Program-made: the position numbers and the translations under genes
IMG/VR virus record: IMGVR_UViG_3300008267_000030
Coordinates: 1 to 64,000 of that record
Direction: 5' to 3' (one strand)
DNA length: 64,000 bases
Source of the DNA: a virus
Shown: in pieces, positions 1-64,000 of the stretch
Numbering within the stretch: position 1 is the first letter of the stretch
Layout of the letters: each line of letters starts with the position of its first letter
Notes under the pieces: model-generated
What the model saw: only the letters and a program-made list of their open reading frames with translations
What the model was told of the DNA's origin: nothing
Databases searched by the model: none

Positions 1-133
1 ACACCTGACTACATCCGACGCAATGCAGGCAGGGCAGGCGGCAGCCCTCCGCTCTTCCTTACCTGCTCTGTGCATCGGTCATCCATCGCTTCGCACGCAC
101 GCTATATATAGGGGAAATCCGGCCTGCTCAAAC

Positions 134-174
134 CTTACATGATTTGATGTAAGATTTCCTGCAATATCGTTGCA
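134..174. promoter_or_regulatory. Paired inverted repeats, candidate operator
   Basis: Two palindromes stand side by side, 134-153 with 7-base arms and 160-174 with 5-base arms, just upstream of a promoter-like element. A binding site for a phage or host regulator is inferred from position and symmetry only. Confidence 0.35.
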
Positions 175-196
175 AGAAATATGCATGACTCTGCTG

Positions 197-208
197 TATC
201 TTGCGCCC
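197..208 (+). promoter_or_regulatory. Candidate early promoter -7 element (TATCTTGCGCCC)
   Basis: TATCTTG resembles the Bacteroidota -7 element TAnnTTTG. The run TTGCGCCC recurs exactly at 3349-3356, at the second candidate + strand promoter. A TTG lies upstream at 170-172 but the spacing is long. The shared 8-mer at two operon starts is the main support. Confidence 0.35.
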
Positions 209-254
209 ATCGGGCGGCAGGTCGCAGCCCACTAACCAAAAAACCTAAATACCT

Positions 255-647
255 ATGTCAGAACAAGTTAAGACAATCGAATTTGCAGGAAAGCAAGTCG
301 AAACAATTGATTGCACACCTACATGGAGGTGGGCGATGTCCGTTTATATCCTTGCAATCGCTCAGAAAGGCATGAATGCCAAAGATGCGATAGCAGACCT
401 TGAGCGTCTCGCTGATAATGTTGACGCAAAGCATAAGCAGGAAATGGAGGAGATTAAGAAACTGCAGACCATGGCCGACAATCAGGAGCGGCTGCTGCTT
501 AATCTGCGTGAGATTGCTGAGCGCAAGAGGCTGACATTCTCCAATAATGCCCTCTACGATTACGAGCGTGCCAAGTTCATCGGCATGATTGAAGCCATGC
601 GCACTCTGGGGATGGATGTCGAACCTTACAATTGGATTAACCTATGA
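255..647 (+). CDS. Hypothetical coiled-coil protein
   Basis: This 130-residue protein is the first gene of the + strand block. Residues 50-90 are rich in Glu, Lys and Leu with heptad-like spacing, so a coiled coil is likely; the N-terminus carries a Trp/Thr segment. I do not recognise a family. The ATG at 255 follows an A-rich leader (AACCAAAAAACCTAAATACCT), the usual start context here. Its TGA overlaps the next start (ATGA at 644-647), so the two genes are probably translationally coupled. Confidence 0.75.
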   Translation: MSEQVKTIEFAGKQVETIDCTPTWRWAMSVYILAIAQKGMNAKDAIADLERLADNVDAKHKQEMEEIKKLQTMADNQERLLLNLREIAERKRLTFSNNALYDYERAKFIGMIEAMRTLGMDVEPYNWINL

Positions 648-751
648 AAGCCATCCGCAAATTTCTGAGCATTCCCGATTTCGATGTTATGCTCATCACC
701 TTGTTTTTTACCATCTGTTTCATCCTTCTAACCATTCAAATTTTCTCATGA
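644..751 (+). CDS. Small single-span membrane protein (35 aa)
   Basis: This short frame starts at the ATG of an ATGA overlap with the preceding gene and ends in another ATGA overlap with the next, a strong sign of a real gene. It encodes 35 residues: a basic N-terminus (MKAIRKF) and then one hydrophobic segment (about residues 16-34) rich in Leu, Ile and Phe. It is a likely inner-membrane peptide of unknown role, first of three consecutive small membrane proteins. Confidence 0.6.
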   Translation: MKAIRKFLSIPDFDVMLITLFFTICFILLTIQIFS

Positions 752-981
752 AAACCAACCTCACACCTTCGCCGCTGCGCCGTCTGATGACGGCCTGCGG
801 CCTTTTCGCTGCTCTGCCGTTCACGCTGCTGCTGACGGCCATCATTGCGTTCAGATTTCTCTGCTTTGTCCATGCTCCATTCGGATGCATGGAAACACCT
901 TACTACATCGTTTGCTTTGTTGGCAGCATTGCCATCATCTGCTTTGCGACTGCATCATATAGCCACATCTTCGAAGACTAA
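748..981 (+). CDS. Small membrane protein with two transmembrane segments
   Basis: The start is the ATG at 748, overlapping the preceding stop by four bases. The 77-residue product has a basic N-terminus (residues 1-13) and two hydrophobic spans near residues 15-37 and 52-70, separated by a short Cys-containing loop. No family is recognised. Its membrane-protein neighbours on both sides suggest a small envelope-acting group, for example superinfection exclusion or host membrane modification; that role is inference. Confidence 0.65.
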   Translation: MKTNLTPSPLRRLMTACGLFAALPFTLLLTAIIAFRFLCFVHAPFGCMETPYYIVCFVGSIAIICFATASYSHIFED

Positions 982-982
982 T

Positions 983-1123
983 ATGCAGGTTCTTAACTCT
1001 CTCAAATCATGGGCAGGTCGGGCAATTACCGACCTGTTCATTTGCTTTATCATCTGCGCAGGTTTTCTCGGATTGTTCTCCGTGATTGCCTTCGCTGAAT
1101 TTCTCATTGACTTAATTTTCTAA
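983..1123 (+). CDS. Small membrane protein (46 aa)
   Basis: This 46-residue frame starts one base after the preceding stop. Its N-terminal 15 residues are amphipathic (Lys, Trp, Arg), followed by a long hydrophobic stretch (residues 17-46). One or two membrane passes are likely. It is the third membrane peptide in a row. It matches no known family by eye. Confidence 0.6.
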   Translation: MQVLNSLKSWAGRAITDLFICFIICAGFLGLFSVIAFAEFLIDLIF

Positions 1124-1143
1124 CCAACTAATTTCTTACCATT

Positions 1144-1350
1144 ATGTTACCCATGTATCTTATTGTCCTCGATTTTAACACCGGAATGGCCATCCAGTAC
1201 ACCATCACTCCGGAGCATCAAGCCATGGATGCCGATGAACTGCTGACTGCTCTCGGCCATCGGGAAAAGGACTGCCATTGGATGTTCGGCTCTGAACCGA
1301 TTGAAGAGCGTGATGCCGCTGATTATGATGACGGAATCCGTGAAATCTAA
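1144..1350 (+). CDS. Hypothetical acidic protein
   Basis: This 68-residue protein has a beta-rich N-terminus (MYLIVLDFNTGMAIQY) and an acidic tail (EERDAADYDDG). The start may be the ATG at 1144 or the one at 1153; both follow an AACCAACTAATTT-type leader. No family is recognised. It sits four bases upstream of the RadC-like gene. Confidence 0.65.
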   Translation: MLPMYLIVLDFNTGMAIQYTITPEHQAMDADELLTALGHREKDCHWMFGSEPIEERDAADYDDGIREI

Positions 1351-1354
1351 GACC

Positions 1355-1807
1355 ATGCAACAACTGATTGATTTCATGCCTCCATCCGGTGTTGAAGTTA
1401 TCCCTGCCCATTATCGGGCAGGGAATACTGCTTTGACCTCTCCGCAATTGTGTGAGACCTTCCTGCGCTCCGTATGGCCTTCAATCGAATGCCGTGAGTC
1501 TTTCTATGCCGTATTTCTCAACCAATCGCTGAAGCCTATGTCATACGCTAAAATTGCGGATGGCGGAATTTCTTCGGTATTGGTCGATGTCCGGATTCTG
1601 TTCAAATACGCAGTTGATAGCATGGCCTCCGGCATGGTCATCGCTCACAACCATCCGAGCGGAAAATTTGAGGCATCCATGCATGACGAAAAACTTACCA
1701 ACAAAATCAAATTGGGATGCGAGATTTTAGAGTTTCGCCTCCTTGACCACATCATTTTAATGCCGGAATCCGGCTTCTATTCCTTCGCTGAGAACGGCAG
1801 AGTCTAA
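1355..1807 (+). CDS. radC: RadC-like JAB/MPN domain protein
   Basis: This 150-residue protein is essentially the C-terminal JAB (MPN+) domain of RadC. Its metal-binding motif is HNHPSGKFEASMHD, which fits HxH-x7-S-xx-D, and a Glu lies upstream near ESFYAVF. The helix-hairpin-helix half of full-length RadC (about 225 residues) is missing, as is common in mobile-element copies. RadC-type proteins were long called DNA repair proteins, but their biochemistry is unsettled; the motif predicts a Zn hydrolase. The start at 1355 leaves four bases after the preceding stop. Longer upstream frames overlap that gene. Confidence 0.85.
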   Translation: MQQLIDFMPPSGVEVIPAHYRAGNTALTSPQLCETFLRSVWPSIECRESFYAVFLNQSLKPMSYAKIADGGISSVLVDVRILFKYAVDSMASGMVIAHNHPSGKFEASMHDEKLTNKIKLGCEILEFRLLDHIILMPESGFYSFAENGRV

Positions 1808-1812
1808 CCTCA

Positions 1813-1858
1813 TCCGGATGCCGATAGGCGGGCATTGGGTTCGATTCCCACATCCGGA
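1813..1858 (+). ncRNA. tRNA-like minihelix (acceptor stem + T arm), copy 1
   Basis: The sequence folds as a 7-bp acceptor-like stem (TCCGGAT 1813-1819 with ATCCGGA 1852-1858) and a T arm (TGGG 1836-1839 with CCCA 1847-1850, loop TTCGATT 1840-1846). Only 16 bases lie where a tRNA has its D and anticodon arms, and they can form a small GCC-GATA-GGC hairpin. The element starts six bases after the RadC-like stop and is followed by GCAATGC. It is not a full tRNA. A processing signal, a structural RNA or a tRNA relic are all possible. Copy 2 lies at 5600-5640. Confidence 0.5.
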
Positions 1859-1895
1859 GCAATGCATTAACGCAGATTCCAAACCAATTAAACAC

Positions 1896-2210
1896 ATGAG
1901 AAAAAGCACTGTTCTTTTTTCCTTCCTTCTCTGCTTCGGTCATGCCGTTGCAGGGCAGAATTTTATGCTGAAAAGACCCGGCACATCATCCGCCAGGCAC
2001 AAACAAATTGACCTGCGCATCCGTGAGGAACGCAGAGAAACGGCCATCAATTGCTTCTACTTGTCCGCTTTGGTGGCCGGCATCGTTCTGCCTCGTTTGT
2101 ATCCGGATAACCCCAAAATTCACATGGGCATTCCTGCAAGTATCGCAGTAAGTACCATGACTTACGCTTTTTATATTGACAACAGAAAACCAAACAAATT
2201 CAGAAAATGA
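1896..2210 (+). CDS. Hypothetical secreted or membrane protein
   Basis: The product has 104 residues with an N-terminal signal-like segment: MRKS, a hydrophobic core of about 12 residues, then a possible AVAG cleavage site. A second hydrophobic segment lies near residues 53-66 and a third near 79-92, with a basic C-terminus. The start at 1896 follows the leader AAACCAATTAAACAC; frames starting further upstream would read through the tRNA-like element. Its function is unknown. It overlaps the next gene by ATGA. Confidence 0.65.
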   Translation: MRKSTVLFSFLLCFGHAVAGQNFMLKRPGTSSARHKQIDLRIREERRETAINCFYLSALVAGIVLPRLYPDNPKIHMGIPASIAVSTMTYAFYIDNRKPNKFRK

Positions 2211-2437
2211 GAACTACAATCGAAAGCGACCTCCGTGTATTCATGGTGGTAACAAGAGAAGGCAAAACTGCATTCTGCAATATCGAAGACTTAAACCAAG
2301 TTGTGAAGGAATTGAAATGCCGTGAGGGTTATTTCGCCATCTATGACATTTGGAACAACAAGCCAAAAAAGGTAAGTCAGAAAAACCTTACTGCATTCTT
2401 TGAGGGCGCAGGATTAAAGCAGGAATTTTTTTATTAA
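2207..2437 (+). CDS. Hypothetical protein
   Basis: This 76-residue soluble protein has alternating beta and helical segments (DLRVFMVVTREGKTAF, then a Lys-rich helix). No family is recognised. It is coupled to the preceding gene by a four-base overlap. Confidence 0.65.
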   Translation: MRTTIESDLRVFMVVTREGKTAFCNIEDLNQVVKELKCREGYFAIYDIWNNKPKKVSQKNLTAFFEGAGLKQEFFY

Positions 2438-2451
2438 ACCAATTTACAGAC

Positions 2452-2784
2452 ATGACTATTATCACGAATTTCGACATGACAAGAAAGAGCAGGGTTTTCC
2501 CCTGCTCTGCAGGATGGAAAGCAGAATTGTACGCTGAACACATTTGTCCGGAATCCTGCACTCTGGTAGATGAAACCATTGACGGCAGGACATTCCGCAC
2601 GATGTTAGAGGCAGAAACATGGGCGAGAGGAATCTGCCTGCAGAAGCCGGACAAAAGCAGGCATCCATTACTTGAAAAGGTAAACAAGTTCAGAGAAGTA
2701 GCGGAGGACATTGCGAACGATTTCGCCCTGCCTGCTGAGTCTGCAGACCACATTACCGAGACTTTACTTAAACGCTTTTGCTGA
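2452..2784 (+). CDS. Hypothetical protein
   Basis: This 110-residue protein has three Cys in its first half and a helical C-terminal half (KVNKFREVAEDIANDF). No known domain is recognised. The ATG follows AAACCAATTTACAGAC, a typical leader of this genome. Confidence 0.65.
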   Translation: MTIITNFDMTRKSRVFPCSAGWKAELYAEHICPESCTLVDETIDGRTFRTMLEAETWARGICLQKPDKSRHPLLEKVNKFREVAEDIANDFALPAESADHITETLLKRFC

Positions 2785-2785
2785 T

Positions 2786-2992
2786 ATGAGACCGACCGAC
2801 ATCATCCACATCCGAGTAACATTCGAGGACGAATTTTCCGGAGCGACCTTAGTGAAAGAAGTATCCCGAAGCATGGAGACATTTGTCTCTATGCAGGCGA
2901 GTATCGGGCAGATTGTCCGCAGGTTTGAGAACGGCATCTCATGGGCATGGCGAGTAATCAAAATTGAGCATATTGGACATGGAGCAGACTAA
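2786..2992 (+). CDS. Hypothetical protein
   Basis: The 68-residue product begins MRPTDIIHIRVTFED. The start at 2786 lies one base after the preceding stop; longer frames would overlap that gene. It is probably a small alpha/beta fold with no recognisable family. Its end overlaps the next gene by 14 bases. Confidence 0.6.
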   Translation: MRPTDIIHIRVTFEDEFSGATLVKEVSRSMETFVSMQASIGQIVRRFENGISWAWRVIKIEHIGHGAD

Positions 2993-3254
2993 GCATCAGA
3001 AGTACGGCCAATACCCTCACGGGTTGAAGGCATACACGCACACCAAGAGCGTTATCTATGACCTGATGATGTACAACATCGAACAACAAAAGTTAGGCGA
3101 TTCTACCCTGCTTTCTGACGATTTTGTGGCAGGTATCGCAATGGAGTTTGAGAGGCTGAACTTTCGGCAGAAATGGAAGCCGGATTCCGAAGCATGGGAA
3201 GACCATCTTGTTGGGTTTTGCGAGATCAAGACAAAGCAGCACTTGAAAGCATGA
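2979..3254 (+). CDS. Hypothetical protein, last gene before terminator
   Basis: This 91-residue protein is rich in His, Lys and Tyr near its N-terminus (TKHQKYGQYPHGLKAYTHTK) and Trp-rich near the C-terminus. The ATG at 2979 gives a 14-base overlap with the preceding gene; one at 2964 is also possible. It is followed 20 bases later by an intrinsic terminator and so closes the first transcription unit. Confidence 0.65.
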   Translation: MEQTKHQKYGQYPHGLKAYTHTKSVIYDLMMYNIEQQKLGDSTLLSDDFVAGIAMEFERLNFRQKWKPDSEAWEDHLVGFCEIKTKQHLKA

Positions 3255-3274
3255 GTACTGCGGGCAGGTTAAAG

Positions 3275-3301
3275 ATAGGGGAGCAATCCCCTATTTTTTT
3301 T
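3275..3301 (+). terminator. Intrinsic terminator
   Basis: A 7-bp stem ATAGGGG/CCCCTAT (3275-3281 and 3288-3294) with an AGCAAT loop is followed by T7 through 3301. It lies just after the gene ending at 3254 and before a promoter-like region. Confidence 0.85.
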
Positions 3302-3321
3302 GCAGAAATTATTGCAATCAT

Positions 3322-3356
3322 ATTGCAGTCTCAAATAATCCTTTAATATTGCGCCC
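3322..3356 (+). promoter_or_regulatory. Candidate promoter for second early operon
   Basis: A TTG at 3323-3325 (within ATTGCAG) is followed 18 bases later by TAATATTG at 3344-3351, close to the Bacteroidota pair TTG and TAnnTTTG. The downstream run TTGCGCCC (3349-3356) recurs at 201-208. TTGCA copies at 3312-3316 and 3323-3327 may be binding sites. Confidence 0.55.
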
Positions 3357-3377
3357 TTAAACCAATTAAATATTTAC

Positions 3378-4013
3378 ATGATTAACTTACAGAAAAACAA
3401 GTGCGGAGGGCAGGATGCCCATTCTGCGCTAATTTATGACCTAAAGGCAGTATTAGCCAAGCATCAGGAAATTCCGGATTGGGTTGATTCCCTTGCGGAA
3501 AAAATAATGACAGAACCCAAGAGAGTAAAGTTTGATGGAGTTAAGGTAATCCAGCAGATGGCTGAGGAAGATGTAATTTTGCAAGACCTTGAAAACCACA
3601 ACGAGATACTCAAGCAGCAATTTGAGCATGAGTGCCATCAGTATTATCTTAACCTAAATGAGCAGTTGTCCCCACTCGGTAAGGTGCTTGTATTATTCCG
3701 TAGAAACCATGAACTGCAGGGGCAGAACGAATGTCATTATGGAATGAGCGGAACGCATTGCAGGATTATTGTAATGACTCAGAGGAGCCGGATTCTTATT
3801 GATTGCCTTACCGATTCTGAGCGAGTAACGCTTCCATATTCAAAGCGTGATTGGTTTTTCAGAAAAAATGGCAAGTATTTCTGTTTATCTTATCTCAATC
3901 ACAGATTGCCATGTTACAGAGAACTAAAACCTAATGTTAATAAGTTTGAGTCAATTCAAGAATTGCTTGACTCTACCCATTTTACTGAAATGCTTCATTA
4001 CATTATCCGCTAA
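3378..4013 (+). CDS. Hypothetical protein
   Basis: This 211-residue protein is the first gene after the 3.34-kb promoter and has leader AAACCAATTAAATATTTAC. Residues 1-110 are mostly helical with acidic and Gln-rich stretches; the C-terminal half is beta-rich with scattered Cys and Tyr. I cannot assign a family. First position in an operon makes an early regulatory or host-takeover role possible, but nothing in the sequence shows it. Confidence 0.7.
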   Translation: MINLQKNKCGGQDAHSALIYDLKAVLAKHQEIPDWVDSLAEKIMTEPKRVKFDGVKVIQQMAEEDVILQDLENHNEILKQQFEHECHQYYLNLNEQLSPLGKVLVLFRRNHELQGQNECHYGMSGTHCRIIVMTQRSRILIDCLTDSERVTLPYSKRDWFFRKNGKYFCLSYLNHRLPCYRELKPNVNKFESIQELLDSTHFTEMLHYIIR

Positions 4014-4016
4014 ATA

Positions 4017-4529
4017 ATGCTTATCCAAAATGAACCAAATCAAATGGCTTCCGTCTGGGTTGACGGCAGTTTTTTGTGCGTGATTGAGCCTACGCATAAT
4101 GCGCTCCCTACGCTTACTGATGCCCTGCAGGATAAGTATCCTAATGCGATTGAGGTCATTGTCTATGGCCGTGATTTCAAAGCCGAGTGTGAGAAAATTG
4201 GCATCATCGCAAAGGTGGTATATCAGTACCAATCCGAGGCCATTGAGATTGAACTGACATGGATAACCAACCGGAGCAACCGATTCCCTAACGGATTTGA
4301 TTCTTGGCAAGAGACGCATTGCGAAATATGCTTTGCCATCGGCATCGAAGCCAACAAGGAAGACTCTTCCGGAGTAGTTGAAGATGTGCGTGAAGCCGAC
4401 GGCATGGGCGGACTATGGGAACTTGCCAAAGACCTGACAGATGCTTTTGAGAAGGCCAACGAGGGCAGGCAATGGGATGGCGAATGGATAGACGAGATAG
4501 ATGCTTACATACAATCAAAACTTAAATAA
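4017..4529 (+). CDS. Hypothetical acidic protein
   Basis: This 170-residue protein has an alpha/beta N-terminal half (SVWVDGSFLCVIEP, then IEVIVYGRDF) and an acidic helical C-terminus rich in Trp, Glu and Asp. No family is recognised. The start at 4017 lies three bases after the preceding stop; an ATG at 4044 is an alternative. Confidence 0.7.
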   Translation: MLIQNEPNQMASVWVDGSFLCVIEPTHNALPTLTDALQDKYPNAIEVIVYGRDFKAECEKIGIIAKVVYQYQSEAIEIELTWITNRSNRFPNGFDSWQETHCEICFAIGIEANKEDSSGVVEDVREADGMGGLWELAKDLTDAFEKANEGRQWDGEWIDEIDAYIQSKLK

Positions 4530-4533
4530 TACC

Positions 4534-4992
4534 ATGAACAAGAACATAACACCGATGCAGATTCTTGAAGAACTGCACGATCTAAATGACCGGTTTGGCG
4601 AAATGGGATTTCCGGTTTCAGTCTTTGTGAACGGAGACCGGTATCCGGTTCAGAGCATTGATACATTCTACAACTATGACGAGCGCAGGAAGCGCACGGG
4701 AGTGCATAGCATGGACATCAACGCAGAGGTTAAGGTAATGCTCAACTCATTCCCGACATCGCAGCACAGCCTCATTGAAGCAGCAAGGAAGGTGCTTACG
4801 GATGCAGGCTATTATGTGGACAACCTTTGGCATATCGAAGATGTAACGAGCCGCTACAAATGCGATGAAACAACGGCCATGGCCATGCTTGACTCCGCCC
4901 TGACCCATAGTTGGATTGTTGAGAAAATCAACGAAACAATTGACGAAATGGCCAACGAGGATGAAATCGAAAGAAAAGACGATGATGAGTAA
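4534..4992 (+). CDS. Hypothetical protein
   Basis: The product has 152 residues. Its N-terminal third carries a beta hairpin (FPVSVFVNGDRYPV); its C-terminal third is highly acidic and ends in ERKDDDE. No known domain is recognised. It starts four bases after the preceding stop and overlaps the next gene at its end. Confidence 0.7.
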   Translation: MNKNITPMQILEELHDLNDRFGEMGFPVSVFVNGDRYPVQSIDTFYNYDERRKRTGVHSMDINAEVKVMLNSFPTSQHSLIEAARKVLTDAGYYVDNLWHIEDVTSRYKCDETTAMAMLDSALTHSWIVEKINETIDEMANEDEIERKDDDE

Positions 4993-5290
4993 GCCAGGCA
5001 TTTTAGCGAAGACCCACGCAATCCATCTGCATACCGGAACGAATGCAGATGGCCGCATCCGGAAGGAGTACATGGTAGTTGTACTTGACAAAGAGCCGGA
5101 AAGCCCGCAGGCATTGTTTGCAAAACTGCTCAGCGAAGCCAAGTCTGTATCATACTTTCACAGATTTTCATCACACGGTCTTGAGTCAGGTAGCCATTGC
5201 GTTTACCATGTTACTGCCGTGTATCCATCCCGTGAGGAACAAGTCGAAGAATACATTTACGGAGACCAAAGCGATGACTACAATGACTGA
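4985..5290 (+). CDS. Hypothetical protein
   Basis: The start is in an ATGATGAGTAA overlap, so 4982 or 4985 are both possible; the product is 101-102 residues. It has beta-rich segments (EYMVVVLDKEP and a conserved-looking SYFHRFSSHGLESG). The family is unknown. Confidence 0.65.
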   Translation: MSKPGILAKTHAIHLHTGTNADGRIRKEYMVVVLDKEPESPQALFAKLLSEAKSVSYFHRFSSHGLESGSHCVYHVTAVYPSREEQVEEYIYGDQSDDYND

Positions 5291-5600
5291 GAAATATTCA
5301 TGGGGTTTAGTCTGGGCAGACCTTGATTTCAAGACCTACAAGACCACGCATCCGATTCTGTCCGGCAGGGTAACACCTGCACGGGCAGGCAGGATTAAGC
5401 AGCACTTTGAGCGCATCAATGCTGACCTATCTGCGCCATACGGAGTATCTCCGAATGGGTATGCATATACCTGCGGATGCGAACACGATTGCTGCGGATG
5501 CCTTGTCCGGCAGCGGTACAAGGTTCTGTTTCAGCAGACCGATTTCGGTTCAGACGAGTACGATGTTCATTTGGAATTTAAGGAAACTTACAACTACTAA
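5283..5600 (+). CDS. Small protein with Cys cluster
   Basis: This 105-residue protein has a tight cysteine group, CGCEHDCCGC (about residues 63-72), that could bind a metal such as zinc. Upstream is TPARAGRIKQHFERINADL, a likely helix. The start at 5283 sits in an ATGACTGA overlap; an ATG at 5274 is also possible. It is followed without a gap by the second tRNA-like element, whose first stem base is the last base of this stop codon. Confidence 0.65.
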   Translation: MTEKYSWGLVWADLDFKTYKTTHPILSGRVTPARAGRIKQHFERINADLSAPYGVSPNGYAYTCGCEHDCCGCLVRQRYKVLFQQTDFGSDEYDVHLEFKETYNY

Positions 5601-5640
5601 GCACGATGGTCGCAGGCGGGGTTCGACTCCCTGCCGTGCT
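5600..5640 (+). ncRNA. tRNA-like minihelix (acceptor stem + T arm), copy 2
   Basis: An acceptor-like stem (AGCACG 5600-5605 with CGTGCT 5635-5640) encloses a five-base-pair T arm (CGGGG 5617-5621 with CCCTG 5629-5633, including one G-T pair) and the T loop TTCGACT (5622-5628). Only 11 bases replace the D and anticodon arms. GCAATGC follows, as in copy 1 (1813-1858), and the next leader also matches copy 1. The paired stems differ in sequence from copy 1 while the fold is kept. Confidence 0.5.
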
Positions 5641-5685
5641 GCAATGCGGGATATTCCGCAGATACTTAAACCAATTATTAAACAC

Positions 5686-5940
5686 ATGGAAATTGTGAAT
5701 TATTCCGAAAAGGCGATAGCCGTAATCGGAGAGACCCGTCCGCACTCCGATGCTCTGAAGGGCATGGGAGGCCGCTTTAACCGCTATCTTAAATGCGGTG
5801 CTGGCTGGATATTCAGCCAAAAGAAACGAGCCGAGGTAGAGGCATTCATTGCCAAGGCCGGAGCCGGATCATCGGAACCTGCCGACAGAGGCATGGCGAG
5901 TTATATTGATGCGCAACTTGAAGCCGGATACAACAGATGA
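5686..5940 (+). CDS. Small domain protein with GMGGRFN...GAGWIF motif
   Basis: This 84-residue protein carries a pattern I know from short repeat-like domains in mobile-element and large-virus proteins: a strand-helix start (KAIAVIGETRPHSDALK), then GMGGRFN and GAGWIFSQKK. Its biochemical role is not known to me. The start at 5686 follows the leader AAACCAATTATTAAACAC, nearly the same as before the gene at 1896. It overlaps the next gene by ATGA. Confidence 0.65.
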   Translation: MEIVNYSEKAIAVIGETRPHSDALKGMGGRFNRYLKCGAGWIFSQKKRAEVEAFIAKAGAGSSEPADRGMASYIDAQLEAGYNR

Positions 5941-6353
5941 GAACCTGCGAGATAACCAACGAGGTACTTACCCACGAAGGGTTTGTAATCTATGATGGCG
6001 AGATGTATGCCGCCACCGAGGAAGCCGCTGAGCAGATTGCTAAAGATGCGGGTTATGAATCCTGGGCAGAGATGCACCAAGAAAATCCGGATACCTGCTA
6101 TTGGACTGAATGGGACGATTGCGAGGATTGGTTTGATGGCCAATTTGAGGAGGGTGTGGATTACCTGCCCGTGTATCATGACCAACTCGAACTTGATGAC
6201 GATATGATTACCATTTACCGGTTCTGCCCATTCCGCCTTGTGCCATCAGTAATGGCGGAGGAGTTTGGAGACCGGATGGTAAGCCTTGGCAGATGGTCAT
6301 CGTACTGCGTTCCTCAGTTATGTACTCAACCAATTCAATTTATACTGCCATGA
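5937..6353 (+). CDS. Hypothetical acidic protein
   Basis: This 138-residue protein starts MRTCEITNEVLTHEGFVIYD, which resembles short degenerate zinc-ribbon-like openings, but paired Cys for a full site are not clear. The middle is strongly acidic (WTEWDDCEDWFDGQFEEG). No family is assigned. It is coupled on both sides by four-base overlaps. Confidence 0.65.
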   Translation: MRTCEITNEVLTHEGFVIYDGEMYAATEEAAEQIAKDAGYESWAEMHQENPDTCYWTEWDDCEDWFDGQFEEGVDYLPVYHDQLELDDDMITIYRFCPFRLVPSVMAEEFGDRMVSLGRWSSYCVPQLCTQPIQFILP

Positions 6354-6658
6354 TTAAAGATTGGAGAAAATACAATCACTACGCTTTGTCAACTGCATCA
6401 ATGGAGGAATCCATTGGTGCAGCCATAGCAACCAAGTCTCCTGATTTTACCGAAGGCCACAAGACTCTGGAGAAGTTCTTGGATGCCTTTGTAACTGCCC
6501 TGCAGGAGCATTACGATTGCACCCTTGATGTCATTGACCATGATTTGCTCAAGGATGACATGAGATACACCCGAACCATTCGTGTCTTGGTGCATGGATA
6601 TGGGGAGGGCAATGAGTACTACGAGAACATTTTATTAACCCCTTTATTTATTTACTGA
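6350..6658 (+). CDS. Hypothetical protein
   Basis: The product has 102 residues and begins MIKDWRKYNHYALSTAS. It is mainly helical with a beta C-terminus. The start is the ATG of an ATGA overlap. The family is unknown. Confidence 0.65.
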   Translation: MIKDWRKYNHYALSTASMEESIGAAIATKSPDFTEGHKTLEKFLDAFVTALQEHYDCTLDVIDHDLLKDDMRYTRTIRVLVHGYGEGNEYYENILLTPLFIY

Positions 6659-6659
6659 T

Positions 6660-7076
6660 ATGGAAGTATTTGGAGAATTTGAATGGCCGGAGGATTTCCA
6701 ATGGCCTGACTCGCATTCCGAGTCTATGATTTACATGGGTCTTGTTCATGACTATGGGCAGATGGCAATGTGCGGAATTGAACTCCGGTACAAGGAGGAG
6801 GAATACGCTGCATCCAAGGCCGATTTGTTAGCCAAAGGCATGAATGTTTGCCTTGAGGACATCTTGTTTAATATCGTCAAAATGGGTAACTTATGGGAAA
6901 TTTATGACGAGGAAAACGAGGAAACGCTGGAAATGCTTAGCCTTGAACAAATGAAGCAGAACATCCGTAAGATGCCTGCAAAATGGTGGATGCAATTTGT
7001 TGAGGGCAGAGACGATTCTGAGACGGCCAATGTTGCACTTCAATGCGCTTTTTTTGGCGATATAGTTTATGGATAA
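6660..7076 (+). CDS. Hypothetical acidic protein
   Basis: This 138-residue protein opens with an acidic Trp-rich stretch (EFEWPEDFQWP) and continues with helices (EETLEMLSLEQMKQNIRKM). No family is recognised. It starts one base after the preceding stop and overlaps the next gene by eight bases. Confidence 0.65.
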   Translation: MEVFGEFEWPEDFQWPDSHSESMIYMGLVHDYGQMAMCGIELRYKEEEYAASKADLLAKGMNVCLEDILFNIVKMGNLWEIYDEENEETLEMLSLEQMKQNIRKMPAKWWMQFVEGRDDSETANVALQCAFFGDIVYG

Positions 7077-7380
7077 TTCATTTGATTGGAAATCCATTTT
7101 TGAGAGCGATAGTGTCCTTCGGGTAAGCAATTATCCGGAGGACATCCTCCAACTCGCAGGAGACATCCGGATTATGCCGTCGGTCAATGCCAGGGCGATT
7201 GATATTATCCTTTTGGAGATTGAGCGTGATAATGATCCGATTGAACTTCTTCGTGGGTTGTTATCTGTTGACCTGCCTGCACACGGCATGGGTACACTAC
7301 TAAAATTATCTTCTGCTCGGAGTAAACCTCTGGCCGAGTTAGCGAAGATGGAACTTACCATCAGAGGGCATTTAAACTAA
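7069..7380 (+). CDS. Hypothetical helical protein
   Basis: This 103-residue, mostly helical protein has Leu-rich segments (AIDIILLEIERDNDPIELLR). The function is unknown. The start overlaps the upstream gene by eight bases. Confidence 0.65.
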   Translation: MDNSFDWKSIFESDSVLRVSNYPEDILQLAGDIRIMPSVNARAIDIILLEIERDNDPIELLRGLLSVDLPAHGMGTLLKLSSARSKPLAELAKMELTIRGHLN

Positions 7381-7394
7381 AATTCTTTATCTCT

Positions 7395-7760
7395 ATGATT
7401 CCAGTATTTGTCGAAGCAGCAATCTCCGAACTGCAGGCCATGTGGCCGGAAGGAGAACATTTTCCAACCATGGATTGGGATGGAAGCGGTTATCGTTTGA
7501 AGGGCAAACGGCACTATTACCGCAGGGGCAAATGCCCGCTTGAATTGTATCGGGATGAAATCAAACACCGGATTGCAGAGTTTAGCCGCTTGTGCGAAGA
7601 CGATTCGTTTGTACCGGTATCCCCGTTTGACAAAATTCTGAATTGGTACAAATCTGATTGGTCAAGATATAGCGTGGCATTTGAGGCCATAACCAATGCT
7701 GAGCAGGATTACAAGTATAGTCAAATCATAAAAAAGCACAGAAGTGAAGGTGGTTGTTGA
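7395..7760 (+). CDS. Hypothetical protein
   Basis: This 121-residue protein is rich in Tyr, Arg and Lys in the middle (GYRLKGKRHYYRRGK), suggesting a nucleic-acid or acidic-surface contact. No known family is seen. It follows a short leader (AATTCTTTATCTCT). Confidence 0.65.
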   Translation: MIPVFVEAAISELQAMWPEGEHFPTMDWDGSGYRLKGKRHYYRRGKCPLELYRDEIKHRIAEFSRLCEDDSFVPVSPFDKILNWYKSDWSRYSVAFEAITNAEQDYKYSQIIKKHRSEGGC

Positions 7761-7941
7761 TTTGATTTGGGGCGGGCTGATTATATCAGCCTGCACCCTT
7801 GTTGTTGCTGCAATGATTTATCATGAAGGGCAGTTTATCAGCATAGCCATTTTGCTTGGAGGTTTGGCGGCTTCGATTAGTATGACAGAGCAGTACCATT
7901 ACCGCAAGCGCAGGGATTTTTACGATAAATTCAAACGCTGA
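7744..7941 (+). CDS. Small membrane protein (GTG start)
   Basis: The 65-residue product has two hydrophobic segments, about residues 3-24 and 33-44, and a basic Tyr-rich tail. The likely start is GTG at 7744, overlapping the preceding gene by 17 bases. The stop is shared with the next start in TGATG. It is paired with another small membrane protein and just precedes recT. Confidence 0.55.
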   Translation: MKVVVDLIWGGLIISACTLVVAAMIYHEGQFISIAILLGGLAASISMTEQYHYRKRRDFYDKFKR

Positions 7942-8123
7942 TGGAGTACGCAATCATTTTGTTCTGCACTTGCCTTGCAGGAATGGGCATCTTCCGAAAG
8001 GCCGCTGAGATTTTTGACAGAGCGGACAACTTCTGGGATCGAATGGTCGGAGTTACCGGCCTTATGTTTATTATGTTGGCCATGGTGGCCTTTGGTTTTG
8101 TAACAATGTTTTTAATATCATGA
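7941..8123 (+). CDS. Small membrane protein
   Basis: This 60-residue protein has two hydrophobic segments (residues 3-18 and 35-58). It overlaps the preceding stop by one base and the recT start by four (ATGA), so it is part of the same coupled unit. The role is unknown. Confidence 0.6.
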   Translation: MEYAIILFCTCLAGMGIFRKAAEIFDRADNFWDRMVGVTGLMFIMLAMVAFGFVTMFLIS

Positions 8124-9025
8124 GTAATATCACAAAGTACCCCGTAAAAGACTTCTTCAATAAAGATGGAGTCAAACAGAAATTTGCCGAACTACTTGGC
8201 AAGCGTTCCACCGGATTCATGACTGCCGTGCTGCAGGTTGTTGCTATGAGCGACAAACTCGCCCAGGCGGAGCCGGAATCTGTCTTCAATGCCGCTGCTA
8301 CTGCGGCCACACTTGACCTGTCTGTCAATCCAAATCTTGGGCAGGCATACATCATCCCCTACAATGTAAAGCGCAAGAATCCGGTTACCGGACGAGACGA
8401 GTGGGCAACTATGGCGCAACTGCAGATTGGGTACAAGGCATTCATTCAGTTCGCTCAGCGCACCGGCTTGTTTCAGACCATATCCGCTGCTCCGGTTTAT
8501 GAGGGGCAGTTATCTGAGAACAACCCGCTCACCGGACCGGTGTTTGACTGGACGAAAAAAGAGTCCGATAAGATTGTTGGTTTTGTGGCATACTTCAAAC
8601 TGCTGAATGGCTTTGAGAAGTATCTCTACATGACTGCAGAGGAAATGCAGGCGCACGGCAGCAAGTATTCCAAGACTTTCTCTTATGGCGATTCGCTTTG
8701 GAAAAAGGACTTTATCGGCATGGGCAACAAGACAGTCATCAAACTCCTGCTGAGTAAGTACGCTCCACTGAGCGTAGAAATGCAGGTGCATCAGGCAATC
8801 AAGTTTGACCAGGCTGTTGTTACAGACCTTGAACACGAAGAGGTTTTGTATCCGGATAACCCTACCACCGATGCCGTCGTTGTTGACCAGGAGAGCGAAC
8901 GCTTCCTCGCTCTTATAAAGGCCGCTAAATCGCCGATTGAACTCGCAGCATACGAGAGTACGCTTGCCGACTATCCGGAGCATCAGGAAGCGTTTAACGC
9001 ACTAAAATCATCTTTTAATTCTTAA
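8120..9025 (+). CDS. recT: RecT-family single-strand annealing protein
   Basis: This 301-residue protein has the RecT family layout: an N-terminal FMTAVLQVV segment, the block FNAAATAATLDLSVNP, then LGQAYIIPY and MAQLQIGYKAFIQFAQRTG. RecT proteins bind single-stranded DNA and anneal complementary strands, working with an exonuclease that makes 3' tails. The exonuclease gene lies directly downstream at 9038. Length matches the family (about 270-300). The C-terminal 60 residues diverge, as is usual. The start is in an ATGA overlap with the preceding small membrane gene. Confidence 0.95.
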   Translation: MSNITKYPVKDFFNKDGVKQKFAELLGKRSTGFMTAVLQVVAMSDKLAQAEPESVFNAAATAATLDLSVNPNLGQAYIIPYNVKRKNPVTGRDEWATMAQLQIGYKAFIQFAQRTGLFQTISAAPVYEGQLSENNPLTGPVFDWTKKESDKIVGFVAYFKLLNGFEKYLYMTAEEMQAHGSKYSKTFSYGDSLWKKDFIGMGNKTVIKLLLSKYAPLSVEMQVHQAIKFDQAVVTDLEHEEVLYPDNPTTDAVVVDQESERFLALIKAAKSPIELAAYESTLADYPEHQEAFNALKSSFNS

Positions 9026-9037
9026 TCTATAATCTCT

Positions 9038-10036
9038 ATGAACAAACCCGTTTTATTCCGCTGCTCAGGACTGAGCAAACTTATGACTCAACCTCAGACC
9101 AAGTCTCCGAGGGAGAAGTATGACGAGGCCGTTGCCTCACTTAATGAGACCTCTGCAAAGTATGAGGGGACTGCCAACAAGGCCACGGCAACTGCCGCCA
9201 AGATGCTTGAGAAGATTGCCAAACTCGAAGTCCAGATAAAGGAACTCGAAGGCCGCAAGGACGAGATTCATCTGTCTGTAACCGCTAAGACCTACATCAA
9301 CCAGATGATAAGGCAGTTGAAGTGGGAGCGCAGGGAGTCGGTCAGCAACAAGTACACTCAGAAAGGCAACGAGGCCGAGGGCGATAGCACCACCTTGTTT
9401 ACTCTGCAGTTGGGCATGGGCATGATCTACAAGAATCAGAACCGCCTCAACAACGATTGGATTACCGGAGAGCCAGACCTTGCCACCAAGTCCGGCGATA
9501 TTCTGCCGTATGACATCAAGTCTTCATGGGATTGGTCAACCTTCCCGTATCCGGATATGGAACTTGACAACTCATACTATTGGCAGAACATGGGCTATAT
9601 GGCATTGACCGGAGCCAAGTCCTGGACTACTGCCTACTGCCTTGTGAACACTCCTGCTGAGTTGATAGAGCGTGAGCGAAATAGCATCTGGTATCGCATG
9701 GGATGCCCCGACAAAGCGTCGGAAGAGTGGCTGGAGCAGGCCATCATCCATGAGCGCAATAGCATCTACGATATGGAAGCGTTTCAGCGCAGGCTTGCCA
9801 TTACCAACTATCCGTATGAGTGGTCGTGTAACCCCCAGGAATGGGCGCACGATGTACCGGCTGCTGAGCGCATCATGCTCTTCAAGACAGACCGGGACGA
9901 GGAAGCGATTGCCGACATCTACGCTCAAGTCGAAAAGGCAAGGCAGTACATTGCCCTCAAAGACAAGGGCGGCAACGCAGGTAAGGAAGATGTGTTTGCA
10001 ACGCTTGGTCAAATCTTGAACCCACTAATGCCTTGA
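9038..10036 (+). CDS. YqaJ/RecB-type phage exonuclease
   Basis: The 332-residue protein has a PD-(D/E)XK nuclease pattern: KGNEAEGDS (motif Glu near residue 112), ITGEPDL (Asp) and PYDIKSS (Asp-x-Lys). A coiled coil (residues 40-80) precedes it. Such enzymes digest one strand of a DNA end to give the 3' overhang bound by RecT. The recT gene is 12 bases upstream, so this is a two-component recombination module. The fold class is clear from the motifs; the exact subfamily is less certain. Confidence 0.88.
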   Translation: MNKPVLFRCSGLSKLMTQPQTKSPREKYDEAVASLNETSAKYEGTANKATATAAKMLEKIAKLEVQIKELEGRKDEIHLSVTAKTYINQMIRQLKWERRESVSNKYTQKGNEAEGDSTTLFTLQLGMGMIYKNQNRLNNDWITGEPDLATKSGDILPYDIKSSWDWSTFPYPDMELDNSYYWQNMGYMALTGAKSWTTAYCLVNTPAELIERERNSIWYRMGCPDKASEEWLEQAIIHERNSIYDMEAFQRRLAITNYPYEWSCNPQEWAHDVPAAERIMLFKTDRDEEAIADIYAQVEKARQYIALKDKGGNAGKEDVFATLGQILNPLMP

Positions 10037-10311
10037 TACGCATTTTCTCAGACGAGACGATTGAGTCCATCCACCGCAAGGGGATGGACCAATTGCGCTC
10101 GGAACTATCCATCCACACCCAGCAAACCATCTGTCAGCAGATGGGTTGGAAGAAGAATCGTTATCGTTTATTTTTCGCAGGCAAAATTGATAACCAAGTC
10201 AGAGCCATAGAAATAACCAAGTTGAGACTTTTGATTAGGTTTAACCAATCTGCCCTGCCTGGTGTTAAGGATGTATATTTATACCGAATGTTAGGAAAAC
10301 AATCTAAATAA
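10033..10311 (+). CDS. Hypothetical protein (TTG start)
   Basis: The product of 92 residues would begin at TTG 10033 within a TTGA overlap with the exonuclease stop; an internal ATG (MDQLRSEL) would start it later at 10084. It is basic, with a helical N-terminal half and a beta C-terminal half. Its position in the recombination operon suggests a DNA-related accessory role, but no motif supports it. Confidence 0.5.
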   Translation: MIRIFSDETIESIHRKGMDQLRSELSIHTQQTICQQMGWKKNRYRLFFAGKIDNQVRAIEITKLRLLIRFNQSALPGVKDVYLYRMLGKQSK

Positions 10312-10313
10312 TT

Positions 10314-10613
10314 ATGGCAAGAACAATAACAGACAGAGACCTTGAGTTTGCGTTTGAGTTTGAAGGCGAAAATTACGGGGCAAAAGTTGATGTCGTGTAC
10401 AAGTACATGGGTAAGTCCGGAATAGGCTCCTATGAATATTGGGGCGAAAAAGGATATGATGTGGGAGAGGATTTGTATGAGGGCAACCATGTAGCGATTA
10501 CTGAGGTAGAAGACCAGTACGGGAATCTAATTCCGGTTTCTAAGTTGTCTCAGTCAATGATTGAGTACATTTGCGAATTGGCATACGAGTACAGCGAATG
10601 CCCTGTTGATTGA
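10314..10613 (+). CDS. Hypothetical acidic protein
   Basis: The 99-residue product is acidic and rich in Glu, Tyr and Gly (FEFEGENYGAKVDVVYKYMG). It may be a small beta-barrel type. The family is unknown. It starts two bases after the preceding stop. Confidence 0.65.
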   Translation: MARTITDRDLEFAFEFEGENYGAKVDVVYKYMGKSGIGSYEYWGEKGYDVGEDLYEGNHVAITEVEDQYGNLIPVSKLSQSMIEYICELAYEYSECPVD

Positions 10614-10990
10614 TGCTAAAGCCAAAAGACATGATTCAGTTTCGCAGCCTTCTTGCCCCAGGCAAGGAGTACGAACTGCTGATGTTTATTGCCCGTGCCT
10701 GGAGGCCATCCGGATCGGGCGAGGTTGTGGTCAGGAGCGTTGGTCAGGCAATGAGTATTGTGCTTGAACTTTCAGACCTTGACCAGAACGCATGGCTTTT
10801 AAGGTCGCTGCAGGATACTACGCTGCAGGCTTTTATACACGCTCAGAAACCTTCATATATTCGCTTTGTCATTCCGCTCGAAAAGGCAGGATGGATAAAG
10901 CACAAGGTATATGATAAAGTAATTTCAAAGGATTGGGAATGGCTTACAATATCTGATAGGAATGTTTACCGCCGTCATAAGTCATCCTGA
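10613..10990 (+). CDS. Hypothetical protein, last gene of + strand block
   Basis: This 125-residue protein starts at ATG 10613, overlapping the preceding TGA by one base. The N-terminus MLKPKDMIQFRSLL is followed by a probable alpha/beta fold. No family is recognised. It is followed by the convergent terminator at 11040-11064. Confidence 0.65.
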   Translation: MLKPKDMIQFRSLLAPGKEYELLMFIARAWRPSGSGEVVVRSVGQAMSIVLELSDLDQNAWLLRSLQDTTLQAFIHAQKPSYIRFVIPLEKAGWIKHKVYDKVISKDWEWLTISDRNVYRRHKSS

Positions 10991-11039
10991 TGCAAACACC
11001 TTGTTTTAGTGTTTAATTGGTTAGTTAGCAAAAATAAAG

Positions 11040-11064
11040 AACCCGGGTTTTGCCCGGGTTTTTT
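11040..11064. terminator. Bidirectional terminator between convergent operons
   Basis: An 8-bp stem AACCCGGG/CCCGGGTT (11040-11047 and 11053-11060) with a TTTTG loop is followed by T's on the + strand. An A-rich stretch upstream gives a weaker T tail on the - strand. It separates the + block from the long - strand block. Confidence 0.8.
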
Positions 11065-11065
11065 G

Positions 11066-11434
11066 CTATTTGAAGAATCCTTTTATGTTTTCCCATATTC
11101 GGTCAAGATGCCCCAACTTTCTTAGTTGCTCGACATCTACAACCAGGTCTTCTCCATCTGTCTTCTCTTTTTCTTTCTCCTTTTCGGCCATTGCCTCCTT
11201 TTTACGGACATAATTTATGCGTCTATAAAGAAGGTACATGGAACCGATTTGCCAGACCATTGTCCAGAAGAAATCAATCCAGTTGTATATCTCCCATCCG
11301 TTGAAATACTTGTAGGTTCCATCTTGAACCCAATTCCAAAAATTATAGGCAGAAACTACCCAGACGAATATGTCTTGAAAATTCTCGATCACTCTTTGTT
11401 TAATAATCAATATGTTTTCCGCCTGGGTTTGCAT
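11066..11434 (-). CDS. Membrane protein with charged tail, holin-like layout
   Basis: This 122-residue protein has aromatic hydrophobic segments at about residues 19-35 and 50-72 (IDFFWTMVWQIGSMYLLY). A highly charged stretch follows (EKEKEKEKTDGED) and then a helical tail. Two membrane spans plus a charged C-terminus and a position at the end of the late operon fit a holin or other lysis accessory, but no family match is certain. It ends with TAG, so TAG acts as a stop here. Confidence 0.6.
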   Translation of the reverse strand: MQTQAENILIIKQRVIENFQDIFVWVVSAYNFWNWVQDGTYKYFNGWEIYNWIDFFWTMVWQIGSMYLLYRRINYVRKKEAMAEKEKEKEKTDGEDLVVDVEQLRKLGHLDRIWENIKGFFK

Positions 11435-11440
11435 ACCAAT

Positions 11441-11878
11441 TTAATCTTGGGTGTAAACCGGAGAAAGAACATCTGAAACATCTTCCCACTGCCAGTAAGG
11501 TTGAGCCAAAGCCGGAAGTGTAGCAAGCAGACTCTTGTAGGGAAGCGTAGTGTCAAACGAAATTTCTACAGATGTTTTCTGCAGGTCTTTCACTTCCTTA
11601 ATCATAGCCAGCGTTCCGTCTGCATCAAATTCGTACTGACCTTTTTCGTTCCGGATAATTTTGTTAGAAGCCGAGTCTTTTAGACAATGCTTAATCCGAA
11701 TAGTTTCAATTGCCTCTTCGTATTCTTCAAGGGCTTTGTTGATTTTCTTAGACACCCTGGCAAGTAATACCCTTGGTGCTACATTTTCATTGTCCTCGTT
11801 GTACGGGGCGCTTGTGATTTGCTGAACCTTTGCCTGGAACTCAAGCAATTCACGATAGGTTTTTTCCACTTTTTGCAT
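11441..11878 (-). CDS. Hypothetical helical protein
   Basis: The product has 145 residues. The first 75 are helical and charged, possibly a coiled coil (KVEKTYRELLEFQAKVQQI, then KINKALEEYEEAIETI); the C-terminal part is Pro- and Trp-containing. No family is recognised. It lies between the fibre genes and the putative holin. Confidence 0.65.
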   Translation of the reverse strand: MQKVEKTYRELLEFQAKVQQITSAPYNEDNENVAPRVLLARVSKKINKALEEYEEAIETIRIKHCLKDSASNKIIRNEKGQYEFDADGTLAMIKEVKDLQKTSVEISFDTTLPYKSLLATLPALAQPYWQWEDVSDVLSPVYTQD

Positions 11879-11888
11879 ATATTAAAAT

Positions 11889-12296
11889 TTAGATTGTATG
11901 CTTAGAATTAGAGATCAGGCTTTCCCATGTGGCTTTCTTCCAGTTCTGCATACCAACAAGTCTTGCGATACCTTGTGGCGGAGAAAGTTTTGTGCCATCA
12001 AAATGAGTTCTGCCAAGCATTTCAAACAGTTTATCCGTGTGATATTCCGGACTGCCGAAATATTGAAGCGTTACACGGGAATGTGGGCCGATGTCTCGCT
12101 TGTAATCATGAAGCGTAGGGCCAAAGAGCCATCCCGCAAAAGGATGATACCGAAACACAACGGCGTTACTACGCTGAGCCAGGTCTGTAATTTCCCAAAT
12201 TATGACGGCATCCGTGTATTCTCCATGCCAAAATTTATCCCAGGCATTTGCGGACTTTTTCAGTAAGACCGTAAGTTGTCCAGTTGGCTGCTCCAT
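11889..12296 (-). CDS. Hypothetical protein
   Basis: The 135-residue product has many aromatic residues and His (RYHPFAGWLFGPTLHDYKR). No known domain is recognised. A TATATTTG box at 12304-12311 stands seven bases upstream of the start, so a separate promoter is possible. Confidence 0.65.
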   Translation of the reverse strand: MEQPTGQLTVLLKKSANAWDKFWHGEYTDAVIIWEITDLAQRSNAVVFRYHPFAGWLFGPTLHDYKRDIGPHSRVTLQYFGSPEYHTDKLFEMLGRTHFDGTKLSPPQGIARLVGMQNWKKATWESLISNSKHTI

Positions 12297-12303
12297 TGTG
12301 GCT

Positions 12304-12311
12304 CAAATATA
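12304..12311 (-). promoter_or_regulatory. Candidate promoter -7 box (TATATTTG)
   Basis: On the - strand TATATTTG fits TAnnTTTG exactly. No good -33 element is seen. The start codon of the next gene begins seven bases further, so the transcript would be almost leaderless. Confidence 0.35.
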
Positions 12312-12317
12312 TTTTTT

Positions 12318-12677
12318 TTAATTAAATTTTCCTTGAGTATCTGCCCAAAGAATCAATTCTTCAACCACATCGTCAATAATAATTGGCGTACCAAGCATAC
12401 TCATGTAGTATTCGTACTGGGTCATTGCACGGTCCGGCGAATCACACGGGACAACCACGCCCTTGCTATCGACGCAGGTGTTATTGTCGGCAATCAACGG
12501 AACAGATTTTACCGGGATGAGGGTTATTTCTGTGCCGTCCTGGTAGTAGTGAATATCGCAGGTCAGTACGATCTGGTAGCCGTATGTTGCGTTAGCGCCG
12601 ATTGAAATGCCGCCCATCCAAACCATTCTTTCAACGGTTGGATATAAGGGGTCGTTTGAAATTGGTACTGGATTCAT
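12318..12677 (-). CDS. Hypothetical protein
   Basis: This 119-residue protein has a beta-rich N-terminal half (GYQIVLTCDIHYYQDGTEITL) and an acidic end. It follows the long fibre gene and could be a small virion or fibre accessory protein; this is inferred from position only. Confidence 0.6.
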   Translation of the reverse strand: MNPVPISNDPLYPTVERMVWMGGISIGANATYGYQIVLTCDIHYYQDGTEITLIPVKSVPLIADNNTCVDSKGVVVPCDSPDRAMTQYEYYMSMLGTPIIIDDVVEELILWADTQGKFN

Positions 12678-12689
12678 GTCTTATTATTT

Positions 12690-15600
12690 TTAACTTATTT
12701 GTAACCAAGCCGCTCCTGTGTTGTAGAACAATTTAGCAAGTGTAGTATCAAAAACTACAAGCCCGGCAGTGTTTGCAATGGCCGTTCTCTGGGCTGTAGT
12801 CATATTCGGGAACCTAACTCCCTTTGTAGTTGATACCACCTCAAGAGCCGCCGTTGCCGTTAATGTACTGGCCAGTGTCGCAGCAGAGTCAATCAAAATA
12901 CCGCCATTAAACCCAGCCTTATCAGATTCTGCAAACACACTCCAAGGAGGATTAGCATAGGTCTGACCAGTTGTAACCGTAGCCCCTGTCCTTGGATTTG
13001 TTATTGACGCTGTTGTTGTTTGATTGTCAATATAAATCGCCGCTTTGGATAGCATTGACCCGCCACCAACGCTTCTTCTTATTCTTAGCATTGTTGCTAC
13101 CCCAGTAGCGAGGGAGTTGCCAGGGTAGAAGTTCCACAAAACCATTTGGTCATAATTCGTGAATCCGGTATTGTTACCCCCTGAGTTTAGATTATACTCA
13201 TTAAAATGACCTATTAAACTGTTATACGTTTGGCCAACGTTGCTACCTTGAGAATTTACCAATTGTGCAGTTCCTATTCTTGCAGCAGTCATTGTGCTTC
13301 CAGCACCACTATTTGGAACCAAGCACTCAACTAATTCTCCAATATAGGGGTTTGTTGTAGTAATTCCGGCAATAGAAAAAGCCTGAGTAGCCAAACTTGA
13401 CGTGTTGGCAGAATATCTTATGTACCCCGTTACTACAAGGTCTGTTGCCGCAGATGAAATAGTAAGCCCCGCACTTGGGGAAATATCTACAAAATACTTA
13501 TAATGATTATTGGCTGAAGATCGAGCAACATTATCTGTTATAGAATGGTTGCCAAAATAAATCCCTCCAGGCAGCCCGACCGAAAATGTTGTGTGATAAA
13601 TATTTCCTGTATTCGATGTTAAAAAAGAATTATTACTTGCAGTGTTTCTTGCAACTACAAAATTCCAGTTATTCCCAAGCGTACCTGACCCGATCATTGA
13701 TGTGTTCCAGTCAGCCCAAACACCAATCCTATTTGCAGGAGTCGATGACGTGCCACTTAACGTAATCCCCACACCAAGTTGTACTTGCGTCCCAGTGTCT
13801 GTGTTTGTTATTTGAGCCTGGGTAGTATTGGTAGTTGTGTTTGCCCAAGAAACAGTTTGTCGAGTCGTAAAAGTTTGCGCCAAATTTAGCACCGCAAAAG
13901 ATGTGTTTGCTGTAAGCGTCGGGATGGTTAATATATAACTCCCGGCAGTAGCCCCTCCCGCAATTGTTGTTGTCTGAGTATTTCCAGCATTTCTAAGCAG
14001 AAGCGTACTACTATTAAATGTTTGTGCTGCCGTCCAAGTTTGAGCCAGAGAGAGCATTGCAAGCGTTCCGGTAGCGTCTGGTAGCGTTGCTGTTCTTGCT
14101 GCCGAGGCTGCAGTAGCCATAGTCGTACTTGCTGTAGCGCCAGCATTTCTTATGGCCAAGGAGCCTACCGCAAATGTTTTAACACCTATGTTTAATTGAT
14201 TAGACGCAAGCACCATATCTCCCGATCCGGCAACGGTTTGCCAAGTACCATCAGCACGAAGGAACTTGCCAACATCTGTAACAAGAACTGGGGCTGGGAC
14301 AAGGCCCTTTGCTGTGGCAACTGCCGAGGTCCCTTCAAAAACATCCAAAATTGCTGTAACATCTGTTGGCGTAGACCAAGACGGCTGCTGCGTTACCCCT
14401 GTTGCGTTAGCCAAAATAACTGGCCCCGTAACAGCGGCAAAGTTGTTTGTAACATCAGCATCTATATTGACAGGAGTCCAAACTGTACCGCCTCCCGAAA
14501 CAGTTACTTGTCCATAGGTTCCGTCAACTACGCTTCCCGCAGCCGCCCAGGCCAGTTGTCCACTTCCATTAGTTGACAACACCTCCCCAGATGAACCATC
14601 GGTAAGCGGCAAAATATAAGTTTCGCTTGAAGTTGCCCCTGCGCTGGCTTGGATGGCAGTAGTAAAATTACCGCCACTGCTGTAAAGCAATAATTTTCCG
14701 GTCTTTGAACTTGCCTGTCCAAGGGCTAACTGTGAGACAGTTGATGTTGCGGTAAATCTACCCCATTCGCTAACGGTGGTCCCTCCAGCAACAGCGCCCC
14801 TAAATGTTAGGTATGTACCCGTTGCTGTATTTGTCCACGCTTCAGAAGCGTAGATATAGAATCCGCCAACCGTGTCGCTCCAGGCAGAGGTTTTATAGCC
14901 CCTTGCGCTAAGAGATGTAATTCTATCGTTTGCTAAAAGGGCTGAAGGAGTGTTTTTATTTCCTCTGCCTCTTGCCCCAATAAATTTGGCTTGGTTATCT
15001 GCATTGCTATCAAAGTGCATATTCATTATGCCCTTGATGTTTGCGCTGCCAGATGTAACTACATGAAGGCCAGACTCAGGTACGGCAGTGCCGATGCCAA
15101 GAAACTTATTTGTGTTGTCGTAAAAGAAATCTCCGTTCTCCTGCTCCAAAATACCACCAATTCCAGCAAACAAAACGCTACCTTGAGTGGCGCCGGTAAT
15201 AGGGTCTCCTATTGCAATTCCGCCGGTTGCTCCCGCCCATTCTAAAGCAGTGCCGCCAGCATTTACTCGTAAATATTTATTAGCATTACCTGCCGCAGTT
15301 AGAGAGGTCAGCGTTCCTAAACTGTCGCTACTGTACCATATTGTCCCAGGGTCAGGAGCGCCTATGTCAATTTTTGTGCCGCTGCTTAAAGTTTTATCTT
15401 TAAGCGACTGAGCAAAATCTTCTCCAACAAATGTGTCATTTGCGGTTATAGCAGGGATCGCCCATGTTAGTGCGCCGCCAGTTACGTTTGGTACTGATAT
15501 ATAAACTCCGTTGTTTGGATTATTTGCATCATCTACAATTCCAAATGTGCCTGTTGTTACAAATGTATTACTACCATTATCGGTAGCCATATTATTTAGC

Positions 15601-17720
15601 CCACCAAAAGCACCGCCATCATTCCATTGTATTTGCAAATCATTACCTCCTGGTAGTGTAGTGCCGCCAACTCCTAATTGCCAGGTATTGTTTGCTGCCA
15701 AAAAGTAATCTTGCTTTGTTTTGCCTGCCGCAGGAGTAAAACTGGACGCAGGAACAACGCCTTTGGTAAGACCAGTAATGGAGTCTTGCAATGGGAGCAT
15801 TGCTACAACATTTTCGGGAGTTAATGCTGCCGGTATGGCTGCACCAACCGCATTGTTGCCCAGGATTGTATTGGTAGCAATTGTTTGGATTTTGCCAAGC
15901 GTAACTTTGTTGGCTCCAATTAAAAACTCCGGAAATGGTGTCCCGGTTGTGTTAATCGAATAGGTTAAATCTCCGCCGACTTCACCCCAAATCAATTTAA
16001 TATCAAGTGGAGCAGTTGTTCCTACATACGGAGTAAGTAGGTAGCCTTTGGTTGCATAGTCAACAGGAAGCGGAAGTCTTTCAAGTACGTTAGCCCCACT
16101 TGATGTAAGCAGGTCTCCGGCATCTACAAGAGATGGCGGATTTGGAACAAGTAATCCTATTTCGCCGCTTGTTGAATTATAGTTGAACGCAAGTGGATCA
16201 AGCGTCATTTGCTGCATTGGCCCTTGTCCTGAAGAAAATCTTCCAAGCAGTATCGGCCTGATCGCATTTGATGGGCTGTCTGGAACATCGGCAAATTTTG
16301 CGTAAGTAACAGCCTTGTTCGCTATCGTAAAAGTAGCAGTGTTTATGCCAGAGGGTTCGCTGTAAACAGCGGTTAAATCTCCAGCCACCTTGGATTGTGC
16401 GGCTACCCCACTACCATTTCCCATGTAAATCAGGGAAGTGTTTAGGCCAGCGCTCAACTTAGAATTTAGCGCAGAGGGTAGGTTATCAATATTTGCCTGC
16501 GGTATGCCCGTAGGAATGTCTGCGGCAACCAACGCTCTAAATCCCGGAGCAGTCGCTGAACCACTTTGGGGGCCTGCCCATACAGTGTTTGGATTTTGAT
16601 TGCCAAGGCCAAGACCAATTTCAACATCTGCAGGAGTGCCGCCATTGATTGCGGTAAATACACCACCTCCAGGGACATCAAATGTAACAGTGTTTACTTG
16701 ACCTCCACTTGAAGATGATACATTTGAAATGTTGGTAACCCGACCATAGGCATCTACGGTAATAACTGGTATGGTGATGTTACTACCAAATGTACCAGTT
16801 GGAGTGCCGGAAGTAGGCAAGTCTGCCGCAATTAAGGCTCTGAAATCGGGCTGGCCCGTTCCACCGCCAATTGGACCGGCAAATACGCTGTTCTGAGCCT
16901 GTGATTTGAATGTTGCGCTCAAAGGAGCGGCCCCAGAAAGGTACGGCCCTGCTGTGTAGTTAAATACGTTTGATGGCATCGAAAACGATACGCTACTTAT
17001 CGTGCCTACACCAGACGATACAGTTAGAAGATTGGCGTTTAATTTTTGAATTGCAGAAACAATCGTGTCCGCAGAAGTAATACTACCAGCAGGACCAAGA
17101 GGGTCAAAACTGGTTAATTGCTGGGTGATGACGGCGTTGTTGCTCAAGCCAGGATTCGGGTAGAACCCAGTAAGGCCACCGCCTGCAGCAGTTGAAGAAA
17201 GACTTGCGGAAGTGAGATAGGTGGTATTGTCATAGGTAATGCTTGTGCCATTTGCCCGTACAAGACCAACCCCATTTAATTGCTGTTGTTTTTGATCAAA
17301 AAGAGCAGCAAACTCAATGTTTTGCGTGTAACTGCCCTGTAAATTACCCCAGGTTATGTCCGATAAGCCCGCCTTGGCAAACAGAGTTGTTTTTTCTTGA
17401 GTTGTCAGGTGCAAATAATTCCCCTGGTCAAGTCCGTCAAGGTCGTTATGTATGCCAGCATACTTCTGCAGGTTTTCATAGGTTACTGTCAGCGGAAAGT
17501 ATGGCGGCAATGCCTTTTCAAGCAAATCACCAATATTTATAAGCGCCGTAAGCGCCGTAAGCCTGGTTGTGCTTGACAAGTTTAAATCATTAGCCGTGCT
17601 TTTAAGGGCCGACATAAGATTTGCCTTGTCAACATTTTCCTGTTGAACCGCCTCAGTAATTGCCAGAGACGCTTTGGCATTGTATATTGATAATTGGTCA
17701 AGAAATGTAAGTGTAGGCAT
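12690..17720 (-). CDS. Long tail fibre protein
   Basis: This 1,676-residue protein is Gly-, Ser-, Thr- and Ala-rich with recurring short blocks: AGP...GFRALVAADIPT near residue 390, a related block near 300, and paired LAQTWTAAQTF/LAQTFTTRQTV segments near 1,230-1,290. It ends with MTTAQRTAIANTAGLVVFD...LFYNTGAAWLQI, a C-terminal pattern common in fibres of Bacteroidota phages. The N-terminal 120 residues are helical and probably attach it to the virion. It should bind a host surface structure. No chaperone-type autoprotease domain is seen. Confidence 0.88.
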   Translation of the reverse strand: MPTLTFLDQLSIYNAKASLAITEAVQQENVDKANLMSALKSTANDLNLSSTTRLTALTALINIGDLLEKALPPYFPLTVTYENLQKYAGIHNDLDGLDQGNYLHLTTQEKTTLFAKAGLSDITWGNLQGSYTQNIEFAALFDQKQQQLNGVGLVRANGTSITYDNTTYLTSASLSSTAAGGGLTGFYPNPGLSNNAVITQQLTSFDPLGPAGSITSADTIVSAIQKLNANLLTVSSGVGTISSVSFSMPSNVFNYTAGPYLSGAAPLSATFKSQAQNSVFAGPIGGGTGQPDFRALIAADLPTSGTPTGTFGSNITIPVITVDAYGRVTNISNVSSSSGGQVNTVTFDVPGGGVFTAINGGTPADVEIGLGLGNQNPNTVWAGPQSGSATAPGFRALVAADIPTGIPQANIDNLPSALNSKLSAGLNTSLIYMGNGSGVAAQSKVAGDLTAVYSEPSGINTATFTIANKAVTYAKFADVPDSPSNAIRPILLGRFSSGQGPMQQMTLDPLAFNYNSTSGEIGLLVPNPPSLVDAGDLLTSSGANVLERLPLPVDYATKGYLLTPYVGTTAPLDIKLIWGEVGGDLTYSINTTGTPFPEFLIGANKVTLGKIQTIATNTILGNNAVGAAIPAALTPENVVAMLPLQDSITGLTKGVVPASSFTPAAGKTKQDYFLAANNTWQLGVGGTTLPGGNDLQIQWNDGGAFGGLNNMATDNGSNTFVTTGTFGIVDDANNPNNGVYISVPNVTGGALTWAIPAITANDTFVGEDFAQSLKDKTLSSGTKIDIGAPDPGTIWYSSDSLGTLTSLTAAGNANKYLRVNAGGTALEWAGATGGIAIGDPITGATQGSVLFAGIGGILEQENGDFFYDNTNKFLGIGTAVPESGLHVVTSGSANIKGIMNMHFDSNADNQAKFIGARGRGNKNTPSALLANDRITSLSARGYKTSAWSDTVGGFYIYASEAWTNTATGTYLTFRGAVAGGTTVSEWGRFTATSTVSQLALGQASSKTGKLLLYSSGGNFTTAIQASAGATSSETYILPLTDGSSGEVLSTNGSGQLAWAAAGSVVDGTYGQVTVSGGGTVWTPVNIDADVTNNFAAVTGPVILANATGVTQQPSWSTPTDVTAILDVFEGTSAVATAKGLVPAPVLVTDVGKFLRADGTWQTVAGSGDMVLASNQLNIGVKTFAVGSLAIRNAGATASTTMATAASAARTATLPDATGTLAMLSLAQTWTAAQTFNSSTLLLRNAGNTQTTTIAGGATAGSYILTIPTLTANTSFAVLNLAQTFTTRQTVSWANTTTNTTQAQITNTDTGTQVQLGVGITLSGTSSTPANRIGVWADWNTSMIGSGTLGNNWNFVVARNTASNNSFLTSNTGNIYHTTFSVGLPGGIYFGNHSITDNVARSSANNHYKYFVDISPSAGLTISSAATDLVVTGYIRYSANTSSLATQAFSIAGITTTNPYIGELVECLVPNSGAGSTMTAARIGTAQLVNSQGSNVGQTYNSLIGHFNEYNLNSGGNNTGFTNYDQMVLWNFYPGNSLATGVATMLRIRRSVGGGSMLSKAAIYIDNQTTTASITNPRTGATVTTGQTYANPPWSVFAESDKAGFNGGILIDSAATLASTLTATAALEVVSTTKGVRFPNMTTAQRTAIANTAGLVVFDTTLAKLFYNTGAAWLQIS

Positions 17721-17729
17721 ATCCTTTAT

Positions 17730-19949
17730 TTAGCATCCGCAGGAAACATCCGAATCTTCTAAGCATATCTGCTTTAATTTTTCATAGAACTCAATAGCGG
17801 TATCCCATTCGGTAATTTCTATTGCCGATAGCATGGCAACATAAATTGCGTAGAAGTCCAGATAGTCCTGGTTGCATTTTCCGCACATTACTTGTTGAAG
17901 GAACTCGTATCGCTTTCTGTTAATGCAATTGATTACATTATCATCAATCATGATGCCCACTTTATCGTAGTACCACCCAGGAAACTCGGTCGCTATTTCC
18001 ACGATATTTTGCTTGCCTTTATAGTCGGCATAGTTTGCAGTTTCCGTGTTTAGCGTCCATGATGAAACCAGTATGTCTGCAGTCTGAGGATTGCCAGCAA
18101 TTGGATCAAGCATCCAAACAACAGTTGGACTGTAGATTTCAAATATTTGACCAATATTGATGTAAACATTGGCCGGGCTTTCCAGATAAAAAATATACTG
18201 CCCCTTTGTAAAATTATTTACAAAGTTGGTCCCACTGCCTATTACGCTGTAGTATGTCCCATTTTCAAAATCCTTGAAGCGGCCATCAACGTCCTTAAAA
18301 TTTAGGACATTAGGATTGCCCCATATCCAATCGCCCGGTTCAATAGGTATGTCGTTTGGATTGTAAAACAACATCACAGTGTCGGTTGGAATTGAATCCG
18401 CCTGACCAAGCAAATTGTATTTGTACTGATCTTCCCCGTATGTATTGCTTACAACATAAATGGAGTCTCCAACATTAAACTGAGTTGTAAATTCCGTGCT
18501 GAATCCTTGAAATACATAACAAGACTGTTCTGAACCAAGCGAGGTTATCTGGCCAAAAGATGTACCCAGAAAAACAGTAGATGAATTTGAAGCGTACAAT
18601 TGACTGCCTACGGTTATAGATAAGAAAACCGGAGCGGCCAACGTAATTTCTGTGTCGCTAACAATTTCGTCAATAATTCCAATTAAGGCTGTTTCTGCAT
18701 AGTCTTTATCGCTGTAGTACAGGTATTGCCCTACTTGGTATTTGGTAAACTCAGTATCAGTTCCCAGGACTGTAGTGCCGGATGCAGACAAAAATGTACC
18801 TCCAGAATATACAAAGTCGGTAACCTCCGTCCATGAATACATGATAAAATCAAAGTTGCCTGGGATGTTACCGGTCAGGTCTTTTACGTTCAAAACCGTT
18901 TCGCTTACAACCTCAAGAACTTTACCGGTCAGAACAAATTCTTTTGTAGTGTTGTCCTTGTAATAAACATATTGGTCGTAGGCAAAACTCGTACTTACAA
19001 AACCAGCGTTTAAAGATGTAAGCGCAGAGTACGCAACCTCGGTATATGGGTCAACATTACTTACCAGACCATTGGCGTTTGCCATGTCTTGTATCTCTGT
19101 TGCATAACCATATAGCCGATTACCTTCTGAGGCATTAAACTCCTGAAGGTCTTTAAGATTAAGTCTGGTAGAGGTAAATACTTTGTCAACCTGCTCAATC
19201 TTTTCGAGCGCTCCCGTGGCCGGGCTTACACAATACAAATAGTCATCGGGAACTAAAATATTAAAATCTATTCCCTCAAGGCCATTAACAATATTGTAAG
19301 ACCCTGTATCGTCATCATCGTATGACCCGCCGGATAATTTCTCGTTAAAATAAGGAGCGGCAATTAGAATAATTTCATAAATGCCTCTTATTATCTCCTC
19401 TTCTCCTGCTGCGTTTAACTTTGTTGGAAAAGTTAACCCAAAATTGTACGGTTCTTCGTCTTGATCTGGCTGAGTTTCTGGGAACTGTATTTGGTCTTTA
19501 TATACATCCCAAATTCTGTAAACCGTCCACAGTCTTACATTTTCCCGATATGGCCTGTATTGATTATATGGCGCTGGCAGGACATTGTATCCGCCAGGAT
19601 TATTAAGCGGGTTAGCGGGGTCGTAATAACCGGTTGCGTCTGGTACATTTAAAAGCAAATAATCAGCATCCGTAGATAGCGTCCCAATTTTCAATTTCAA
19701 TTCCTTGATTTGATTTGGGTTCGCTGTTTCAACATACGAAATGATATTTGATGGGGTCTTAACTACCGGTCCATCAAAATTTGTAACAAAACTCCCGGAG
19801 ATTTCGGCGGTTGTTTTAATTAAAACATCTGCGCTTACAGTGTTAAAAAACGCCCGAATCAATCTGGACGATATTACAATAGGAGATTCCACCGGCGTAC
19901 CAGTGTACGCAGTGAAAAACCCGGGCGTTTTGAATACTATTTGAGCCAC
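17730..19949 (-). CDS. Virion appendage protein with repeated beta modules
   Basis: This is a 739-residue protein if it starts at GTG 19949, ten bases after the preceding stop; an ATG at 19991 would give 753 residues with a 32-base overlap. It has at least four copies of a module near residues 315, 382, 478 and 566: a V-x-G-x-x-T-x-F core, then Gly-x-Tyr-(Phe/Leu)-Tyr-Tyr, then Leu-x-Gly-x-Ile and a final beta strand. The same module occurs in the next two proteins. The C-terminal 70 residues are helical and Cys-rich (MCGKCN, DVSCGC). It lies between fibre and appendage genes, so it is likely a virion appendage. Confidence 0.75.
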   Translation of the reverse strand: MAQIVFKTPGFFTAYTGTPVESPIVISSRLIRAFFNTVSADVLIKTTAEISGSFVTNFDGPVVKTPSNIISYVETANPNQIKELKLKIGTLSTDADYLLLNVPDATGYYDPANPLNNPGGYNVLPAPYNQYRPYRENVRLWTVYRIWDVYKDQIQFPETQPDQDEEPYNFGLTFPTKLNAAGEEEIIRGIYEIILIAAPYFNEKLSGGSYDDDDTGSYNIVNGLEGIDFNILVPDDYLYCVSPATGALEKIEQVDKVFTSTRLNLKDLQEFNASEGNRLYGYATEIQDMANANGLVSNVDPYTEVAYSALTSLNAGFVSTSFAYDQYVYYKDNTTKEFVLTGKVLEVVSETVLNVKDLTGNIPGNFDFIMYSWTEVTDFVYSGGTFLSASGTTVLGTDTEFTKYQVGQYLYYSDKDYAETALIGIIDEIVSDTEITLAAPVFLSITVGSQLYASNSSTVFLGTSFGQITSLGSEQSCYVFQGFSTEFTTQFNVGDSIYVVSNTYGEDQYKYNLLGQADSIPTDTVMLFYNPNDIPIEPGDWIWGNPNVLNFKDVDGRFKDFENGTYYSVIGSGTNFVNNFTKGQYIFYLESPANVYINIGQIFEIYSPTVVWMLDPIAGNPQTADILVSSWTLNTETANYADYKGKQNIVEIATEFPGWYYDKVGIMIDDNVINCINRKRYEFLQQVMCGKCNQDYLDFYAIYVAMLSAIEITEWDTAIEFYEKLKQICLEDSDVSCGC

Positions 19950-19959
19950 AAATTTTTTA

Positions 19960-20823
19960 TTAGTTTTGACCCGGCTGATTATTGCCAGCATCTACTCCAG
20001 TAGAAATATTATTATATCCAGCATTTTGCAAATCAGAGCCAAGTGTTTGAGCGCCAACCTCAATTCCATCCATATACTCCTGAGTTACAAATCTGTACAA
20101 TGTTTGACTGTTAAAACTTGTGCTGCTCCCAATTTGCGGAGTTACTTTAATCCAGACAAACTGGGGAAGAGAACCCGAGTCAAGCCAGTATTTTGTTGTT
20201 ACATCTACACTGGAAGCAACCGTAAATTGGTTTATGGTTTCAAAAGTAAACGAAATCTTAGTTAGCGTAGCAGCATTAGACAATGGAGTTCCAATAATTG
20301 AAACCTGCTCAATATAACTTTGAGTGTCTTTATTGAGACCAGTAAGCCCGTTACCAATTCTCCATTTATCTAACCCAAAGTCTGGGATATATTTTTTCCC
20401 GTTTGGCGCAAATGGAGGGCCAACTGTTTGAATCCTCATGTAAATTGACTCCCCGGTTGTTATAAGTGAATAGGAGGCGTACAAATTAGATGTGCCAGCA
20501 ATCCAAGTGCTATTTATCGGATCGGTAGTCAGAATCAAGTTTAGGTTATCAACAAAACTGGCAATTTGCCCTACCAATTTGAAATCTCCAGTTGCCGCAT
20601 CATTGTAATAAACATACATATTTGGCTTCCATAGAGTTTGAAACTGGCTGGATACTCCGGTTACCTTTTTTAAAGCCGGATCATAGGCGCTAAACTTGCC
20701 GCTTTGCAAAGGCGGCTCTATTGGCTCTGTTGGTGTGCCAGTTCCAAGATTGCTTTGAGCAATACCAGTATTATTGGCGTTTATCCTATAATACGCAATT
20801 GAGGGACTTGTAAATTTAGGCAT
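19960..20823 (-). CDS. Virion appendage protein, paralogue B
   Basis: This 287-residue protein is similar in length and layout to the next one (20830-21696), so the two look like tandem duplicates. Residues 40-105 contain the shared module (VTGVSSQFQTLW, then MYVYYND, LVGQIASFV). The rest is beta-rich with segments such as SIYMRIQTVGPPF and FVWIKVTPQIG. It is most likely a structural subunit of an appendage or a fibre adapter. Confidence 0.7.
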   Translation of the reverse strand: MPKFTSPSIAYYRINANNTGIAQSNLGTGTPTEPIEPPLQSGKFSAYDPALKKVTGVSSQFQTLWKPNMYVYYNDAATGDFKLVGQIASFVDNLNLILTTDPINSTWIAGTSNLYASYSLITTGESIYMRIQTVGPPFAPNGKKYIPDFGLDKWRIGNGLTGLNKDTQSYIEQVSIIGTPLSNAATLTKISFTFETINQFTVASSVDVTTKYWLDSGSLPQFVWIKVTPQIGSSTSFNSQTLYRFVTQEYMDGIEVGAQTLGSDLQNAGYNNISTGVDAGNNQPGQN

Positions 20824-20829
20824 GACTTT

Positions 20830-21696
20830 TTAGTATCCTGATGTTGTGAGAAATAAAACTGGGTAATTTACTGTAGCCAAAATTCCGTTTTCGGCAAAAG
20901 ATTCATTGGCAAACATTTTATACAGCGTGTTCGCTGGCAAACTTTGTGTTAAAGAATCTCCGTATGGGTCCAAAAGTGCGTAAGCGTAATTTGGAAACAA
21001 ACTTTGATTTGCAAACACATATTGATTTCCGCCAGTTGTAATTTTTGGATATTCCCATATTGCCTTAATGGTAAATTGAACCGACACTGGGCTTACCGCA
21101 GACTGGCTCGGGTCGTTTATTTGGCTGTAAGTAGCCATACTAACCGAAGACGCTTTATTAAAACTCGTTAACTCGTTTGCTGTAATTCTGTACGCATTCC
21201 AATTTGGAAGCCATATCTGCCCAGGAGCCTTTGTTACAACCGGGATTCTCATAATTATTTGCTCGGTTGTCCCAATAAGGGTTTTTGTCTTGCCGCAATA
21301 TGTTGAATACAATTGACCTCCAGTGGGAGTTGCGCTTATTCCGACGGGACTGTTGGCCGTCAAAGTTATTTGAGTTGGCCCGTCAACATTTGCAATCTTA
21401 CCCAATAAAACTGGCTGCGCTCCGGCGGTATAATAAAACATATAATCGCCCTGCAAAAAGTCATTCTCAAAATCCGTATTGACTCCTTGAACTGTAGGTG
21501 AGTTTGTCGCTGCCGACAATATTTTACCTGTGGCCAGAGTAACGGGCGTGAATATATCGGTAAGTGCGTCTGCAGATGCGTTTATTAACTTGGCAACCTG
21601 CAAATTTGCTTCAGTTGCTTTTGCAAATACGATTCCAGATGCGGTATATATTCCCTTTACTATGTTTGCCGTATTAGGGCCTGATGCTGCTGCCAT
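20830..21696 (-). CDS. Virion appendage protein, paralogue A
   Basis: This 288-residue protein matches its neighbour in size and in motif order: the module VQGVNTDFENDF, GDYMFYYT, LLGKIANV at residues 67-125, then IIMRIPVVTKAPG and the C-terminal LYKMFANESF, which parallels LYRFVTQEYM in the other. It is the first gene after a TATATTTG promoter box (21713-21720). It is probably a virion protein. Confidence 0.7.
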   Translation of the reverse strand: MAAASGPNTANIVKGIYTASGIVFAKATEANLQVAKLINASADALTDIFTPVTLATGKILSAATNSPTVQGVNTDFENDFLQGDYMFYYTAGAQPVLLGKIANVDGPTQITLTANSPVGISATPTGGQLYSTYCGKTKTLIGTTEQIIMRIPVVTKAPGQIWLPNWNAYRITANELTSFNKASSVSMATYSQINDPSQSAVSPVSVQFTIKAIWEYPKITTGGNQYVFANQSLFPNYAYALLDPYGDSLTQSLPANTLYKMFANESFAENGILATVNYPVLFLTTSGY

Positions 21697-21712
21697 AATC
21701 TACAGATTTTCG

Positions 21713-21720
21713 CAAATATA
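21713..21720 (-). promoter_or_regulatory. Candidate promoter -7 box (TATATTTG)
   Basis: On the - strand TATATTTG matches the Bacteroidota -7 consensus, 16 bases before the start codon at 21696. The upstream stretch is AT-rich but has no clear TTG at the right distance. It would drive the appendage and fibre genes. Confidence 0.45.
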
Positions 21721-21751
21721 GAATTTTTAAGTTGTCTTAATTTTTTTTCTA

Positions 21752-21952
21752 CTACCTGTAATTCGTTGCTGTATAGGTTAGTAACTGATTGGCAGTAATC
21801 TGATCGTTTACCTGCGCACTAAGCCTAAAAATAACTTCTTGGTAAAAAGCAAGCAACTCATTAGTCATCTGCGATGGCCTTACGCATCCTCCAGCAATGT
21901 CATTGGTAAGAGAATTTATATACTTCGTGTAAAGGCTTTGAATGGTATCCAT
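21752..21952 (-). CDS. Small hypothetical protein
   Basis: This 66-residue helical protein (SLYTKYINSLTNDIAGG, then LLAFYQEVIFRLSAQV) stands alone between a terminator at 21979-22003 and the appendage promoter. It may be a small head or neck component. No family is recognised. Confidence 0.6.
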   Translation of the reverse strand: MDTIQSLYTKYINSLTNDIAGGCVRPSQMTNELLAFYQEVIFRLSAQVNDQITANQLLTYTATNYR

Positions 21953-21978
21953 TTTAGTAAATGCTTGGCGTAAATATA

Positions 21979-22003
21979 AAAAAAATCCCCCGCAATGCAG
22001 GGG
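21979..22003 (-). terminator. Intrinsic terminator
   Basis: Read on the - strand, CCCCTGC-ATT-GCGGGGG forms a 7-bp stem (one G-T pair) followed by A and T8. It ends the unit containing the gene at 22056-23012. Confidence 0.8.
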
Positions 22004-22055
22004 ACCTTTTATTTAGAGGTAAAAGTGGGAGTAGAGAGCAATCTCTTGCTCAGTA

Positions 22056-23012
22056 TTATTCTCCGGATACGACCGTTTTAAGGGCCTTTTCCAGTTCTTT
22101 CTGCATAATCAACTTGTCTGCAGCGCCTTTGCTTCCAAGCAGGTAGTTGACCAGGGTCTGCTTTTGCGACTTTTCATCAGTGTCTTCCGCAAAATTAACA
22201 ATGCCCTTGTTGCCGGTTTTGCCTTTGGTAAAGTACCAGCCCAGTCCTGCCTTGTCATTGACAATGATGCCCATGGTAATAGCATCATCGATTTGCTGAC
22301 GGATTTTAAGAGCATCAAGGTCCTGAATTGCTTCAACGACTTTGTTGGGATCGTTTTGAACAAAGGCATCCAGATAAACGATGAGCGGCTGCAGGGCTTT
22401 TGTCCCTGTGTATGGAGCGACCGGATTAAGTTGCTGACTCAACGCATACAGCACCTCAACATCGGTAATCTGCTCAAGCGCACGTTCGGCGGAACGACGC
22501 TGCTCAATCATAGACGCCCTGGCGTTAATCATTGCGGCCTCATTAACGTACTCTACCAGATACGGAGAACCGTTGTTGTCAAGGCCAAGTACATTATCCT
22601 TGTTAAACGGCGCCAGCATAAGAGCATACCAGGCAAGTTGATCCTCTACATTATTTTTGTAAAGAGTAATCATGCCGTTTTCGTCGCCAAAGAACACCTT
22701 CCGAATTGCAACTGGCCTGCCTTCTTGAGTATTGATAAAAGCGCAAATTTTATAGGCGTTTCCAGATTCTCTGTCCAGAAGAGTGTATCCTAATTTGATG
22801 CTAAAAGTGCCAATTGATTTGACGTAAAAAGGAGTTCCATCTTCTTTGCCGCCATCACGAACTCGAACTGGAACCCACCAACTTTGGCCAACTCGAAACT
22901 TTTCCTCCTCCTGCATTGGAGGGACTTTTTTAAACAACTGTGGGCAATTGTTGTAAATTTCGCTATCGCTTACTTTGTAAACCGGTAGCCCCACATTTTC
23001 ATTTTCTTTCAT
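22056..23012 (-). CDS. Hypothetical head-region protein
   Basis: The product has 318 residues from the ATG at 23012 (MKENENVGLPVYKVS); upstream extension would run into the capsid terminator. The first 150 residues are beta-rich (SWWVPVRVRDGG, IRKVFFGDENGMITLY). The second half is helical (ARASMIEQRRSAERALEQI). It sits right after the major capsid gene, flanked by two terminators, and is probably abundant. It may be a head accessory or neck protein; the family is unknown. Confidence 0.7.
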   Translation of the reverse strand: MKENENVGLPVYKVSDSEIYNNCPQLFKKVPPMQEEEKFRVGQSWWVPVRVRDGGKEDGTPFYVKSIGTFSIKLGYTLLDRESGNAYKICAFINTQEGRPVAIRKVFFGDENGMITLYKNNVEDQLAWYALMLAPFNKDNVLGLDNNGSPYLVEYVNEAAMINARASMIEQRRSAERALEQITDVEVLYALSQQLNPVAPYTGTKALQPLIVYLDAFVQNDPNKVVEAIQDLDALKIRQQIDDAITMGIIVNDKAGLGWYFTKGKTGNKGIVNFAEDTDEKSQKQTLVNYLLGSKGAADKLIMQKELEKALKTVVSGE

Positions 23013-23043
23013 AAGTATTTTTTTATTTGGTTGCAAAATACAT

Positions 23044-23066
23044 AAAAAAGGGGCATTACTGCCCCC
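23044..23066 (-). terminator. Intrinsic terminator after the major capsid gene
   Basis: On the - strand GGGGCA-GTAA-TGCCCC forms a 6-bp GC-rich stem followed by T6. It lies 20 bases after the major capsid stop, so capsid mRNA ends here at least in part. Confidence 0.85.
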
Positions 23067-23085
23067 TTTTCTTTTTTTGGCACTA

Positions 23086-24543
23086 TTAGGCTGTGCGTAC
23101 AAAGAACATTGACTTTTTGGCTCCCTGCATACGGAATGCGGTAGTTTCAGTCAGTGTCATGCGGCTTGCCTCATAGCCAAGGATGGCAGAACCCTGAAAA
23201 ATTTCATTGCGAAGAGCCTGAGTTCCATCTCCATTGCGCTGCTCAAGGTTGAGGATAGCAAATTCAGGAACAGAACCAGGAGTTGCGAATGAATTTTGGT
23301 CCTGAGCATCAGCGTAGCCACGTCCGGCAGATACGATGGTGTTTGACCTTTCGTAGTAAGACGCAGTAATAGAAGATGCAAAGGTCTTGGTGTTCATCAA
23401 CTCTGGGTGAGCATATTCACGAACCGGTTTGATGTGGTGCGTAAATCCTGCTTCAGCATCAACAATTGACGCAAAACCAAGTTTAATTGCACGATCCCGG
23501 GCGCCAGTATCTCCACCAAATGCGTCATAGCGCAGGTTGGTTTGAGTAGCAGTACCCTGATCGAGCAGACCGGAAAGACCAACCTTGAACTCAAATCCCA
23601 TAAAGTGAGTCAGTTCAGAACCCATTTGACCAGCGCCCCTTGCATAACGAACAACTTCACGAAGCCATTCTCTGGCGAGAACATTGGTTGACAAATCGGT
23701 TGTGAGGTCAGAGTATCCAAAAGCCTGGGCAAGCGGAATAAGACCAACGGTTTTCTGGCGTCCGTTGTAGGAAGAGCCGTCAGCAATCAGAACGTCAATT
23801 GACTTGAGGATTTCATGACGAACGTAGGTGTCCAGTTTTGCAATCAGGTCTTCAAAGTATTTACCCTGTACGCTGTACTGCTTCATCAGTGAGCCAGCAA
23901 GCATGGTAATTTCCGGCTGAGAGGTCATCATATACTGGAACAGCACGTCAAAACGGCTGTCTGTCTGACTCATTCCCTGTGGAAAAGTATCTTTTTCCTT
24001 AGATGCGTCGGCCAGGAAAGAGATTTTTTTACCGGCAGTAAAAAGGGCGGCATCTCCAGCGCTTGCGCAAGCAATGGTAATTGTGTGGTTGTTGTTTGTG
24101 GCAACAGGCTTACTTACAGCGGTAATCTGGCCTTGTACAGGACCGCCATCAAGAAGCACATATTGACGAACAATACCGGGAGACACATAGTTAGGAGCCG
24201 CAACAGTACCAATGTTAAACACAGAGTTTGTGTTCAGAGTAATGGTTACGTTTGAACCGGAAACGGTTGGGCTGGCTCCAATTGTCGCTGCTTTAAAGCG
24301 GCTACCACGCTCAAAGTGAGTGTGTTTGGTGGTGTTGGTCGTTACGGTACGTCCGGTTTTCATGAAATACGTTGACATTGACTCCATGAAAAAATTCATG
24401 TCCTCAAAGTTTTGAAACGCTTTCTCGACTACATCACGACGAGTAACAAAATCTGCAATAATTTGTTGGGCCACTTCGGATTCGCCTGCGGCGTACCCAA
24501 ACGGGCCTTGCCCGGTGGTAATTAAAAGATCATTTGCTGCCAT
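23086..24543 (-). CDS. Major capsid protein
   Basis: This 485-residue protein is called the major capsid protein from position (downstream of portal and scaffold, followed by its own terminator), from length, and from composition. It has a helical N-terminus (VAQQIIADFVTRRDVVEKAF), like the arm and spine helix of HK97-fold proteins. A beta insertion follows near residues 95-170, and a helix YVRHEILKSIDVLIADG with later beta segments completes the core. Sequence reading alone cannot prove the HK97 fold. It assembles the icosahedral shell around the scaffold and portal. Confidence 0.82.
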   Translation of the reverse strand: MAANDLLITTGQGPFGYAAGESEVAQQIIADFVTRRDVVEKAFQNFEDMNFFMESMSTYFMKTGRTVTTNTTKHTHFERGSRFKAATIGASPTVSGSNVTITLNTNSVFNIGTVAAPNYVSPGIVRQYVLLDGGPVQGQITAVSKPVATNNNHTITIACASAGDAALFTAGKKISFLADASKEKDTFPQGMSQTDSRFDVLFQYMMTSQPEITMLAGSLMKQYSVQGKYFEDLIAKLDTYVRHEILKSIDVLIADGSSYNGRQKTVGLIPLAQAFGYSDLTTDLSTNVLAREWLREVVRYARGAGQMGSELTHFMGFEFKVGLSGLLDQGTATQTNLRYDAFGGDTGARDRAIKLGFASIVDAEAGFTHHIKPVREYAHPELMNTKTFASSITASYYERSNTIVSAGRGYADAQDQNSFATPGSVPEFAILNLEQRNGDGTQALRNEIFQGSAILGYEASRMTLTETTAFRMQGAKKSMFFVRTA

Positions 24544-24574
24544 TTTCTTTTTTCTTTAATAGTTTTGATAATAA

Positions 24575-25756
24575 TTAAGACCCGATCATCGGGTTAAGTT
24601 TTTTGTAGAACTCATCCGCTTTGTTTCGGACTGCGTCTTTGCGCATCTCCTCTTCGCTCTGGGCCGGAGTTTCGCTCTTAATCAATCCTAAATTTTTGCG
24701 GAGTTCATCCACAGATTTTCCGGAACCTTCCGCCATCCCGTCGGCGTAGCGGCGCTCTCCGATTCTTTGCCCGTACTTATCCAGCAGTTTGGGCAATGAC
24801 GCTTCCAGGGCCTCCAACTGCAGTATTTTCTGGATGTCCAATGACGTCGGCTTTCCATCAGGACCGACTTTCATGAACTTAGATTCCAGATACGCTTGTG
24901 GGTCAGATATAATCTGTTGCGCCCTTTCCCGAAAACCCTCCAATTCATCAATGGGGACTTCCAGGCTGTCATCGCCTGCGAAATTGATTTGATACTGCGT
25001 GAACGAGTTAACTTCATCCTGGAAGTTCTTTCTGTCCTCTTCGCTCAAACCTCGCATTTTTTGACTGCCAGATGTACCGGCGTATTCTGCCAAGGCGGGA
25101 ACCAGTCCTTTGTAGAACTCAGAAAGTTCATTTTTCTTGCTCTGGGCAAGACCGTCGAACTTCTCTTTGTAATACGGGGACAAACCGTAGCCCTCCAAGT
25201 CAAAGTCTATTAAAAGGTTGGGGTCTCCCAACTCCTTCTTCAATTCTACAAGCCAACCGTCCTGAATTGCTTCGGGACTCATGTTGGGGTTGTTCTTTGC
25301 AAATACATCCATCAAAACGTGGTCGATACCCATTTCATCGACGTTTGTATCCGCAAGTCCCATAATGCGATATGCCTCCGGGCCATATTGTTTGTATAAC
25401 TCAACAATCTGCTTTTCCCGGGGGTCTTGCTGACCAAGAAGAGCCATTAGGTCTTCAACGCTTTTAACTTTACCGCCAGTCAATTCCTCAATGTTTGGAA
25501 TTGAATTAGGGTCTGGTGGCGCCTGTTGCGCTGCGGCCTGCTGCTGCATTGCAGCCATTTCTTCCGGAGACATTTCCTGTCCGCCTTGCTGCTGTGCCAT
25601 TTGCTGTTCTGCAGCCATTTGCGCAGCGGCCTGATCGTCAAGTTCGCTATTCATGCCGGGAATTACCGGACTTTGCCCACCTTCACCGCCTTGAGCGGCT
25701 TCTTCTTCTTGCTTCAACCGACGGTATTCTTCGATTGGGTCTTGGATTTCAGCCAT
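24575..25756 (-). CDS. Candidate capsid scaffolding protein
   Basis: This 393-residue protein starts at ATG 25756. Residues 10-80 are low-complexity and Gln/Ala/Glu-rich; the rest is charged and helical with many Glu and Lys, and the C-terminus is basic (KADEFYKKLNPMIG). A highly charged helical protein between portal and capsid genes is the usual place and look of a scaffold. No protease motif was found, so no maturation protease is proposed. Confidence 0.7.
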   Translation of the reverse strand: MAEIQDPIEEYRRLKQEEEAAQGGEGGQSPVIPGMNSELDDQAAAQMAAEQQMAQQQGGQEMSPEEMAAMQQQAAAQQAPPDPNSIPNIEELTGGKVKSVEDLMALLGQQDPREKQIVELYKQYGPEAYRIMGLADTNVDEMGIDHVLMDVFAKNNPNMSPEAIQDGWLVELKKELGDPNLLIDFDLEGYGLSPYYKEKFDGLAQSKKNELSEFYKGLVPALAEYAGTSGSQKMRGLSEEDRKNFQDEVNSFTQYQINFAGDDSLEVPIDELEGFRERAQQIISDPQAYLESKFMKVGPDGKPTSLDIQKILQLEALEASLPKLLDKYGQRIGERRYADGMAEGSGKSVDELRKNLGLIKSETPAQSEEEMRKDAVRNKADEFYKKLNPMIGS

Positions 25757-25796
25757 ATTTTGCAAATTAAAAATTAGAAATGTTAGTTTTCAAATA

Positions 25797-28112
25797 TTAC
25801 GATTCTTTTTTCTTGTCCTCTTTCAGCAATTGTGCAACTTTTGTTGCTATTGCTTCGATATGAGACTCGTCAAGTTGCATTTTCTGGATTTCCTGCTGAT
25901 GTTTTTGGCCTTCAATTTCAGACTCATTCTCAGCCTTCAAATCCTCGAGACCCATAGCCCCTTCATTTTTGGCCTGTTGTACGGCCATATCCGCCTGGCC
26001 CTTACCTTGTGCTTTTGCTTGCTCGACTGCTATTTTAGAATCGGTCTGCATTTGGACAAACTGAGCCTGGGTCTGGTTGTTCTGCTCCATCTGCTGCTGA
26101 GCCGCTGCTTCCTGGGCCATACGAGCCTTTTTCTCTTTTAACGCAAAAATCTGCTGAGCGTACTTAACGTCATTAATGTTTTCAATTTCAAACACATCAG
26201 ACATATCAAGCGTTCCATTTTCAATTGCCCGGTCCATAAACTGATACAGGCGCTCCCAACGCTGCTCCGTTGGAACATTTTCAACGTACAGGTTGTACAC
26301 GTTCTGCCATACATCATCGCTGTTAATTTCGTATGGTATCCCCTGAAAATTACCCTTTGTCCCCATGTACTTAAACATAAGAATAAGGTATTTGCAAGAC
26401 CGGATATAGATGTTTTGTACTGCGTCGTAGTATGGTTTAAGAGACACGGTTGCGTTGTTAATCATCAACTCGCTGACTCCCTTTCCGGTTCTTGTCCCTG
26501 GTAGCGTACCGGTCATCTGTGGAGGCACGGACATAAATTCTCTTAAAGAAGATACGTTTGCCGCCATAAGATCAAGCAAGGCTCGGAGTTTACCGACATC
26601 ATCCGCATTCTCAATACCAATTGGCATATCACGGTTCTGGTTCATGTTCCGGGTGTAACTCTCGGAATTGTAAATGGCAATACCATCTGTAAACAATTCT
26701 TTGGCAAGTTCAAATCCGGTAACCTTCCCGCCGCCTGGCTTCATCATTACGTTCTGGAAACCCTTCATGTCCACCTTAATAATAGGAGGCAGAATGTTCT
26801 TGGCAATCCTTCTGGCCTTAACCCAGCATTGCTGGATCATGTCGATATACTCTACAGCCTTTTCTACGGGGCTGCTGTTTTGACCGTCTAAGGCAGCGGG
26901 CCTATAGCCTACAAATCCGCTATGGCAGGTAAAATAATCTACCAAATCGCTGTCTCTTTCTTGTCCGTATTCCCGGGCCGACGGCGTAACTTTACCCCAT
27001 TGGTACATTTCTTTCGTACCAATAATAAGTTTGCCCGCATACCTATACTGTAGCGCTTTCTCGTTAATAATGTCTTTGCCAGACTTATTCATCCCGACAA
27101 AGGTTCTTTCACGACCATCGCTACAGGTTCTTCTGGAGATAGTCAGCCTTTCCGTGCGCTGATATTCATAGTCCAGGACCGGGATAACCTTATCTGCTTT
27201 AAGCAGCGGCATATATCCAGCCATGAAGAATGTATTGATTGACCCACGGCCAGTAGTTAGCGCCGTAAACCTTTGAAAAAAGTTTTCCGCCGTTGTAGCC
27301 ATCGCCGCAACCTGGTCCCAGTTTTCAATCCATCCTTCGCCTTCATATTCCAGTTCGTCCAGCGGTACAAGAATGATTTCTGAAAACCATTGCGAATCAG
27401 ACAGGTCATTGTGCCTTGTGTAGTTTGATTGACAGTAAAGCGGATTCCATGCCCGTAGTTTGACTCTTCTGGACATTGAGTCTATTCTGATCCCGCCTAC
27501 TCCGTACACAATAAGATATTGCCTGAGCGCTTCAAGCACTGCAGGCATATTCTGATTGTTAAAAAAGTTTTTTAGAGCCATCTGCATATTTGCTTCGTCG
27601 GCAAACTGCTTGTTTTGAATGGTGCGCTCCAGATCAAACGGGTCAATCGGAAGTTCGTCAATTGACATTCCGAGTTCATCAAATAGGTTTTGAATGGCAA
27701 TATTGGTCTTTTTCAGGTCCATTGCCAGTTCAAGTTTTGATTTAAAATCGGCCCGGAGGTCATTGGCCCTTGCGTCAACCCGATACACCGTAGGCGTAAA
27801 AACCTGCTGGCTCATGTTGCCAAGCAGGGTAACGATAACCTGGTTAAGGATTTTTAGGTTTCGTCCCACATCTTCGGTAAACGGCTCCGGGTTCTGTACG
27901 TTAATGTCGTACTTTGACCGGTATCTGGTTTGGTCCTGGATGCCGAGAGCATACATAGCCAGTTCTTTAAACCTGGTTACGTTCCACTGACTGTTGTAGC
28001 GAGTGCCGAGGCTGTAGTTGTAATACATCCTTTCGGCGTTTTTAATCAACTTTTGTTTCAGTTTATCTCCTGAACTCGCTTTTAATTCTTCAATCAGTCT
28101 TTCCTCTTCCAT
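25797..28112 (-). CDS. Portal protein
   Basis: This 771-residue protein starts at ATG 28112, eleven bases after the preceding stop (an upstream TTG is unlikely). The core (residues 40-620) carries portal-like features: YCQSNYTRHNDLSDSQWF, a long helix rich region, and GTLPGTRTGKGVSEL near residue 550. The C-terminal 120 residues are Gln-rich coiled coil (QQQMEQNNQTQAQFVQ), typical of portals in large podovirus-like phages of Bacteroidota. It should form the dodecameric vertex ring through which DNA is packaged and ejected. The identification rests on size, the tail and its place next to scaffold and capsid. Confidence 0.82.
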   Translation of the reverse strand: MEEERLIEELKASSGDKLKQKLIKNAERMYYNYSLGTRYNSQWNVTRFKELAMYALGIQDQTRYRSKYDINVQNPEPFTEDVGRNLKILNQVIVTLLGNMSQQVFTPTVYRVDARANDLRADFKSKLELAMDLKKTNIAIQNLFDELGMSIDELPIDPFDLERTIQNKQFADEANMQMALKNFFNNQNMPAVLEALRQYLIVYGVGGIRIDSMSRRVKLRAWNPLYCQSNYTRHNDLSDSQWFSEIILVPLDELEYEGEGWIENWDQVAAMATTAENFFQRFTALTTGRGSINTFFMAGYMPLLKADKVIPVLDYEYQRTERLTISRRTCSDGRERTFVGMNKSGKDIINEKALQYRYAGKLIIGTKEMYQWGKVTPSAREYGQERDSDLVDYFTCHSGFVGYRPAALDGQNSSPVEKAVEYIDMIQQCWVKARRIAKNILPPIIKVDMKGFQNVMMKPGGGKVTGFELAKELFTDGIAIYNSESYTRNMNQNRDMPIGIENADDVGKLRALLDLMAANVSSLREFMSVPPQMTGTLPGTRTGKGVSELMINNATVSLKPYYDAVQNIYIRSCKYLILMFKYMGTKGNFQGIPYEINSDDVWQNVYNLYVENVPTEQRWERLYQFMDRAIENGTLDMSDVFEIENINDVKYAQQIFALKEKKARMAQEAAAQQQMEQNNQTQAQFVQMQTDSKIAVEQAKAQGKGQADMAVQQAKNEGAMGLEDLKAENESEIEGQKHQQEIQKMQLDESHIEAIATKVAQLLKEDKKKES

Positions 28113-28122
28113 GATTTTATTT

Positions 28123-29004
28123 TTATACGCCGCCAGTAACGAACCCCTGGCCAATACTGCTTAGGCCGCTTCCAATATCTTTGTACAGGGCTTGCTTTGT
28201 TGCGTCAATTTGGCTTTGAATGTTCTTTCTTTCTTTTTCCCGCAAAAAGCCCATCTGCATTTCGAGATTTCTGGCTTGGCCACCAAGTTGCTGAGCAAAC
28301 TGCTTACGCTGACCTTGGGTAGCAAGACCTTCGGCCCCCAGTTGTCTGATGCCTTGATTTTTTACTTGTTGCGCCCTAATGGCGGCATTCTGAACTTGAT
28401 CCGGAGTTTGAGCCGCAAGCATTGCGGTTTGCGTTGCTTGATTAGAAGCCTGCTGCAACTGCTCTCTACGGAAAGCATCATCTGCAGTTCTGGCTGAAGC
28501 AGCAGCCAAATTTGCACCAGCCTGTTCGCCCCTTACTTCTCCAATACTTGACTTTAGTTCTTTGGGAATAAAGTCTTCTGGATTCAACTTCTTTAATTTT
28601 TTTAGGGCTTGCAGTTTATCGTATATGCCTATACCAGCATTTATCACTCCGGGGATAGCGCCAGCCATTGCATTACCAGTGTAGGAACTTCTTGCAGCAC
28701 TTAGGTCTTGCATTTTGCCCTGAATTTCGGCCATCTTCTCAGCGTTTTCTACGCTTTGCGGAAGCGCCCCCAGGTCGGCAAGTTGCTGACCGTACTGGTT
28801 CATTTCGTTTCTGTAGCGAAATCCGGATGCCTGCGGTGGCATTCCGCCATATCCGTACATACTTGCATAGGCTCCGGAACGAAACGGGTTGTAACCCCCC
28901 ATGCCATATCCTCCGCCTTGCATTGCGCCAATCTGATTATAAAACGCTTGCTTTTCCGAATCCGACATCTTGGCAAGCATTGCCTGGAACTCTTGCTCGT
29001 TCAT
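28123..29004 (-). CDS. Low-complexity virion protein, candidate internal protein
   Basis: This 293-residue protein is rich in Gln, Ala and Gly. The N-terminal 60 residues have a Tyr/Gly-rich stretch (GGGYGMGGYNPF), followed by long Ala/Gln helices (residues 85-270) and a central hydrophobic Gly/Ala segment (GAIPGVINAGIGIY). This composition resembles ejected internal proteins of podoviruses. Position between tail hub and portal fits, but the role is inferred. Confidence 0.65.
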   Translation of the reverse strand: MNEQEFQAMLAKMSDSEKQAFYNQIGAMQGGGYGMGGYNPFRSGAYASMYGYGGMPPQASGFRYRNEMNQYGQQLADLGALPQSVENAEKMAEIQGKMQDLSAARSSYTGNAMAGAIPGVINAGIGIYDKLQALKKLKKLNPEDFIPKELKSSIGEVRGEQAGANLAAASARTADDAFRREQLQQASNQATQTAMLAAQTPDQVQNAAIRAQQVKNQGIRQLGAEGLATQGQRKQFAQQLGGQARNLEMQMGFLREKERKNIQSQIDATKQALYKDIGSGLSSIGQGFVTGGV

Positions 29005-29010
29005 AGTATT

Positions 29011-32000
29011 TTATTGTGCAGGTGGTAATGTAAATCCAATTTCAGCAAATATAAGGTTTTTATATTTTTCATCCCCAAGCAGGGTAATTTCTATAAACGG
29101 CCCAGTGATAAGAGGCCCGTCAAAAGGGTCAATTTGATCGCTGGTTTTAATTGTGGCTTGATAGTAATAATTACGTTTAGTAAAGTCTGCCGCCATTATG
29201 CTTGTTGTATCTGACGGGCTTACTCCAAGTTGCCCCTGATTATATCCTTCAATAATTGCAGACCAGTCAATAGTATCAACTCCATTGTTGTACTCTGCCA
29301 TTAACTTTATGAATGAAAAAACTTTGTGTTTGTTTATTTCATGATTAGCCACAAATTTAATGAATTGCTGTATCGGGAAGCCATTTACGGTAACAATACC
29401 AGACGGCGGCGGGTCGTTTAAAAATCTGTATGCTTCACCATTATAAAAACCGTACATCGTTCTTGGCTGAACTTCGCTTGCAACAAAGGTTAGCAAATCA
29501 TTTTTAATAAATCTTCTTCTGCCTTGATACTTTTCCTCAACAATATTATAAGCAAGACCACTACTATCGTCAATTAGTACGACCTCCATATTAAATGGGT
29601 CAAAACCAATGACGGAAGTATCGTATATTTTCCTTGTGTCGGTTTGAAATTTGCGTTGTTCCGATATAGAATCCTGCCCACTCGCAGATACTTGAACCAA
29701 TACTTTGTTTGCCGAATCAAAATAATAGGTCATTCCGGCTGTTGTTTGCGTAACTTGTTTTGGGTTTTTAGGTCCATAAGGAAGACGCATAACATTGGTT
29801 GTTCCGAATATATTTGTTGATAGGGAAAGAACGCCAGTACCATCAGTTCCTACTTGCTGAACCTTGCCCAGATAAACCATTTCAACTCCCTGTGTGCAAT
29901 AGAGGTAAATGTTTTCGCCCTGGTTTGTGGTAAGGGATTGATTCATAACCCTAACAATGTTGCCTACGTTTCCAGAAACCGTTCTACGATTTGTTGGATT
30001 AAACAGAAACCAATTGTTTAACTTAGTTCCTTCAATGAATTGCTCTCCGTGCGCATAAATTCTTAGCAAGTTTTCTTTTTTCGGAAATTGATTTTCAGCC
30101 GCAACATTTCCTATGTCTTGAGTATAGTCAACATCTGTGTTACCGGCCATTGTTGCCGAGGCCACTATGAAAAATCCATCAACTGGAGAAAGGTCTCCTC
30201 CGCCACTTGTTTTATCACCATAAGCAAAATTTGGAACTTTTTGAACGCCTGTTTTTATAACACTGCTTTGACTTTCAAAATAAAAATACAAATCAATTAC
30301 CGTCGGACTTTGGACCTGTTGAAAATTATTTATTTTGTATGAGTCCCCGTAATACGATACTGTTCTATTAGTATTTTGGTCATACAAGTTTTCTGCAGTC
30401 CAAAAAATATCTGGTATAACATTATATTGATTGTCGCTTATTTCGTTTTTTGAGTAAATTACTGCGTCCACAATTGTTTGAGCAAAACGCTTGTATGTAA
30501 TAAAATCAAATTTCCATCCAGTAAATACAGTTTTATCATCGCTGCCAACAACCATTTCATACAGGTTTGTAAGAAAATTATCATCTTCGTTAGTATTATA
30601 TGTACCCGCTACAAATCTGGCATCTACAGTGGGCAACCTAAGATTGTTTATATCATATCCATTTTGAGTCCATGAGGACTTGCACAGCAAAACCGTTTTA
30701 TCAATCCCGGTAACTTTAAAATCTTGTTCAAAAAAATAATTTTGTTCTTTGCTTCTAACATAATTTGGATCGGCGGTGTCTGTAATTCCCCTTACGCTAA
30801 TATATAAATTTTGCTCATTTGAAAAATTGATAGGCAAGCCTTCGGGTATTTGAAACCCTATGCCATAAAATTTAAGAGACCCAGACCAATCGTCGCAGTT
30901 TTTACCGTTAATGCTGGGGTATCCATAGATCAATTTACCATTCTGGTCTTCAAAAACCCAATATGCCCTTAACTGCCCTCTTAAAAAATTAGGTATGTCA
31001 AACTCGTCTCTTACAGAAAGTCCAATCTTTTGCACATCTGACTTCTGAAACGATTCGGTTATTTCAGTAGTTAATGTTGGTATTGTTACGTCAATTGCAA
31101 ATTTACCATCGTCTAAATCATTGACAATTGTATTTGTCCCAAGCGCCTTCCATTTTTCTGACAAAGAGGAGCCTGCCATATCAAGTCCATACAACCCAAT
31201 AAAAACACCTGGGTTAAAAGGAGCGTTTACGCTTCCCACTCTCTTCGTTCCTATTATTCTATTTTTTGAATCATAAAAAACTAAAGAAAAAAACTTTTTC
31301 CTTTTTATCGGCAAAAATGTTCTGTAGTAGGACCTGTTAGTAATCTCATTCTGGTCAGTTATTTTTCTTACGCTAAGCGTAGCAGATGGCATAATGAGGT
31401 CTTCTCCAATTTGAAGACCGGCATGAATAATTCTGTTATCTGCAAAAATGTTATCAACAACTCTTTTTGCAATACCATCAACCGCCAATGCTGCAGAAGG
31501 TGATATTGCGCCTATTGAATATAATAAATCAATTCTTGGAACAGCGACCCCATAGGTTCCTAAAGTTTGGTTAGCATAAAGAACTTTTACATCAAAATTA
31601 CTCCCGTTTGGTGTCGTTTCTGCAAACCATTTCCATTCACCCGTATTCCCCTGTCTAACATACCATTTAATCTTAGATACTACATTTTGAAATAAAACAA
31701 ATGTTCGGTCTTGCCAATCTAAATAGATTATATGTTGGACATTATTTAATGACAAAGGCGCTCCAGATGGAAGCAACCCAAAAAATGCTTTGCTTGGTTC
31801 GCTTAATCGACTTTCTGTAAAATCGTAATAAACAAAATTATATGCAAATTGATAACCGTATTTTGTTACAAAAGAAAGCGGCCTTTTTGTTCCATTTGAA
31901 GATATTTCACTAAGAACGACGGCAGCATTTATGCCAGTTGTAGGATCGGTATTGCTACTGTATGCAACTTGTCCAAAACCCATTGGGGGTTGTTTCAACT

Positions 32001-32547
32001 GGTCAAAATTGTAACTGGTGTATTGACCGGAAGGAGATAGGGGTAGTATGGGTCCAACTATCTGATTGGTTTTTTTGTATATTTCTGTATTGATGCCTTT
32101 TTGAACATCTAAATACCTCGGCTCTGTATGTGGACAGGACCAGATTATTGTTCCACGGTTATAGGCCATGCTAACATAATCATCCTTTTGAAATAATAAA
32201 CCACCCCAAGTAAGCACTGATTGAAATTCCTCAACTCCAGTCGCTGTGTTGGTGTTCATTACATATATGGCGTGGTCTCCGTCTTCATTACAGTTTGCAA
32301 AGAAAATTCTACCCTCAACATTGTCAACGCATGAACCAACTGTAAAATTTTTGCCAGGGGGCAGCAATGGATTTTTTACCAACTCATTTCCTGTAATACT
32401 CCTGACGCCGACATTCCTGCCGGCAGACGCCGTGTGCTTTGTCAATCTTACATTTATGGCGTCTGTAAGTTGCTGAGGCGTAACCGAATCGATGTTAGCA
32501 TCCGGAACTACTACCTCTGGCCTGTGGATAATTGACTGGACGTTCAT
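29011..32547 (-). CDS. Large tail protein, candidate tail hub or nozzle
   Basis: This 1,178-residue, mostly beta protein starts MNVQSIIHRPEVVVPDANIDSVTP-like and has many short strands with Tyr, Asn and Gly turns (IYVMNTNTATG, GTIIWSCPH, ILPLSPSGQYTSYNF). The N-terminal part looks like a beta-propeller and resembles large tail-stabilising or nozzle proteins of podovirus-like phages. It sits immediately downstream of the polyvalent protein gene. No enzyme motif was found. The exact ring position in the tail cannot be read from sequence. Confidence 0.65.
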   Translation of the reverse strand: MNVQSIIHRPEVVVPDANIDSVTPQQLTDAINVRLTKHTASAGRNVGVRSITGNELVKNPLLPPGKNFTVGSCVDNVEGRIFFANCNEDGDHAIYVMNTNTATGVEEFQSVLTWGGLLFQKDDYVSMAYNRGTIIWSCPHTEPRYLDVQKGINTEIYKKTNQIVGPILPLSPSGQYTSYNFDQLKQPPMGFGQVAYSSNTDPTTGINAAVVLSEISSNGTKRPLSFVTKYGYQFAYNFVYYDFTESRLSEPSKAFFGLLPSGAPLSLNNVQHIIYLDWQDRTFVLFQNVVSKIKWYVRQGNTGEWKWFAETTPNGSNFDVKVLYANQTLGTYGVAVPRIDLLYSIGAISPSAALAVDGIAKRVVDNIFADNRIIHAGLQIGEDLIMPSATLSVRKITDQNEITNRSYYRTFLPIKRKKFFSLVFYDSKNRIIGTKRVGSVNAPFNPGVFIGLYGLDMAGSSLSEKWKALGTNTIVNDLDDGKFAIDVTIPTLTTEITESFQKSDVQKIGLSVRDEFDIPNFLRGQLRAYWVFEDQNGKLIYGYPSINGKNCDDWSGSLKFYGIGFQIPEGLPINFSNEQNLYISVRGITDTADPNYVRSKEQNYFFEQDFKVTGIDKTVLLCKSSWTQNGYDINNLRLPTVDARFVAGTYNTNEDDNFLTNLYEMVVGSDDKTVFTGWKFDFITYKRFAQTIVDAVIYSKNEISDNQYNVIPDIFWTAENLYDQNTNRTVSYYGDSYKINNFQQVQSPTVIDLYFYFESQSSVIKTGVQKVPNFAYGDKTSGGGDLSPVDGFFIVASATMAGNTDVDYTQDIGNVAAENQFPKKENLLRIYAHGEQFIEGTKLNNWFLFNPTNRRTVSGNVGNIVRVMNQSLTTNQGENIYLYCTQGVEMVYLGKVQQVGTDGTGVLSLSTNIFGTTNVMRLPYGPKNPKQVTQTTAGMTYYFDSANKVLVQVSASGQDSISEQRKFQTDTRKIYDTSVIGFDPFNMEVVLIDDSSGLAYNIVEEKYQGRRRFIKNDLLTFVASEVQPRTMYGFYNGEAYRFLNDPPPSGIVTVNGFPIQQFIKFVANHEINKHKVFSFIKLMAEYNNGVDTIDWSAIIEGYNQGQLGVSPSDTTSIMAADFTKRNYYYQATIKTSDQIDPFDGPLITGPFIEITLLGDEKYKNLIFAEIGFTLPPAQ

Positions 32548-32565
32548 ACGGTAAAATTATAAACT

Positions 32566-35500
32566 TTATTCCGGTATATCGTATGCTAACGATCCCTTCT
32601 TTTTCATGCGCCTCATGATAGAATAACTTTGCGGAAGAGAACCTTCTCCTGGACCCTCTGGCTTAAAGAATTTTTCAAGCGCATTGCCCAGAATTGGATT
32701 GACCTCTTTTAAGGTTTCGATCATTTTCATGTCCTCCTGATATTGGTTCTCATACCTTTGGACAATCCGGCGGATGTCTCCCTCATTAAGGTAGCCACGA
32801 CCCATAAGAACGTCAATGTTTCCGGTTATCCCTTCGGGCAAAGTAACATTTATTTCCTTGCCAGCAAATCCAAGTCCGTAAGCAAGAGCGCCAAAATAAT
32901 CCGAACCTTTCATTTGACTTCTAACACGGTCTGTCTGCAGATGATCCATGATAGCCTGGAATGTCTTGTTATAATTTTCATTATAATTTTCGGATACAAC
33001 CGGGCCTACCATTTTTTCAAAAATGGTTTGGGCGTAATCCTCATGGCCTTCTTTTAGATACTTAAACAACTTGGTTTTGCGCTCATCAAACTTTTTCTCC
33101 CCAAGCAGGTCTGTCTTCTCAGCAAGTTTTGCATCCTTTCTCTTAGGGCTTTCCGACATTTCCTTAGTGGTCTTGGCTGTAATCCTTTCAATCGTAGCAA
33201 ATCCCGTAACAAAGGAAGCAAGCATCCCGGCAGTTCTGGCCAGTTCATATCCATCGTCTTCTTTTTTAATGTTTTTTCCTATTTGCTCCATTTGCCTTAC
33301 AGCAAGGTCAACAACTGGCACTCCGGTAGGATCGTAGAACAGGTCTGTGTTAGGGTCTTTGAGCGTCCCTTTGTTTTCCTCTGTCTGCTCCTTGTCTTTG
33401 TAAAACGCTGCAAACCCAAGCGCAAACGCCACTTTAGGAATTATTTTGGCAATGTTTCCATACTTGCCTACAAACAGGTTGAATACACCAAGTAAAGCAG
33501 ACGTTGCCAGACTTCTATTTTGCCTTCTCTTTCTTTCCTCCTCATCCTCGTCTTCAAAGTCAATACCCAGCGCCCACAAGGCAATTGCAATTGCCACCTG
33601 CTGGTAAAGTATGTCCATGCCAATTTTTACAGCAGCATACGTCTGAGTATTTGCAAGGATGCCAAAAACCTTTGCTCCGGCACTCCACCTTTCTTTTGCG
33701 TCAACTGTGCCGGACATATCCATAATAGTCCTCCAGTTGTTGCGAAAGTTATTGTATGCGTTAAGGTCAAATTGAGCAAGCATCCAGTTGATTTCTTTTC
33801 GGGTGAAATCATTTATGGACTTTTTCTCCGACCTTAGAACCTCTGCCTTGGTGGTTTGATTTGACGGTACGTTGATCTCATCAGAAAGGTTTTCTGCAGC
33901 GGCAAGCGCATTGTAGTTAGGATTTTTTATTTCCTCGTCCCAGTTAATTTCGGATGGGTCTTGAATTAAACCCTGCTTATTCAAACTGTTTGCATATCCC
34001 GCAAACAGGGCTGCTGCAGATACAAACCGGTCGGCCTTTTCAATTGTGTATTTGGCCATAAAATTTCGGGTGTTTTTAATCGCATCCCCGATTTTTACCA
34101 ACAATTTTTTAGCCCAGGTCTTACCAGCAAACTTGTTCAATTCCGCATACTGCTTTGAAACAAGACTCTCTGATTGATATGTTCTTTCACGAAGAGTTGT
34201 TGTGCTGTCAAGCCATCTCTTTTGCGCCTCCGTTGGCAATATGGCTGTTTTTAACGCCCATCCAGTAAGTTTAAAACTTACCCTTGCCTTAATCTGCAGC
34301 GCACCAATAGACTGTTTTGCATACTGTCCAAGGTCAACCAGAACTGCGCCAATGTTACCATTAACCAGTTTCTTAATCATCGGCTGGTCGCTTACGCCAA
34401 TGTACCCGAAATATCTTTGGCCATCCACTACGCCCTCCATAAAGGCCAGGATGACTTTAGTAGTACGGTCTGAGTACTGCGGGTCAAACAGATTTCTGAA
34501 CTGCTCAGACTTAATCATTCGGTCCATAACAAACAGTTCTTCTGTCATCTTCGCCTGATAAAGCGTCTGGTAATAGCGCTTCCGGAAGTTTGCAAGCAGG
34601 TCAGTGCCATAAACTACCGCATTATTGGTAAAGGTAGTTCGCTCAATGGCAGTCCTTGACTCTCGTCTGTCAATTCTGGCCTCCTCAAATACAGTGTCTG
34701 TGAGCGTAGGGTTTGATGATTCGTCTATGCCCCCTTTGCCCAGTCTGTCAATTACGTTTAGTGAAACGTACATTGGGTTTTCGGTTGGGTCAAACAACTT
34801 AGAGAAGAACGCTGCTGTGTTCTGGCGGAACTCCTCAGAGATTTCAGCGTAGAAATTGCGAACCATCTGCGCCAATTCGGCCTGCGACCGGTCTATTGTG
34901 GTGGCAAGGGTTTGATGCTGATCCGGGTCAAAGTCATTCTCAAGAATGTTTAGCGTCTGCTCGGCAATTCTAATTTCCTCTGCAAGAATATCCTTTTCAA
35001 AAATATTAGTGTAGCCGGATGACATCAACCGCTGCTCCTCCATTTTCTTGTTAAGATACTTATTCCAGTTAATCATCATCGCTTCCCTCCAAGCCTGCCA
35101 TGTTGAATTTTGGCTACCGGCCTGAGCAAGGATATTAAATACCTCCGTTGCTCTTACCGCTCTTTCATCCATATCGTTTTCAATGATATGAGTTTCAAGC
35201 GCCTGCAGATTATCGTCAGTTCTTTTCTTTACGTCTCCAAACAACACTTCCTCCCGCTGATAAAGTTCCGCCCGGAGTGTATCCTTGGCCTCCTCACTAC
35301 TTGATACGTTTTCAAGCAGGTTGTTAAGGGAAAACTTGGTAACGTCTCCTTTGTACTGCCTAAATTTGTTAACAAGCGTGTTTAGCCTGCTAAGCCTTTC
35401 CTGGGCCTCTCCTCTGGCTGCGTAAACTCCAAGGTCGCTCAGGTCATCCAGTTCAATGTAATCGTTCAGGATGTTGTGCAATCTCTTCAGTTCATTATCG

Positions 35501-38500
35501 GTAAGCGTGTTCAGGTTTATCTTTCCTGTCCAACGCATCATCCGTTTAACGAATGGAGTACCAGAAATTGCGGCCTTGTCTCTGGCCTGGGACATTAGTC
35601 CAGTGATTTCCGGAATCAACAAGTCTGCGGTTTCGCTTTGCTGTGCTGGTGCTGCTGGTGCTGCTGCCTGGTTCTGCGCCTCCTGTTCTGCCTGCTCTAT
35701 AAGCATTTGCTCGTAATCATCTACGCTTGTGCCTGCCGGTAGCGCTCCGGAGTCAATCATGCGGTCAACTCTGGCCTGCATCATCGCTCTGCGACGAATC
35801 TTTGTCTGCTGGTCAATGTATGCCCCCTGGTCAACAAGCATTTCCACAAGCCTTTGAATGCTTACGGCCTTGTAGTTTTTACCGGCCATCTGCTGAATGA
35901 AAGCATACAGCATACTGGACAATATGTCCATCTTGTCCGGATCGACCTTGTGAGCCTCGATTGTTCTCAGCAATGGCTTTAACCTTGCTTTCATCTCCGC
36001 TCCAGCGTAAGACTTGTCAAGTTCAGTTTTGGCCTTGTCAACCAGACTCTGCAGTGCTTTGATTTTTTCTGCAGACTGAATCATACCAACCGCATACTCG
36101 ATGAAGTTAAGCATGGCTTTGTCCGTGTTTGAGTTCGGGAACCTGGCCAAAATCTTCTCAATCAAGTTAGGGTTCAGCGGGACTTTAGCGCCACCCAGGA
36201 TTGTCTTCATCAGATTGATGGCCTGCTTGCGGGCCTGCTTCATGCCTTCTTTAGCAATCAGCGCCGACATTTTCTCAAATGCCTTGTCTGTGGCCTTGGT
36301 AATTTCGGCAACCAGTTCTGAGTTTTCTGTTACTACCTCAACGGCTACATCAACTGGGTTGACAGGCTGAATGAGTTTAGATACCCGCTTAACCATGTCT
36401 TCTACCTGAGACGGCTTGAACTTGGTCGGGTCGGACATATAGTTGCGCACATACTGCTCTGCAGCAGCAAGCGCATCCTGCATTGTCTTCTTGGTAAAGT
36501 TGTTTGCCGCCTTAGCCGCCATGATAACAGCCTTTGCCGCTCTGAGCGCACCGATCGAAATAGCCCTTGCCACCTGCGGCGGAATAGGTACGATACTGCT
36601 GTACGCTACGCTGCCTGGAGGCAGGTTCTTTTCACGCTCAATGAGTTGTTCAATCTTTGTAATTAAGCGGTCGAACAGGCTTTGCGGAATTTGCGTAGTC
36701 TCAGCACTTTGCTCATACATTGCCTGCTCAGCACTTTGCTGAAACTTTGCCGCATCCGAACCCTTCTCAAACAAAAATCCTCTGGCAGTGCTTGAATAAA
36801 ACCCATTGTTTGCACTTGCAATCCTGCGCAAGGTTGTAAAGTCGGCATCAGACAAACTGCGGTATCTGGCCATAACCATCTTCTTGCCGTTATCGGTTCT
36901 TGTGTACTCGTCAAGACCAACAATGACTGGGTTGTATTCTTTTTTAGCCGCATCCGCAGTTGCCTGAATAGAGGATGCAGAGGACGCAACTTCTTGTCCT
37001 TGCTGGCGCATTCGCTCGTTAATTTCAGCAACAACTTCTGGAGGCATTTTGTCCCCAGGAATGGTTAACATAAATTTACTTCCGGCCAATACTTTAAGCG
37101 CCTGCTTAGCGTTTTCTCCATTAAATCTGGCCTGCATATTTCTACCGTAAGACCTAAATTCGCCAGAATCGCTTAGTGAAAGCAGTTCTTCATCATTAAA
37201 ATATTTGCCTCCTAATTTTGTTGATTTTGGAACCAGTATTAAAATGCTATCCCTTGTGTTATATTCAATTGTAACTTCTCCGTTAGTTGATGTTACATCC
37301 CGCCTTGTATTCATCACTTGGTCATACGCATTTGTTATTGGCGTTTGACCCGCAAGTTCTTCAAGTTTTAATTGGCCTGGTCGATACAGTATCCCTTTTC
37401 GACTTTTGCCATCCTTAGTTGTATAAGAAACCAGATTGCCTTTCATTTGGCCATATCCCATCAGGATATTCCCCGACATGATAAACCTAATCTCCCTGTC
37501 CTTTAGTTTTTTCGTCTCCTTATCCCATTTATCAAAAAACGAATCCAGATTTTCTTGTTCAACATTATTGCTTCTTACAACTATCTGTTGAAGAATCAAT
37601 GATTTAGACAATGGAATTTTAATTTGGCTTCTACCATCCCTAATTGCAATTACAAACGTGATGTTTGATGGAGCAAATGGATTCTTGGTTTTTTTACCAA
37701 ACTCAATATTCATAACCACGCCCACAGAAGAAAGCGGAGAAGAATCTCTTTCTGAAATCATCATAGGCACTTTTACAATTTTGCCTATTTTTAAAGCATT
37801 CAGATACTGCTTTACAAGGATTTTTTGGTCGTTGATTCTTTTCAAAGATTTCTCCATTCTTTGCGCATAAGCATCTCTGATTGCATCTTCTGCTTGTTGC
37901 TTTGCCCTCTCTCTTTGCGCTTCTGCTTCACTTGCTAAAGGGAAATCTTTGTCAAAATTCTCATTAGCCGTAATCTGTTCTTTAGCAACTACTATTTCTT
38001 TTTCCATAAGGCCGGTTATTCGCTCCCGCTCCTCATTTGTAAGATTTTCATAGTATGAATTGACTTCATCAATTTTATCCGCCATGTATTTGGTCGGCGC
38101 TACTCCTTCGGTAGCCTTTTCCATATTTTTTCTAACCTGCTCTGCAGGCATTGGCTTTCTCAGAACATTAGCCTCAACAACTTCAATTACGGCATCTTCT
38201 CCAAATGGGCTACCGGTATGCTGGCCCTCAAAAAATACTTGTCGATACAGTGTCTCTGCTTGTAGTGGAACGCTAACAACTTTTAGGTCGTTTTCGTCCA
38301 TGCTATTCAAATAGTTTATTAGCGCTTCATACCTTGCGCTAATCTCCGTATAAAAAGCCTCTTGCTCTTTAGTGTATAGCAAGGCAACTCTTTTAAGAAC
38401 CTCTGTGGCCGCATTGTCTTGAACAGTAACTTTTGACAAATCCTCCTGCTCCCCAATTTTTAATGGGTCGTTAAGCAGCATATTTATCTCAGGGTTTTCA

Positions 38501-41500
38501 ACAAGATACTCGGTTACTATTTGGTCTCCGTATTTATTGATAATGTCCGCAACCTGTATATCGACGCTGCTGGATTCCTGTTGAGCCGTAGTGTTTGCAA
38601 GCAGCGATGCCACTTTCTTTTTCAGCATGATCTGAAACCTTCCCTCGGCAGGGATGGAACTGAGCATGATGTTGTAAGCGCCTCGAACAACCTGACCTGT
38701 TCTGTCAATACGGCCAAGCATTTGAATGAAAGTGTTTACGTCAAACGGAGGCTGCGCAATAATCATTATGCGCTGCCTTTTATCTTTGACCTTTTCATCT
38801 TCGCTTGCGTGCATAGACAGGCCGGTTGCTGCAGATGCGTTAATTAACAGAACATCAATATTGCCGTTATTAAATTCGGCAACCATTTTCTTTTTATCGG
38901 GCTTTGCCCTTTTGCTTAAAATGGCTCCTTGATTTGGCAGTATCTGAATGACTGTTTCTCTACCAGTAAGTTCAGCAACTTTGTACCCAGCCTTTTCAAT
39001 TTTTGTTTTAATTACATCAATCGGACTAATAGTAATCCCAGATACGGCCTGCTGTATTTCTGCTCTTAATCGATAGTAAGCCGCCGTACCCTCCGATCCA
39101 AGTTGCTCCGGCGAAAGCGTTTTTGTTTTTTTCTTTCCAGCAGCATCGTCTTCGGTGTATTCAAGGGTTTTGTCAAGACCTCTAATAAGCGTTAGTGAAA
39201 AATCAATATTTGGAATTACCTCCTGCATGGCAAAACCCATGTCATCAAGAAATGATTCCATTGTGTTTTGAAACCCAATTACTGGCTTCCTATTGTTTTT
39301 TAACTCATTTATTGCTTCTTCGGCAACTTGCTCTGCTTTAATGCTAAAAATCAATTGCTGCATTACATTGAAAAGTTTGCTGGCAAAAGGCGTGTTCTTT
39401 ACGCCCATGTCGCTGCTTTTCTTTTTTTCATCAACCCTAACTCCCTCTGTCAACTTATCCTCTCTTATACTTTTTATCGCTGGGGAAACGTAGGACCTTT
39501 GAAATGCTATAATTAACCTAACCAATCTTATAACTTGGTCGGCCTGCTGTTTTTGAGTTTGGGCTACCTCTTCACTTTCTGGATATGTATAATTCATTTC
39601 CACACCCTGAAAATCTCTTTCTCGGCGCACCATTTGCCCGGCTTGTGCTAATTGAGCAGAAATAATTTCCTGCAACGCCACGCCTCCGGTTGTAATTGCC
39701 TCAATCAATTTTTCATTGCTTAGCCCAGTGTCCCTAATAGATGTTTTTAGGGCATATATTGGCATATTCTCCGGGGTTTTGGCCCATGTTGCCGATAAGA
39801 AAAGTGTTCCTTGAGAGTTTTGAACTAACCCTCCAATGTACTCACCAGTTTGAGAAGTGCCAGACGCATTGTGAGATTCATCCATTATTAAGATGTTTCC
39901 TGGAGCAAGCAAATTGAGAAGCGACCTTTTGTCTGGGAACCTGTCGCTATTTACCTGAGAATAGGTTACCATTACATAGTTGAACTGTTTTGGCAATTCT
40001 CCTTTCTGCCTTAAATATTCCAGCGCCTTAGTAAACTCTGGCTTAGACTGATGTTTGTAAATTAACTTTTGTTCGTCCGTGGCTAAATCAGTTTCTGTAA
40101 CATTTGACTTAGTATCGGTATTAACTATAAATGGCACAAGCGCCTCGGCTCCAATACCTTTAAGGTCTCGGTACATATCAGAGAACAGCGCTCCATCTTG
40201 CGTGATAAATATTGGCGTCTTACCCTGCTTTACTCCATATCGGATCATGGCCGCTGCTATACGCCCCTTTCCCACGCCGGTCATATCGCCCACAATTAGG
40301 CTGTTGCCGGTTTTGATTTGAGCGATAGCCATAGCAACCGCATCAACCTGCTCTGCATACAAGCCCTTGTGCAGTTCTCCTATGTTTTTATATCCAAGTT
40401 CCCTGGCCACAAACTCGTCAATATCTCCGTACTGCTCCTGAATTTGATTTAGCACTCGCCTGGTTTCCGCAGCCATTGCAGTTGGCTGATAAGTACCCAC
40501 TGACTTGCCCTTAGACATTGGCTTGTAAAGAACCTTTTCAGCCTCAATGTCAATGTCGGTTTCGTCGAGTTCTTGAGTTTCGCCGGTTTTGGTTTCGCCG
40601 GTAAAATCCTCGCCAATCCCGGTGCGGTCTCCTTCTTCCAGTTCTGCTTCTTCCTTTTCCTTTTTTGTAGTAGTAGTGCCAGCGCCTCTGCCAGCACCCC
40701 TGCCGCCTCCTACACCACCAGCACCCTTGCCGGTCCCGGTTTGACCTTGTTTTCCGCTGTCAACTATTCCCTGATCCAGTTTAGACTGCAACAAAACGTC
40801 TTTAGCGTTCTGAACCCGAGCCATCAACGTATTGTAATCCGTTACCGGAGCAATCATTTCATCTGATACCTGACTACGAATAGGCGCAATTCCTCCAGGA
40901 GTTTGCTTCCTTCCGTTTATGAGAATGAGCCTGGTCGGATATGTTGTTCCCTGCTTGTAGTACAGTTTGCCATCGACGTTGATTACGTCAAGTACGTTAT
41001 AATAATGGTATAGGTAGTTTAGTAACTTTCTGTATTTAGTACTTTCGATTAAGCCATCGTCAGCATAACTATTATGTTCGCCAACAATAATTGCAGCCAC
41101 CCCATTGTTGGTCATGCTATCGAGAGCGTTTGCGACCATAATCGGATCAAGGCCGGTTAGATTGTATTTGGTTTCGGTTCCAAATACCCGCAATCCTTTA
41201 GAGCCGAAAGGGGGATTCATTACAACGGCATCGTATGTGCCGTCAAAAGGCAGTAGCGCATCCTGATTGGTTACCTCGGCAAATCCCTGGCTTTGAAGAT
41301 TGGAAAGTCTTTCCTGGTCAATTTCGTTGGCAACAACCCTTGCCGGGTCCATTGCAATTGTAAGCGCTCCATTTCCTGCGCTTGGCTCCAGCGTAAGTGT
41401 TGGGTTCTTTGCGGCAGCAAAGGAAGAAGCAATGAATGCGTATGGCAGCGGAGTTGAGTACTGTTGTAATTTAACCCGTGTACTATCTTTCTGCGCAAGT

Positions 41501-44500
41501 GTCGGCTGATAGTTATAGATGTTTTCAATAGCGTTCAGTTTCTCTGCATCGCTCATGGTGGTCTGGGCAATGTCCCGGGCCATTTTGACAACGATGCTTT
41601 CTACACGCTCCTGAATATCCGTATCGCTTATCCCGGGCAATAGTTTGCGCATGGCAACTATATTCAGCGGAGTCTTGTTCTTAATCGACTCCCGGATAGC
41701 GTTCTCAAACGGGTCTTCCTCAACAACCTCATCTGCTGGAGCAAAAATGTCTGTCAGAAGAGTGCCACGGATGTCTCTTGCGGTGTCCATCTGATCGAAC
41801 ACGTCCTCCTCAGCGTCCGATGCGTAGGCCAGGTAGGCTTTTTTCATCGCCTGAAACAGTTCGTCGGAGACGTCTCCAAGTTGCTGCTGTACCTGAATGA
41901 TGATGTCAGCAAACTTGTAAATGCCGACCTTAATCATAATGCCCACAACCTTAACGGCCTTCTCCAGAACCTCAGTCCTGATACCGTTCATTGTTGCCGG
42001 GCCTTGCTTTTTCATTTCGCCAAGCAGGTCCTTAAAGGCATCTTTAAGTTCATCCATACTGCCCTTCAACTTCTCTGCATTCTTAGCAGCAGCGTCGGCA
42101 AGTTTGGTGTCCTTAATTGTCTGAGTTCTTGACTTTTTGCCAGTCGTAGTTGTTACGGGCGGTCTTTCGACTTTTTCGTCTGGCTTGCTTCTCAAATCAA
42201 AATACATCTGGCCATTAGGTTTGGCTGGATTGTTATCCACAAACCCAAGGCTTTTGTAATATTGATATAGTTTGCTATCTACGCCAGTAAAGCCCATTCC
42301 CATATCCGCTCTGAGCGTAAGAATGTCTGCGCCAAGTTCCTTGGCTTTTCGCTTCATAGCCTCGATTACGGTCTTGCCATCGCCTTTGCCCTTCCCTTCT
42401 GCCCTACCAGCGTTTTCTATATTATTAAGATACGCTTCGTTTTTAGCCCAATCCGGCAGTTTTTGGTCTCCCTCTTCTTCAACAGTACTTACAATACCAC
42501 CGTCAAAATTCAGGACGCCAGTAACGTCATTTAAGGCAAACGTGTATTCATTGCCTTCCTGAGTAATTTTTATTTCGCCCGGCTTTGTAGCAGATAGTTT
42601 ATTCTTCTCCCTTTCATATACTGCATTTATGGCCTCAATTCTCGGGGCATCTACTTCTAATTCTCTATCATATTTGTCTGCTCTTTCGGTTTCGGATATT
42701 GATTGCCCTGCTATAGAAACGTATCTATGCATTATTGGGATAACCCTTTCTAATTCGGGGATTGTGTAGCCATAATAATTATAAATTTCAATGGCCTTTT
42801 TGTAAGCCCCATAAATCATGTCCCTTATTTCTTCGGGAACTTTATAAAAATTTTCTCTGGCTTTATCCTTGTTAGAAAATTCGGATAGACTTATACGTTT
42901 AAACCATTCTTTACCTGTCTCTATACTTTCAATTAAGTCAGAAGGATATGGAAGTCCGGCCTTTCTGGCCTCTTCTTTTATTTTTTCAACTCTGTATTGA
43001 TCTACTATTTCATTTGCTCTTTCGGCAGGCATTTTTTCAATTTTGAATCTTATGCCTTGCTTGTTGTTAGCAAACAATCGAATCATTTCAGCCGCTTTAT
43101 TGATACCTTCTTTTTCGGCACTATCGGCAATCGCAAGCAAAACCTTGCGTTCTTCTTCCGTGTGGACAAACGGTCGCTTTTCTTTTTCGGCTTGCTCCTG
43201 TTCTTTTCTTTGATTGCTGTAATCGGTATAAACTTGGCTTTGATTTGCTAAAGTAACTTTGCCTGCAGCCCCAAATTGTTTTAAATTTTCATTTTTGTAT
43301 ATTTTATCATACAATATACTTGCGGCTTTTTGCAGTTTATCACTATTTAAAATTTCCTCTATTGCGTCTTTTGCAGAGAAAGAAATTTCAATGGTTAATT
43401 TTAAGCCAGACGCTAATTCATATATTTCATACTGTAAGCCATCTTTTACAAGTATTAAATCAATTTGGTCATAAATTGGATTGCCTGTTTTTATTCTTTC
43501 GCCAACTAACTCTTTGCCGTTATTGGTATTAAAAGTAATTTGCTTTTCAGGCTTTTGTCCTCCAAACAAATCTCCCTGCCTGGTCTCCATGCCCATCTCA
43601 CGCTGATATGCAGCCAGCGCCTTGTCGGCTACTGCCTGGGCCATGTCAACGGCGGTTTTTAGCCTGTCAAGTTTGTCTTTCAGCGCTTGCGGGCTTTCGT
43701 TCTGAACAAAGCCTAATGGATTGCTGCCAAATAATTCCTGCTGCGATCCACGGGCCTGCTTCTTTACTTCGTTCTCGTATGCCTCTTTTGCGTTGGACAA
43801 ACCAAGCATAGCCAATTCCAGATTGGCCAGGGCCTGCTTTTGTTCCGGGGTTAGGTTTCTTGTGAACTCACGCTCAGCAAACTCATTGTCCCAGGCGGAG
43901 CGCATTTTTTCGTACTCTTCATCGGACAGCGGTTTGCCAAACATCTTTTCAGACTCTTCAGCATCCTCCTGCTCCCGCTTAATGTACTCTTCCGCAATCT
44001 GCCTCTCCAGTTCTTGAAACTCTTCTTCAGACAATGCCTTGCGACCGGTCTCTTCCTGTTCCGCCTCTTCTTGAGTCTCTTCTTGCTGCATCATGTATTT
44101 GACGTACTCGTCTTCGTACTTGCTTGCATCATACTCGCCTGCGATTTCAAGAATCCTGCGGGCCATTTCAGCGAAATTTCTATAGTCTTGGATAGCGGTC
44201 TCAATAGCACTTGCAGCCTCCTGATAATCATAATCATTTGGAACAGCATCTGGGTTGCCGCTATTTTCAGCCATGTAAGTCATAACCAACTCAGCCATAA
44301 CATCTACTGTTTTTGGCCCAGTTTTTCTTATCATGAACTTCCTTGCCTTTACCTCACCCTCTATCTGCTTCTTATCATATTCAGCAAATCCGGTATTTTT
44401 ACCGTACATACTGAACAACAATTCCTTGGTTATACCCTTTGACATTAAGACCTGCAGAGCCGAAACTTCGTAGTTGTTCGGCATATCTACCAATGCAGCC

Positions 44501-44646
44501 TTTTTCATCAGACCCGGCTCACGCTCAACGGCGCCTCTCTTTTCCTCCCAAAACTTTGGGTTTTCGTAAAGGAACTGGCGGAACTCGTCGTAGTTGTACC
44601 GCTTACCTGTTTTCAGGTCGATGAATACGCAGGGCTTTAAAGACAT
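32566..44646 (-). CDS. Giant polyvalent protein: GNAT-like + N6-adenine methyltransferase + helicase
   Basis: This 4,026-residue protein has recognisable domains in order. A GNAT-like acetyltransferase segment lies near residues 745-810 (LRADMGMGFTG, YYKSLGF). A class I methyltransferase follows, with LEPSAGNGAL near 1,086 and MNPPFGSKG near 1,144 (N6-adenine type). A superfamily 2 helicase of the Strawberry-notch type follows: Walker A GDMTGVGKGR near 1,453, MDESHNAS near 1,586, QMLGRIDRTGQV near 1,974. After about 1,400 mostly helical residues, a hydrophobic segment (AIAIALWALGIDF) lies near 3,684. The methyltransferase-helicase pair is like phage P1 DarB, an antirestriction protein injected with DNA. 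Flanking virion genes suggest packaging in the particle. Confidence 0.9.
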   Translation of the reverse strand: MSLKPCVFIDLKTGKRYNYDEFRQFLYENPKFWEEKRGAVEREPGLMKKAALVDMPNNYEVSALQVLMSKGITKELLFSMYGKNTGFAEYDKKQIEGEVKARKFMIRKTGPKTVDVMAELVMTYMAENSGNPDAVPNDYDYQEAASAIETAIQDYRNFAEMARRILEIAGEYDASKYEDEYVKYMMQQEETQEEAEQEETGRKALSEEEFQELERQIAEEYIKREQEDAEESEKMFGKPLSDEEYEKMRSAWDNEFAEREFTRNLTPEQKQALANLELAMLGLSNAKEAYENEVKKQARGSQQELFGSNPLGFVQNESPQALKDKLDRLKTAVDMAQAVADKALAAYQREMGMETRQGDLFGGQKPEKQITFNTNNGKELVGERIKTGNPIYDQIDLILVKDGLQYEIYELASGLKLTIEISFSAKDAIEEILNSDKLQKAASILYDKIYKNENLKQFGAAGKVTLANQSQVYTDYSNQRKEQEQAEKEKRPFVHTEEERKVLLAIADSAEKEGINKAAEMIRLFANNKQGIRFKIEKMPAERANEIVDQYRVEKIKEEARKAGLPYPSDLIESIETGKEWFKRISLSEFSNKDKARENFYKVPEEIRDMIYGAYKKAIEIYNYYGYTIPELERVIPIMHRYVSIAGQSISETERADKYDRELEVDAPRIEAINAVYEREKNKLSATKPGEIKITQEGNEYTFALNDVTGVLNFDGGIVSTVEEEGDQKLPDWAKNEAYLNNIENAGRAEGKGKGDGKTVIEAMKRKAKELGADILTLRADMGMGFTGVDSKLYQYYKSLGFVDNNPAKPNGQMYFDLRSKPDEKVERPPVTTTTGKKSRTQTIKDTKLADAAAKNAEKLKGSMDELKDAFKDLLGEMKKQGPATMNGIRTEVLEKAVKVVGIMIKVGIYKFADIIIQVQQQLGDVSDELFQAMKKAYLAYASDAEEDVFDQMDTARDIRGTLLTDIFAPADEVVEEDPFENAIRESIKNKTPLNIVAMRKLLPGISDTDIQERVESIVVKMARDIAQTTMSDAEKLNAIENIYNYQPTLAQKDSTRVKLQQYSTPLPYAFIASSFAAAKNPTLTLEPSAGNGALTIAMDPARVVANEIDQERLSNLQSQGFAEVTNQDALLPFDGTYDAVVMNPPFGSKGLRVFGTETKYNLTGLDPIMVANALDSMTNNGVAAIIVGEHNSYADDGLIESTKYRKLLNYLYHYYNVLDVINVDGKLYYKQGTTYPTRLILINGRKQTPGGIAPIRSQVSDEMIAPVTDYNTLMARVQNAKDVLLQSKLDQGIVDSGKQGQTGTGKGAGGVGGGRGAGRGAGTTTTKKEKEEAELEEGDRTGIGEDFTGETKTGETQELDETDIDIEAEKVLYKPMSKGKSVGTYQPTAMAAETRRVLNQIQEQYGDIDEFVARELGYKNIGELHKGLYAEQVDAVAMAIAQIKTGNSLIVGDMTGVGKGRIAAAMIRYGVKQGKTPIFITQDGALFSDMYRDLKGIGAEALVPFIVNTDTKSNVTETDLATDEQKLIYKHQSKPEFTKALEYLRQKGELPKQFNYVMVTYSQVNSDRFPDKRSLLNLLAPGNILIMDESHNASGTSQTGEYIGGLVQNSQGTLFLSATWAKTPENMPIYALKTSIRDTGLSNEKLIEAITTGGVALQEIISAQLAQAGQMVRRERDFQGVEMNYTYPESEEVAQTQKQQADQVIRLVRLIIAFQRSYVSPAIKSIREDKLTEGVRVDEKKKSSDMGVKNTPFASKLFNVMQQLIFSIKAEQVAEEAINELKNNRKPVIGFQNTMESFLDDMGFAMQEVIPNIDFSLTLIRGLDKTLEYTEDDAAGKKKTKTLSPEQLGSEGTAAYYRLRAEIQQAVSGITISPIDVIKTKIEKAGYKVAELTGRETVIQILPNQGAILSKRAKPDKKKMVAEFNNGNIDVLLINASAATGLSMHASEDEKVKDKRQRIMIIAQPPFDVNTFIQMLGRIDRTGQVVRGAYNIMLSSIPAEGRFQIMLKKKVASLLANTTAQQESSSVDIQVADIINKYGDQIVTEYLVENPEINMLLNDPLKIGEQEDLSKVTVQDNAATEVLKRVALLYTKEQEAFYTEISARYEALINYLNSMDENDLKVVSVPLQAETLYRQVFFEGQHTGSPFGEDAVIEVVEANVLRKPMPAEQVRKNMEKATEGVAPTKYMADKIDEVNSYYENLTNEERERITGLMEKEIVVAKEQITANENFDKDFPLASEAEAQRERAKQQAEDAIRDAYAQRMEKSLKRINDQKILVKQYLNALKIGKIVKVPMMISERDSSPLSSVGVVMNIEFGKKTKNPFAPSNITFVIAIRDGRSQIKIPLSKSLILQQIVVRSNNVEQENLDSFFDKWDKETKKLKDREIRFIMSGNILMGYGQMKGNLVSYTTKDGKSRKGILYRPGQLKLEELAGQTPITNAYDQVMNTRRDVTSTNGEVTIEYNTRDSILILVPKSTKLGGKYFNDEELLSLSDSGEFRSYGRNMQARFNGENAKQALKVLAGSKFMLTIPGDKMPPEVVAEINERMRQQGQEVASSASSIQATADAAKKEYNPVIVGLDEYTRTDNGKKMVMARYRSLSDADFTTLRRIASANNGFYSSTARGFLFEKGSDAAKFQQSAEQAMYEQSAETTQIPQSLFDRLITKIEQLIEREKNLPPGSVAYSSIVPIPPQVARAISIGALRAAKAVIMAAKAANNFTKKTMQDALAAAEQYVRNYMSDPTKFKPSQVEDMVKRVSKLIQPVNPVDVAVEVVTENSELVAEITKATDKAFEKMSALIAKEGMKQARKQAINLMKTILGGAKVPLNPNLIEKILARFPNSNTDKAMLNFIEYAVGMIQSAEKIKALQSLVDKAKTELDKSYAGAEMKARLKPLLRTIEAHKVDPDKMDILSSMLYAFIQQMAGKNYKAVSIQRLVEMLVDQGAYIDQQTKIRRRAMMQARVDRMIDSGALPAGTSVDDYEQMLIEQAEQEAQNQAAAPAAPAQQSETADLLIPEITGLMSQARDKAAISGTPFVKRMMRWTGKINLNTLTDNELKRLHNILNDYIELDDLSDLGVYAARGEAQERLSRLNTLVNKFRQYKGDVTKFSLNNLLENVSSSEEAKDTLRAELYQREEVLFGDVKKRTDDNLQALETHIIENDMDERAVRATEVFNILAQAGSQNSTWQAWREAMMINWNKYLNKKMEEQRLMSSGYTNIFEKDILAEEIRIAEQTLNILENDFDPDQHQTLATTIDRSQAELAQMVRNFYAEISEEFRQNTAAFFSKLFDPTENPMYVSLNVIDRLGKGGIDESSNPTLTDTVFEEARIDRRESRTAIERTTFTNNAVVYGTDLLANFRKRYYQTLYQAKMTEELFVMDRMIKSEQFRNLFDPQYSDRTTKVILAFMEGVVDGQRYFGYIGVSDQPMIKKLVNGNIGAVLVDLGQYAKQSIGALQIKARVSFKLTGWALKTAILPTEAQKRWLDSTTTLRERTYQSESLVSKQYAELNKFAGKTWAKKLLVKIGDAIKNTRNFMAKYTIEKADRFVSAAALFAGYANSLNKQGLIQDPSEINWDEEIKNPNYNALAAAENLSDEINVPSNQTTKAEVLRSEKKSINDFTRKEINWMLAQFDLNAYNNFRNNWRTIMDMSGTVDAKERWSAGAKVFGILANTQTYAAVKIGMDILYQQVAIAIALWALGIDFEDEDEEERKRRQNRSLATSALLGVFNLFVGKYGNIAKIIPKVAFALGFAAFYKDKEQTEENKGTLKDPNTDLFYDPTGVPVVDLAVRQMEQIGKNIKKEDDGYELARTAGMLASFVTGFATIERITAKTTKEMSESPKRKDAKLAEKTDLLGEKKFDERKTKLFKYLKEGHEDYAQTIFEKMVGPVVSENYNENYNKTFQAIMDHLQTDRVRSQMKGSDYFGALAYGLGFAGKEINVTLPEGITGNIDVLMGRGYLNEGDIRRIVQRYENQYQEDMKMIETLKEVNPILGNALEKFFKPEGPGEGSLPQSYSIMRRMKKKGSLAYDIPE

Positions 44647-44647
44647 A

Positions 44648-45139
44648 TTACTTGTTTCCTAATTCTTGGTCAAACAAAAGGGCTGCTGCAGAATTGCCAT
44701 TTACAATGTTGTACCTGGCTAAAAGGTCTCCATACTCTCCAACTGCAAGTCGTTGTATATTAACCATTTCGTGCAGAAAAACTTGAAGCGACGCATCTTT
44801 TGTGTTCATGTATGCGTCCTCGTAAAAATCGTATAAATTTTTCTCTAATTCATACGCTTCTTCCAATACTTCTCCAAGTTCTTCACATTCCACCGTTACC
44901 GAATCAATTACCGGAGAATCGATGATGTCGTTCTGGTCGTTTACAAAGTCCCGAATCTTGTAATAATGCTCGATTTCATCTGCTGATTCTTTCTCAAAAA
45001 ACTTCTGCGCACCAAAATATCCCAGGCTCTGGCTCTTTGCTGCGGCGCTTTTGTAAAAATGGCTTGCGTACAATTCGTGTTCTGCAGCCTTGTTCATTGT
45101 CTTCTTCCCCTGGGAAGAAAGGATTGATTTTATTTTCAT
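44648..45139 (-). CDS. Ferritin-like diiron protein
   Basis: The product has 163 residues and a four-helix ferritin pattern. Helix A carries EHELYASHFY, matching the family block with Glu-Leu-x-Ala-Ser. Helix B has ESADEIEHYYK, giving the Glu and the E-x-x-H pair. Helix C has YELEKNLYDFYEDA (third Glu). Helix D has FLHEMVNIQRLA, keeping the Gln; an extra Glu found in FtnA-type proteins is replaced by Ala. Ferritins oxidise Fe(II) and store iron in a cage. It starts in an ATGA overlap with the 1,740-residue gene and ends one base before the polyvalent gene, so it is co-expressed with virion genes. Confidence 0.85.
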   Translation of the reverse strand: MKIKSILSSQGKKTMNKAAEHELYASHFYKSAAAKSQSLGYFGAQKFFEKESADEIEHYYKIRDFVNDQNDIIDSPVIDSVTVECEELGEVLEEAYELEKNLYDFYEDAYMNTKDASLQVFLHEMVNIQRLAVGEYGDLLARYNIVNGNSAAALLFDQELGNK

Positions 45140-48100
45140 GGACAGTCTTTTTTGATTTTGTTATCGTTCTCCAGTCTTGCTACAATTTTTTCAAAGTCTT
45201 TGGTAATCTTTCGCATTGCCGAAAACTTTTCGTCTCCAATTTCAGCACGGAGGTCGGCCCGCATCTTTTCCCCTTGCTTGCCAGTTGCGTCAAGGGCTGC
45301 GTCCATCCGGGTCCACTCGGTTTCTTCGACTTCTTCCTCTTCAGGAGCCTCCTCTTCCTTGCCCGCTTCCTCCTCGATAGCACCAGGCAAATACTCTGGC
45401 CGGATCGCCATTATTGTGTCCGGAGGCCAGGCCGCAAGGTCCTCGTTAAATAATTCGGTAAGCGAATCGTCCTGCTCGTTTATGCCAAACAATATCTCGC
45501 CGTCTGCAAGCCGCTTCTCAGCGTCCATCTTGCTTTCTACGCCTTCTCCAAACTCCCCGACAGCATCGTGTAGTTCGTCCCCGACGTTGGCTACCCGCCT
45601 TTCTTTTCCGGTGTCTTGGACTCCTGGGGTCTTTTTCTTTCCAGTATCCTCCTGTTCAACTTTGCCAGCACCTTCTGCGCCCGGCTCCCTTCCGAATTTT
45701 TGATAGTGTTCATACCAAAGTGTATTTAATAAATTCTGTAACTCTTCAATCATGTCAAGAGCGTAGGAGTTGTCAGACTCCTTTTCTCTTAACTCTGCTA
45801 TTCTTCCCTCTGCCCACAGCCTTGTCTGCAGGAAATCCGTATCGTCCGTCTGGTCGGTTATGCCGTTCTCAAGCAGGTTTGCTATCCTGTCGGTCATATC
45901 CTTTTCAATGATGGCCTGGACTGATGTCCTGCGGTTTGGAGGCAATTCAGAATACAGTTCCTGCAACTGGCGCTCCTGCTCTTCCGGCGTCTCCTTTACT
46001 TCCAGTTTGTGCCTCTGGATGTCAACGTCAATAAGTACGTTCTCGTCTCTTATCTCAATCTTGCCGTCAGTAAGGTAAATGGAATTGCCTTTGGGGTCTT
46101 TGTTGATCCGGAACTCTTTGCCATTAACCATGGCGGTGTTCTCGTCAATAACTTTGACCTGCTTTTTAGCCCGGTCTTTGCGCTGCTGCAGTTTGCTTTT
46201 AAGTCTTTCGGCTGCTGTCTTGCCCTGAACTTGTGTTGGCTCGGTGTACAATTTTGCGCCCAAATCCTGCAGTGTTTGGCCTGCCGGTATCTCAATAGTT
46301 TTTGTAGGCGTTTCAATTGCAAGTTTGCCAGCGCCTTCGTCAATTACAGTACCTTTCTCGCCGCCAATAATTACTGTCTGGCCGACTTCTGGAGTTGGTA
46401 TGCTTTCTACTTTTGGTTCTTTTGCTTTGTTATAAGCCTCTAAAAGTTGTGTTGCTTTTTCGTCATCAAGGCTAAACCAAACTTTTAAATTTTTAACATT
46501 AACTTCTTTGTAGGAATCCTTGAACATTTTTTCAAGTTCCTGCATTTCCCCAAAAGTGTATTCTTGCTTTTCTCCCGATGTTGAATCGGTCCAAATTATA
46601 GTATCGTCAACCGACTTGTCTTCTGTCTCATCGGTCAATCCCTCCGCCCGTTTTTTTATTTCTGGCAGGAAATGGTTGTACATCTCCACATACCGCTGGT
46701 CGATGTTCGGGATCGTACTAAAATCAACGTCGTTCAAATAATCGTCGATAAACGCAAGCATCCGCTCCTCGTCAACCTTGTTCTCGTTTTTGAACCTGGA
46801 ATACTCCTCGTCATCTACCAGAACTTCCTCGTCGGCTACATCTGTTGCAGCAGCCGTTGTTGTGGCTTTAGTTGTAACAGCCTTGCCCTTTCTTCTTCCA
46901 AAGGTTTTAAATTCATTAACAATGTCTGAATAAAACTTCAACATTGTCTTTTGAAAATCAGTAGCCTTTTCTGTATTTTTATTTATTTCGGCTTGATACT
47001 CTTCTTGTTTTGACTGAAAATACGCTATTGGACTTTCTTTTAGCAAAGCCAGTTCTTTCTTATAATTTTCAAGGTCTTCTTTTTCGACTTTATCGAGGTC
47101 CGGATTACTGCTTAAATCGTTTATTTCCCTTTCTAAGGTTTGGGTTGCTATTTCAACCCTGCTTTTTAACCTATCGTCAGTTGGCGTTTGGTTAAGGTCC
47201 TGCTTTAGCGCATCGTTAAACAAATTTTGAACCTCAACGTAATCAGGGTTTTTCTTGTTGTCAAAGTACCCGCCAAATGCTATTTCCCTTTTTTTGATAA
47301 ATTCTTTAAAAAGGTCGTTTTCAAACAACTTTACAGCCTGTTCTTTTGTATAAAAATACTCGTCTCCGTTTAGTAGAGTTACGGCAAACAAATCTGGCGA
47401 AGCGCCTTTTTGAAAAACATTATTGAAAAGTTCTTTGTACCGAGCAGCATCTTCTAAGCGACCTTCTTTTTCAGCGTTTTCATACTGATTAAGCAGCAAG
47501 AAACCAACCTTTGTGGCAAGCGGAGTCAATTTACTTTTGCTTGCCATCTGTTGAAACTTGTCAAAGTTATCAACCTGAATCGCAAGCGCATCTGCCTGTT
47601 CTTTGGATAACTTACCGCCTGTAAACAAATTGCTTACAAGCGCCCCAGTAAAGTTTTTGCCTTTTTCTCGCTGTATGTCCATAAAGGACTGGGACATATT
47701 CACGTCATTAAATAGCAGGCTTTGCTTTGCCAGGAATGACTTGGCCTCCCTTTCGGCCATAGTTTTTGCTGTGTATTCTCTGGCTCCTGTAAATGCTGCT
47801 GGCGCTCCTCCCATAAAAAAAGACGGCGCAGTTGCAACCATTGTCTCTCTGAACTTTTCATAGTTCATTGCCTTGTATGCGTTGTAGAACTTATCGTTGT
47901 TAGCGATAACCTCCTCCATTGCATTTTGCGGGAACTCTTGCAGTACGCCTTCTGTAAAATATTCTAATGACCCCGACTTTAACGCTTTTGTCAAGGTGCT
48001 TCCTTTCATTACATTAAAAAAGGGAAGAACCTCCAACGTGTAAGTTGGCATCATAAAGATTTGCCCGGCCAATAGTTCATTAACTGCATCCTTTGCTTTG

Positions 48101-50358
48101 ATTGGATCGCCAGTTTTTGCAAGAACCTGGTCGTACATACCTCCCATCATATCTGCAGTTTCTGCACCCCATGAGGCAAGTGTTGCCCCCATGATTTCGG
48201 TAGCCTTACCAACGCCTGCGCCCCTTAGTGCCATAACTGTTCCTGCGGCGCCTATGATTCCCGGAGTCATTCTTCCAAGCAGCATACCCGTATTCCCAGC
48301 CATTTTTGTGGCGTCAAACAGGTCCATCCAACTATCGTTTTTATAGTTGGCTAATTTGTAATTGCTTTCAATAATCTCGCCGAATCCCCTTAGTTGGTCT
48401 GAGCCAAAAATTATTCCAAAGTTTTTTAAGGATGACCCAAGGTTAGAATAGGTTTGATCTAATAGATTGCTAAGAAATGAATTAGCCTGGTCCTTCTTAA
48501 ACTTAGCCGCTTCTTTGGCTCCAACAATATCGTCTATCTCTTTTTCATAAACTTGAGTGCTTACCTTTTGAACCAACGACTCAAGCGCCGGGTCCATTTT
48601 GTATTTTTTCTTAAACTCATCAAACGCTGTTTTAATTTCTCCATCTGCAGAGGCAACTATTTCATCTCGCATTCGGATAAATTTTGCCTGCTTTCTTGAA
48701 TTTAGTTGATTGACAGAGTTTGTATAGTTCTGCCAAGCAGTACCAAACTCTTTGCCATATTTCTTTACCGCAAACTGCGTAGTTTGTTCGCTAATTTTTT
48801 TGCGCCTTTCCTCGTTTTGCAGCATTTCATTGGCTTTTTCTACAGTCAATTGACCGTTTTTAACCATCCCCTGCAACCGGTTAAAGTCTTGTTTTTCAAG
48901 ACCTCTTTGATATTCTACAACCTCTGGATCATCAAATGCTTTTTTCTGTATAGCCTCGAACTCCTTTGTGTAGGCGTCTTTTAGTGGCGCTCCTTCGTTT
49001 TTAGTTTCTGCATTTATATCTTGCAATAGTGCAGTTTGCTGAGCCTTGGCCCTGGCTTTAATACCTTCTGCCGCAGTAAACTTTGAAACAAAATCCTTTT
49101 TTAGGTCTTCCTGCAGATTGGCTGCAGTTACCTTTCCGGTTTTTGAATCTTTTAAGGTTTTTAATTTCCCATACTCCTCAGCAATCTTTTTTTCAATTGC
49201 CGGTTTTCTTTTTGCTAATTCTGGGGCAATATTTTTTTGAAAATCCGCTATGCCCTGAATCCTGTTTTTAATCATGCTGTAGGCAAACCCATCTGTAGGT
49301 ACGCCCATTTCGGCTGCAATAGTTTTTGCGACTTTGTCAACCTCCGCAATATTATAACCAGTGTGTCCAGTTCCTGGATTGTATTGAAAAAACTTGTCTG
49401 CCCCATTCTTTTTTACAGCATCGCTTGCCAGTTTTTCAATTACCGGAGTGGTTGATTTAAGAGTAAGATTGTATTTCTGCCTTTTTAATTCATGCTCTTC
49501 AAGCAACTTTTTGCTTTCTGGGCTTACCGGAATCGCTTTTTCTTGTTCTGTTATTCCTTTAATAGACCTTGCAGCCGCAGCAGACCTTTCTCCAAGGTCT
49601 CCAAAACCAGTCTCCGGCGCTATTGCAATTTTTCTTTGTTCATCATACGCTCTTTTTTTATCGTCTATTTCTCTAAACGATTTAATTTCAGACTCATACT
49701 GCTGAAGCATTTTTGCTTCCTTAGTTGAACTTTTGCCTGCTTTAACTTCTGGCTTGCCAGTAATTCGGTCCCAGACATTTTTGGCTGTTTGGGCTATTTG
49801 TAAATTAGGCATTGCCATCATGCCCAATCCTTGCCACGCTTTTTCAAAAAACCCAGGCTCTTCTTCTTTTGGCGCTGGAGGCACTACGGGTTTTTGCTGA
49901 GTTTGCTCAACCGGAACCTGGGCCTGCTGTTCAGGAGTAGCAACTGGTTGAGTCTGTTCCACTGGCGTTTCTGCAGGTGCTTGCGCTGCCTCTTGAGGCG
50001 CAGGTTGCTCCTGCGGTGTTTCTGCTTGCGCTGGCTTAGGCTCATCCGGACTTGTGTCCAGCAACATGGCTTTAAATTGCGCCTGATCTGATGGGAGGCC
50101 CTTGGCTTTGCCAGTTGATGAAACGGAAAGAAATATTTGCCTTGCGTTATCGTCGCTTTTAGATATGTAATCCTTTAGCCACTTCTCGTCAACGCCCTTG
50201 TATCGCTCAGGAAACGAAGCATTAAGCAACTTGGCTATTTGAGCCAATCGCCTATCGCCCTTTGACCCAGGCCCACCGGCTATTTCTGTGGCCTCCGGAG
50301 ACTCAATGGCCTCCGGGGTTTCAATTACTTCTGGCTGAATATATTCTTCACCTATCAT
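45136..50358 (-). CDS. Large virion protein with hydrophobic core, candidate ejection protein
   Basis: This 1,740-residue protein starts at ATG 50358, one base after the preceding stop; a TTG at 50373 is unlikely. Residues 20-165 are Glu/Pro/Gln-rich low complexity (PEAIESPEATE, PVEQTQPVATP). Residues 200-680 are charged helices. A hydrophobic Gly/Ala/Met segment spans about 680-800 (GMLLGRMTPGIIGAAGTVMAL) and resembles membrane-penetrating parts of ejected proteins. The C-terminal third is acidic with coiled coil. No muramidase or polymerase motif was found. Its place beside the polyvalent gene supports co-ejection, by inference. Confidence 0.7.
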   Translation of the reverse strand: MIGEEYIQPEVIETPEAIESPEATEIAGGPGSKGDRRLAQIAKLLNASFPERYKGVDEKWLKDYISKSDDNARQIFLSVSSTGKAKGLPSDQAQFKAMLLDTSPDEPKPAQAETPQEQPAPQEAAQAPAETPVEQTQPVATPEQQAQVPVEQTQQKPVVPPAPKEEEPGFFEKAWQGLGMMAMPNLQIAQTAKNVWDRITGKPEVKAGKSSTKEAKMLQQYESEIKSFREIDDKKRAYDEQRKIAIAPETGFGDLGERSAAAARSIKGITEQEKAIPVSPESKKLLEEHELKRQKYNLTLKSTTPVIEKLASDAVKKNGADKFFQYNPGTGHTGYNIAEVDKVAKTIAAEMGVPTDGFAYSMIKNRIQGIADFQKNIAPELAKRKPAIEKKIAEEYGKLKTLKDSKTGKVTAANLQEDLKKDFVSKFTAAEGIKARAKAQQTALLQDINAETKNEGAPLKDAYTKEFEAIQKKAFDDPEVVEYQRGLEKQDFNRLQGMVKNGQLTVEKANEMLQNEERRKKISEQTTQFAVKKYGKEFGTAWQNYTNSVNQLNSRKQAKFIRMRDEIVASADGEIKTAFDEFKKKYKMDPALESLVQKVSTQVYEKEIDDIVGAKEAAKFKKDQANSFLSNLLDQTYSNLGSSLKNFGIIFGSDQLRGFGEIIESNYKLANYKNDSWMDLFDATKMAGNTGMLLGRMTPGIIGAAGTVMALRGAGVGKATEIMGATLASWGAETADMMGGMYDQVLAKTGDPIKAKDAVNELLAGQIFMMPTYTLEVLPFFNVMKGSTLTKALKSGSLEYFTEGVLQEFPQNAMEEVIANNDKFYNAYKAMNYEKFRETMVATAPSFFMGGAPAAFTGAREYTAKTMAEREAKSFLAKQSLLFNDVNMSQSFMDIQREKGKNFTGALVSNLFTGGKLSKEQADALAIQVDNFDKFQQMASKSKLTPLATKVGFLLLNQYENAEKEGRLEDAARYKELFNNVFQKGASPDLFAVTLLNGDEYFYTKEQAVKLFENDLFKEFIKKREIAFGGYFDNKKNPDYVEVQNLFNDALKQDLNQTPTDDRLKSRVEIATQTLEREINDLSSNPDLDKVEKEDLENYKKELALLKESPIAYFQSKQEEYQAEINKNTEKATDFQKTMLKFYSDIVNEFKTFGRRKGKAVTTKATTTAAATDVADEEVLVDDEEYSRFKNENKVDEERMLAFIDDYLNDVDFSTIPNIDQRYVEMYNHFLPEIKKRAEGLTDETEDKSVDDTIIWTDSTSGEKQEYTFGEMQELEKMFKDSYKEVNVKNLKVWFSLDDEKATQLLEAYNKAKEPKVESIPTPEVGQTVIIGGEKGTVIDEGAGKLAIETPTKTIEIPAGQTLQDLGAKLYTEPTQVQGKTAAERLKSKLQQRKDRAKKQVKVIDENTAMVNGKEFRINKDPKGNSIYLTDGKIEIRDENVLIDVDIQRHKLEVKETPEEQERQLQELYSELPPNRRTSVQAIIEKDMTDRIANLLENGITDQTDDTDFLQTRLWAEGRIAELREKESDNSYALDMIEELQNLLNTLWYEHYQKFGREPGAEGAGKVEQEDTGKKKTPGVQDTGKERRVANVGDELHDAVGEFGEGVESKMDAEKRLADGEILFGINEQDDSLTELFNEDLAAWPPDTIMAIRPEYLPGAIEEEAGKEEEAPEEEEVEETEWTRMDAALDATGKQGEKMRADLRAEIGDEKFSAMRKITKDFEKIVARLENDNKIKKDCP

Positions 50359-50359
50359 A

Positions 50360-52264
50360 TTATTCAAACTCAAATTCTTCTACTTGATTTGACCCTCCTT
50401 GCGCTGGCTGCATTGCTCCTCCAAGAGAATTTAAGGTAGCATTATTTTGAACTTTTTCGGCGTCTTCGATCAATTTTCGCACCTTTTCCTGGCCCATATT
50501 TCTTTGAGCAATTGTCTTAATACTACTGCCTGCTTTTGCAGGGTAATATATTGATGCTGGCAACCCAGGACTTCCAATGTTAATGGTTGTTGCGCCCTGG
50601 GTTGTTGTCATATTTCCTGATTTTGGGTCTATATTTCTGGTTTCTTTAGGCGCAGGCCCCACGGGTTTTTCTTGACCTGTAGGCAAATCAACTTTAAAAT
50701 ATGCGCTTGTTACAAATGAACCTGGAACACTTGCTAAGTCCTTTACTCCGCTAATTGCAACCTCCTCGCCACCTCGGCTTTTTACTTTAGTTGTGTATCC
50801 TTTGCTGTTTGCATACTTTATAAATTCTTCTGTCGAACGAATGTTTAATTCTCCTCCGGTTCCAAATGAGCCATTTCTTGAAAAATAAGCATTTTTAAAA
50901 TTTTTGCCCAGGTTTGGAAAAGCCTGATTTACATCTACCCTTTTCCCGCTTTTGTCATATACAATTATGCCACTTGGGTTTAAAGATGTCCTTGCAACAA
51001 TTTTATAGGATTGATCCGCCCCTTGACTAATATTTTGGACATCCTTACCTATTGGACTCAACCTTCCATACTGATCCATGGTATAGGCCGTTCTTATATC
51101 AGGTTTTAAATTTGCCGCTTGCTCTCTGGTCATTTGCGCAGAAACTGTTGTTTCTTTACCTGATTGAGCATTATTGTGAGCCGGGCTTGTAATAATTTCT
51201 ACCTGCGGAGTGCCTGCGTACTCAGCGTCTTCTTTTTCCATCTGCTCTCTGGTTGGAGCAACGTATTGTCTTATAGCCTCTGTGCCTTCTGACTTTGCAA
51301 AGAAATCCTCCCACCTTTTGCCTTGGCCGAAATATGGGAAGATAAACTCTTCCGCATTAATTTTATTCATTGCAGATTGTAACTTGGCCGGATCGGATGC
51401 ATATTTTGTCTGCAACTTTGCAACTGCATCATCATAGTCTTTTTTAAAATTAGGGTCTTTAAGTTTTTCCTCTCTATTGGCAACATATAATTGCTGCGTT
51501 GGAGTGCCAGGAGTAGTGTAATCGCCATAAAACCCATCAAAATCAAATCCGGTAATTTTGCCTGTTTTTGGATTTAATTGCCAATAAGCCTGAGCCTCTG
51601 CGCTGCTACCAGTTTTGTAAAGCCCGCTTGGGTCTTTTGCTACCTGAACCTTGTTTTTCCTTTCGTTTGCTGTTTTTACAAATGCACTATTTATGTTTGA
51701 TTGCTGAAGAGTTTTAAGTTGCTTTTTGGCATCGTCAACATCAGCCTGAATATCAGTTTGCAGGTATTGTTTCGGGTCTAATTTACCGGTAGCATCTTTT
51801 GCCAAAAATCTCTGATATTGTTTTTGCTTGACATAATCAAGTAAAACTCCCGGGTCATAAACATTTTCCATGCCTTTCATGGCATTGGCTACCGCTTCCC
51901 TTGTTTCTTTGGCAAGAACTTGATATTGCTTTGCCTTTGACTCTAAATCTCCTGTTACGGCAAGTTTATTTGCTTCGGTAAGCATCCCCTGCTGCTTTAA
52001 GGTAAGCAGTTTTTTTATCGAGGGATTTATATCCTGGTTATTATAAATTTCTTGAAAGTAGTCTGCGTCTCCGGCTTTAAGTGTTAGAAGGTCTTTATCC
52101 TCCTGTGCTTTTTTGGCTTTCAGGGCGGCATCGGCCATAGCCTTTGCTTTCATGCCCATCATGTCCATTTGCATCATACGATTTTTAGTATCGTATGCCG
52201 TCTTTTCAACCGGTAGTTGGCCAACTGATATGGCGCTACCCATCCCCGGGGTGTATGTTTCCAT
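50360..52264 (-). CDS. Virion protein, candidate internal/ejection protein
   Basis: This 634-residue protein has a helical Lys/Ala/Gln-rich N-terminal 200 residues (KAMADAALKAKKAQEDKDLL). A mixed middle follows, and the C-terminal part is rich in Gly, Ser and Asn (ITSPAHNNAQSGKETTV). It overlaps the connector gene before it by one base and the 1,740-residue gene follows after one base. No enzymatic motif is convincing. Gene order suggests a virion or ejection protein. Confidence 0.65.
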   Translation of the reverse strand: METYTPGMGSAISVGQLPVEKTAYDTKNRMMQMDMMGMKAKAMADAALKAKKAQEDKDLLTLKAGDADYFQEIYNNQDINPSIKKLLTLKQQGMLTEANKLAVTGDLESKAKQYQVLAKETREAVANAMKGMENVYDPGVLLDYVKQKQYQRFLAKDATGKLDPKQYLQTDIQADVDDAKKQLKTLQQSNINSAFVKTANERKNKVQVAKDPSGLYKTGSSAEAQAYWQLNPKTGKITGFDFDGFYGDYTTPGTPTQQLYVANREEKLKDPNFKKDYDDAVAKLQTKYASDPAKLQSAMNKINAEEFIFPYFGQGKRWEDFFAKSEGTEAIRQYVAPTREQMEKEDAEYAGTPQVEIITSPAHNNAQSGKETTVSAQMTREQAANLKPDIRTAYTMDQYGRLSPIGKDVQNISQGADQSYKIVARTSLNPSGIIVYDKSGKRVDVNQAFPNLGKNFKNAYFSRNGSFGTGGELNIRSTEEFIKYANSKGYTTKVKSRGGEEVAISGVKDLASVPGSFVTSAYFKVDLPTGQEKPVGPAPKETRNIDPKSGNMTTTQGATTINIGSPGLPASIYYPAKAGSSIKTIAQRNMGQEKVRKLIEDAEKVQNNATLNSLGGAMQPAQGGSNQVEEFEFE

Positions 52265-52977
52265 TAGTACATTACTCGTCTAAAGTCCGAAATTATTTCT
52301 TGAGCAGAAGGGGCTACCCTTTGCCTCATTTTACTTATCTCGGCATCAAGACGCTGCTCATACAATGCCGTTTCTGTTCTTTTGCTTGGCGTATGACACG
52401 AAATCCAAAACATCATGTGAGCCATAAGGGCTGTTTGGAAGAACGGATGAATAAGTATTCCGCACGAAACGTCCACGCAGTCCGCCAGATATTCCATGTA
52501 AAAATTTGGAATCTTAACCATTGGGTCCAATTTGATCTGGCGCTCTTTGTAGTCTATCTGCCAGGTAGGAATATAATTCCTTGGTATAAACATTGGACTG
52601 TCCGGATAGTTGCTTGCTGGCCACGGAAATGGAATTGCAACGGAATCAAGAACAGTTGGAATAGAAACGACATTACCGTTTAGCGCAAGATTTTCGCTTT
52701 TGGCCAAAGGAGCAATTTGACTTCCAACCTGATACCCCATTTTCATCCAGTCGATAAAATCGTTTGGAAACGTAATGGTTTTATTTGGGTTGATTTTGCC
52801 CTGAAATAATTTTATTGTGTGAAACGTATCGTTATTTAAATCACGCAGAAAATCTTCTGCGTAATCATACAGCCTATCCTCGTCATCTTCTGGCAAACGC
52901 ATTTGCCGCATCACTTTAGCGACAATACTTTCCAGATTCTGCGTAAACTTTACATCCGGAATATTGTTGTTCATCAT
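52264..52977 (-). CDS. Head-tail connector-type protein 3
   Basis: The 237-residue product has a helical N-terminus (FTQNLESIVAKVMRQM) and a beta middle with many Asn and Pro (KTITFPNDFIDWMKMGYQVG), then a helical C-terminus (TPSKRTETALYEQRLDAEIS). It is third of three connector-sized genes after TerL and is coupled to its neighbours by overlaps. Ring or neck function is inferred from order and size. Confidence 0.6.
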   Translation of the reverse strand: MMNNNIPDVKFTQNLESIVAKVMRQMRLPEDDEDRLYDYAEDFLRDLNNDTFHTIKLFQGKINPNKTITFPNDFIDWMKMGYQVGSQIAPLAKSENLALNGNVVSIPTVLDSVAIPFPWPASNYPDSPMFIPRNYIPTWQIDYKERQIKLDPMVKIPNFYMEYLADCVDVSCGILIHPFFQTALMAHMMFWISCHTPSKRTETALYEQRLDAEISKMRQRVAPSAQEIISDFRRVMY

Positions 52978-53630
52978 GAGATTCTTTCAGATTGGTCTGG
53001 GTTTCCGTCTTTTATTTCTGGCCTGCGGAATAATTTAATCACCTCTGAAATAACAATGTATTCAGTTGCCTCGTCCAAATTTGTGCTGTCCGCAATCATG
53101 CAGTAAATGTTAGCCTTATCTATTTTCGGCAATTCCTTAAAGCATTTTGTGTTTATCAGAATTTTTTTTCCGATCCAGGTCCAGTAGTAATCGTTTGCCA
53201 CGGCCCGCATAAAACTTGACTTTGTCCTGTCTGTAGGCTGCAGCCTGGTCATTTTCTTTTCAGGATTTTTATCGCCCGAATAGGTTACCATGTACACGCC
53301 CCTTGACTTCGGCAAATTCATTACCTTTTGTGGTAATGTTGCCTCCTTGGTAAACTTGTCTGCGTTGTACGGCGTTAAAACAACATCGTAAAAAGGGACA
53401 ATAAAGTTGGCTGTGTTGTGCCACTGCTGTTCCAGTTTATACTTTTCAAGCATATCCCGGTTTGCATAGTACGCCGCTATTTGCCTTACCCTTAATTCAA
53501 CCTCCCTTAACTTTGGAACGCTTTCTACGGCGCCACCAGTAATCATACGCCAGCACTGCTCAGCAAGCCTTGAAACCGTAATTTCCGGCTGAGGTGCAAT
53601 AGTAATTGGTGGTTGTTGTACGAATGCCAT
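52974..53630 (-). CDS. Head-tail connector-type protein 2
   Basis: This 218-residue protein begins with a Pro-rich segment (FVQQPPITIAPQPEITV) and then helices around CWRMITGGAV. The beta part is FIVPFYDVVLTPYNADKF. A helical C-terminus follows. It is part of the three-gene connector cluster downstream of TerL and overlaps the next gene by ATGA. Role inferred. Confidence 0.6.
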   Translation of the reverse strand: MAFVQQPPITIAPQPEITVSRLAEQCWRMITGGAVESVPKLREVELRVRQIAAYYANRDMLEKYKLEQQWHNTANFIVPFYDVVLTPYNADKFTKEATLPQKVMNLPKSRGVYMVTYSGDKNPEKKMTRLQPTDRTKSSFMRAVANDYYWTWIGKKILINTKCFKELPKIDKANIYCMIADSTNLDEATEYIVISEVIKLFRRPEIKDGNPDQSERIS

Positions 53631-53632
53631 GA

Positions 53633-54322
53633 TTATAATGATTGGATTCTTTGCTGCCCTGCAGCCTGAATAAGGGCCGGAGCCATAATCTCAATACCAA
53701 ACATACCCAGAATAAGATATACTAAACTGTCGTATGCTCTTTGATTCCATAGAGTTGGAGTTGTTGTTTGAGGATTTATGTTCTGGGTGTTTGAAACAAA
53801 CTTGACCGTAATCTCCGGGTCTCCTGCAATTACCAGTGCCGTAACGCCATCTTTTGGGAATGGCCAAACTCTGATCCTGCCACTGCCCACATCCTGACCA
53901 TAAGGCTCAGTCTCAACCGGAAAGTTAATTTGACTGCGCAGATATAGGTTTAATTGATTCTCTGGCGGAAAGTGAATTGAATATCCAAATGCCTGCCAGT
54001 CCTCGTATTTAAATATCTGTCTTTTTGCTGCATCAAACGGCGTTTCATCTGGAACCCAAATGTCGCTTCCATTGTTCGTGTACGCTATTGAGGCTCTAAA
54101 AGCCGACAGCAAATTATCAATGTCGGATGTAGTTTGAGACGAAAATGTTGCGCTCGGTCTTTGGTCTTTGTACTGATATATTGGGCCAATCAGCATATTA
54201 AGCAACTGGTCCGATGCAACCCGAAAATTACTTTGCAGTTCATACGCCGTAGCATACTGGTCAGTCCTTGTTCGGAGCATGGTCTGAACCCTGGTAAGTA
54301 CCTCTGCCGTGCCGTTAGCCAT
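53633..54322 (-). CDS. Head-tail connector-type protein 1
   Basis: This 229-residue protein begins with helices (VLTRVQTMLRTRTDQYATAY) and a central beta region (YSIHFPPENQLNLYLRS). It ends helical and hydrophobic (LVYLILGMFGIEIMAPAL). It is first of three connector-sized genes after TerL, preceded by a TACTTTTG promoter box. Role inferred from order. Confidence 0.6.
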   Translation of the reverse strand: MANGTAEVLTRVQTMLRTRTDQYATAYELQSNFRVASDQLLNMLIGPIYQYKDQRPSATFSSQTTSDIDNLLSAFRASIAYTNNGSDIWVPDETPFDAAKRQIFKYEDWQAFGYSIHFPPENQLNLYLRSQINFPVETEPYGQDVGSGRIRVWPFPKDGVTALVIAGDPEITVKFVSNTQNINPQTTTPTLWNQRAYDSLVYLILGMFGIEIMAPALIQAAGQQRIQSL

Positions 54323-54326
54323 ACAG

Positions 54327-54334
54327 CAAAAGTA
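54327..54334 (-). promoter_or_regulatory. Candidate promoter -7 box (TACTTTTG)
   Basis: TACTTTTG on the - strand fits TAnnTTTG, with a TTG 18 bases upstream. It lies only four bases before the connector gene start, so the transcript would be nearly leaderless. Support is the motif alone. Confidence 0.4.
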
Positions 54335-54343
54335 AATCTTTTT

Positions 54344-56692
54344 TTATTTTTTCAATACCGCATCCAAAAAGTCATCGCTTATAGTGCTTTCAGTTTCATG
54401 GTAATACATTTTATCGTATAATCTATTTTCCATAAGCACAAGGCCCGGCAGCGTACTCATGGTCAAATCGTACTTTGTCCTGTTTACCGGGTCGAAATCG
54501 AGCATATCTTTAGCCAGACTTAAAAACGGGAACCGGTCCATTTCTATGTCAACATCGTAATAGTACCCACGCAAATAATCATCCCGGCCATTTAGAAACC
54601 TTGCAAGCGTCTGAATGCAGATAGAGGCGTTTGCTCCCATGTTAATACCATACGACCCTACCCTTTCGCTTTTGCGCTCTTCTGGAGGGAAAAAATCATT
54701 TGTCGGAACCAGAAATGCCTCCAATCCCCGGCGCTTAAAGTGCGGGGTCAGTCCGTCTTTGTTGTTTTCGTGGGCCATTTCAACCCCGAAATAAATAGAC
54801 GCCATAACCATATCTTCATAGAACTCGTCTATGTCCATCGGCCTTGCGTGATACTGCAGGAAAAATGATGGCGTTGGATAGTAACCGTCTCGAATTTCCC
54901 CGGGCGATTCTCTGCTGAACTTTGTCTTCTCGTTACGTTCATCAAAAAAGAAAATGCCATGAGCCGCTCCTTTTGAGCCGTGTCGTTTATCAATTACAAT
55001 TCCCTTTTCGTATGGGTCAACCGATATTACACCTTTGTTTACGTTCAGTGGCTCAGCCTCTTTGCCCAACCAATTAACTCGGTTTGCCTCGTTGTGCCAG
55101 TCATTGTGAAGAAAGTTTGTAACAAATTTGCCGCTGGCTGGGTTATCTATCCATATTACCTGTTTCTTTACACGGCTTTCCAGGTACTGAAAATCTCCCC
55201 TTCTTACCGACTGACTCCTGTAACTGCTGCTTTGCAGCCTGCTTATTAGGTTGTGCAGCCTTTGGGTGTTGAACACCTGCTTGCCGCTGGTCGGCATGAA
55301 TATATCCTCCAGTTTCCTCGGGTGCGCCCGCAGGAACTTTGTGTATAAGTCCCACTTGCCATGTTGAATATATTGGTCAAGAGACTCTTGGATGTGCCTT
55401 CTGGAGCCTTTTAGCGGATGGCCTGGATACTTGTCAAGCAGGTAATCAATAACGTGCTTTTCGGTCGGGTCATCAATAATGCTTTCCCCATGCGGGCCGA
55501 TAAACATTTCAAGACCGTCTTCGGCGGAAGTAAAGTAGAATCTAAAACCAGACACAGTTCTTTTTGTTACTGCGCTGTACGTCTCCCGGTAACTGTCCTC
55601 AATAAACTTTTTATACTGCGTACCGCCCTTTTCCATGTCTTCCACGGTTGTTGGGATGTACAGCAATCCTATTCGCTTTCCTCCTGCGCCCAGGGTTATA
55701 CAATATTTCAATACGGACAACAGCGCCTCCAGGTCTATTTCGTACTTACCGGTTTCGTCTATCAGCGCAAAACGCAACTTCTTACCGTTGTATGCCTGAA
55801 TAGTGTTTGGCTTGTAGTTTATCAAACTGCCAGTACCCTGAATGCGCCCAGTCTTCTTGTTCTTGTAAGATAGCGTAACAGAGTTTGCGTCTGGGGCAAC
55901 TTCCTTGGGGCCTCTTAGCCAGATCGGCAAATCGTTGAATGGGGCAACAAAAAATTGCTGAAACTCTTCTTTTGCCTTGCTACCATCATCAGCCATGTAT
56001 CCCGTGTTGTGCTTTAAGCCCTTCCTGGCATACAGGTAGTTCATAGCAAACCCTCTCATGGACGCTCCCTTCCGTCGAAACTTTGGCTCAGTAACGCCGT
56101 ACTCGGTTTCGTTTATCTCAACGTCTCTCCAGAAAAACCAGAACCTGCGGTCTGCATCCCGATACTCTTTCAATCCATCGTCTGTCTCTGCGCCTATGTT
56201 CCAGTAGTTCAACTCAAAATAATGAAACCCATGTATCCAAGTCAGAACGCCATTGTTGAAGAACCAGTAGCCGTCAATCCAGATTCTGTCCTCCTCACGC
56301 TCTTTGAATTGCTGTTGACGCTTGTCGAGAACAATGTCTATAACAGAATTTTTTGCGTCAAAGACTTTTTGAATAGCGTCATCAGACATCCATTCTGGTA
56401 TCTGGGTCTTTCTGAACTTTTGCTCTATCGGGTTTTTTATGTCATACCCATCAACCCTGCGCAAGTCTTTTGGAATTGGAGGCGTAAGGCATTCGTATCC
56501 CATTATATCCTCCGCAATGCATCCGTCTTTAATATACTGCCCAGGAAGTAATTTTATTTCAAACTGCTCAACCTTGATCGGGGCATCAACTTTTAAGTCA
56601 ACCTTGACTGCCTTCTGCCGTTTTTTGCGTGGCTTTACCTCAATTTCGTATGGCCTTTCAAATACAGGTTTTTCAATTTTTAGTATGTCCAT
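54344..56692 (-). CDS. terL: Terminase large subunit
   Basis: The 782-residue protein is a packaging ATPase and nuclease. The Walker A-like segment FRRKGASMRG lies near residue 200, Walker B RFALIDETGK near 305, and the nuclease starts with VISVDPYEKG near 553. A Glu in VEMAHENN lies near 635 and a C-terminal DDFLDAV completes the acidic set. The size (about 780) suits large podovirus-like phages. It cuts concatemeric DNA and pumps it through the portal. No small terminase subunit was recognised in the window. Confidence 0.93.
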   Translation of the reverse strand: MDILKIEKPVFERPYEIEVKPRKKRQKAVKVDLKVDAPIKVEQFEIKLLPGQYIKDGCIAEDIMGYECLTPPIPKDLRRVDGYDIKNPIEQKFRKTQIPEWMSDDAIQKVFDAKNSVIDIVLDKRQQQFKEREEDRIWIDGYWFFNNGVLTWIHGFHYFELNYWNIGAETDDGLKEYRDADRRFWFFWRDVEINETEYGVTEPKFRRKGASMRGFAMNYLYARKGLKHNTGYMADDGSKAKEEFQQFFVAPFNDLPIWLRGPKEVAPDANSVTLSYKNKKTGRIQGTGSLINYKPNTIQAYNGKKLRFALIDETGKYEIDLEALLSVLKYCITLGAGGKRIGLLYIPTTVEDMEKGGTQYKKFIEDSYRETYSAVTKRTVSGFRFYFTSAEDGLEMFIGPHGESIIDDPTEKHVIDYLLDKYPGHPLKGSRRHIQESLDQYIQHGKWDLYTKFLRAHPRKLEDIFMPTSGKQVFNTQRLHNLISRLQSSSYRSQSVRRGDFQYLESRVKKQVIWIDNPASGKFVTNFLHNDWHNEANRVNWLGKEAEPLNVNKGVISVDPYEKGIVIDKRHGSKGAAHGIFFFDERNEKTKFSRESPGEIRDGYYPTPSFFLQYHARPMDIDEFYEDMVMASIYFGVEMAHENNKDGLTPHFKRRGLEAFLVPTNDFFPPEERKSERVGSYGINMGANASICIQTLARFLNGRDDYLRGYYYDVDIEMDRFPFLSLAKDMLDFDPVNRTKYDLTMSTLPGLVLMENRLYDKMYYHETESTISDDFLDAVLKK

Positions 56693-56693
56693 A

Positions 56694-58244
56694 CTATTTT
56701 ATTTGGTATGTCCGAGGCATTGTAAGTTCTTTCTCAAACACTGTTGCCTCTGTTTCTGTGGCCAACCAATTTAGCATGAACTGCTCGATGTGTTCATACA
56801 CCGCCGTTTGCTTATAAATTGCCCGGTCAACAACTGGCCCAGGTTCGTAAAAAGTTAAATTTAGCGATTTTATAGTTTCGATCCAATCGCTTACGCCCTC
56901 GAACACTTCGGTTGGCTCAAATATTGTCTCCCATTTTTGGCTTACCTTACTAAACAATTCTTCGTAATTTGTAAGTATTACAGATGAAATTCTGTGGTAT
57001 CCAGCGAAACAAAGGCAAGACATCCACTTGCACGGATCAAGCGCAAAACTGACAATCAATTCGATTTCCAGGTTCGGGGTGTAGTGATGAACCGTTCCAA
57101 GAAAACCTTGAAGCATTTTTGCTTCATCAATGTTTTTTATTTCGACTCTTAACTTGTCTGCCCAGAAATTTTTGTAATGCCGGTAAACAAAATAGTAAAT
57201 GCTGCGGTCTGGCTTAATTGGGATGGATGCAATTGGCGTTGCTATATCCACGTTTTTGCAGGCTTCTGTCATTTCATCCATAGCCTTGCAATAATCATCG
57301 GGGTTGTCTATCCGGTCTTTTGGCCACAAGCCTATTGACGCCGCAAGTCCCATCCCGACTTTATTTTTGTTCTGGAACTCCAAACCCATGTTGTTTACAT
57401 ACTTGAAGTCCTGGTCGATGTGATAGGCGTCCTTTGATTTGTTGTACCGATGGTTTTTGTTTTTCCCGTATCTGGCAAGAAGAAAGGCGGCAAGGTTGGG
57501 ATTGTTAGACTTAACCAAAATGTCTGGGTTGCAAAACAATTTACTGCAGGTCATTATGGTTTCGTCGTAGGAAATAGGCGTTCCGTTTACCATTGCTGGG
57601 CTTAGCCTTACTTTGTTTCCTTCTGCAAGCACTTTCTTTTCGCTTACAATTACAGCCTGCCTGGGGAATACAGACTTCTGCACCAAAGCCATGTCGTGAG
57701 CCTTCTCACGCATTACCTCAATAACCTTAACCAGATCGTATGGGTTAGTGTAGGATTGCTGGTATAGAGTATTAGGCATAGGCTTAATTGCCTTTTCGGA
57801 AACAAACTCAACAAAAGGTATTTCGCAATTGCTCCCGGAAAACACAATTATTTTTCCGTATGCGCTTGTTTCTCCAATGGCATCTGAATGCCTTTCTCCG
57901 GGCATTATTGTAAACCTATGTTTTAACGAGGCAAAATCATCGCCTACAAAAACACTGATTTCTCCATTCGTTTCGCTGTGGTTTATTCTCAGGATAGTTG
58001 CCTTCCGTCCCAGTTCAATTGCTATGTATCCAGCATCCAAAAACATCCCTTTGTTTTTACCAGGAGACTTTGAAACAGAATCGTGATGATAGCAATGCCG
58101 GAAACACTCCTGGACATCTCCTATTGCATCGATCCAAAAAACCTGGTCTGGGTGCAGGTAAACTTTTTTTTGAGGCGCACTTGATTCGTACTTGTCCCTT
58201 TCTCTTACCGTTGGTGCATAAACACCAGTGCGCCTACTTTTCAT
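56694..58244 (-). CDS. Hypothetical protein next to terminase
   Basis: This 516-residue protein ends in TAG one base before the terL start. The N-terminal 130 residues are beta-rich (ATILRINHSETNGEISVFVGDD). The middle has many Lys, Asn and Tyr residues (YGKNKNHRYNKSKDAYHIDQD); the C-terminus is mixed with several Trp and Cys. It matches no family I know. Position suggests a packaging or head role, but no motif confirms it. It overlaps the preceding gene by eleven bases. Confidence 0.65.
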   Translation of the reverse strand: MKSRRTGVYAPTVRERDKYESSAPQKKVYLHPDQVFWIDAIGDVQECFRHCYHHDSVSKSPGKNKGMFLDAGYIAIELGRKATILRINHSETNGEISVFVGDDFASLKHRFTIMPGERHSDAIGETSAYGKIIVFSGSNCEIPFVEFVSEKAIKPMPNTLYQQSYTNPYDLVKVIEVMREKAHDMALVQKSVFPRQAVIVSEKKVLAEGNKVRLSPAMVNGTPISYDETIMTCSKLFCNPDILVKSNNPNLAAFLLARYGKNKNHRYNKSKDAYHIDQDFKYVNNMGLEFQNKNKVGMGLAASIGLWPKDRIDNPDDYCKAMDEMTEACKNVDIATPIASIPIKPDRSIYYFVYRHYKNFWADKLRVEIKNIDEAKMLQGFLGTVHHYTPNLEIELIVSFALDPCKWMSCLCFAGYHRISSVILTNYEELFSKVSQKWETIFEPTEVFEGVSDWIETIKSLNLTFYEPGPVVDRAIYKQTAVYEHIEQFMLNWLATETEATVFEKELTMPRTYQIK

Positions 58245-58899
58245 TGTTTCTTTGTTTCAGCCTTTGTGGTAACGATTCCAGTATGTCTGTTGTTTTGGCG
58301 GTTTGTATTTTGGCCTCGCTTGAACCCATAAACAACTCCCACCTAATCCTTTCCGCCTGTTCCAAAATCTCCGGAGCGCTCAGCGTCATGGCCATTTTCA
58401 ACTTCATTTTAGCCTCTCGCTTGTCCATGTCTCCAGTAACATACCGGCTGGCCTCAGTAAGTACCAGAAAGTAGTTTTCCATTGTGGCAAAATACAAAGC
58501 GGTCTTGCTGCCAAAATGAAATATTACCCAGGCAAACTGCAGTTTTAACACCTCATCGTTTCTTAGCAACCCGACAATTTCGTCCTGCCTTTCCTGCTCA
58601 AACAAATATACCTCAAGGCCCTTTCCCTCAATTAACTTAAATGCCTCAGATTCTTCGTCTGTTGACTCCGCATTGTCAATGCCATATTCCAGGTCATCCA
58701 GAATATTTAAAAGCGCCATGCTCACGCTGGAGTTGTTTAGCCGTGAATCTCCGCCGGAATAGTACGTCTCAAACACTTTGATCCACATATCCCGCTCTTC
58801 TTTTGAAAGTTCGCAATTCTGATATGCCGGGCTGTCAAAAAACGGCTCAAACGTATTTATGGCTTTGCCATTTTTAAAATCTTCGATAATCTGGCTCAT
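58234..58899 (-). CDS. Hypothetical helical protein
   Basis: This 221-residue protein starts at ATG 58899 in an ATGA overlap with the preceding gene. It is mainly helical and acidic in the middle (AESTDEESEAFKLIEG) and has a C-terminal basic stretch. A small terminase subunit is usually short, helical and near terL, so that role is possible, but no DNA-binding motif is seen. Confidence 0.6.
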   Translation of the reverse strand: MSQIIEDFKNGKAINTFEPFFDSPAYQNCELSKEERDMWIKVFETYYSGGDSRLNNSSVSMALLNILDDLEYGIDNAESTDEESEAFKLIEGKGLEVYLFEQERQDEIVGLLRNDEVLKLQFAWVIFHFGSKTALYFATMENYFLVLTEASRYVTGDMDKREAKMKLKMAMTLSAPEILEQAERIRWELFMGSSEAKIQTAKTTDILESLPQRLKQRNNEK

Positions 58900-59645
58900 A
58901 GCGTTATCTGGCAAATTATTTCGTCCGTCTCAATCCCGTAGTACGTCTGATTTCTCAAGCAGGTTTTAAAATTAGGGTCGTTATCGTGGTTGTAGTCCCT
59001 AATGTTAATCTCGATTGGTATTGCCCAGTCAAAATTGTAAAGGACCAAATCCCCCTTTCTTTCCTCGCTAATAATCTCAAATACGGTATAAGTGTTTCTG
59101 ACCATGTCTCTATTTTCATCGAGCAGGGCCAGACTTGAGTATTGACTTCTGAATATTTTGTCGTACAGGTCTTCTCTCTGGACGCAAAAGTTATATCCAG
59201 TTTTGTACCTGTGGACGTATGATGCCGTTGGAGTATATCTCGGGTCTGGGTTGACGCTGTTTAACTTGTGAGTCCTTTCAACGTCAACTTCCTTTATCTC
59301 CAATATTGTATTTCCATATATTTTCCCGTCCCGCTCGTAGGCAATAATATTTTGCTTATTTGCTATTTGAGGAAAGGCATGATGGCTATCCTGCCAGGCA
59401 TTATTGTACAAATTGAAATCGCTTAATACCCGGTCCCCCTTTTGAAGTTTACAGATATTGCCGTACAAATCTGGGGCTGGGTTCTCTTGCTCAACAGTAC
59501 CGTATCTGGCCAGGTGGTTTATTAAACTCTGGTCGATATGTATCCCTGCCTCAATTTCAAATCCAGAATCCGTAGAATAATAATCCCTGGTCCTGCTTCT
59601 TGCCTCAAGTAAAATGTATTTGGCTCCTAATCCTTTGTATTCCAT
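58896..59645 (-). CDS. Hypothetical protein with weak GroES-like pattern
   Basis: The 249-residue product has AKYILLEARSRT near the start, then DSGFEIEAG, CKLQKGDRVL near residue 70 and NIIAYERDGKIYG near 100. This recalls the order of GroES segments (start strand, mobile loop, VGDRVL, then the C-terminal ILxxREDDI block). The C-terminal 120 residues (PDPRYTPTASYVHRY) are unrelated to GroES. The pattern is weak and could be chance. Phage T4 gp31 is a precedent for a phage GroES analogue. Confidence 0.45.
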   Translation of the reverse strand: MEYKGLGAKYILLEARSRTRDYYSTDSGFEIEAGIHIDQSLINHLARYGTVEQENPAPDLYGNICKLQKGDRVLSDFNLYNNAWQDSHHAFPQIANKQNIIAYERDGKIYGNTILEIKEVDVERTHKLNSVNPDPRYTPTASYVHRYKTGYNFCVQREDLYDKIFRSQYSSLALLDENRDMVRNTYTVFEIISEERKGDLVLYNFDWAIPIEINIRDYNHDNDPNFKTCLRNQTYYGIETDEIICQITL

Positions 59646-59646
59646 G

Positions 59647-60060
59647 TTATTTTATTTTTCCCACTATAAGCATTGCGGCATCCCGCTCTTCGCTGTTTGT
59701 CCTCTTTTTCCAGCCAGTGTACAAATGAAATTCCCTACCATCCACTTTTGACCTTAACGGCCTAACTAATTCGTATGTCCTGCTCATATACTGGCAATAC
59801 TCTTCAAGAAGTTTGCCAATCTGCCAATTAGCGCCAACATTGGCTCCAATCTTTGCTGCGGTAAATTTGTTTTGAGTCGGATGGTAATTGTGTGTCTTAT
59901 TTAACCAACCGCCCTCAATTACAATATGAGCGTCTGCATTGGCATCCAAAAAATCTATCAAAGACCAGAAATCCATCGTATGCAATTGCTCTAATTTGCC
60001 ATCAATAGCAACAGCAACTCCGCTACGCCTTATGTCTGGGTCTATTCCAATAAATCTCAC
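59647..60060 (-). CDS. RuvC-like Holliday junction resolvase
   Basis: This 137-residue protein has an RNase H-like fold with acidic residues in family order: GIDPDIRRSG (first Asp near residue 7), IVIEGG (Glu near 49) and the C-terminal EERDAAMLI (Asp near 127). RuvC-type enzymes resolve four-way junctions before packaging. It is shorter than bacterial RuvC (about 170), as phage forms often are. The start is GTG, in a GTGA overlap with the preceding gene's stop. Confidence 0.85.
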   Translation of the reverse strand: MRFIGIDPDIRRSGVAVAIDGKLEQLHTMDFWSLIDFLDANADAHIVIEGGWLNKTHNYHPTQNKFTAAKIGANVGANWQIGKLLEEYCQYMSRTYELVRPLRSKVDGREFHLYTGWKKRTNSEERDAAMLIVGKIK

Positions 60061-60245
60061 TGCGTTCTGTGTCTTATTACATCCCTACTTAAACCATCCT
60101 TTCGCAAAACAACAACATCTTCCGTAATCATTCGCAGAGTAATTGTGTTTTCTTCTTCAATTATTACCCTACCTTCTTGCCATTTTGAAACCTTGTTCTC
60201 TTTATACCTGACAAAGTCTCCTTTCTTAAAACGATTCGCCTCCAT
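60057..60245 (-). CDS. Hypothetical small basic protein
   Basis: The product has 62 residues from ATG 60245 (MEANRFKKGDFVRYKEN), with a beta-rich pattern like small Tudor/KOW-type barrels (KKGDFVRY, then WQEGRVIIEEENTI). A longer start at 60323 would overlap the preceding gene by about 98 bases. Such folds often bind RNA or protein, but this is a guess. Confidence 0.6.
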   Translation of the reverse strand: MEANRFKKGDFVRYKENKVSKWQEGRVIIEEENTITLRMITEDVVVLRKDGLSRDVIRHRTQ

Positions 60246-60525
60246 CGGTCTTTTTTCTATTCCTTGATTTTTCGCAATACGTCTTGCCCTCCTGGCTAAT
60301 TTTGTAGTAAACCTTAGTGCCAAAAGAAGTTTTGTCTCTTAACACTACTTTAATGAACCCTATTTTTATCAATTCATTACAAGTTCTAACTTGTAACTCT
60401 TCCTCTCTCAGGTCGGCAATCCAGGCTTTTTCATTATCCTCAATACACAAAGTATGGTCGCTGTCCATAAGGAACAGCAACCTCTTCTGTGCTTGTGATT
60501 TTATTTTAGATTGCCTTATTGCCAT
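60226..60525 (-). CDS. Hypothetical winged-helix-like protein
   Basis: This 99-residue protein starts at ATG 60525, overlapping the SSB stop by one base (TGATG). Residues 8-80 show a helix-helix-strand pattern (KAWIADLREEELQVRTCNEL, then FIKVVLRDKTSFGTKVYYK) that fits a winged helix. The C-terminus is basic (SRNRKKTDGG). A DNA-binding role in replication is plausible by position. Confidence 0.6.
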   Translation of the reverse strand: MAIRQSKIKSQAQKRLLFLMDSDHTLCIEDNEKAWIADLREEELQVRTCNELIKIGFIKVVLRDKTSFGTKVYYKISQEGKTYCEKSRNRKKTDGGESF

Positions 60526-60944
60526 CAAAAAGGAAGATCATCTGAAAACGATTGGCTTGCCGGAAGGCTTACTGGGGTTGTTGTTGCCTGAGCCTCTTTT
60601 GGCGATGATGATGTTTGAGCAGCACTTTCGCCAGACTTTCTCAGAATTTCCAACTGATTGACAAATACGTCCAGGCTTGCCCCCTGTACACCAGAATTTG
60701 TAGTGTAAACTCTGACTGGATTTGGCCTGCAATTAACCAAAACCAAGTCCCCTTTCTTTGGCATATCAAGCGCATTTGCCTGCTGATTTGCAGCCAGCCA
60801 CTTGCCACAATTGACCCAAAGGGTTTGATTATTTCCGTCTTTGTCTTTTCCGGCATAGACGGCAACACTGTACTCGATAACGGATTTCCCGCCCACACTT
60901 TTAACTTCGGCATCTTTGCCCACATTTCCTGTAAATTGAAACAT
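60525..60944 (-). CDS. ssb: Single-stranded DNA-binding protein
   Basis: This 139-residue SSB starts at ATG 60944 (MFQFTGNVGKDAEVKSV), giving the usual short N-terminus before the OB fold. Segments VIEYSVAVYAG and LWVNCGKW fit the family. A Ser/Thr/Ala/Pro linker leads to the acidic tip SDDLPF, the usual docking site for partner proteins. It coats single-stranded DNA made by the helicase and in recombination with RecT. Confidence 0.95.
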   Translation of the reverse strand: MFQFTGNVGKDAEVKSVGGKSVIEYSVAVYAGKDKDGNNQTLWVNCGKWLAANQQANALDMPKKGDLVLVNCRPNPVRVYTTNSGVQGASLDVFVNQLEILRKSGESAAQTSSSPKEAQATTTPVSLPASQSFSDDLPF

Positions 60945-60946
60945 AA

Positions 60947-61333
60947 TTATAAATTTTCGTTTGGTAAAGGTATTAAAATTGAATATTCTGTCAAAGCCCA
61001 AATGCGAATATTTTCGTAATACTGCTCCGCTTGTTCTGTTGTAAGACCGGTTGTGCTTTTTGCAAACCGCTCTACCTCTCCTGTGATCTGGTTTGGTTTT
61101 TCGTAGGCAAGAAACAGCCTTTTTAGAACATCGTGCATTTCATCCGGAAGGTATCCAAACTCGTCGCTTAGAATTTTTACCACAACTCCCCAGTAATACT
61201 TGTTCTCTTGACTGGAACGCTTTTTCCTAAATTTTTTAATGGTTACAACTTGTAACCCCTTCAGGTGTTTTAGCGTGTTGTACAAACTCTGTTTCTGATG
61301 GTCTTTGTCAAAATCCACTGCCAGCGTTATCAT
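60947..61333 (-). CDS. NinB-like recombination protein
   Basis: The 128-residue product resembles lambda NinB in layout: a beta start (VVTIKKFRKKRSS), then SSQENKYYWGVVVKI where the NinB family has SLDQNRKLW, then helices and STTGLTTEQAEQYYENI. Lambda NinB (Orf) is a recombination mediator that acts with SSB; this fits the SSB gene just downstream. The match is by pattern, so confidence is moderate. It overlaps the dnaB gene end by 26 bases. Confidence 0.7.
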   Translation of the reverse strand: MITLAVDFDKDHQKQSLYNTLKHLKGLQVVTIKKFRKKRSSQENKYYWGVVVKILSDEFGYLPDEMHDVLKRLFLAYEKPNQITGEVERFAKSTTGLTTEQAEQYYENIRIWALTEYSILIPLPNENL

Positions 61334-62660
61334 AGTTACTCATTCGCATTAGTGGTCCATCAAATCTTAAAGCAATCTGGCCAGTGTTCCCAGAACGCAT
61401 CTTTGCCTGGTCTATGATGCATACGTTTGCAAGGTCATAGGACTTCCCAGATATTTCCACCTGACCGGTCATTTTGTAGTAATCCGGCCTCATAAGAAAC
61501 CAAACGCAATCGGCATCCTGCTCAATACTTCCAGATTCACGAAGGTCAGATAACTGAGGCATTTTGTCCGGCCTTTCCTCCACACGCCTGCTTAACTGGC
61601 TAAGCGCAATTACGGGTATGGCTAACTCTCTGGCAAGTATTTTTAGACCTCTGGAAATCTCAGCAATGTCATTTTCTCGGTTGTTTCCTTTCTTGTCGGA
61701 CCCGGACATCAACTGCAGGTAGTCAATGAACAAAACCTTAATGCCATACTTTTTCTGCCACATGATTGCCCGGCTTCTTAATTTCCTAAGATTCATTTCG
61801 CCCTCGTCAAAAATCCGGATGTTCCAACCTCGCATTTTCTGCTTGCAAACATTTAGCGTGTTTTTCTCCCATTCGCTTAACTCCCCGCTTTTAATCTTAA
61901 AGGCAAACACCTGACTTTCCTGACTTACAAGCCTTTGCGCAAGTTCATGTTTAGACATTTCAAGACTAAAAATGCCGCATGGTATTCCCTGCTTTGCAAG
62001 GTTTCTAATAAGCGAAACTACAAGCGCCGTCTTACCTTGCCCTGGCCTTGCGCCCACAATTGTAAGTTCTCCGTCCGTTAAGCCTCCAGAAATTCTGTCC
62101 AATTCTGCAAGTCCGGTTGAATGCCCGCTAAGCCCGTTATTTGACCCCTTTAGCCATTTCTTCTGCGTATCTTCTAATACATCGTCAAAGGTCTGCTCCC
62201 CTCCACCTATTGCGTTTTGTAGCAGTTTTTCGGTCTCTGTTTGCATTGATGCTATGTGTGAAAAAACATCTACATCATCCTCGTTTGCTTTAATTAGCAA
62301 CTCCCTGGCCATGTTTGTTGCAGCCCTCCTTATATACATTTCCAGCAATATCCGTGCATGATTTTCAGCATGACCAAAATGGGTCGGCGCCGATACGATT
62401 TTTGCAAGACCGGCGGCCCCCCCTATAATCTGGAAAGATTTATTGGTTTTCATGTCATGAACCGTTGAGATCATGTCAACTGGTTTATCTTCCTCGTACT
62501 GCCTTTTTATTGATTCAAAAACTGCTCTGTTTCCTTCGTCGTAGAAAACCTGAGAGTTTGGTATGATGCTCATGCAAACCATTAGGTCATCTGGCATCAA
62601 AAACATTGCAGTCAAAACTGATTTTTCTGCATCTAAATCGAAAAATTTTCCCGTTTTCAT
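61308..62660 (-). CDS. dnaB: Replicative DNA helicase, DnaB family
   Basis: This 450-residue helicase has the DnaB layout. The N-terminal domain starts DLDAEKSVLTAMFLMPDDL. The RecA-like core has Walker A GARPGQGKTAL near residue 207, then FSLEMSKHELAQRL. Walker B is VLFIDYLQLMSG near 310, then VIALSQLSRRVEERPD and RESGSIEQDAD. Such hexamers unwind DNA at the fork. It lies two bases from the initiator-like gene, which probably helps load it. Confidence 0.96.
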   Translation of the reverse strand: MKTGKFFDLDAEKSVLTAMFLMPDDLMVCMSIIPNSQVFYDEGNRAVFESIKRQYEEDKPVDMISTVHDMKTNKSFQIIGGAAGLAKIVSAPTHFGHAENHARILLEMYIRRAATNMARELLIKANEDDVDVFSHIASMQTETEKLLQNAIGGGEQTFDDVLEDTQKKWLKGSNNGLSGHSTGLAELDRISGGLTDGELTIVGARPGQGKTALVVSLIRNLAKQGIPCGIFSLEMSKHELAQRLVSQESQVFAFKIKSGELSEWEKNTLNVCKQKMRGWNIRIFDEGEMNLRKLRSRAIMWQKKYGIKVLFIDYLQLMSGSDKKGNNRENDIAEISRGLKILARELAIPVIALSQLSRRVEERPDKMPQLSDLRESGSIEQDADCVWFLMRPDYYKMTGQVEISGKSYDLANVCIIDQAKMRSGNTGQIALRFDGPLMRMSNYDNAGSGF

Positions 62661-62662
62661 GA

Positions 62663-63352
62663 TTATTTAAAATTGAATTTAACCTCTGTTGATTTTGTAA
62701 ATGTTTGTTCTTTGGACTTAATCTCGTCTGCCTTTTCCTTCCAAGTTCCAGAAACTGCTGATTTCCAGTTTTTCATAGGACTTCTTCCTACCAACCATCC
62801 TTTGCTTTCATAAAAATTCCAGAACTTATCAGCAAACATCTTTGCCTGATTTGCAGTAAATCCATGCTTGTCCTTTGCGTACTCCAAAACCTCCTCAAGG
62901 GTCGGTTTTAAAAATTTTTGTACATATAATGTTTCTTTTGTATTCTGTTTATTTAGTAGGTGTACATTTTGTACATCGGGGCAGTGTACATTTTGTACAC
63001 CGGAAACCTCGATTTCCCGGTGTACATTTTGTACATCGGTAGCATCCTGAGACTCGCCGTAAATGATGTAACCCTTGCCGGCAAATCTGGTCCCCTGGGA
63101 GACTACATCAACCTCAAACAGGTAGCCAGCATTTTTCAATTCTTGAAAACACTTGTCAACGATCCTGCGACCAACCCGTAACCTTTCCTGCAAATCGTTT
63201 TTTCGGATAACCCAATCATCCGGGAGGCAAAGGATTGAAACCAAAACGCCAAGCGACTCCATGCTTAATCGTTCGTCTGTGATTGTTTTGTTTAGGATGA
63301 CCGTAAAATTTACCTCTGCTTTGGCCTTCCTGATGTAAATCTGATTTTCCAT
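62663..63352 (-). CDS. Replication initiator-like HTH protein with internal iterons
   Basis: This 229-residue protein has a winged helix-turn-helix N-terminal half (residues 30-80: DWVIRKNDLQERLRVG, then CFQELKNAGYLFEV), of a type common in phage replication initiators. Residues 104-135 hold repeats of VQNVH, which come from three 18-bp DNA repeats (62961-63038). A helical C-terminal part follows (EYAKDKHGFTANQAKMFADK). It is the first gene of the long - strand operon, next to dnaB, like lambda O next to P. The start is ATG 63352, behind the leader terminator. Confidence 0.8.
   Translation of the reverse strand: MENQIYIRKAKAEVNFTVILNKTITDERLSMESLGVLVSILCLPDDWVIRKNDLQERLRVGRRIVDKCFQELKNAGYLFEVDVVSQGTRFAGKGYIIYGESQDATDVQNVHREIEVSGVQNVHCPDVQNVHLLNKQNTKETLYVQKFLKPTLEEVLEYAKDKHGFTANQAKMFADKFWNFYESKGWLVGRSPMKNWKSAVSGTWKEKADEIKSKEQTFTKSTEVKFNFK
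62961..63038. repeat. Three 18-bp iterons (TGTACATTTTGTACA + YCG), candidate origin
   Basis: Copies at 62961-62978, 62985-63002 and 63021-63038 differ by one base in the tail (T or C). Each core is TGTACA-TTT-TGTACA, two palindromic hexamers. A partial copy (TTTTTGTACAT) lies at 62914-62924 in an AT-rich stretch (62908-62950). Repeats inside a replication initiator gene next to an AT-rich region are the usual design of theta origins such as lambda. Confidence 0.75.
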
Positions 63353-63356
63353 AAAT

Positions 63357-63412
63357 AAAAAAATCCTTTGTCAGCCTTTCGGGGTAGCGGTCCCTACTTG
63401 GCTAACAAAGGA
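63357..63412 (-). terminator. Terminator hairpin in the replication-operon leader
   Basis: On the - strand a 13-bp stem (arms 63412-63400 and 63376-63364) has one U-G pair and is followed by U7 (63363-63357). The loop can form a small GTAG/CTAC stem. On the + strand the U-G becomes a C-A mismatch, so the structure favours - strand RNA. It lies between the promoter and the initiator start, so it must attenuate the operon or end a short RNA. Confidence 0.75.
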
Positions 63413-63455
63413 CATGAATGTTTTAAACTCATCGCCGCTACTCGATGGTCCGAAG
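63357..63455 (-). ncRNA. Structured leader or small RNA upstream of replication genes
   Basis: From the promoter to the terminator a roughly 100-nt RNA would form two hairpins: CATCG/CGATG at 63430-63447 with an 8-base loop, and the long terminator hairpin. Seven loop bases of the first (63435-63441) are perfectly complementary to seven bases in the loop of the second (63384-63390). A loop-loop contact is possible. It could be an attenuator, a riboregulator or a stable small RNA. Confidence 0.5.
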
Positions 63456-63461
63456 ACGCAG

Positions 63462-63494
63462 CAAATGTAGAATATTTACTAACTTGCAAACAAA
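63462..63494 (-). promoter_or_regulatory. Promoter of the replication/late operon
   Basis: On the - strand TACATTTG (63462-63469) matches TAnnTTTG exactly. TTTG boxes lie 17 bases (63487-63490) and 21 bases (63491-63494) upstream. Transcription would start near 63455. It is the best promoter match seen in the window, and it drives the leader RNA and the initiator gene. Confidence 0.7.
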
Positions 63495-63498
63495 AACA

Positions 63499-63822
63499 AT
63501 GAAAAATATTATTGCAGTTTTATTGCTGTTTGCCGCTTCTTGCACCAGCGAACAACGTGAAAACATTAAAATTCAGGGAGAAGCCTACGAGGCAAAACCA
63601 GAATTGGTCATCGACAGCGTTTTGACTGCCCGGGTTGCCGCACTGGAAAAACACGCTCATTTCCAGGATTCAGTTATCAAGGTTCTTGCGCTTCATGCAA
63701 CTCATGCAGACAGCGTAAACGTACAGAAACAATTTAAGTCAGATCGTGCCGAGCGTAGAGGCCGTTTTCTGGGCGGTTTGATTAAGGGCCTGATTCCAGG
63801 TCTATCCGGAGCCGGTCGTTGA
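63499..63822 (+). CDS. Small lipoprotein, possible outer spanin or Rz1-like
   Basis: This 107-residue protein starts at ATG 63499, behind AAACAAAAACA; upstream extensions overlap the - strand promoter. It has a lipoprotein signal: MKNIIAVLLLFAASC with the lipid Cys at residue 15. The middle is helical (VLTARVAALEKHAHFQ) and the end is Gly/Arg-rich (GRFLGGLIKGLIPGLSG). A small lipoprotein next to a membrane-protein gene suits a spanin-type lysis pair, but it could also be an exclusion lipoprotein. Confidence 0.7.
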   Translation: MKNIIAVLLLFAASCTSEQRENIKIQGEAYEAKPELVIDSVLTARVAALEKHAHFQDSVIKVLALHATHADSVNVQKQFKSDRAERRGRFLGGLIKGLIPGLSGAGR

Positions 63823-63849
63823 TTTAACACATATCTCTGAGCCTGTACG

Positions 63850-64000
63850 ATGAATTTTAATCGCATTATGCAAGCAGTGTCCTACGGGGTGATAACAATC
63901 ATGACCTGTGGGCTGCTTGCGGGTGTGGGATACCTTTACAAATTTGACAAAATAAATCCGTCAGACGGGATATTAGTTTACGTCCTGGGCCAGTTTATTA
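63850..64000 (+). CDS. Membrane protein, truncated by window edge
   Basis: The frame starts at ATG 63850 and runs off the window after 50 codons without a stop. Residues 9-29 are a hydrophobic span (VSYGVITIMTCGLLAGVGYL), and a second hydrophobic start appears at the edge (ILVYVLGQFI). Two close spans would fit a holin. It follows the lipoprotein gene by 27 bases, so both may form a lysis module. Confidence 0.55.
   Translation, partial: MNFNRIMQAVSYGVITIMTCGLLAGVGYLYKFDKINPSDGILVYVLGQFI

Follow-up and report, generated by a model that had tools for sequence, protein, structure and literature searches.

Which described phage systems come closest to a ferritin encoded among head genes? The Dps and Mn-catalase proteins of the 'Gratiaviridae' and of Lactobacillus phages are likewise phage-encoded members of the ferritin superfamily, belonging to other families (PMC8008677, PMC6669764), and the Lactobacillus phage Dps gene lies near replication genes (PMC6669764), unlike the head-gene-linked ferritin described here. 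The Vi01-like phage Sajous1 carries a protein called ferritin, gp217, that was found in virions by mass spectrometry and whose gene adjoins that of a tail completion protein (PMC10892097); it was named from a Phyre2 prediction only, and the Vi01 reference genome gives no PF00210 match. With regard to gene position, the comparison is with effectors: for polyvalent and MuF-linked proteins, packaging and injection have been argued, and DarB of P1 belongs to the virion head (PMC5512222). DarB and the MuF toxins occupy the same gene slots as the ferritin—beside portal or MuF genes, among late genes—and the survey of such effectors leaves ferritin unmentioned (PMC5512222). In the literature we searched, which took in few subscription journals, no paper links a phage ferritin to genes for portal, MuF, or polyvalent proteins.

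The gene studied here lies in a 64,000-nucleotide stretch (the window) of a 72-kb viral contig, IMG/VR record IMGVR_UViG_3300008267_000030. The initial annotation had proposed a ferritin within the virion gene cluster, wedged between two very large genes, and an ORF check found its coordinates and spacings correct: four bases (ATGA) are shared by the ferritin start and the end of the ORF upstream, and the ATG of the 4026-aa ORF lies one base past the ferritin gene's end. The surroundings are a late/virion module that includes terminase large subunit and portal genes (Table 1); the terminase is distant from those of Flavobacterium and Cellulophaga phages (~26% identity).

Table 1. Features of the window and of the predicted ferritin; nucleotide positions are those of the window, residue numbers those of the protein named
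Feature	Position	Strand	Size or extent	Annotation or basis
Portal protein	25797..28154	-		phrog_6547, 5.2e-32
1178-aa protein	29011..32547	-	1178 aa	Family with MIHRI[DN] at the N terminus; kept as next gene within this phage group
Polyvalent protein	32566..44646	-	4026 aa	Strawberry-notch-type helicase, residues 1448-2121
N-terminal motif C..F...YDEFRxFL	44527..44646	-	First 40 codons of 4026-aa gene	Alignment
Ferritin gene	44648..45139	-	163 aa, ATG start	PF00210 match
Giant protein	45136..50373	-	1745 aa (TTG) or 1740 aa (first in-frame ATG)	Candidate internal/ejection protein
Virion structural protein	52264..52977	-		phrog_13977, 9e-10
Terminase large subunit	54344..56692	-		phrog_6681, 1.7e-60
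Ferritin helices	A 9-38, B 42-68, C 88-112, D 116-146, E 150-161			AlphaFold2 model
Predicted diiron ligands	E22, E55, H58, E99, Q129			Pattern E, ExxH, E, Q on helices A-D

What are the neighboring genes? The 1,740 residues first counted for the upstream giant are its length from the first in-frame ATG. Neither Pfam nor PHROGs returned a significant match for this protein, leaving its earlier description as a candidate ejection protein without profile support; relatives of the window phage have a giant ORF of variable length at the same place. The term polyvalent, applied to the downstream protein, is borne out by its Strawberry-notch helicase (PF13871, E = 2.3e-21; PF13872, 1.5e-13) and by phrog_14770 (E = 1.1e-88), which also matches LPD38-type polyvalent proteins in relatives. 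A methyltransferase signal ahead of the helicase is weak (0.004-0.014). The 1178-aa protein that follows has no match in Pfam or PHROGs, and its place in the gene order is kept in relatives L003-L008, L012-L016, and L022.

The 163-aa protein is, on sequence profiles and a predicted structure, a true classical nonheme ferritin. A Pfam search gave PF00210 at 43.1 bits (cut-off, 24.5; E = 5e-11), its best PDB match was a ferritin (E = 3e-8), and the family profile matched PDB ferritins at E = 1.5e-20, values well outside what chance would give. An AlphaFold2 model built from eight family members (pLDDT 94.1, pTM 0.88) has the topology A-B-(long loop)-C-D-E, with the BC loop at residues 69-87 and helix E present. 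Foldseek aligned this model to ferritins of Escherichia coli, Helicobacter pylori, Pyrococcus furiosus, and Thermotoga with TM scores of 0.91-0.94 and rmsd values mostly of 1.2-1.6 Å. The initial annotation had named two ways in which its assignment could fail, a model lacking a four-helix diiron site and a profile match to a non-ferritin family; superposition gave a ferritin bundle (TM 0.91-0.92 to bacterial and archaeal ferritins, including E. coli FtnA), and PF00210 was clearly the best profile.

Other members of the superfamily were considered and rejected. Dps, bacterioferritin, and rubrerythrin identities all lost clearly to PF00210, with Rubrerythrin falling under its own cut-off. A Dps-type fold was likewise dismissed: the best PDB matches are 24-mer ferritins (TM 0.91-0.94), whereas models of phage Dps reached TM 0.5-0.6. 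Nor is the protein an equivalog of E. coli FtnA (NF007638, 28.6 bits vs. a cut-off of 178), and the site C glutamates of that equivalog are absent, positions 128, 131, and 132 being I, L, and A.

Does the protein keep a working active site? The diiron site looks intact by sequence, as first described, with HELYAS, E55-x-x-H58, E99, and Q129 all present, and these residues align with the ferroxidase ligands of P. furiosus ferritin and other ferritins. Among 100 distinct proteins of the family, E22 is found in 98/98; E55, H58, and E99 in 100/100; and Q129 in 99/100. A median dN/dS of 0.20 (1007 pairs) places the family under purifying selection, and the predicted catalytic competence of the phage ferritin is well supported by sequence; assembly into a cage, expected to have 24 subunits, and catalysis itself are inferred.

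Compared with cellular ferritins, the phage proteins combine a shared core with distinct features. The E. coli (FtnA), H. pylori, and P. furiosus ferritins resemble them in fold (TM 0.91-0.92), in A- and B-site ligands, and in helix E, but identity to bacterial and archaeal ferritins is only 19-24%. The bacterial site C is lost in the phage set, where the equivalents of E49, E126, E129, and E130 are mostly D/E54, I128, K131, and S/A132. In turn, Q37, E51, Y106, E135, and D138 are invariant among phage ferritins as compared with cellular ones, and against bacterial and archaeal ferritins in particular, the first three are invariants of the phage proteins alone. The animal ferritin of the 7y74 type and the phage proteins have Q..(A/S)..E.GD in common on helix D, with Ala/Ser where bacteria have Glu; however, sequence similarity is low, helix B carries Gln in the animal protein where the phage has E51, and the two are joined in the tree by a long branch.

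How widespread is this ferritin among phages? Scanning IMG/VR with successively broader ferritin alignments yielded 125 ferritin loci, some of them the same contig repeated, that encode 100 distinct proteins on >100 contigs. By this count the uncultured phage studied here and about a hundred other environmental phages encode such a ferritin. A scan of 84,980 genomes (species) found four contigs, all in metagenome-assembled genomes (MAGs); when 299 genomes from the phylum to which one of the MAGs belongs were scanned, that MAG alone gave a family-type match (246 bits; next best, 88 bits). No close relative was present among 50,697 phage records, tblastn searches for cultured relatives gave either no matches or <27% identity in unannotated records, and a PF00210 search of the related cultured phages MW202828 and Elemovirus found no ferritin. 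A quick tree separates the phage proteins and the phage-type copies on MAG contigs from cellular ferritins with SH-aLRT 99, a value that counts copies L221 and L225 with the phage clade even though the run had labeled them 'cell'. The deep root is unsure because of long branches. As judged from these searches and the tree, the clade is phage-restricted. Four unannotated records from phage collections (OR845001, OR850087, MT836766, and MT839617) contain distant ferritin-like matches (21-26% identity) and may be bacterial DNA.

The initial annotation had suggested looking for the gene at the same place in related phages, and there it recurs, almost always beside genes for proteins at or within the head: portal, MuF, giant, or polyvalent genes. 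Its late-gene position is conserved over a number of lineages whose portals belong to different families, and it is co-directional with these neighbors and only a few bases from them. Same-strand upstream neighbors all lie <30 bp away (96/96), as do 92/94 of those downstream. In the podovirus-like group that includes the window, the ferritin is flanked by two giant genes. The same holds for a second large podovirus-like group (group B), whose late module contains TerL, portal, and MCP genes; here the downstream giant has ART-PolyVal and LPD38 domains, and several upstream giants include a segment that begins an ART domain. The predicted model of one group B neighbor (L099 c2) was of low confidence. 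Elsewhere the ferritin gene sits directly 3' of a portal gene of phrog_6547 (L163/L142-type) or phrog_21 (L028-type), is separated from the portal by one small ORF (L018), or comes after a portal gene and then a gene for a MuF/minor-head 'DNA pilot' protein (L118, L026, and L116). In L122 and L123 it stands in the MuF/minor-head slot of the related L118, as if swapped. One family member (L031, 9941-10486) has no recognized head genes adjoining, its neighbors being without profile annotation.

Is there anything that ties the ferritin to the protein encoded after it? A profile search found a motif of ~40 residues, M..C.(Y/F)...(Y)DEFRxYL, at the N terminus of the +1 gene product in 89 of the 125 ferritin loci; two further loci have it at +2 or +4. 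In both podovirus-like groups the motif is on the gene after the ferritin, whatever other domains that gene encodes. When we searched with the motif only, 35 loci were recovered, one of them without upstream sequence; a ferritin gene lay ≤12 bp upstream in 33 of the remaining 34, a co-occurrence that is partly phylogenetic and does not count independent events, because the loci come from one phage group. The motif is absent from the polyvalent proteins of the ferritin-less phages MW202426 and Vibrio 1.205.O, and no protein bearing it was found in the portal-linked lineages within the stretch examined. The sole match in a phage record, Vibrio 1.151.O, was set aside as chance (antisense to an annotated gene, E=2). 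In locus L216 (2986-6099), a polyvalent gene with the motif comes directly after the upstream giant and ferritin is absent; since the polyvalent pair persists there, ferritin is dispensable in that phage. The motif, newly described on polyvalent proteins, is possibly a cargo or partner signal, and as such a candidate to test.

What might a ferritin do among head genes? We lean, with modest confidence, toward a late ferroxidase that is most likely carried in the virion as head cargo and limits Fenton damage. The evidence for packaging is gene context: the gene's position is common to lineages with different portal families, and its neighbors are of kinds for which packaging and injection have been argued. 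The initial annotation, working from a single genome, had guessed that the protein may be packaged or injected, a guess to which the repeated position in several lineages now lends support. Under this reading, the ferritin would be made late, its translation coupled to that of head-interior or polyvalent proteins. Each subunit, with its four-helix bundle and helix E, would hold a functional diiron ferroxidase center, and 24 of them are expected to assemble into a cage. As head cargo the ferritin would oxidize and sequester Fe(II) and so spare packaged or incoming DNA, or proteins delivered alongside it, some Fenton damage. Delivery into the cell and a role in DNA protection may follow. A folded 12-nm cage should not fit through a podovirus tail; delivery, if any, would therefore be as monomers, and otherwise the ferritin would act inside the head or only in assembly. 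A more far-reaching version is tentative: that the phage-specific clade is capsid cargo of several lineages, held with polyvalent effectors via the N-terminal motif they share, and that it is either delivered or employed against iron and radical damage to the genome on entry. Encapsulins carry ferritin-like cargo, a parallel to a packaged phage ferritin. If packaged, this protein would be a natural ferritin cargo in an HK97-type phage capsid, and whether phage particles carry iron would become a directly testable question.

The main rival to packaging, which we regard as possible at less than even chances, is a late cytosolic iron buffer—co-expressed with virion genes, left unpackaged, and storing iron from host protein turnover or limiting oxidative killing until lysis—for which operon position would set timing and dose only. 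A conserved active site suits a soluble ferritin, a late operon position also fits a cytosolic late protein, and the infected cell has been suggested as the place where phage Dps and Mn-catalase work (PMC8008677). For such a buffer, however, the gene would not have to be linked so tightly, in several lineages, to genes for portal, MuF, or polyvalent proteins, or to be associated with the N-terminal motif.

An improbable reading makes the role structural: a ferritin cage or dimer would serve as core, plug, or scaffold and draw in polyvalent proteins by way of the motif, its iron chemistry being secondary. The motif's presence on otherwise unlike downstream proteins and the phage-specific invariants outside the diiron site are in keeping with this, whereas the invariant diiron ligands, the purifying selection, and the lack of a recognized motif partner in the stretch examined of portal-linked lineages speak against it. 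Very unlikely is a Ferrojan horse, in which the ferritin's iron load lets the virion exploit host iron uptake for entry: proposed for phages, and raised for the Vi01-like phage with its Phyre2-predicted virion ferritin (PMC10892097), it concerns tails, whereas these genes adjoin portal, minor-head, and polyvalent genes; moreover, the host tested in that study showed no dependence, and PF00210 finds no match in Vi01, which served as the proxy.

Two BFVD entries, A0A6J7WIS1 and A0A6J7WPK9, named 'prohead protease' of uncultured phages, also resemble the ferritin model weakly in structure and may be fusions of a head protease with a ferritin-like domain.

Follow-up and report, generated by a model that had tools for sequence, protein, structure and literature searches.

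A kissing-loop leader RNA ending in a terminator hairpin precedes replication genes in phages of Bacteroidota

The window analysed here, a 64,000-nt stretch of a 72,149-base IMG/VR virus record, carries on its minus strand a replication operon in which a terminator-type hairpin followed by a U-run sits between the promoter and the first codon. This arrangement was described in the original prediction and is borne out by our analysis. The first gene (62663..63352) encodes a 229-aa replication initiator with a DnaD-like/initiator N-terminus and a phrog_15768 C-terminus, and is followed on the same strand by genes for a DnaB-like replicative helicase (61308..62660) and a NinB/Orf recombination mediator (NinB-like protein; 60947..61333). 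The first codon of the initiator, at 63352, is located 4 nt past the end of the U-run.

Read along the minus strand, the leader region begins with the promoter -7 element TACATTTG (63462..63469), which matches the TAHHTTTG element of Flavobacterium johnsoniae (PMC6847099) and is separated by a 17-nt spacer from a possible -33 element (TTG, 63489-63487). Since the last G of the F. johnsoniae -7 element lies at -5 (PMC6847099), transcription is predicted to start at 63457, where the 5' mini-hairpin GUC-UUCG-GAC (63448..63457) begins; a mini-hairpin of similar kind, GCC-GAAA-GGC, is present in locus L232. Hairpin P1 (63430..63447; CATCG/CGATG, 5 bp, 63447-63443 with 63434-63430) exposes the loop AGUAGCGG (63442-63435), containing the word GUAGCGG (63441-63435), and is connected by an A-rich linker with UUUAAAACAUU (63413..63429; family consensus close to UAAARACAUU) to the terminator stem P2 (63364..63412). 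The P2 strands UCCUUUGUUAGCC (63412-63400) and GGCUGACAAAGGA (63376-63364) form 13 bp, one of them U-G, and enclose a loop-E (bulged-G) internal loop (63378..63398; AGUA 63398-63395 and GAA 63380-63378) and, inside it, the 3-bp stem P3 (GGG/CCC, 63394-63392 with 63383-63381), the loop of which carries the word CCGCUAC (63384..63390). A U7 tract (63357..63363) directly 3' of P2 constitutes the predicted termination site. The promoter, both hairpins, and the U7 tract had been placed correctly in the original prediction, as judged from sequence and fold; it had overlooked the loop-E internal loop, the 3-bp stem in the terminator loop, and the mini-hairpin at 63457.

The two loop words GUAGCGG and CCGCUAC form the perfect 7-base complement claimed for them, and each lies in a hairpin loop of the minimum-energy fold. 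This fold has a z of -4.1, a stability equalled in 0 of 200 shuffles. A 7-base loop-loop match arose in 0 of 5000 dinucleotide shuffles and, besides the leader element, at 1 of ~6390 positions elsewhere in the window. On the minus strand of the window, no other hairpin with an adjoining U-run is as stable as P2.

Searches of IMG/VR with one protein at a time, namely the window's initiator, DnaB, and terminase, returned no relatives; the terminase is ~30% identical to its best matches, and this phage lacks close relatives in the collections searched. Aligning the initiator with its relative from Vibrio phage Seahorse led to 80 loci that share the C-terminal domain, four of which (L115, L117, L121, and L176) have pre-initiator leaders of the same plan with a different sequence: a promoter TAnnTTTG, hairpin P1, and an A-rich linker, followed by a long P2 with AGUA on its 5' side and GAA on its 3' side, P3, a loop complementary to that of P1, the U-run, and the start codon. 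A descriptor of this plan, run on ~1.7 Mb (3.4 Mb on both strands), recovered exactly the window and these four loci, with the background well separated. Other structured, U-run-ending leaders precede initiators with the same C-terminal domain in L145, L162, L180, and L189; they do not contain loop E and are not counted as members, and are possibly analogous elements.

In IMG/VR, the core DNA pattern AGTAGG..CCGAAAG..T6 yielded 109 stretches, and the pattern with P3 flipped (AGTACC..GGGAAAG..T6) yielded 42. Among the 152 pattern matches in total, a kissing complement of at least 6 nt, supported by P1, accompanied good P2 stems in 63 of 65 cases, intermediate ones in 20 of 55 (a few of these doubtful), and poor ones in 0 of 32. 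After removal of redundancy, 49 of 51 good-P2 matches contain the kiss, compared with 1.2 expected and a maximum of 4 over 60 rounds in which the upstream sequence was shuffled; the non-redundant members use 34 different kissing words. Together with the four loci found by protein similarity, one locus from a species-genome search (L311), and three cultured phages, the family comprises ~85 members. A search with a loop-sequence pattern was set aside, its 20 matches being GC-rich and due to chance.

Because a whole-leader alignment misplaced L176, covariation was measured on two cores. In alignment A7 (P2/P3 core, 36 sequences), pairing holds in 90.2% of cells and P2 has a covariation score of 0.812, compared with 0.222 in shuffles and 0.07-0.28 with the partners slid; the search itself fixed AGUA, the first P3 pairs, GAAAG, and the U-run, which are therefore invariant here. 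AGUA/GAA is also found in L115, L117, L121, and L176, which were reached through protein similarity and not through the motif, providing independent support for loop E. Flavobacterium phage elemo carries an AUUA variant, and in further members P3 is flipped to CC/GG. In alignment A9 (fixed-geometry P1/P3 cores of 12 sequences, the two parts linked through a short run of A), P1, the kiss (treated as a pseudoknot), and P3 reach a covariation score of 0.628 versus 0.167, with 94% of cells paired and 30-47% after any slide; the kissing partners of A9 were picked as complementary, so the kiss owes its significance to the upstream-shuffle test. The covariation for which the original prediction had looked to related genomes is therefore present in P1, P2, and P3.

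The P1-loop word and loop E are separated by a median of 36 nt (SD 3.1) despite the variable length of P2, which is more in keeping with a kiss within one molecule than with a dimer. Of 49 non-redundant members, 39 (0.9 expected) have a TAnnTTTG element no more than 25 nt upstream of P1, most commonly ending 5 nt before it; combined with the G at -5 (PMC6847099), this would put the start of transcription about 1 nt ahead of P1. In 25 of 47 members, the start codon follows the U-run by 0-6 nt, leaving no space for another promoter, so that these genes need read-through, and in about half of the members the distance is 8-47 nt. The window element has loops complementary over at least 6 nt, loop E, the U-run, and a promoter near P1, and on this comparative basis it is close to certain that it belongs to a structured RNA family of Bacteroidota phages. 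The structured, terminator-containing leader ahead of the replication operon thus stands as originally described, and its loop-loop pairing, there called possible, is borne out by the comparison.

Behind the RNA are replication genes of several unrelated kinds. An early downstream gene of replication type is found in ~18 of 20 sampled loci, a count that covers DnaD-like loaders, O-like and other initiators, primosomal proteins, primase-helicases, and DNA polymerases and includes genes sharing only a C-terminal domain with such replication proteins; tallies over 49 proteins add DnaB, VapE/BT4734-type primases, and homing endonucleases. In elemo, the RNA precedes the genes for gp17, for the replication initiation protein, and for the primase-helicase; in Croceibacter phage P2559S, the genes behind it are gp48 and gp49, the latter encoding a helix-turn-helix protein. 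As annotated, gp48 of P2559S (NC_018276, L498) starts at 33955, inside the RNA; it more likely starts past the U-run, near 34000. Genes resembling HNH, NUMOD, or GIY-YIG homing endonucleases lie directly 3' of the RNA in L194, L199, L202, L214, L218, L248, L257, and L266.

A covariance model of the RNA (R1) finds a single copy in 39 of 41 phage records. Among cultured phages, it matches P2559S (E 7e-12), elemo (E 9e-6), Flavobacterium phage 11b (E 2e-5), and F. columnare phage FCL-2 (E 0.011), and inspection revealed the kiss in all four; the core sequence of P2559S is the same as that of L221. In the other named Bacteroidota phages searched, either nothing reached the cut-offs used or the matches were ordinary terminators; weak matches in phiST, phi18:3, crAss001, P12024L, and one FCL-2 site were rejected on inspection as looking like ordinary terminators. 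Across ~85,000 bacterial and archaeal species genomes, 94 stretches fit the pattern and one copy is convincing, namely L311, a 3.8-kb phage-like Chitinophagaceae metagenome contig in which the RNA precedes a DnaG-type primase; it is also the sole match among 296 Bacteroidota genomes. By these searches, the family is essentially restricted to phages of Bacteroidota.

We propose, with a probability of roughly 0.55, that the element acts as a transcription attenuator of the replication operon, in which a co-transcriptional kissing-loop fold yields an RNA of ~100 nt and a fraction of read-through transcripts. The functions inferred in the original prediction, attenuation in response to a phage or host signal or control of replication by a short stable RNA, are both candidates. 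Transcription would start 0-2 nt before the first hairpin, and, as the RNA emerges, the P1 loop would kiss the P3 loop ahead of the closure of P2, whereupon P2 and the U-run would constitute an intrinsic terminator. The majority of transcripts would then end as a compact, stable RNA, and the read-through fraction would express the initiator and the helicase. The kiss and loop E would set either the efficiency of P2 formation or its resistance to RNA polymerase or a host factor. Predicted nascent folds (minimum-energy folds only) contain no conserved antiterminator, with a mean of 3 of 12 bases of the P2 5' strand pairing upstream; any regulation would therefore probably proceed via a protein, a ligand, or polymerase speed. 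We identified no regulator gene common to the carriers. Tentatively, and with less than even odds, the RNA might represent a new functional class in addition to a new leader fold: a folded, virus-specific RNA, present at about one copy per genome in unrelated Bacteroidota phages, that would control the switch to DNA replication by acting on the host's RNA polymerase, one of its termination factors, or a nuclease.

Besides the missing antiterminator and common regulator gene, two further observations speak against attenuation: a start codon 8-47 nt downstream also fits a separate RNA gene, and in a few members the genes behind the RNA are for homing endonucleases or methyltransferases, not for replication. 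According to the main rival, which is rather unlikely, the RNA is a stand-alone, trans-acting phage RNA of ~100 nt, abundant early in infection and binding a host protein or nucleic acid; the U-run would be a mere 3' end, and the replication genes would be expressed by leakage or from other transcripts. Its compactness from +1 to the terminator, its single copy per phage, and the recurrence of the same fold before unrelated first genes, sometimes at a distance from the start codon, are all in keeping with such an RNA. However, its position before replication genes is consistent, in half of the members the start codon follows the U-run by 0-6 nt, and the loop words vary freely with compensation, which indicates that the loops have a structural role and are unlikely seeds for (antisense) target recognition.

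A post-transcriptional role is improbable, though it would account for an RNA that begins at a hairpin: as a 5' mRNA element, the leader could shield the 5' end from nucleases or tune translation of the first gene, with the U-run serving as a ribosome stand-by site and termination being weak or irrelevant. The U-rich unpaired stretch does reach the start codon, and in Bacteroidota it is structure near the start, not Shine-Dalgarno pairing, that tunes initiation (PMC6847099). Moreover, in five members (L193, L242, L277, L281, and L298; 0.6 expected), four of which belong to one lineage, an extra copy of the P1-loop word directly precedes the start codon and offers the P3 loop a possible alternative to P1 as partner, at the translation start; as a family-wide feature, this third copy was rejected, being real in a few members only. 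Against this role, the members show the canonical form of an intrinsic terminator, a stable, GC-containing hairpin (median -17.9 kcal/mol) with 6-8 U behind it, and they retain the U-run even when the start codon is distant. Still less probable is a replication RNA whose transcript or 3' end primes or activates a phage origin near the initiator gene. The RNA usually lies near replication genes, and in the window three iteron-like repeats TGTACAAAATGTACA (62960-63046), 300-400 nt downstream of the leader RNA and inside the initiator gene, probably mark the replication origin, as in lambda O. However, such three-copy repeats occur in the window only, among 43 loci tested, leaving an association of the RNA family with origins or iterons unsupported, and the fold extends right to the U-run, with little left for an RNA-DNA hybrid. 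That the element is an ordinary terminator whose loops are complementary by chance might be argued from the abundance of terminators, others of which occur in the window, and from the post hoc choice of this site in the original prediction; recurrence of the complement with covariation in dozens of unrelated phages refutes it.

Compared with known systems, the attenuator reading places the element beside the intrinsic-terminator attenuators, including the rep leaders of plasmids pT181 and pIP501, which share with it a promoter, a structured leader, a terminator with a stable hairpin and U-run before the first codon, and a replication initiator gene. In contrast to these, the present element has a conserved kissing-loop and loop-E fold, occurs in phages before unrelated replication genes, and shows no alternative antiterminator fold among the minimum-energy folds. 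No antisense promoter of the form TAnnTTTG is found on the plus strand over the window leader, where weaker sites are possible. The put sites of phage HK022 are likewise compact two-stem-loop RNAs, located where an early phage transcript begins; put RNA, acting through the beta-prime subunit of RNA polymerase, prevents termination at later terminators, whereas the present RNA ends in its own terminator hairpin. The pRNA of phi29 is likewise a phage RNA of ~100 nt with variable yet complementary hairpin loops, but its kiss forms between molecules and it belongs to one packaging motor, whereas here the kiss has a fixed intramolecular spacing and the carriers' terminase families differ, with phrog_6681 in only 5 of 28 RNA-bearing records. 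The RNA model also matched none of 40 terminase relatives of the window phage, some of them fragmentary, and a packaging-RNA reading was dropped on both counts. Guanidine-II and other kissing-loop riboswitches likewise have two kissing hairpins in a leader; compared with guanidine-II, however, the family has no conserved ACGR loops and its kissing bases are free to change. The Rfam families 6S-flavo and Flavo-1 are known from the same host phylum. At the gathering threshold, Rfam 15 gave no matches in the window and only an unrelated tRNA across 15 member loci, and at relaxed E-values its matches were at chance level.

The RNA-discovery papers PMC2864571 and PMC8040213 and the other openly readable literature searched contain no description of the family; an earlier unlabelled prediction is possible. 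We regard the fold family as new, and its likely mode of action, that of a terminator-containing leader, as familiar. Little is known about the timing of gene expression in Bacteroidota phages, and a conserved RNA that heads the replication operons of phages with different terminases, and with replication proteins unrelated to one another, points to a shared control step, one undescribed in the sources searched. Its presence in cultured phages of Croceibacter (P2559S) and Flavobacterium (11b, elemo, and FCL-2) makes it directly testable, and the covarying kissing words offer ready-made orthogonal loop pairs for RNA structure work.

Two further genes were observed in this record. A divergent ORF on the plus strand (63445-63822) has its listed start, 63445, within the leader; its lipoprotein-like signal sequence MKNIIAVLLLFAASC suggests a true start near 63499. 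Past the end of the window, at 71354-71923 of the record (G000; 11354-11923 in L002), a gene that by eye resembles a RepL-type plasmid replication protein possibly encodes a second replication protein.
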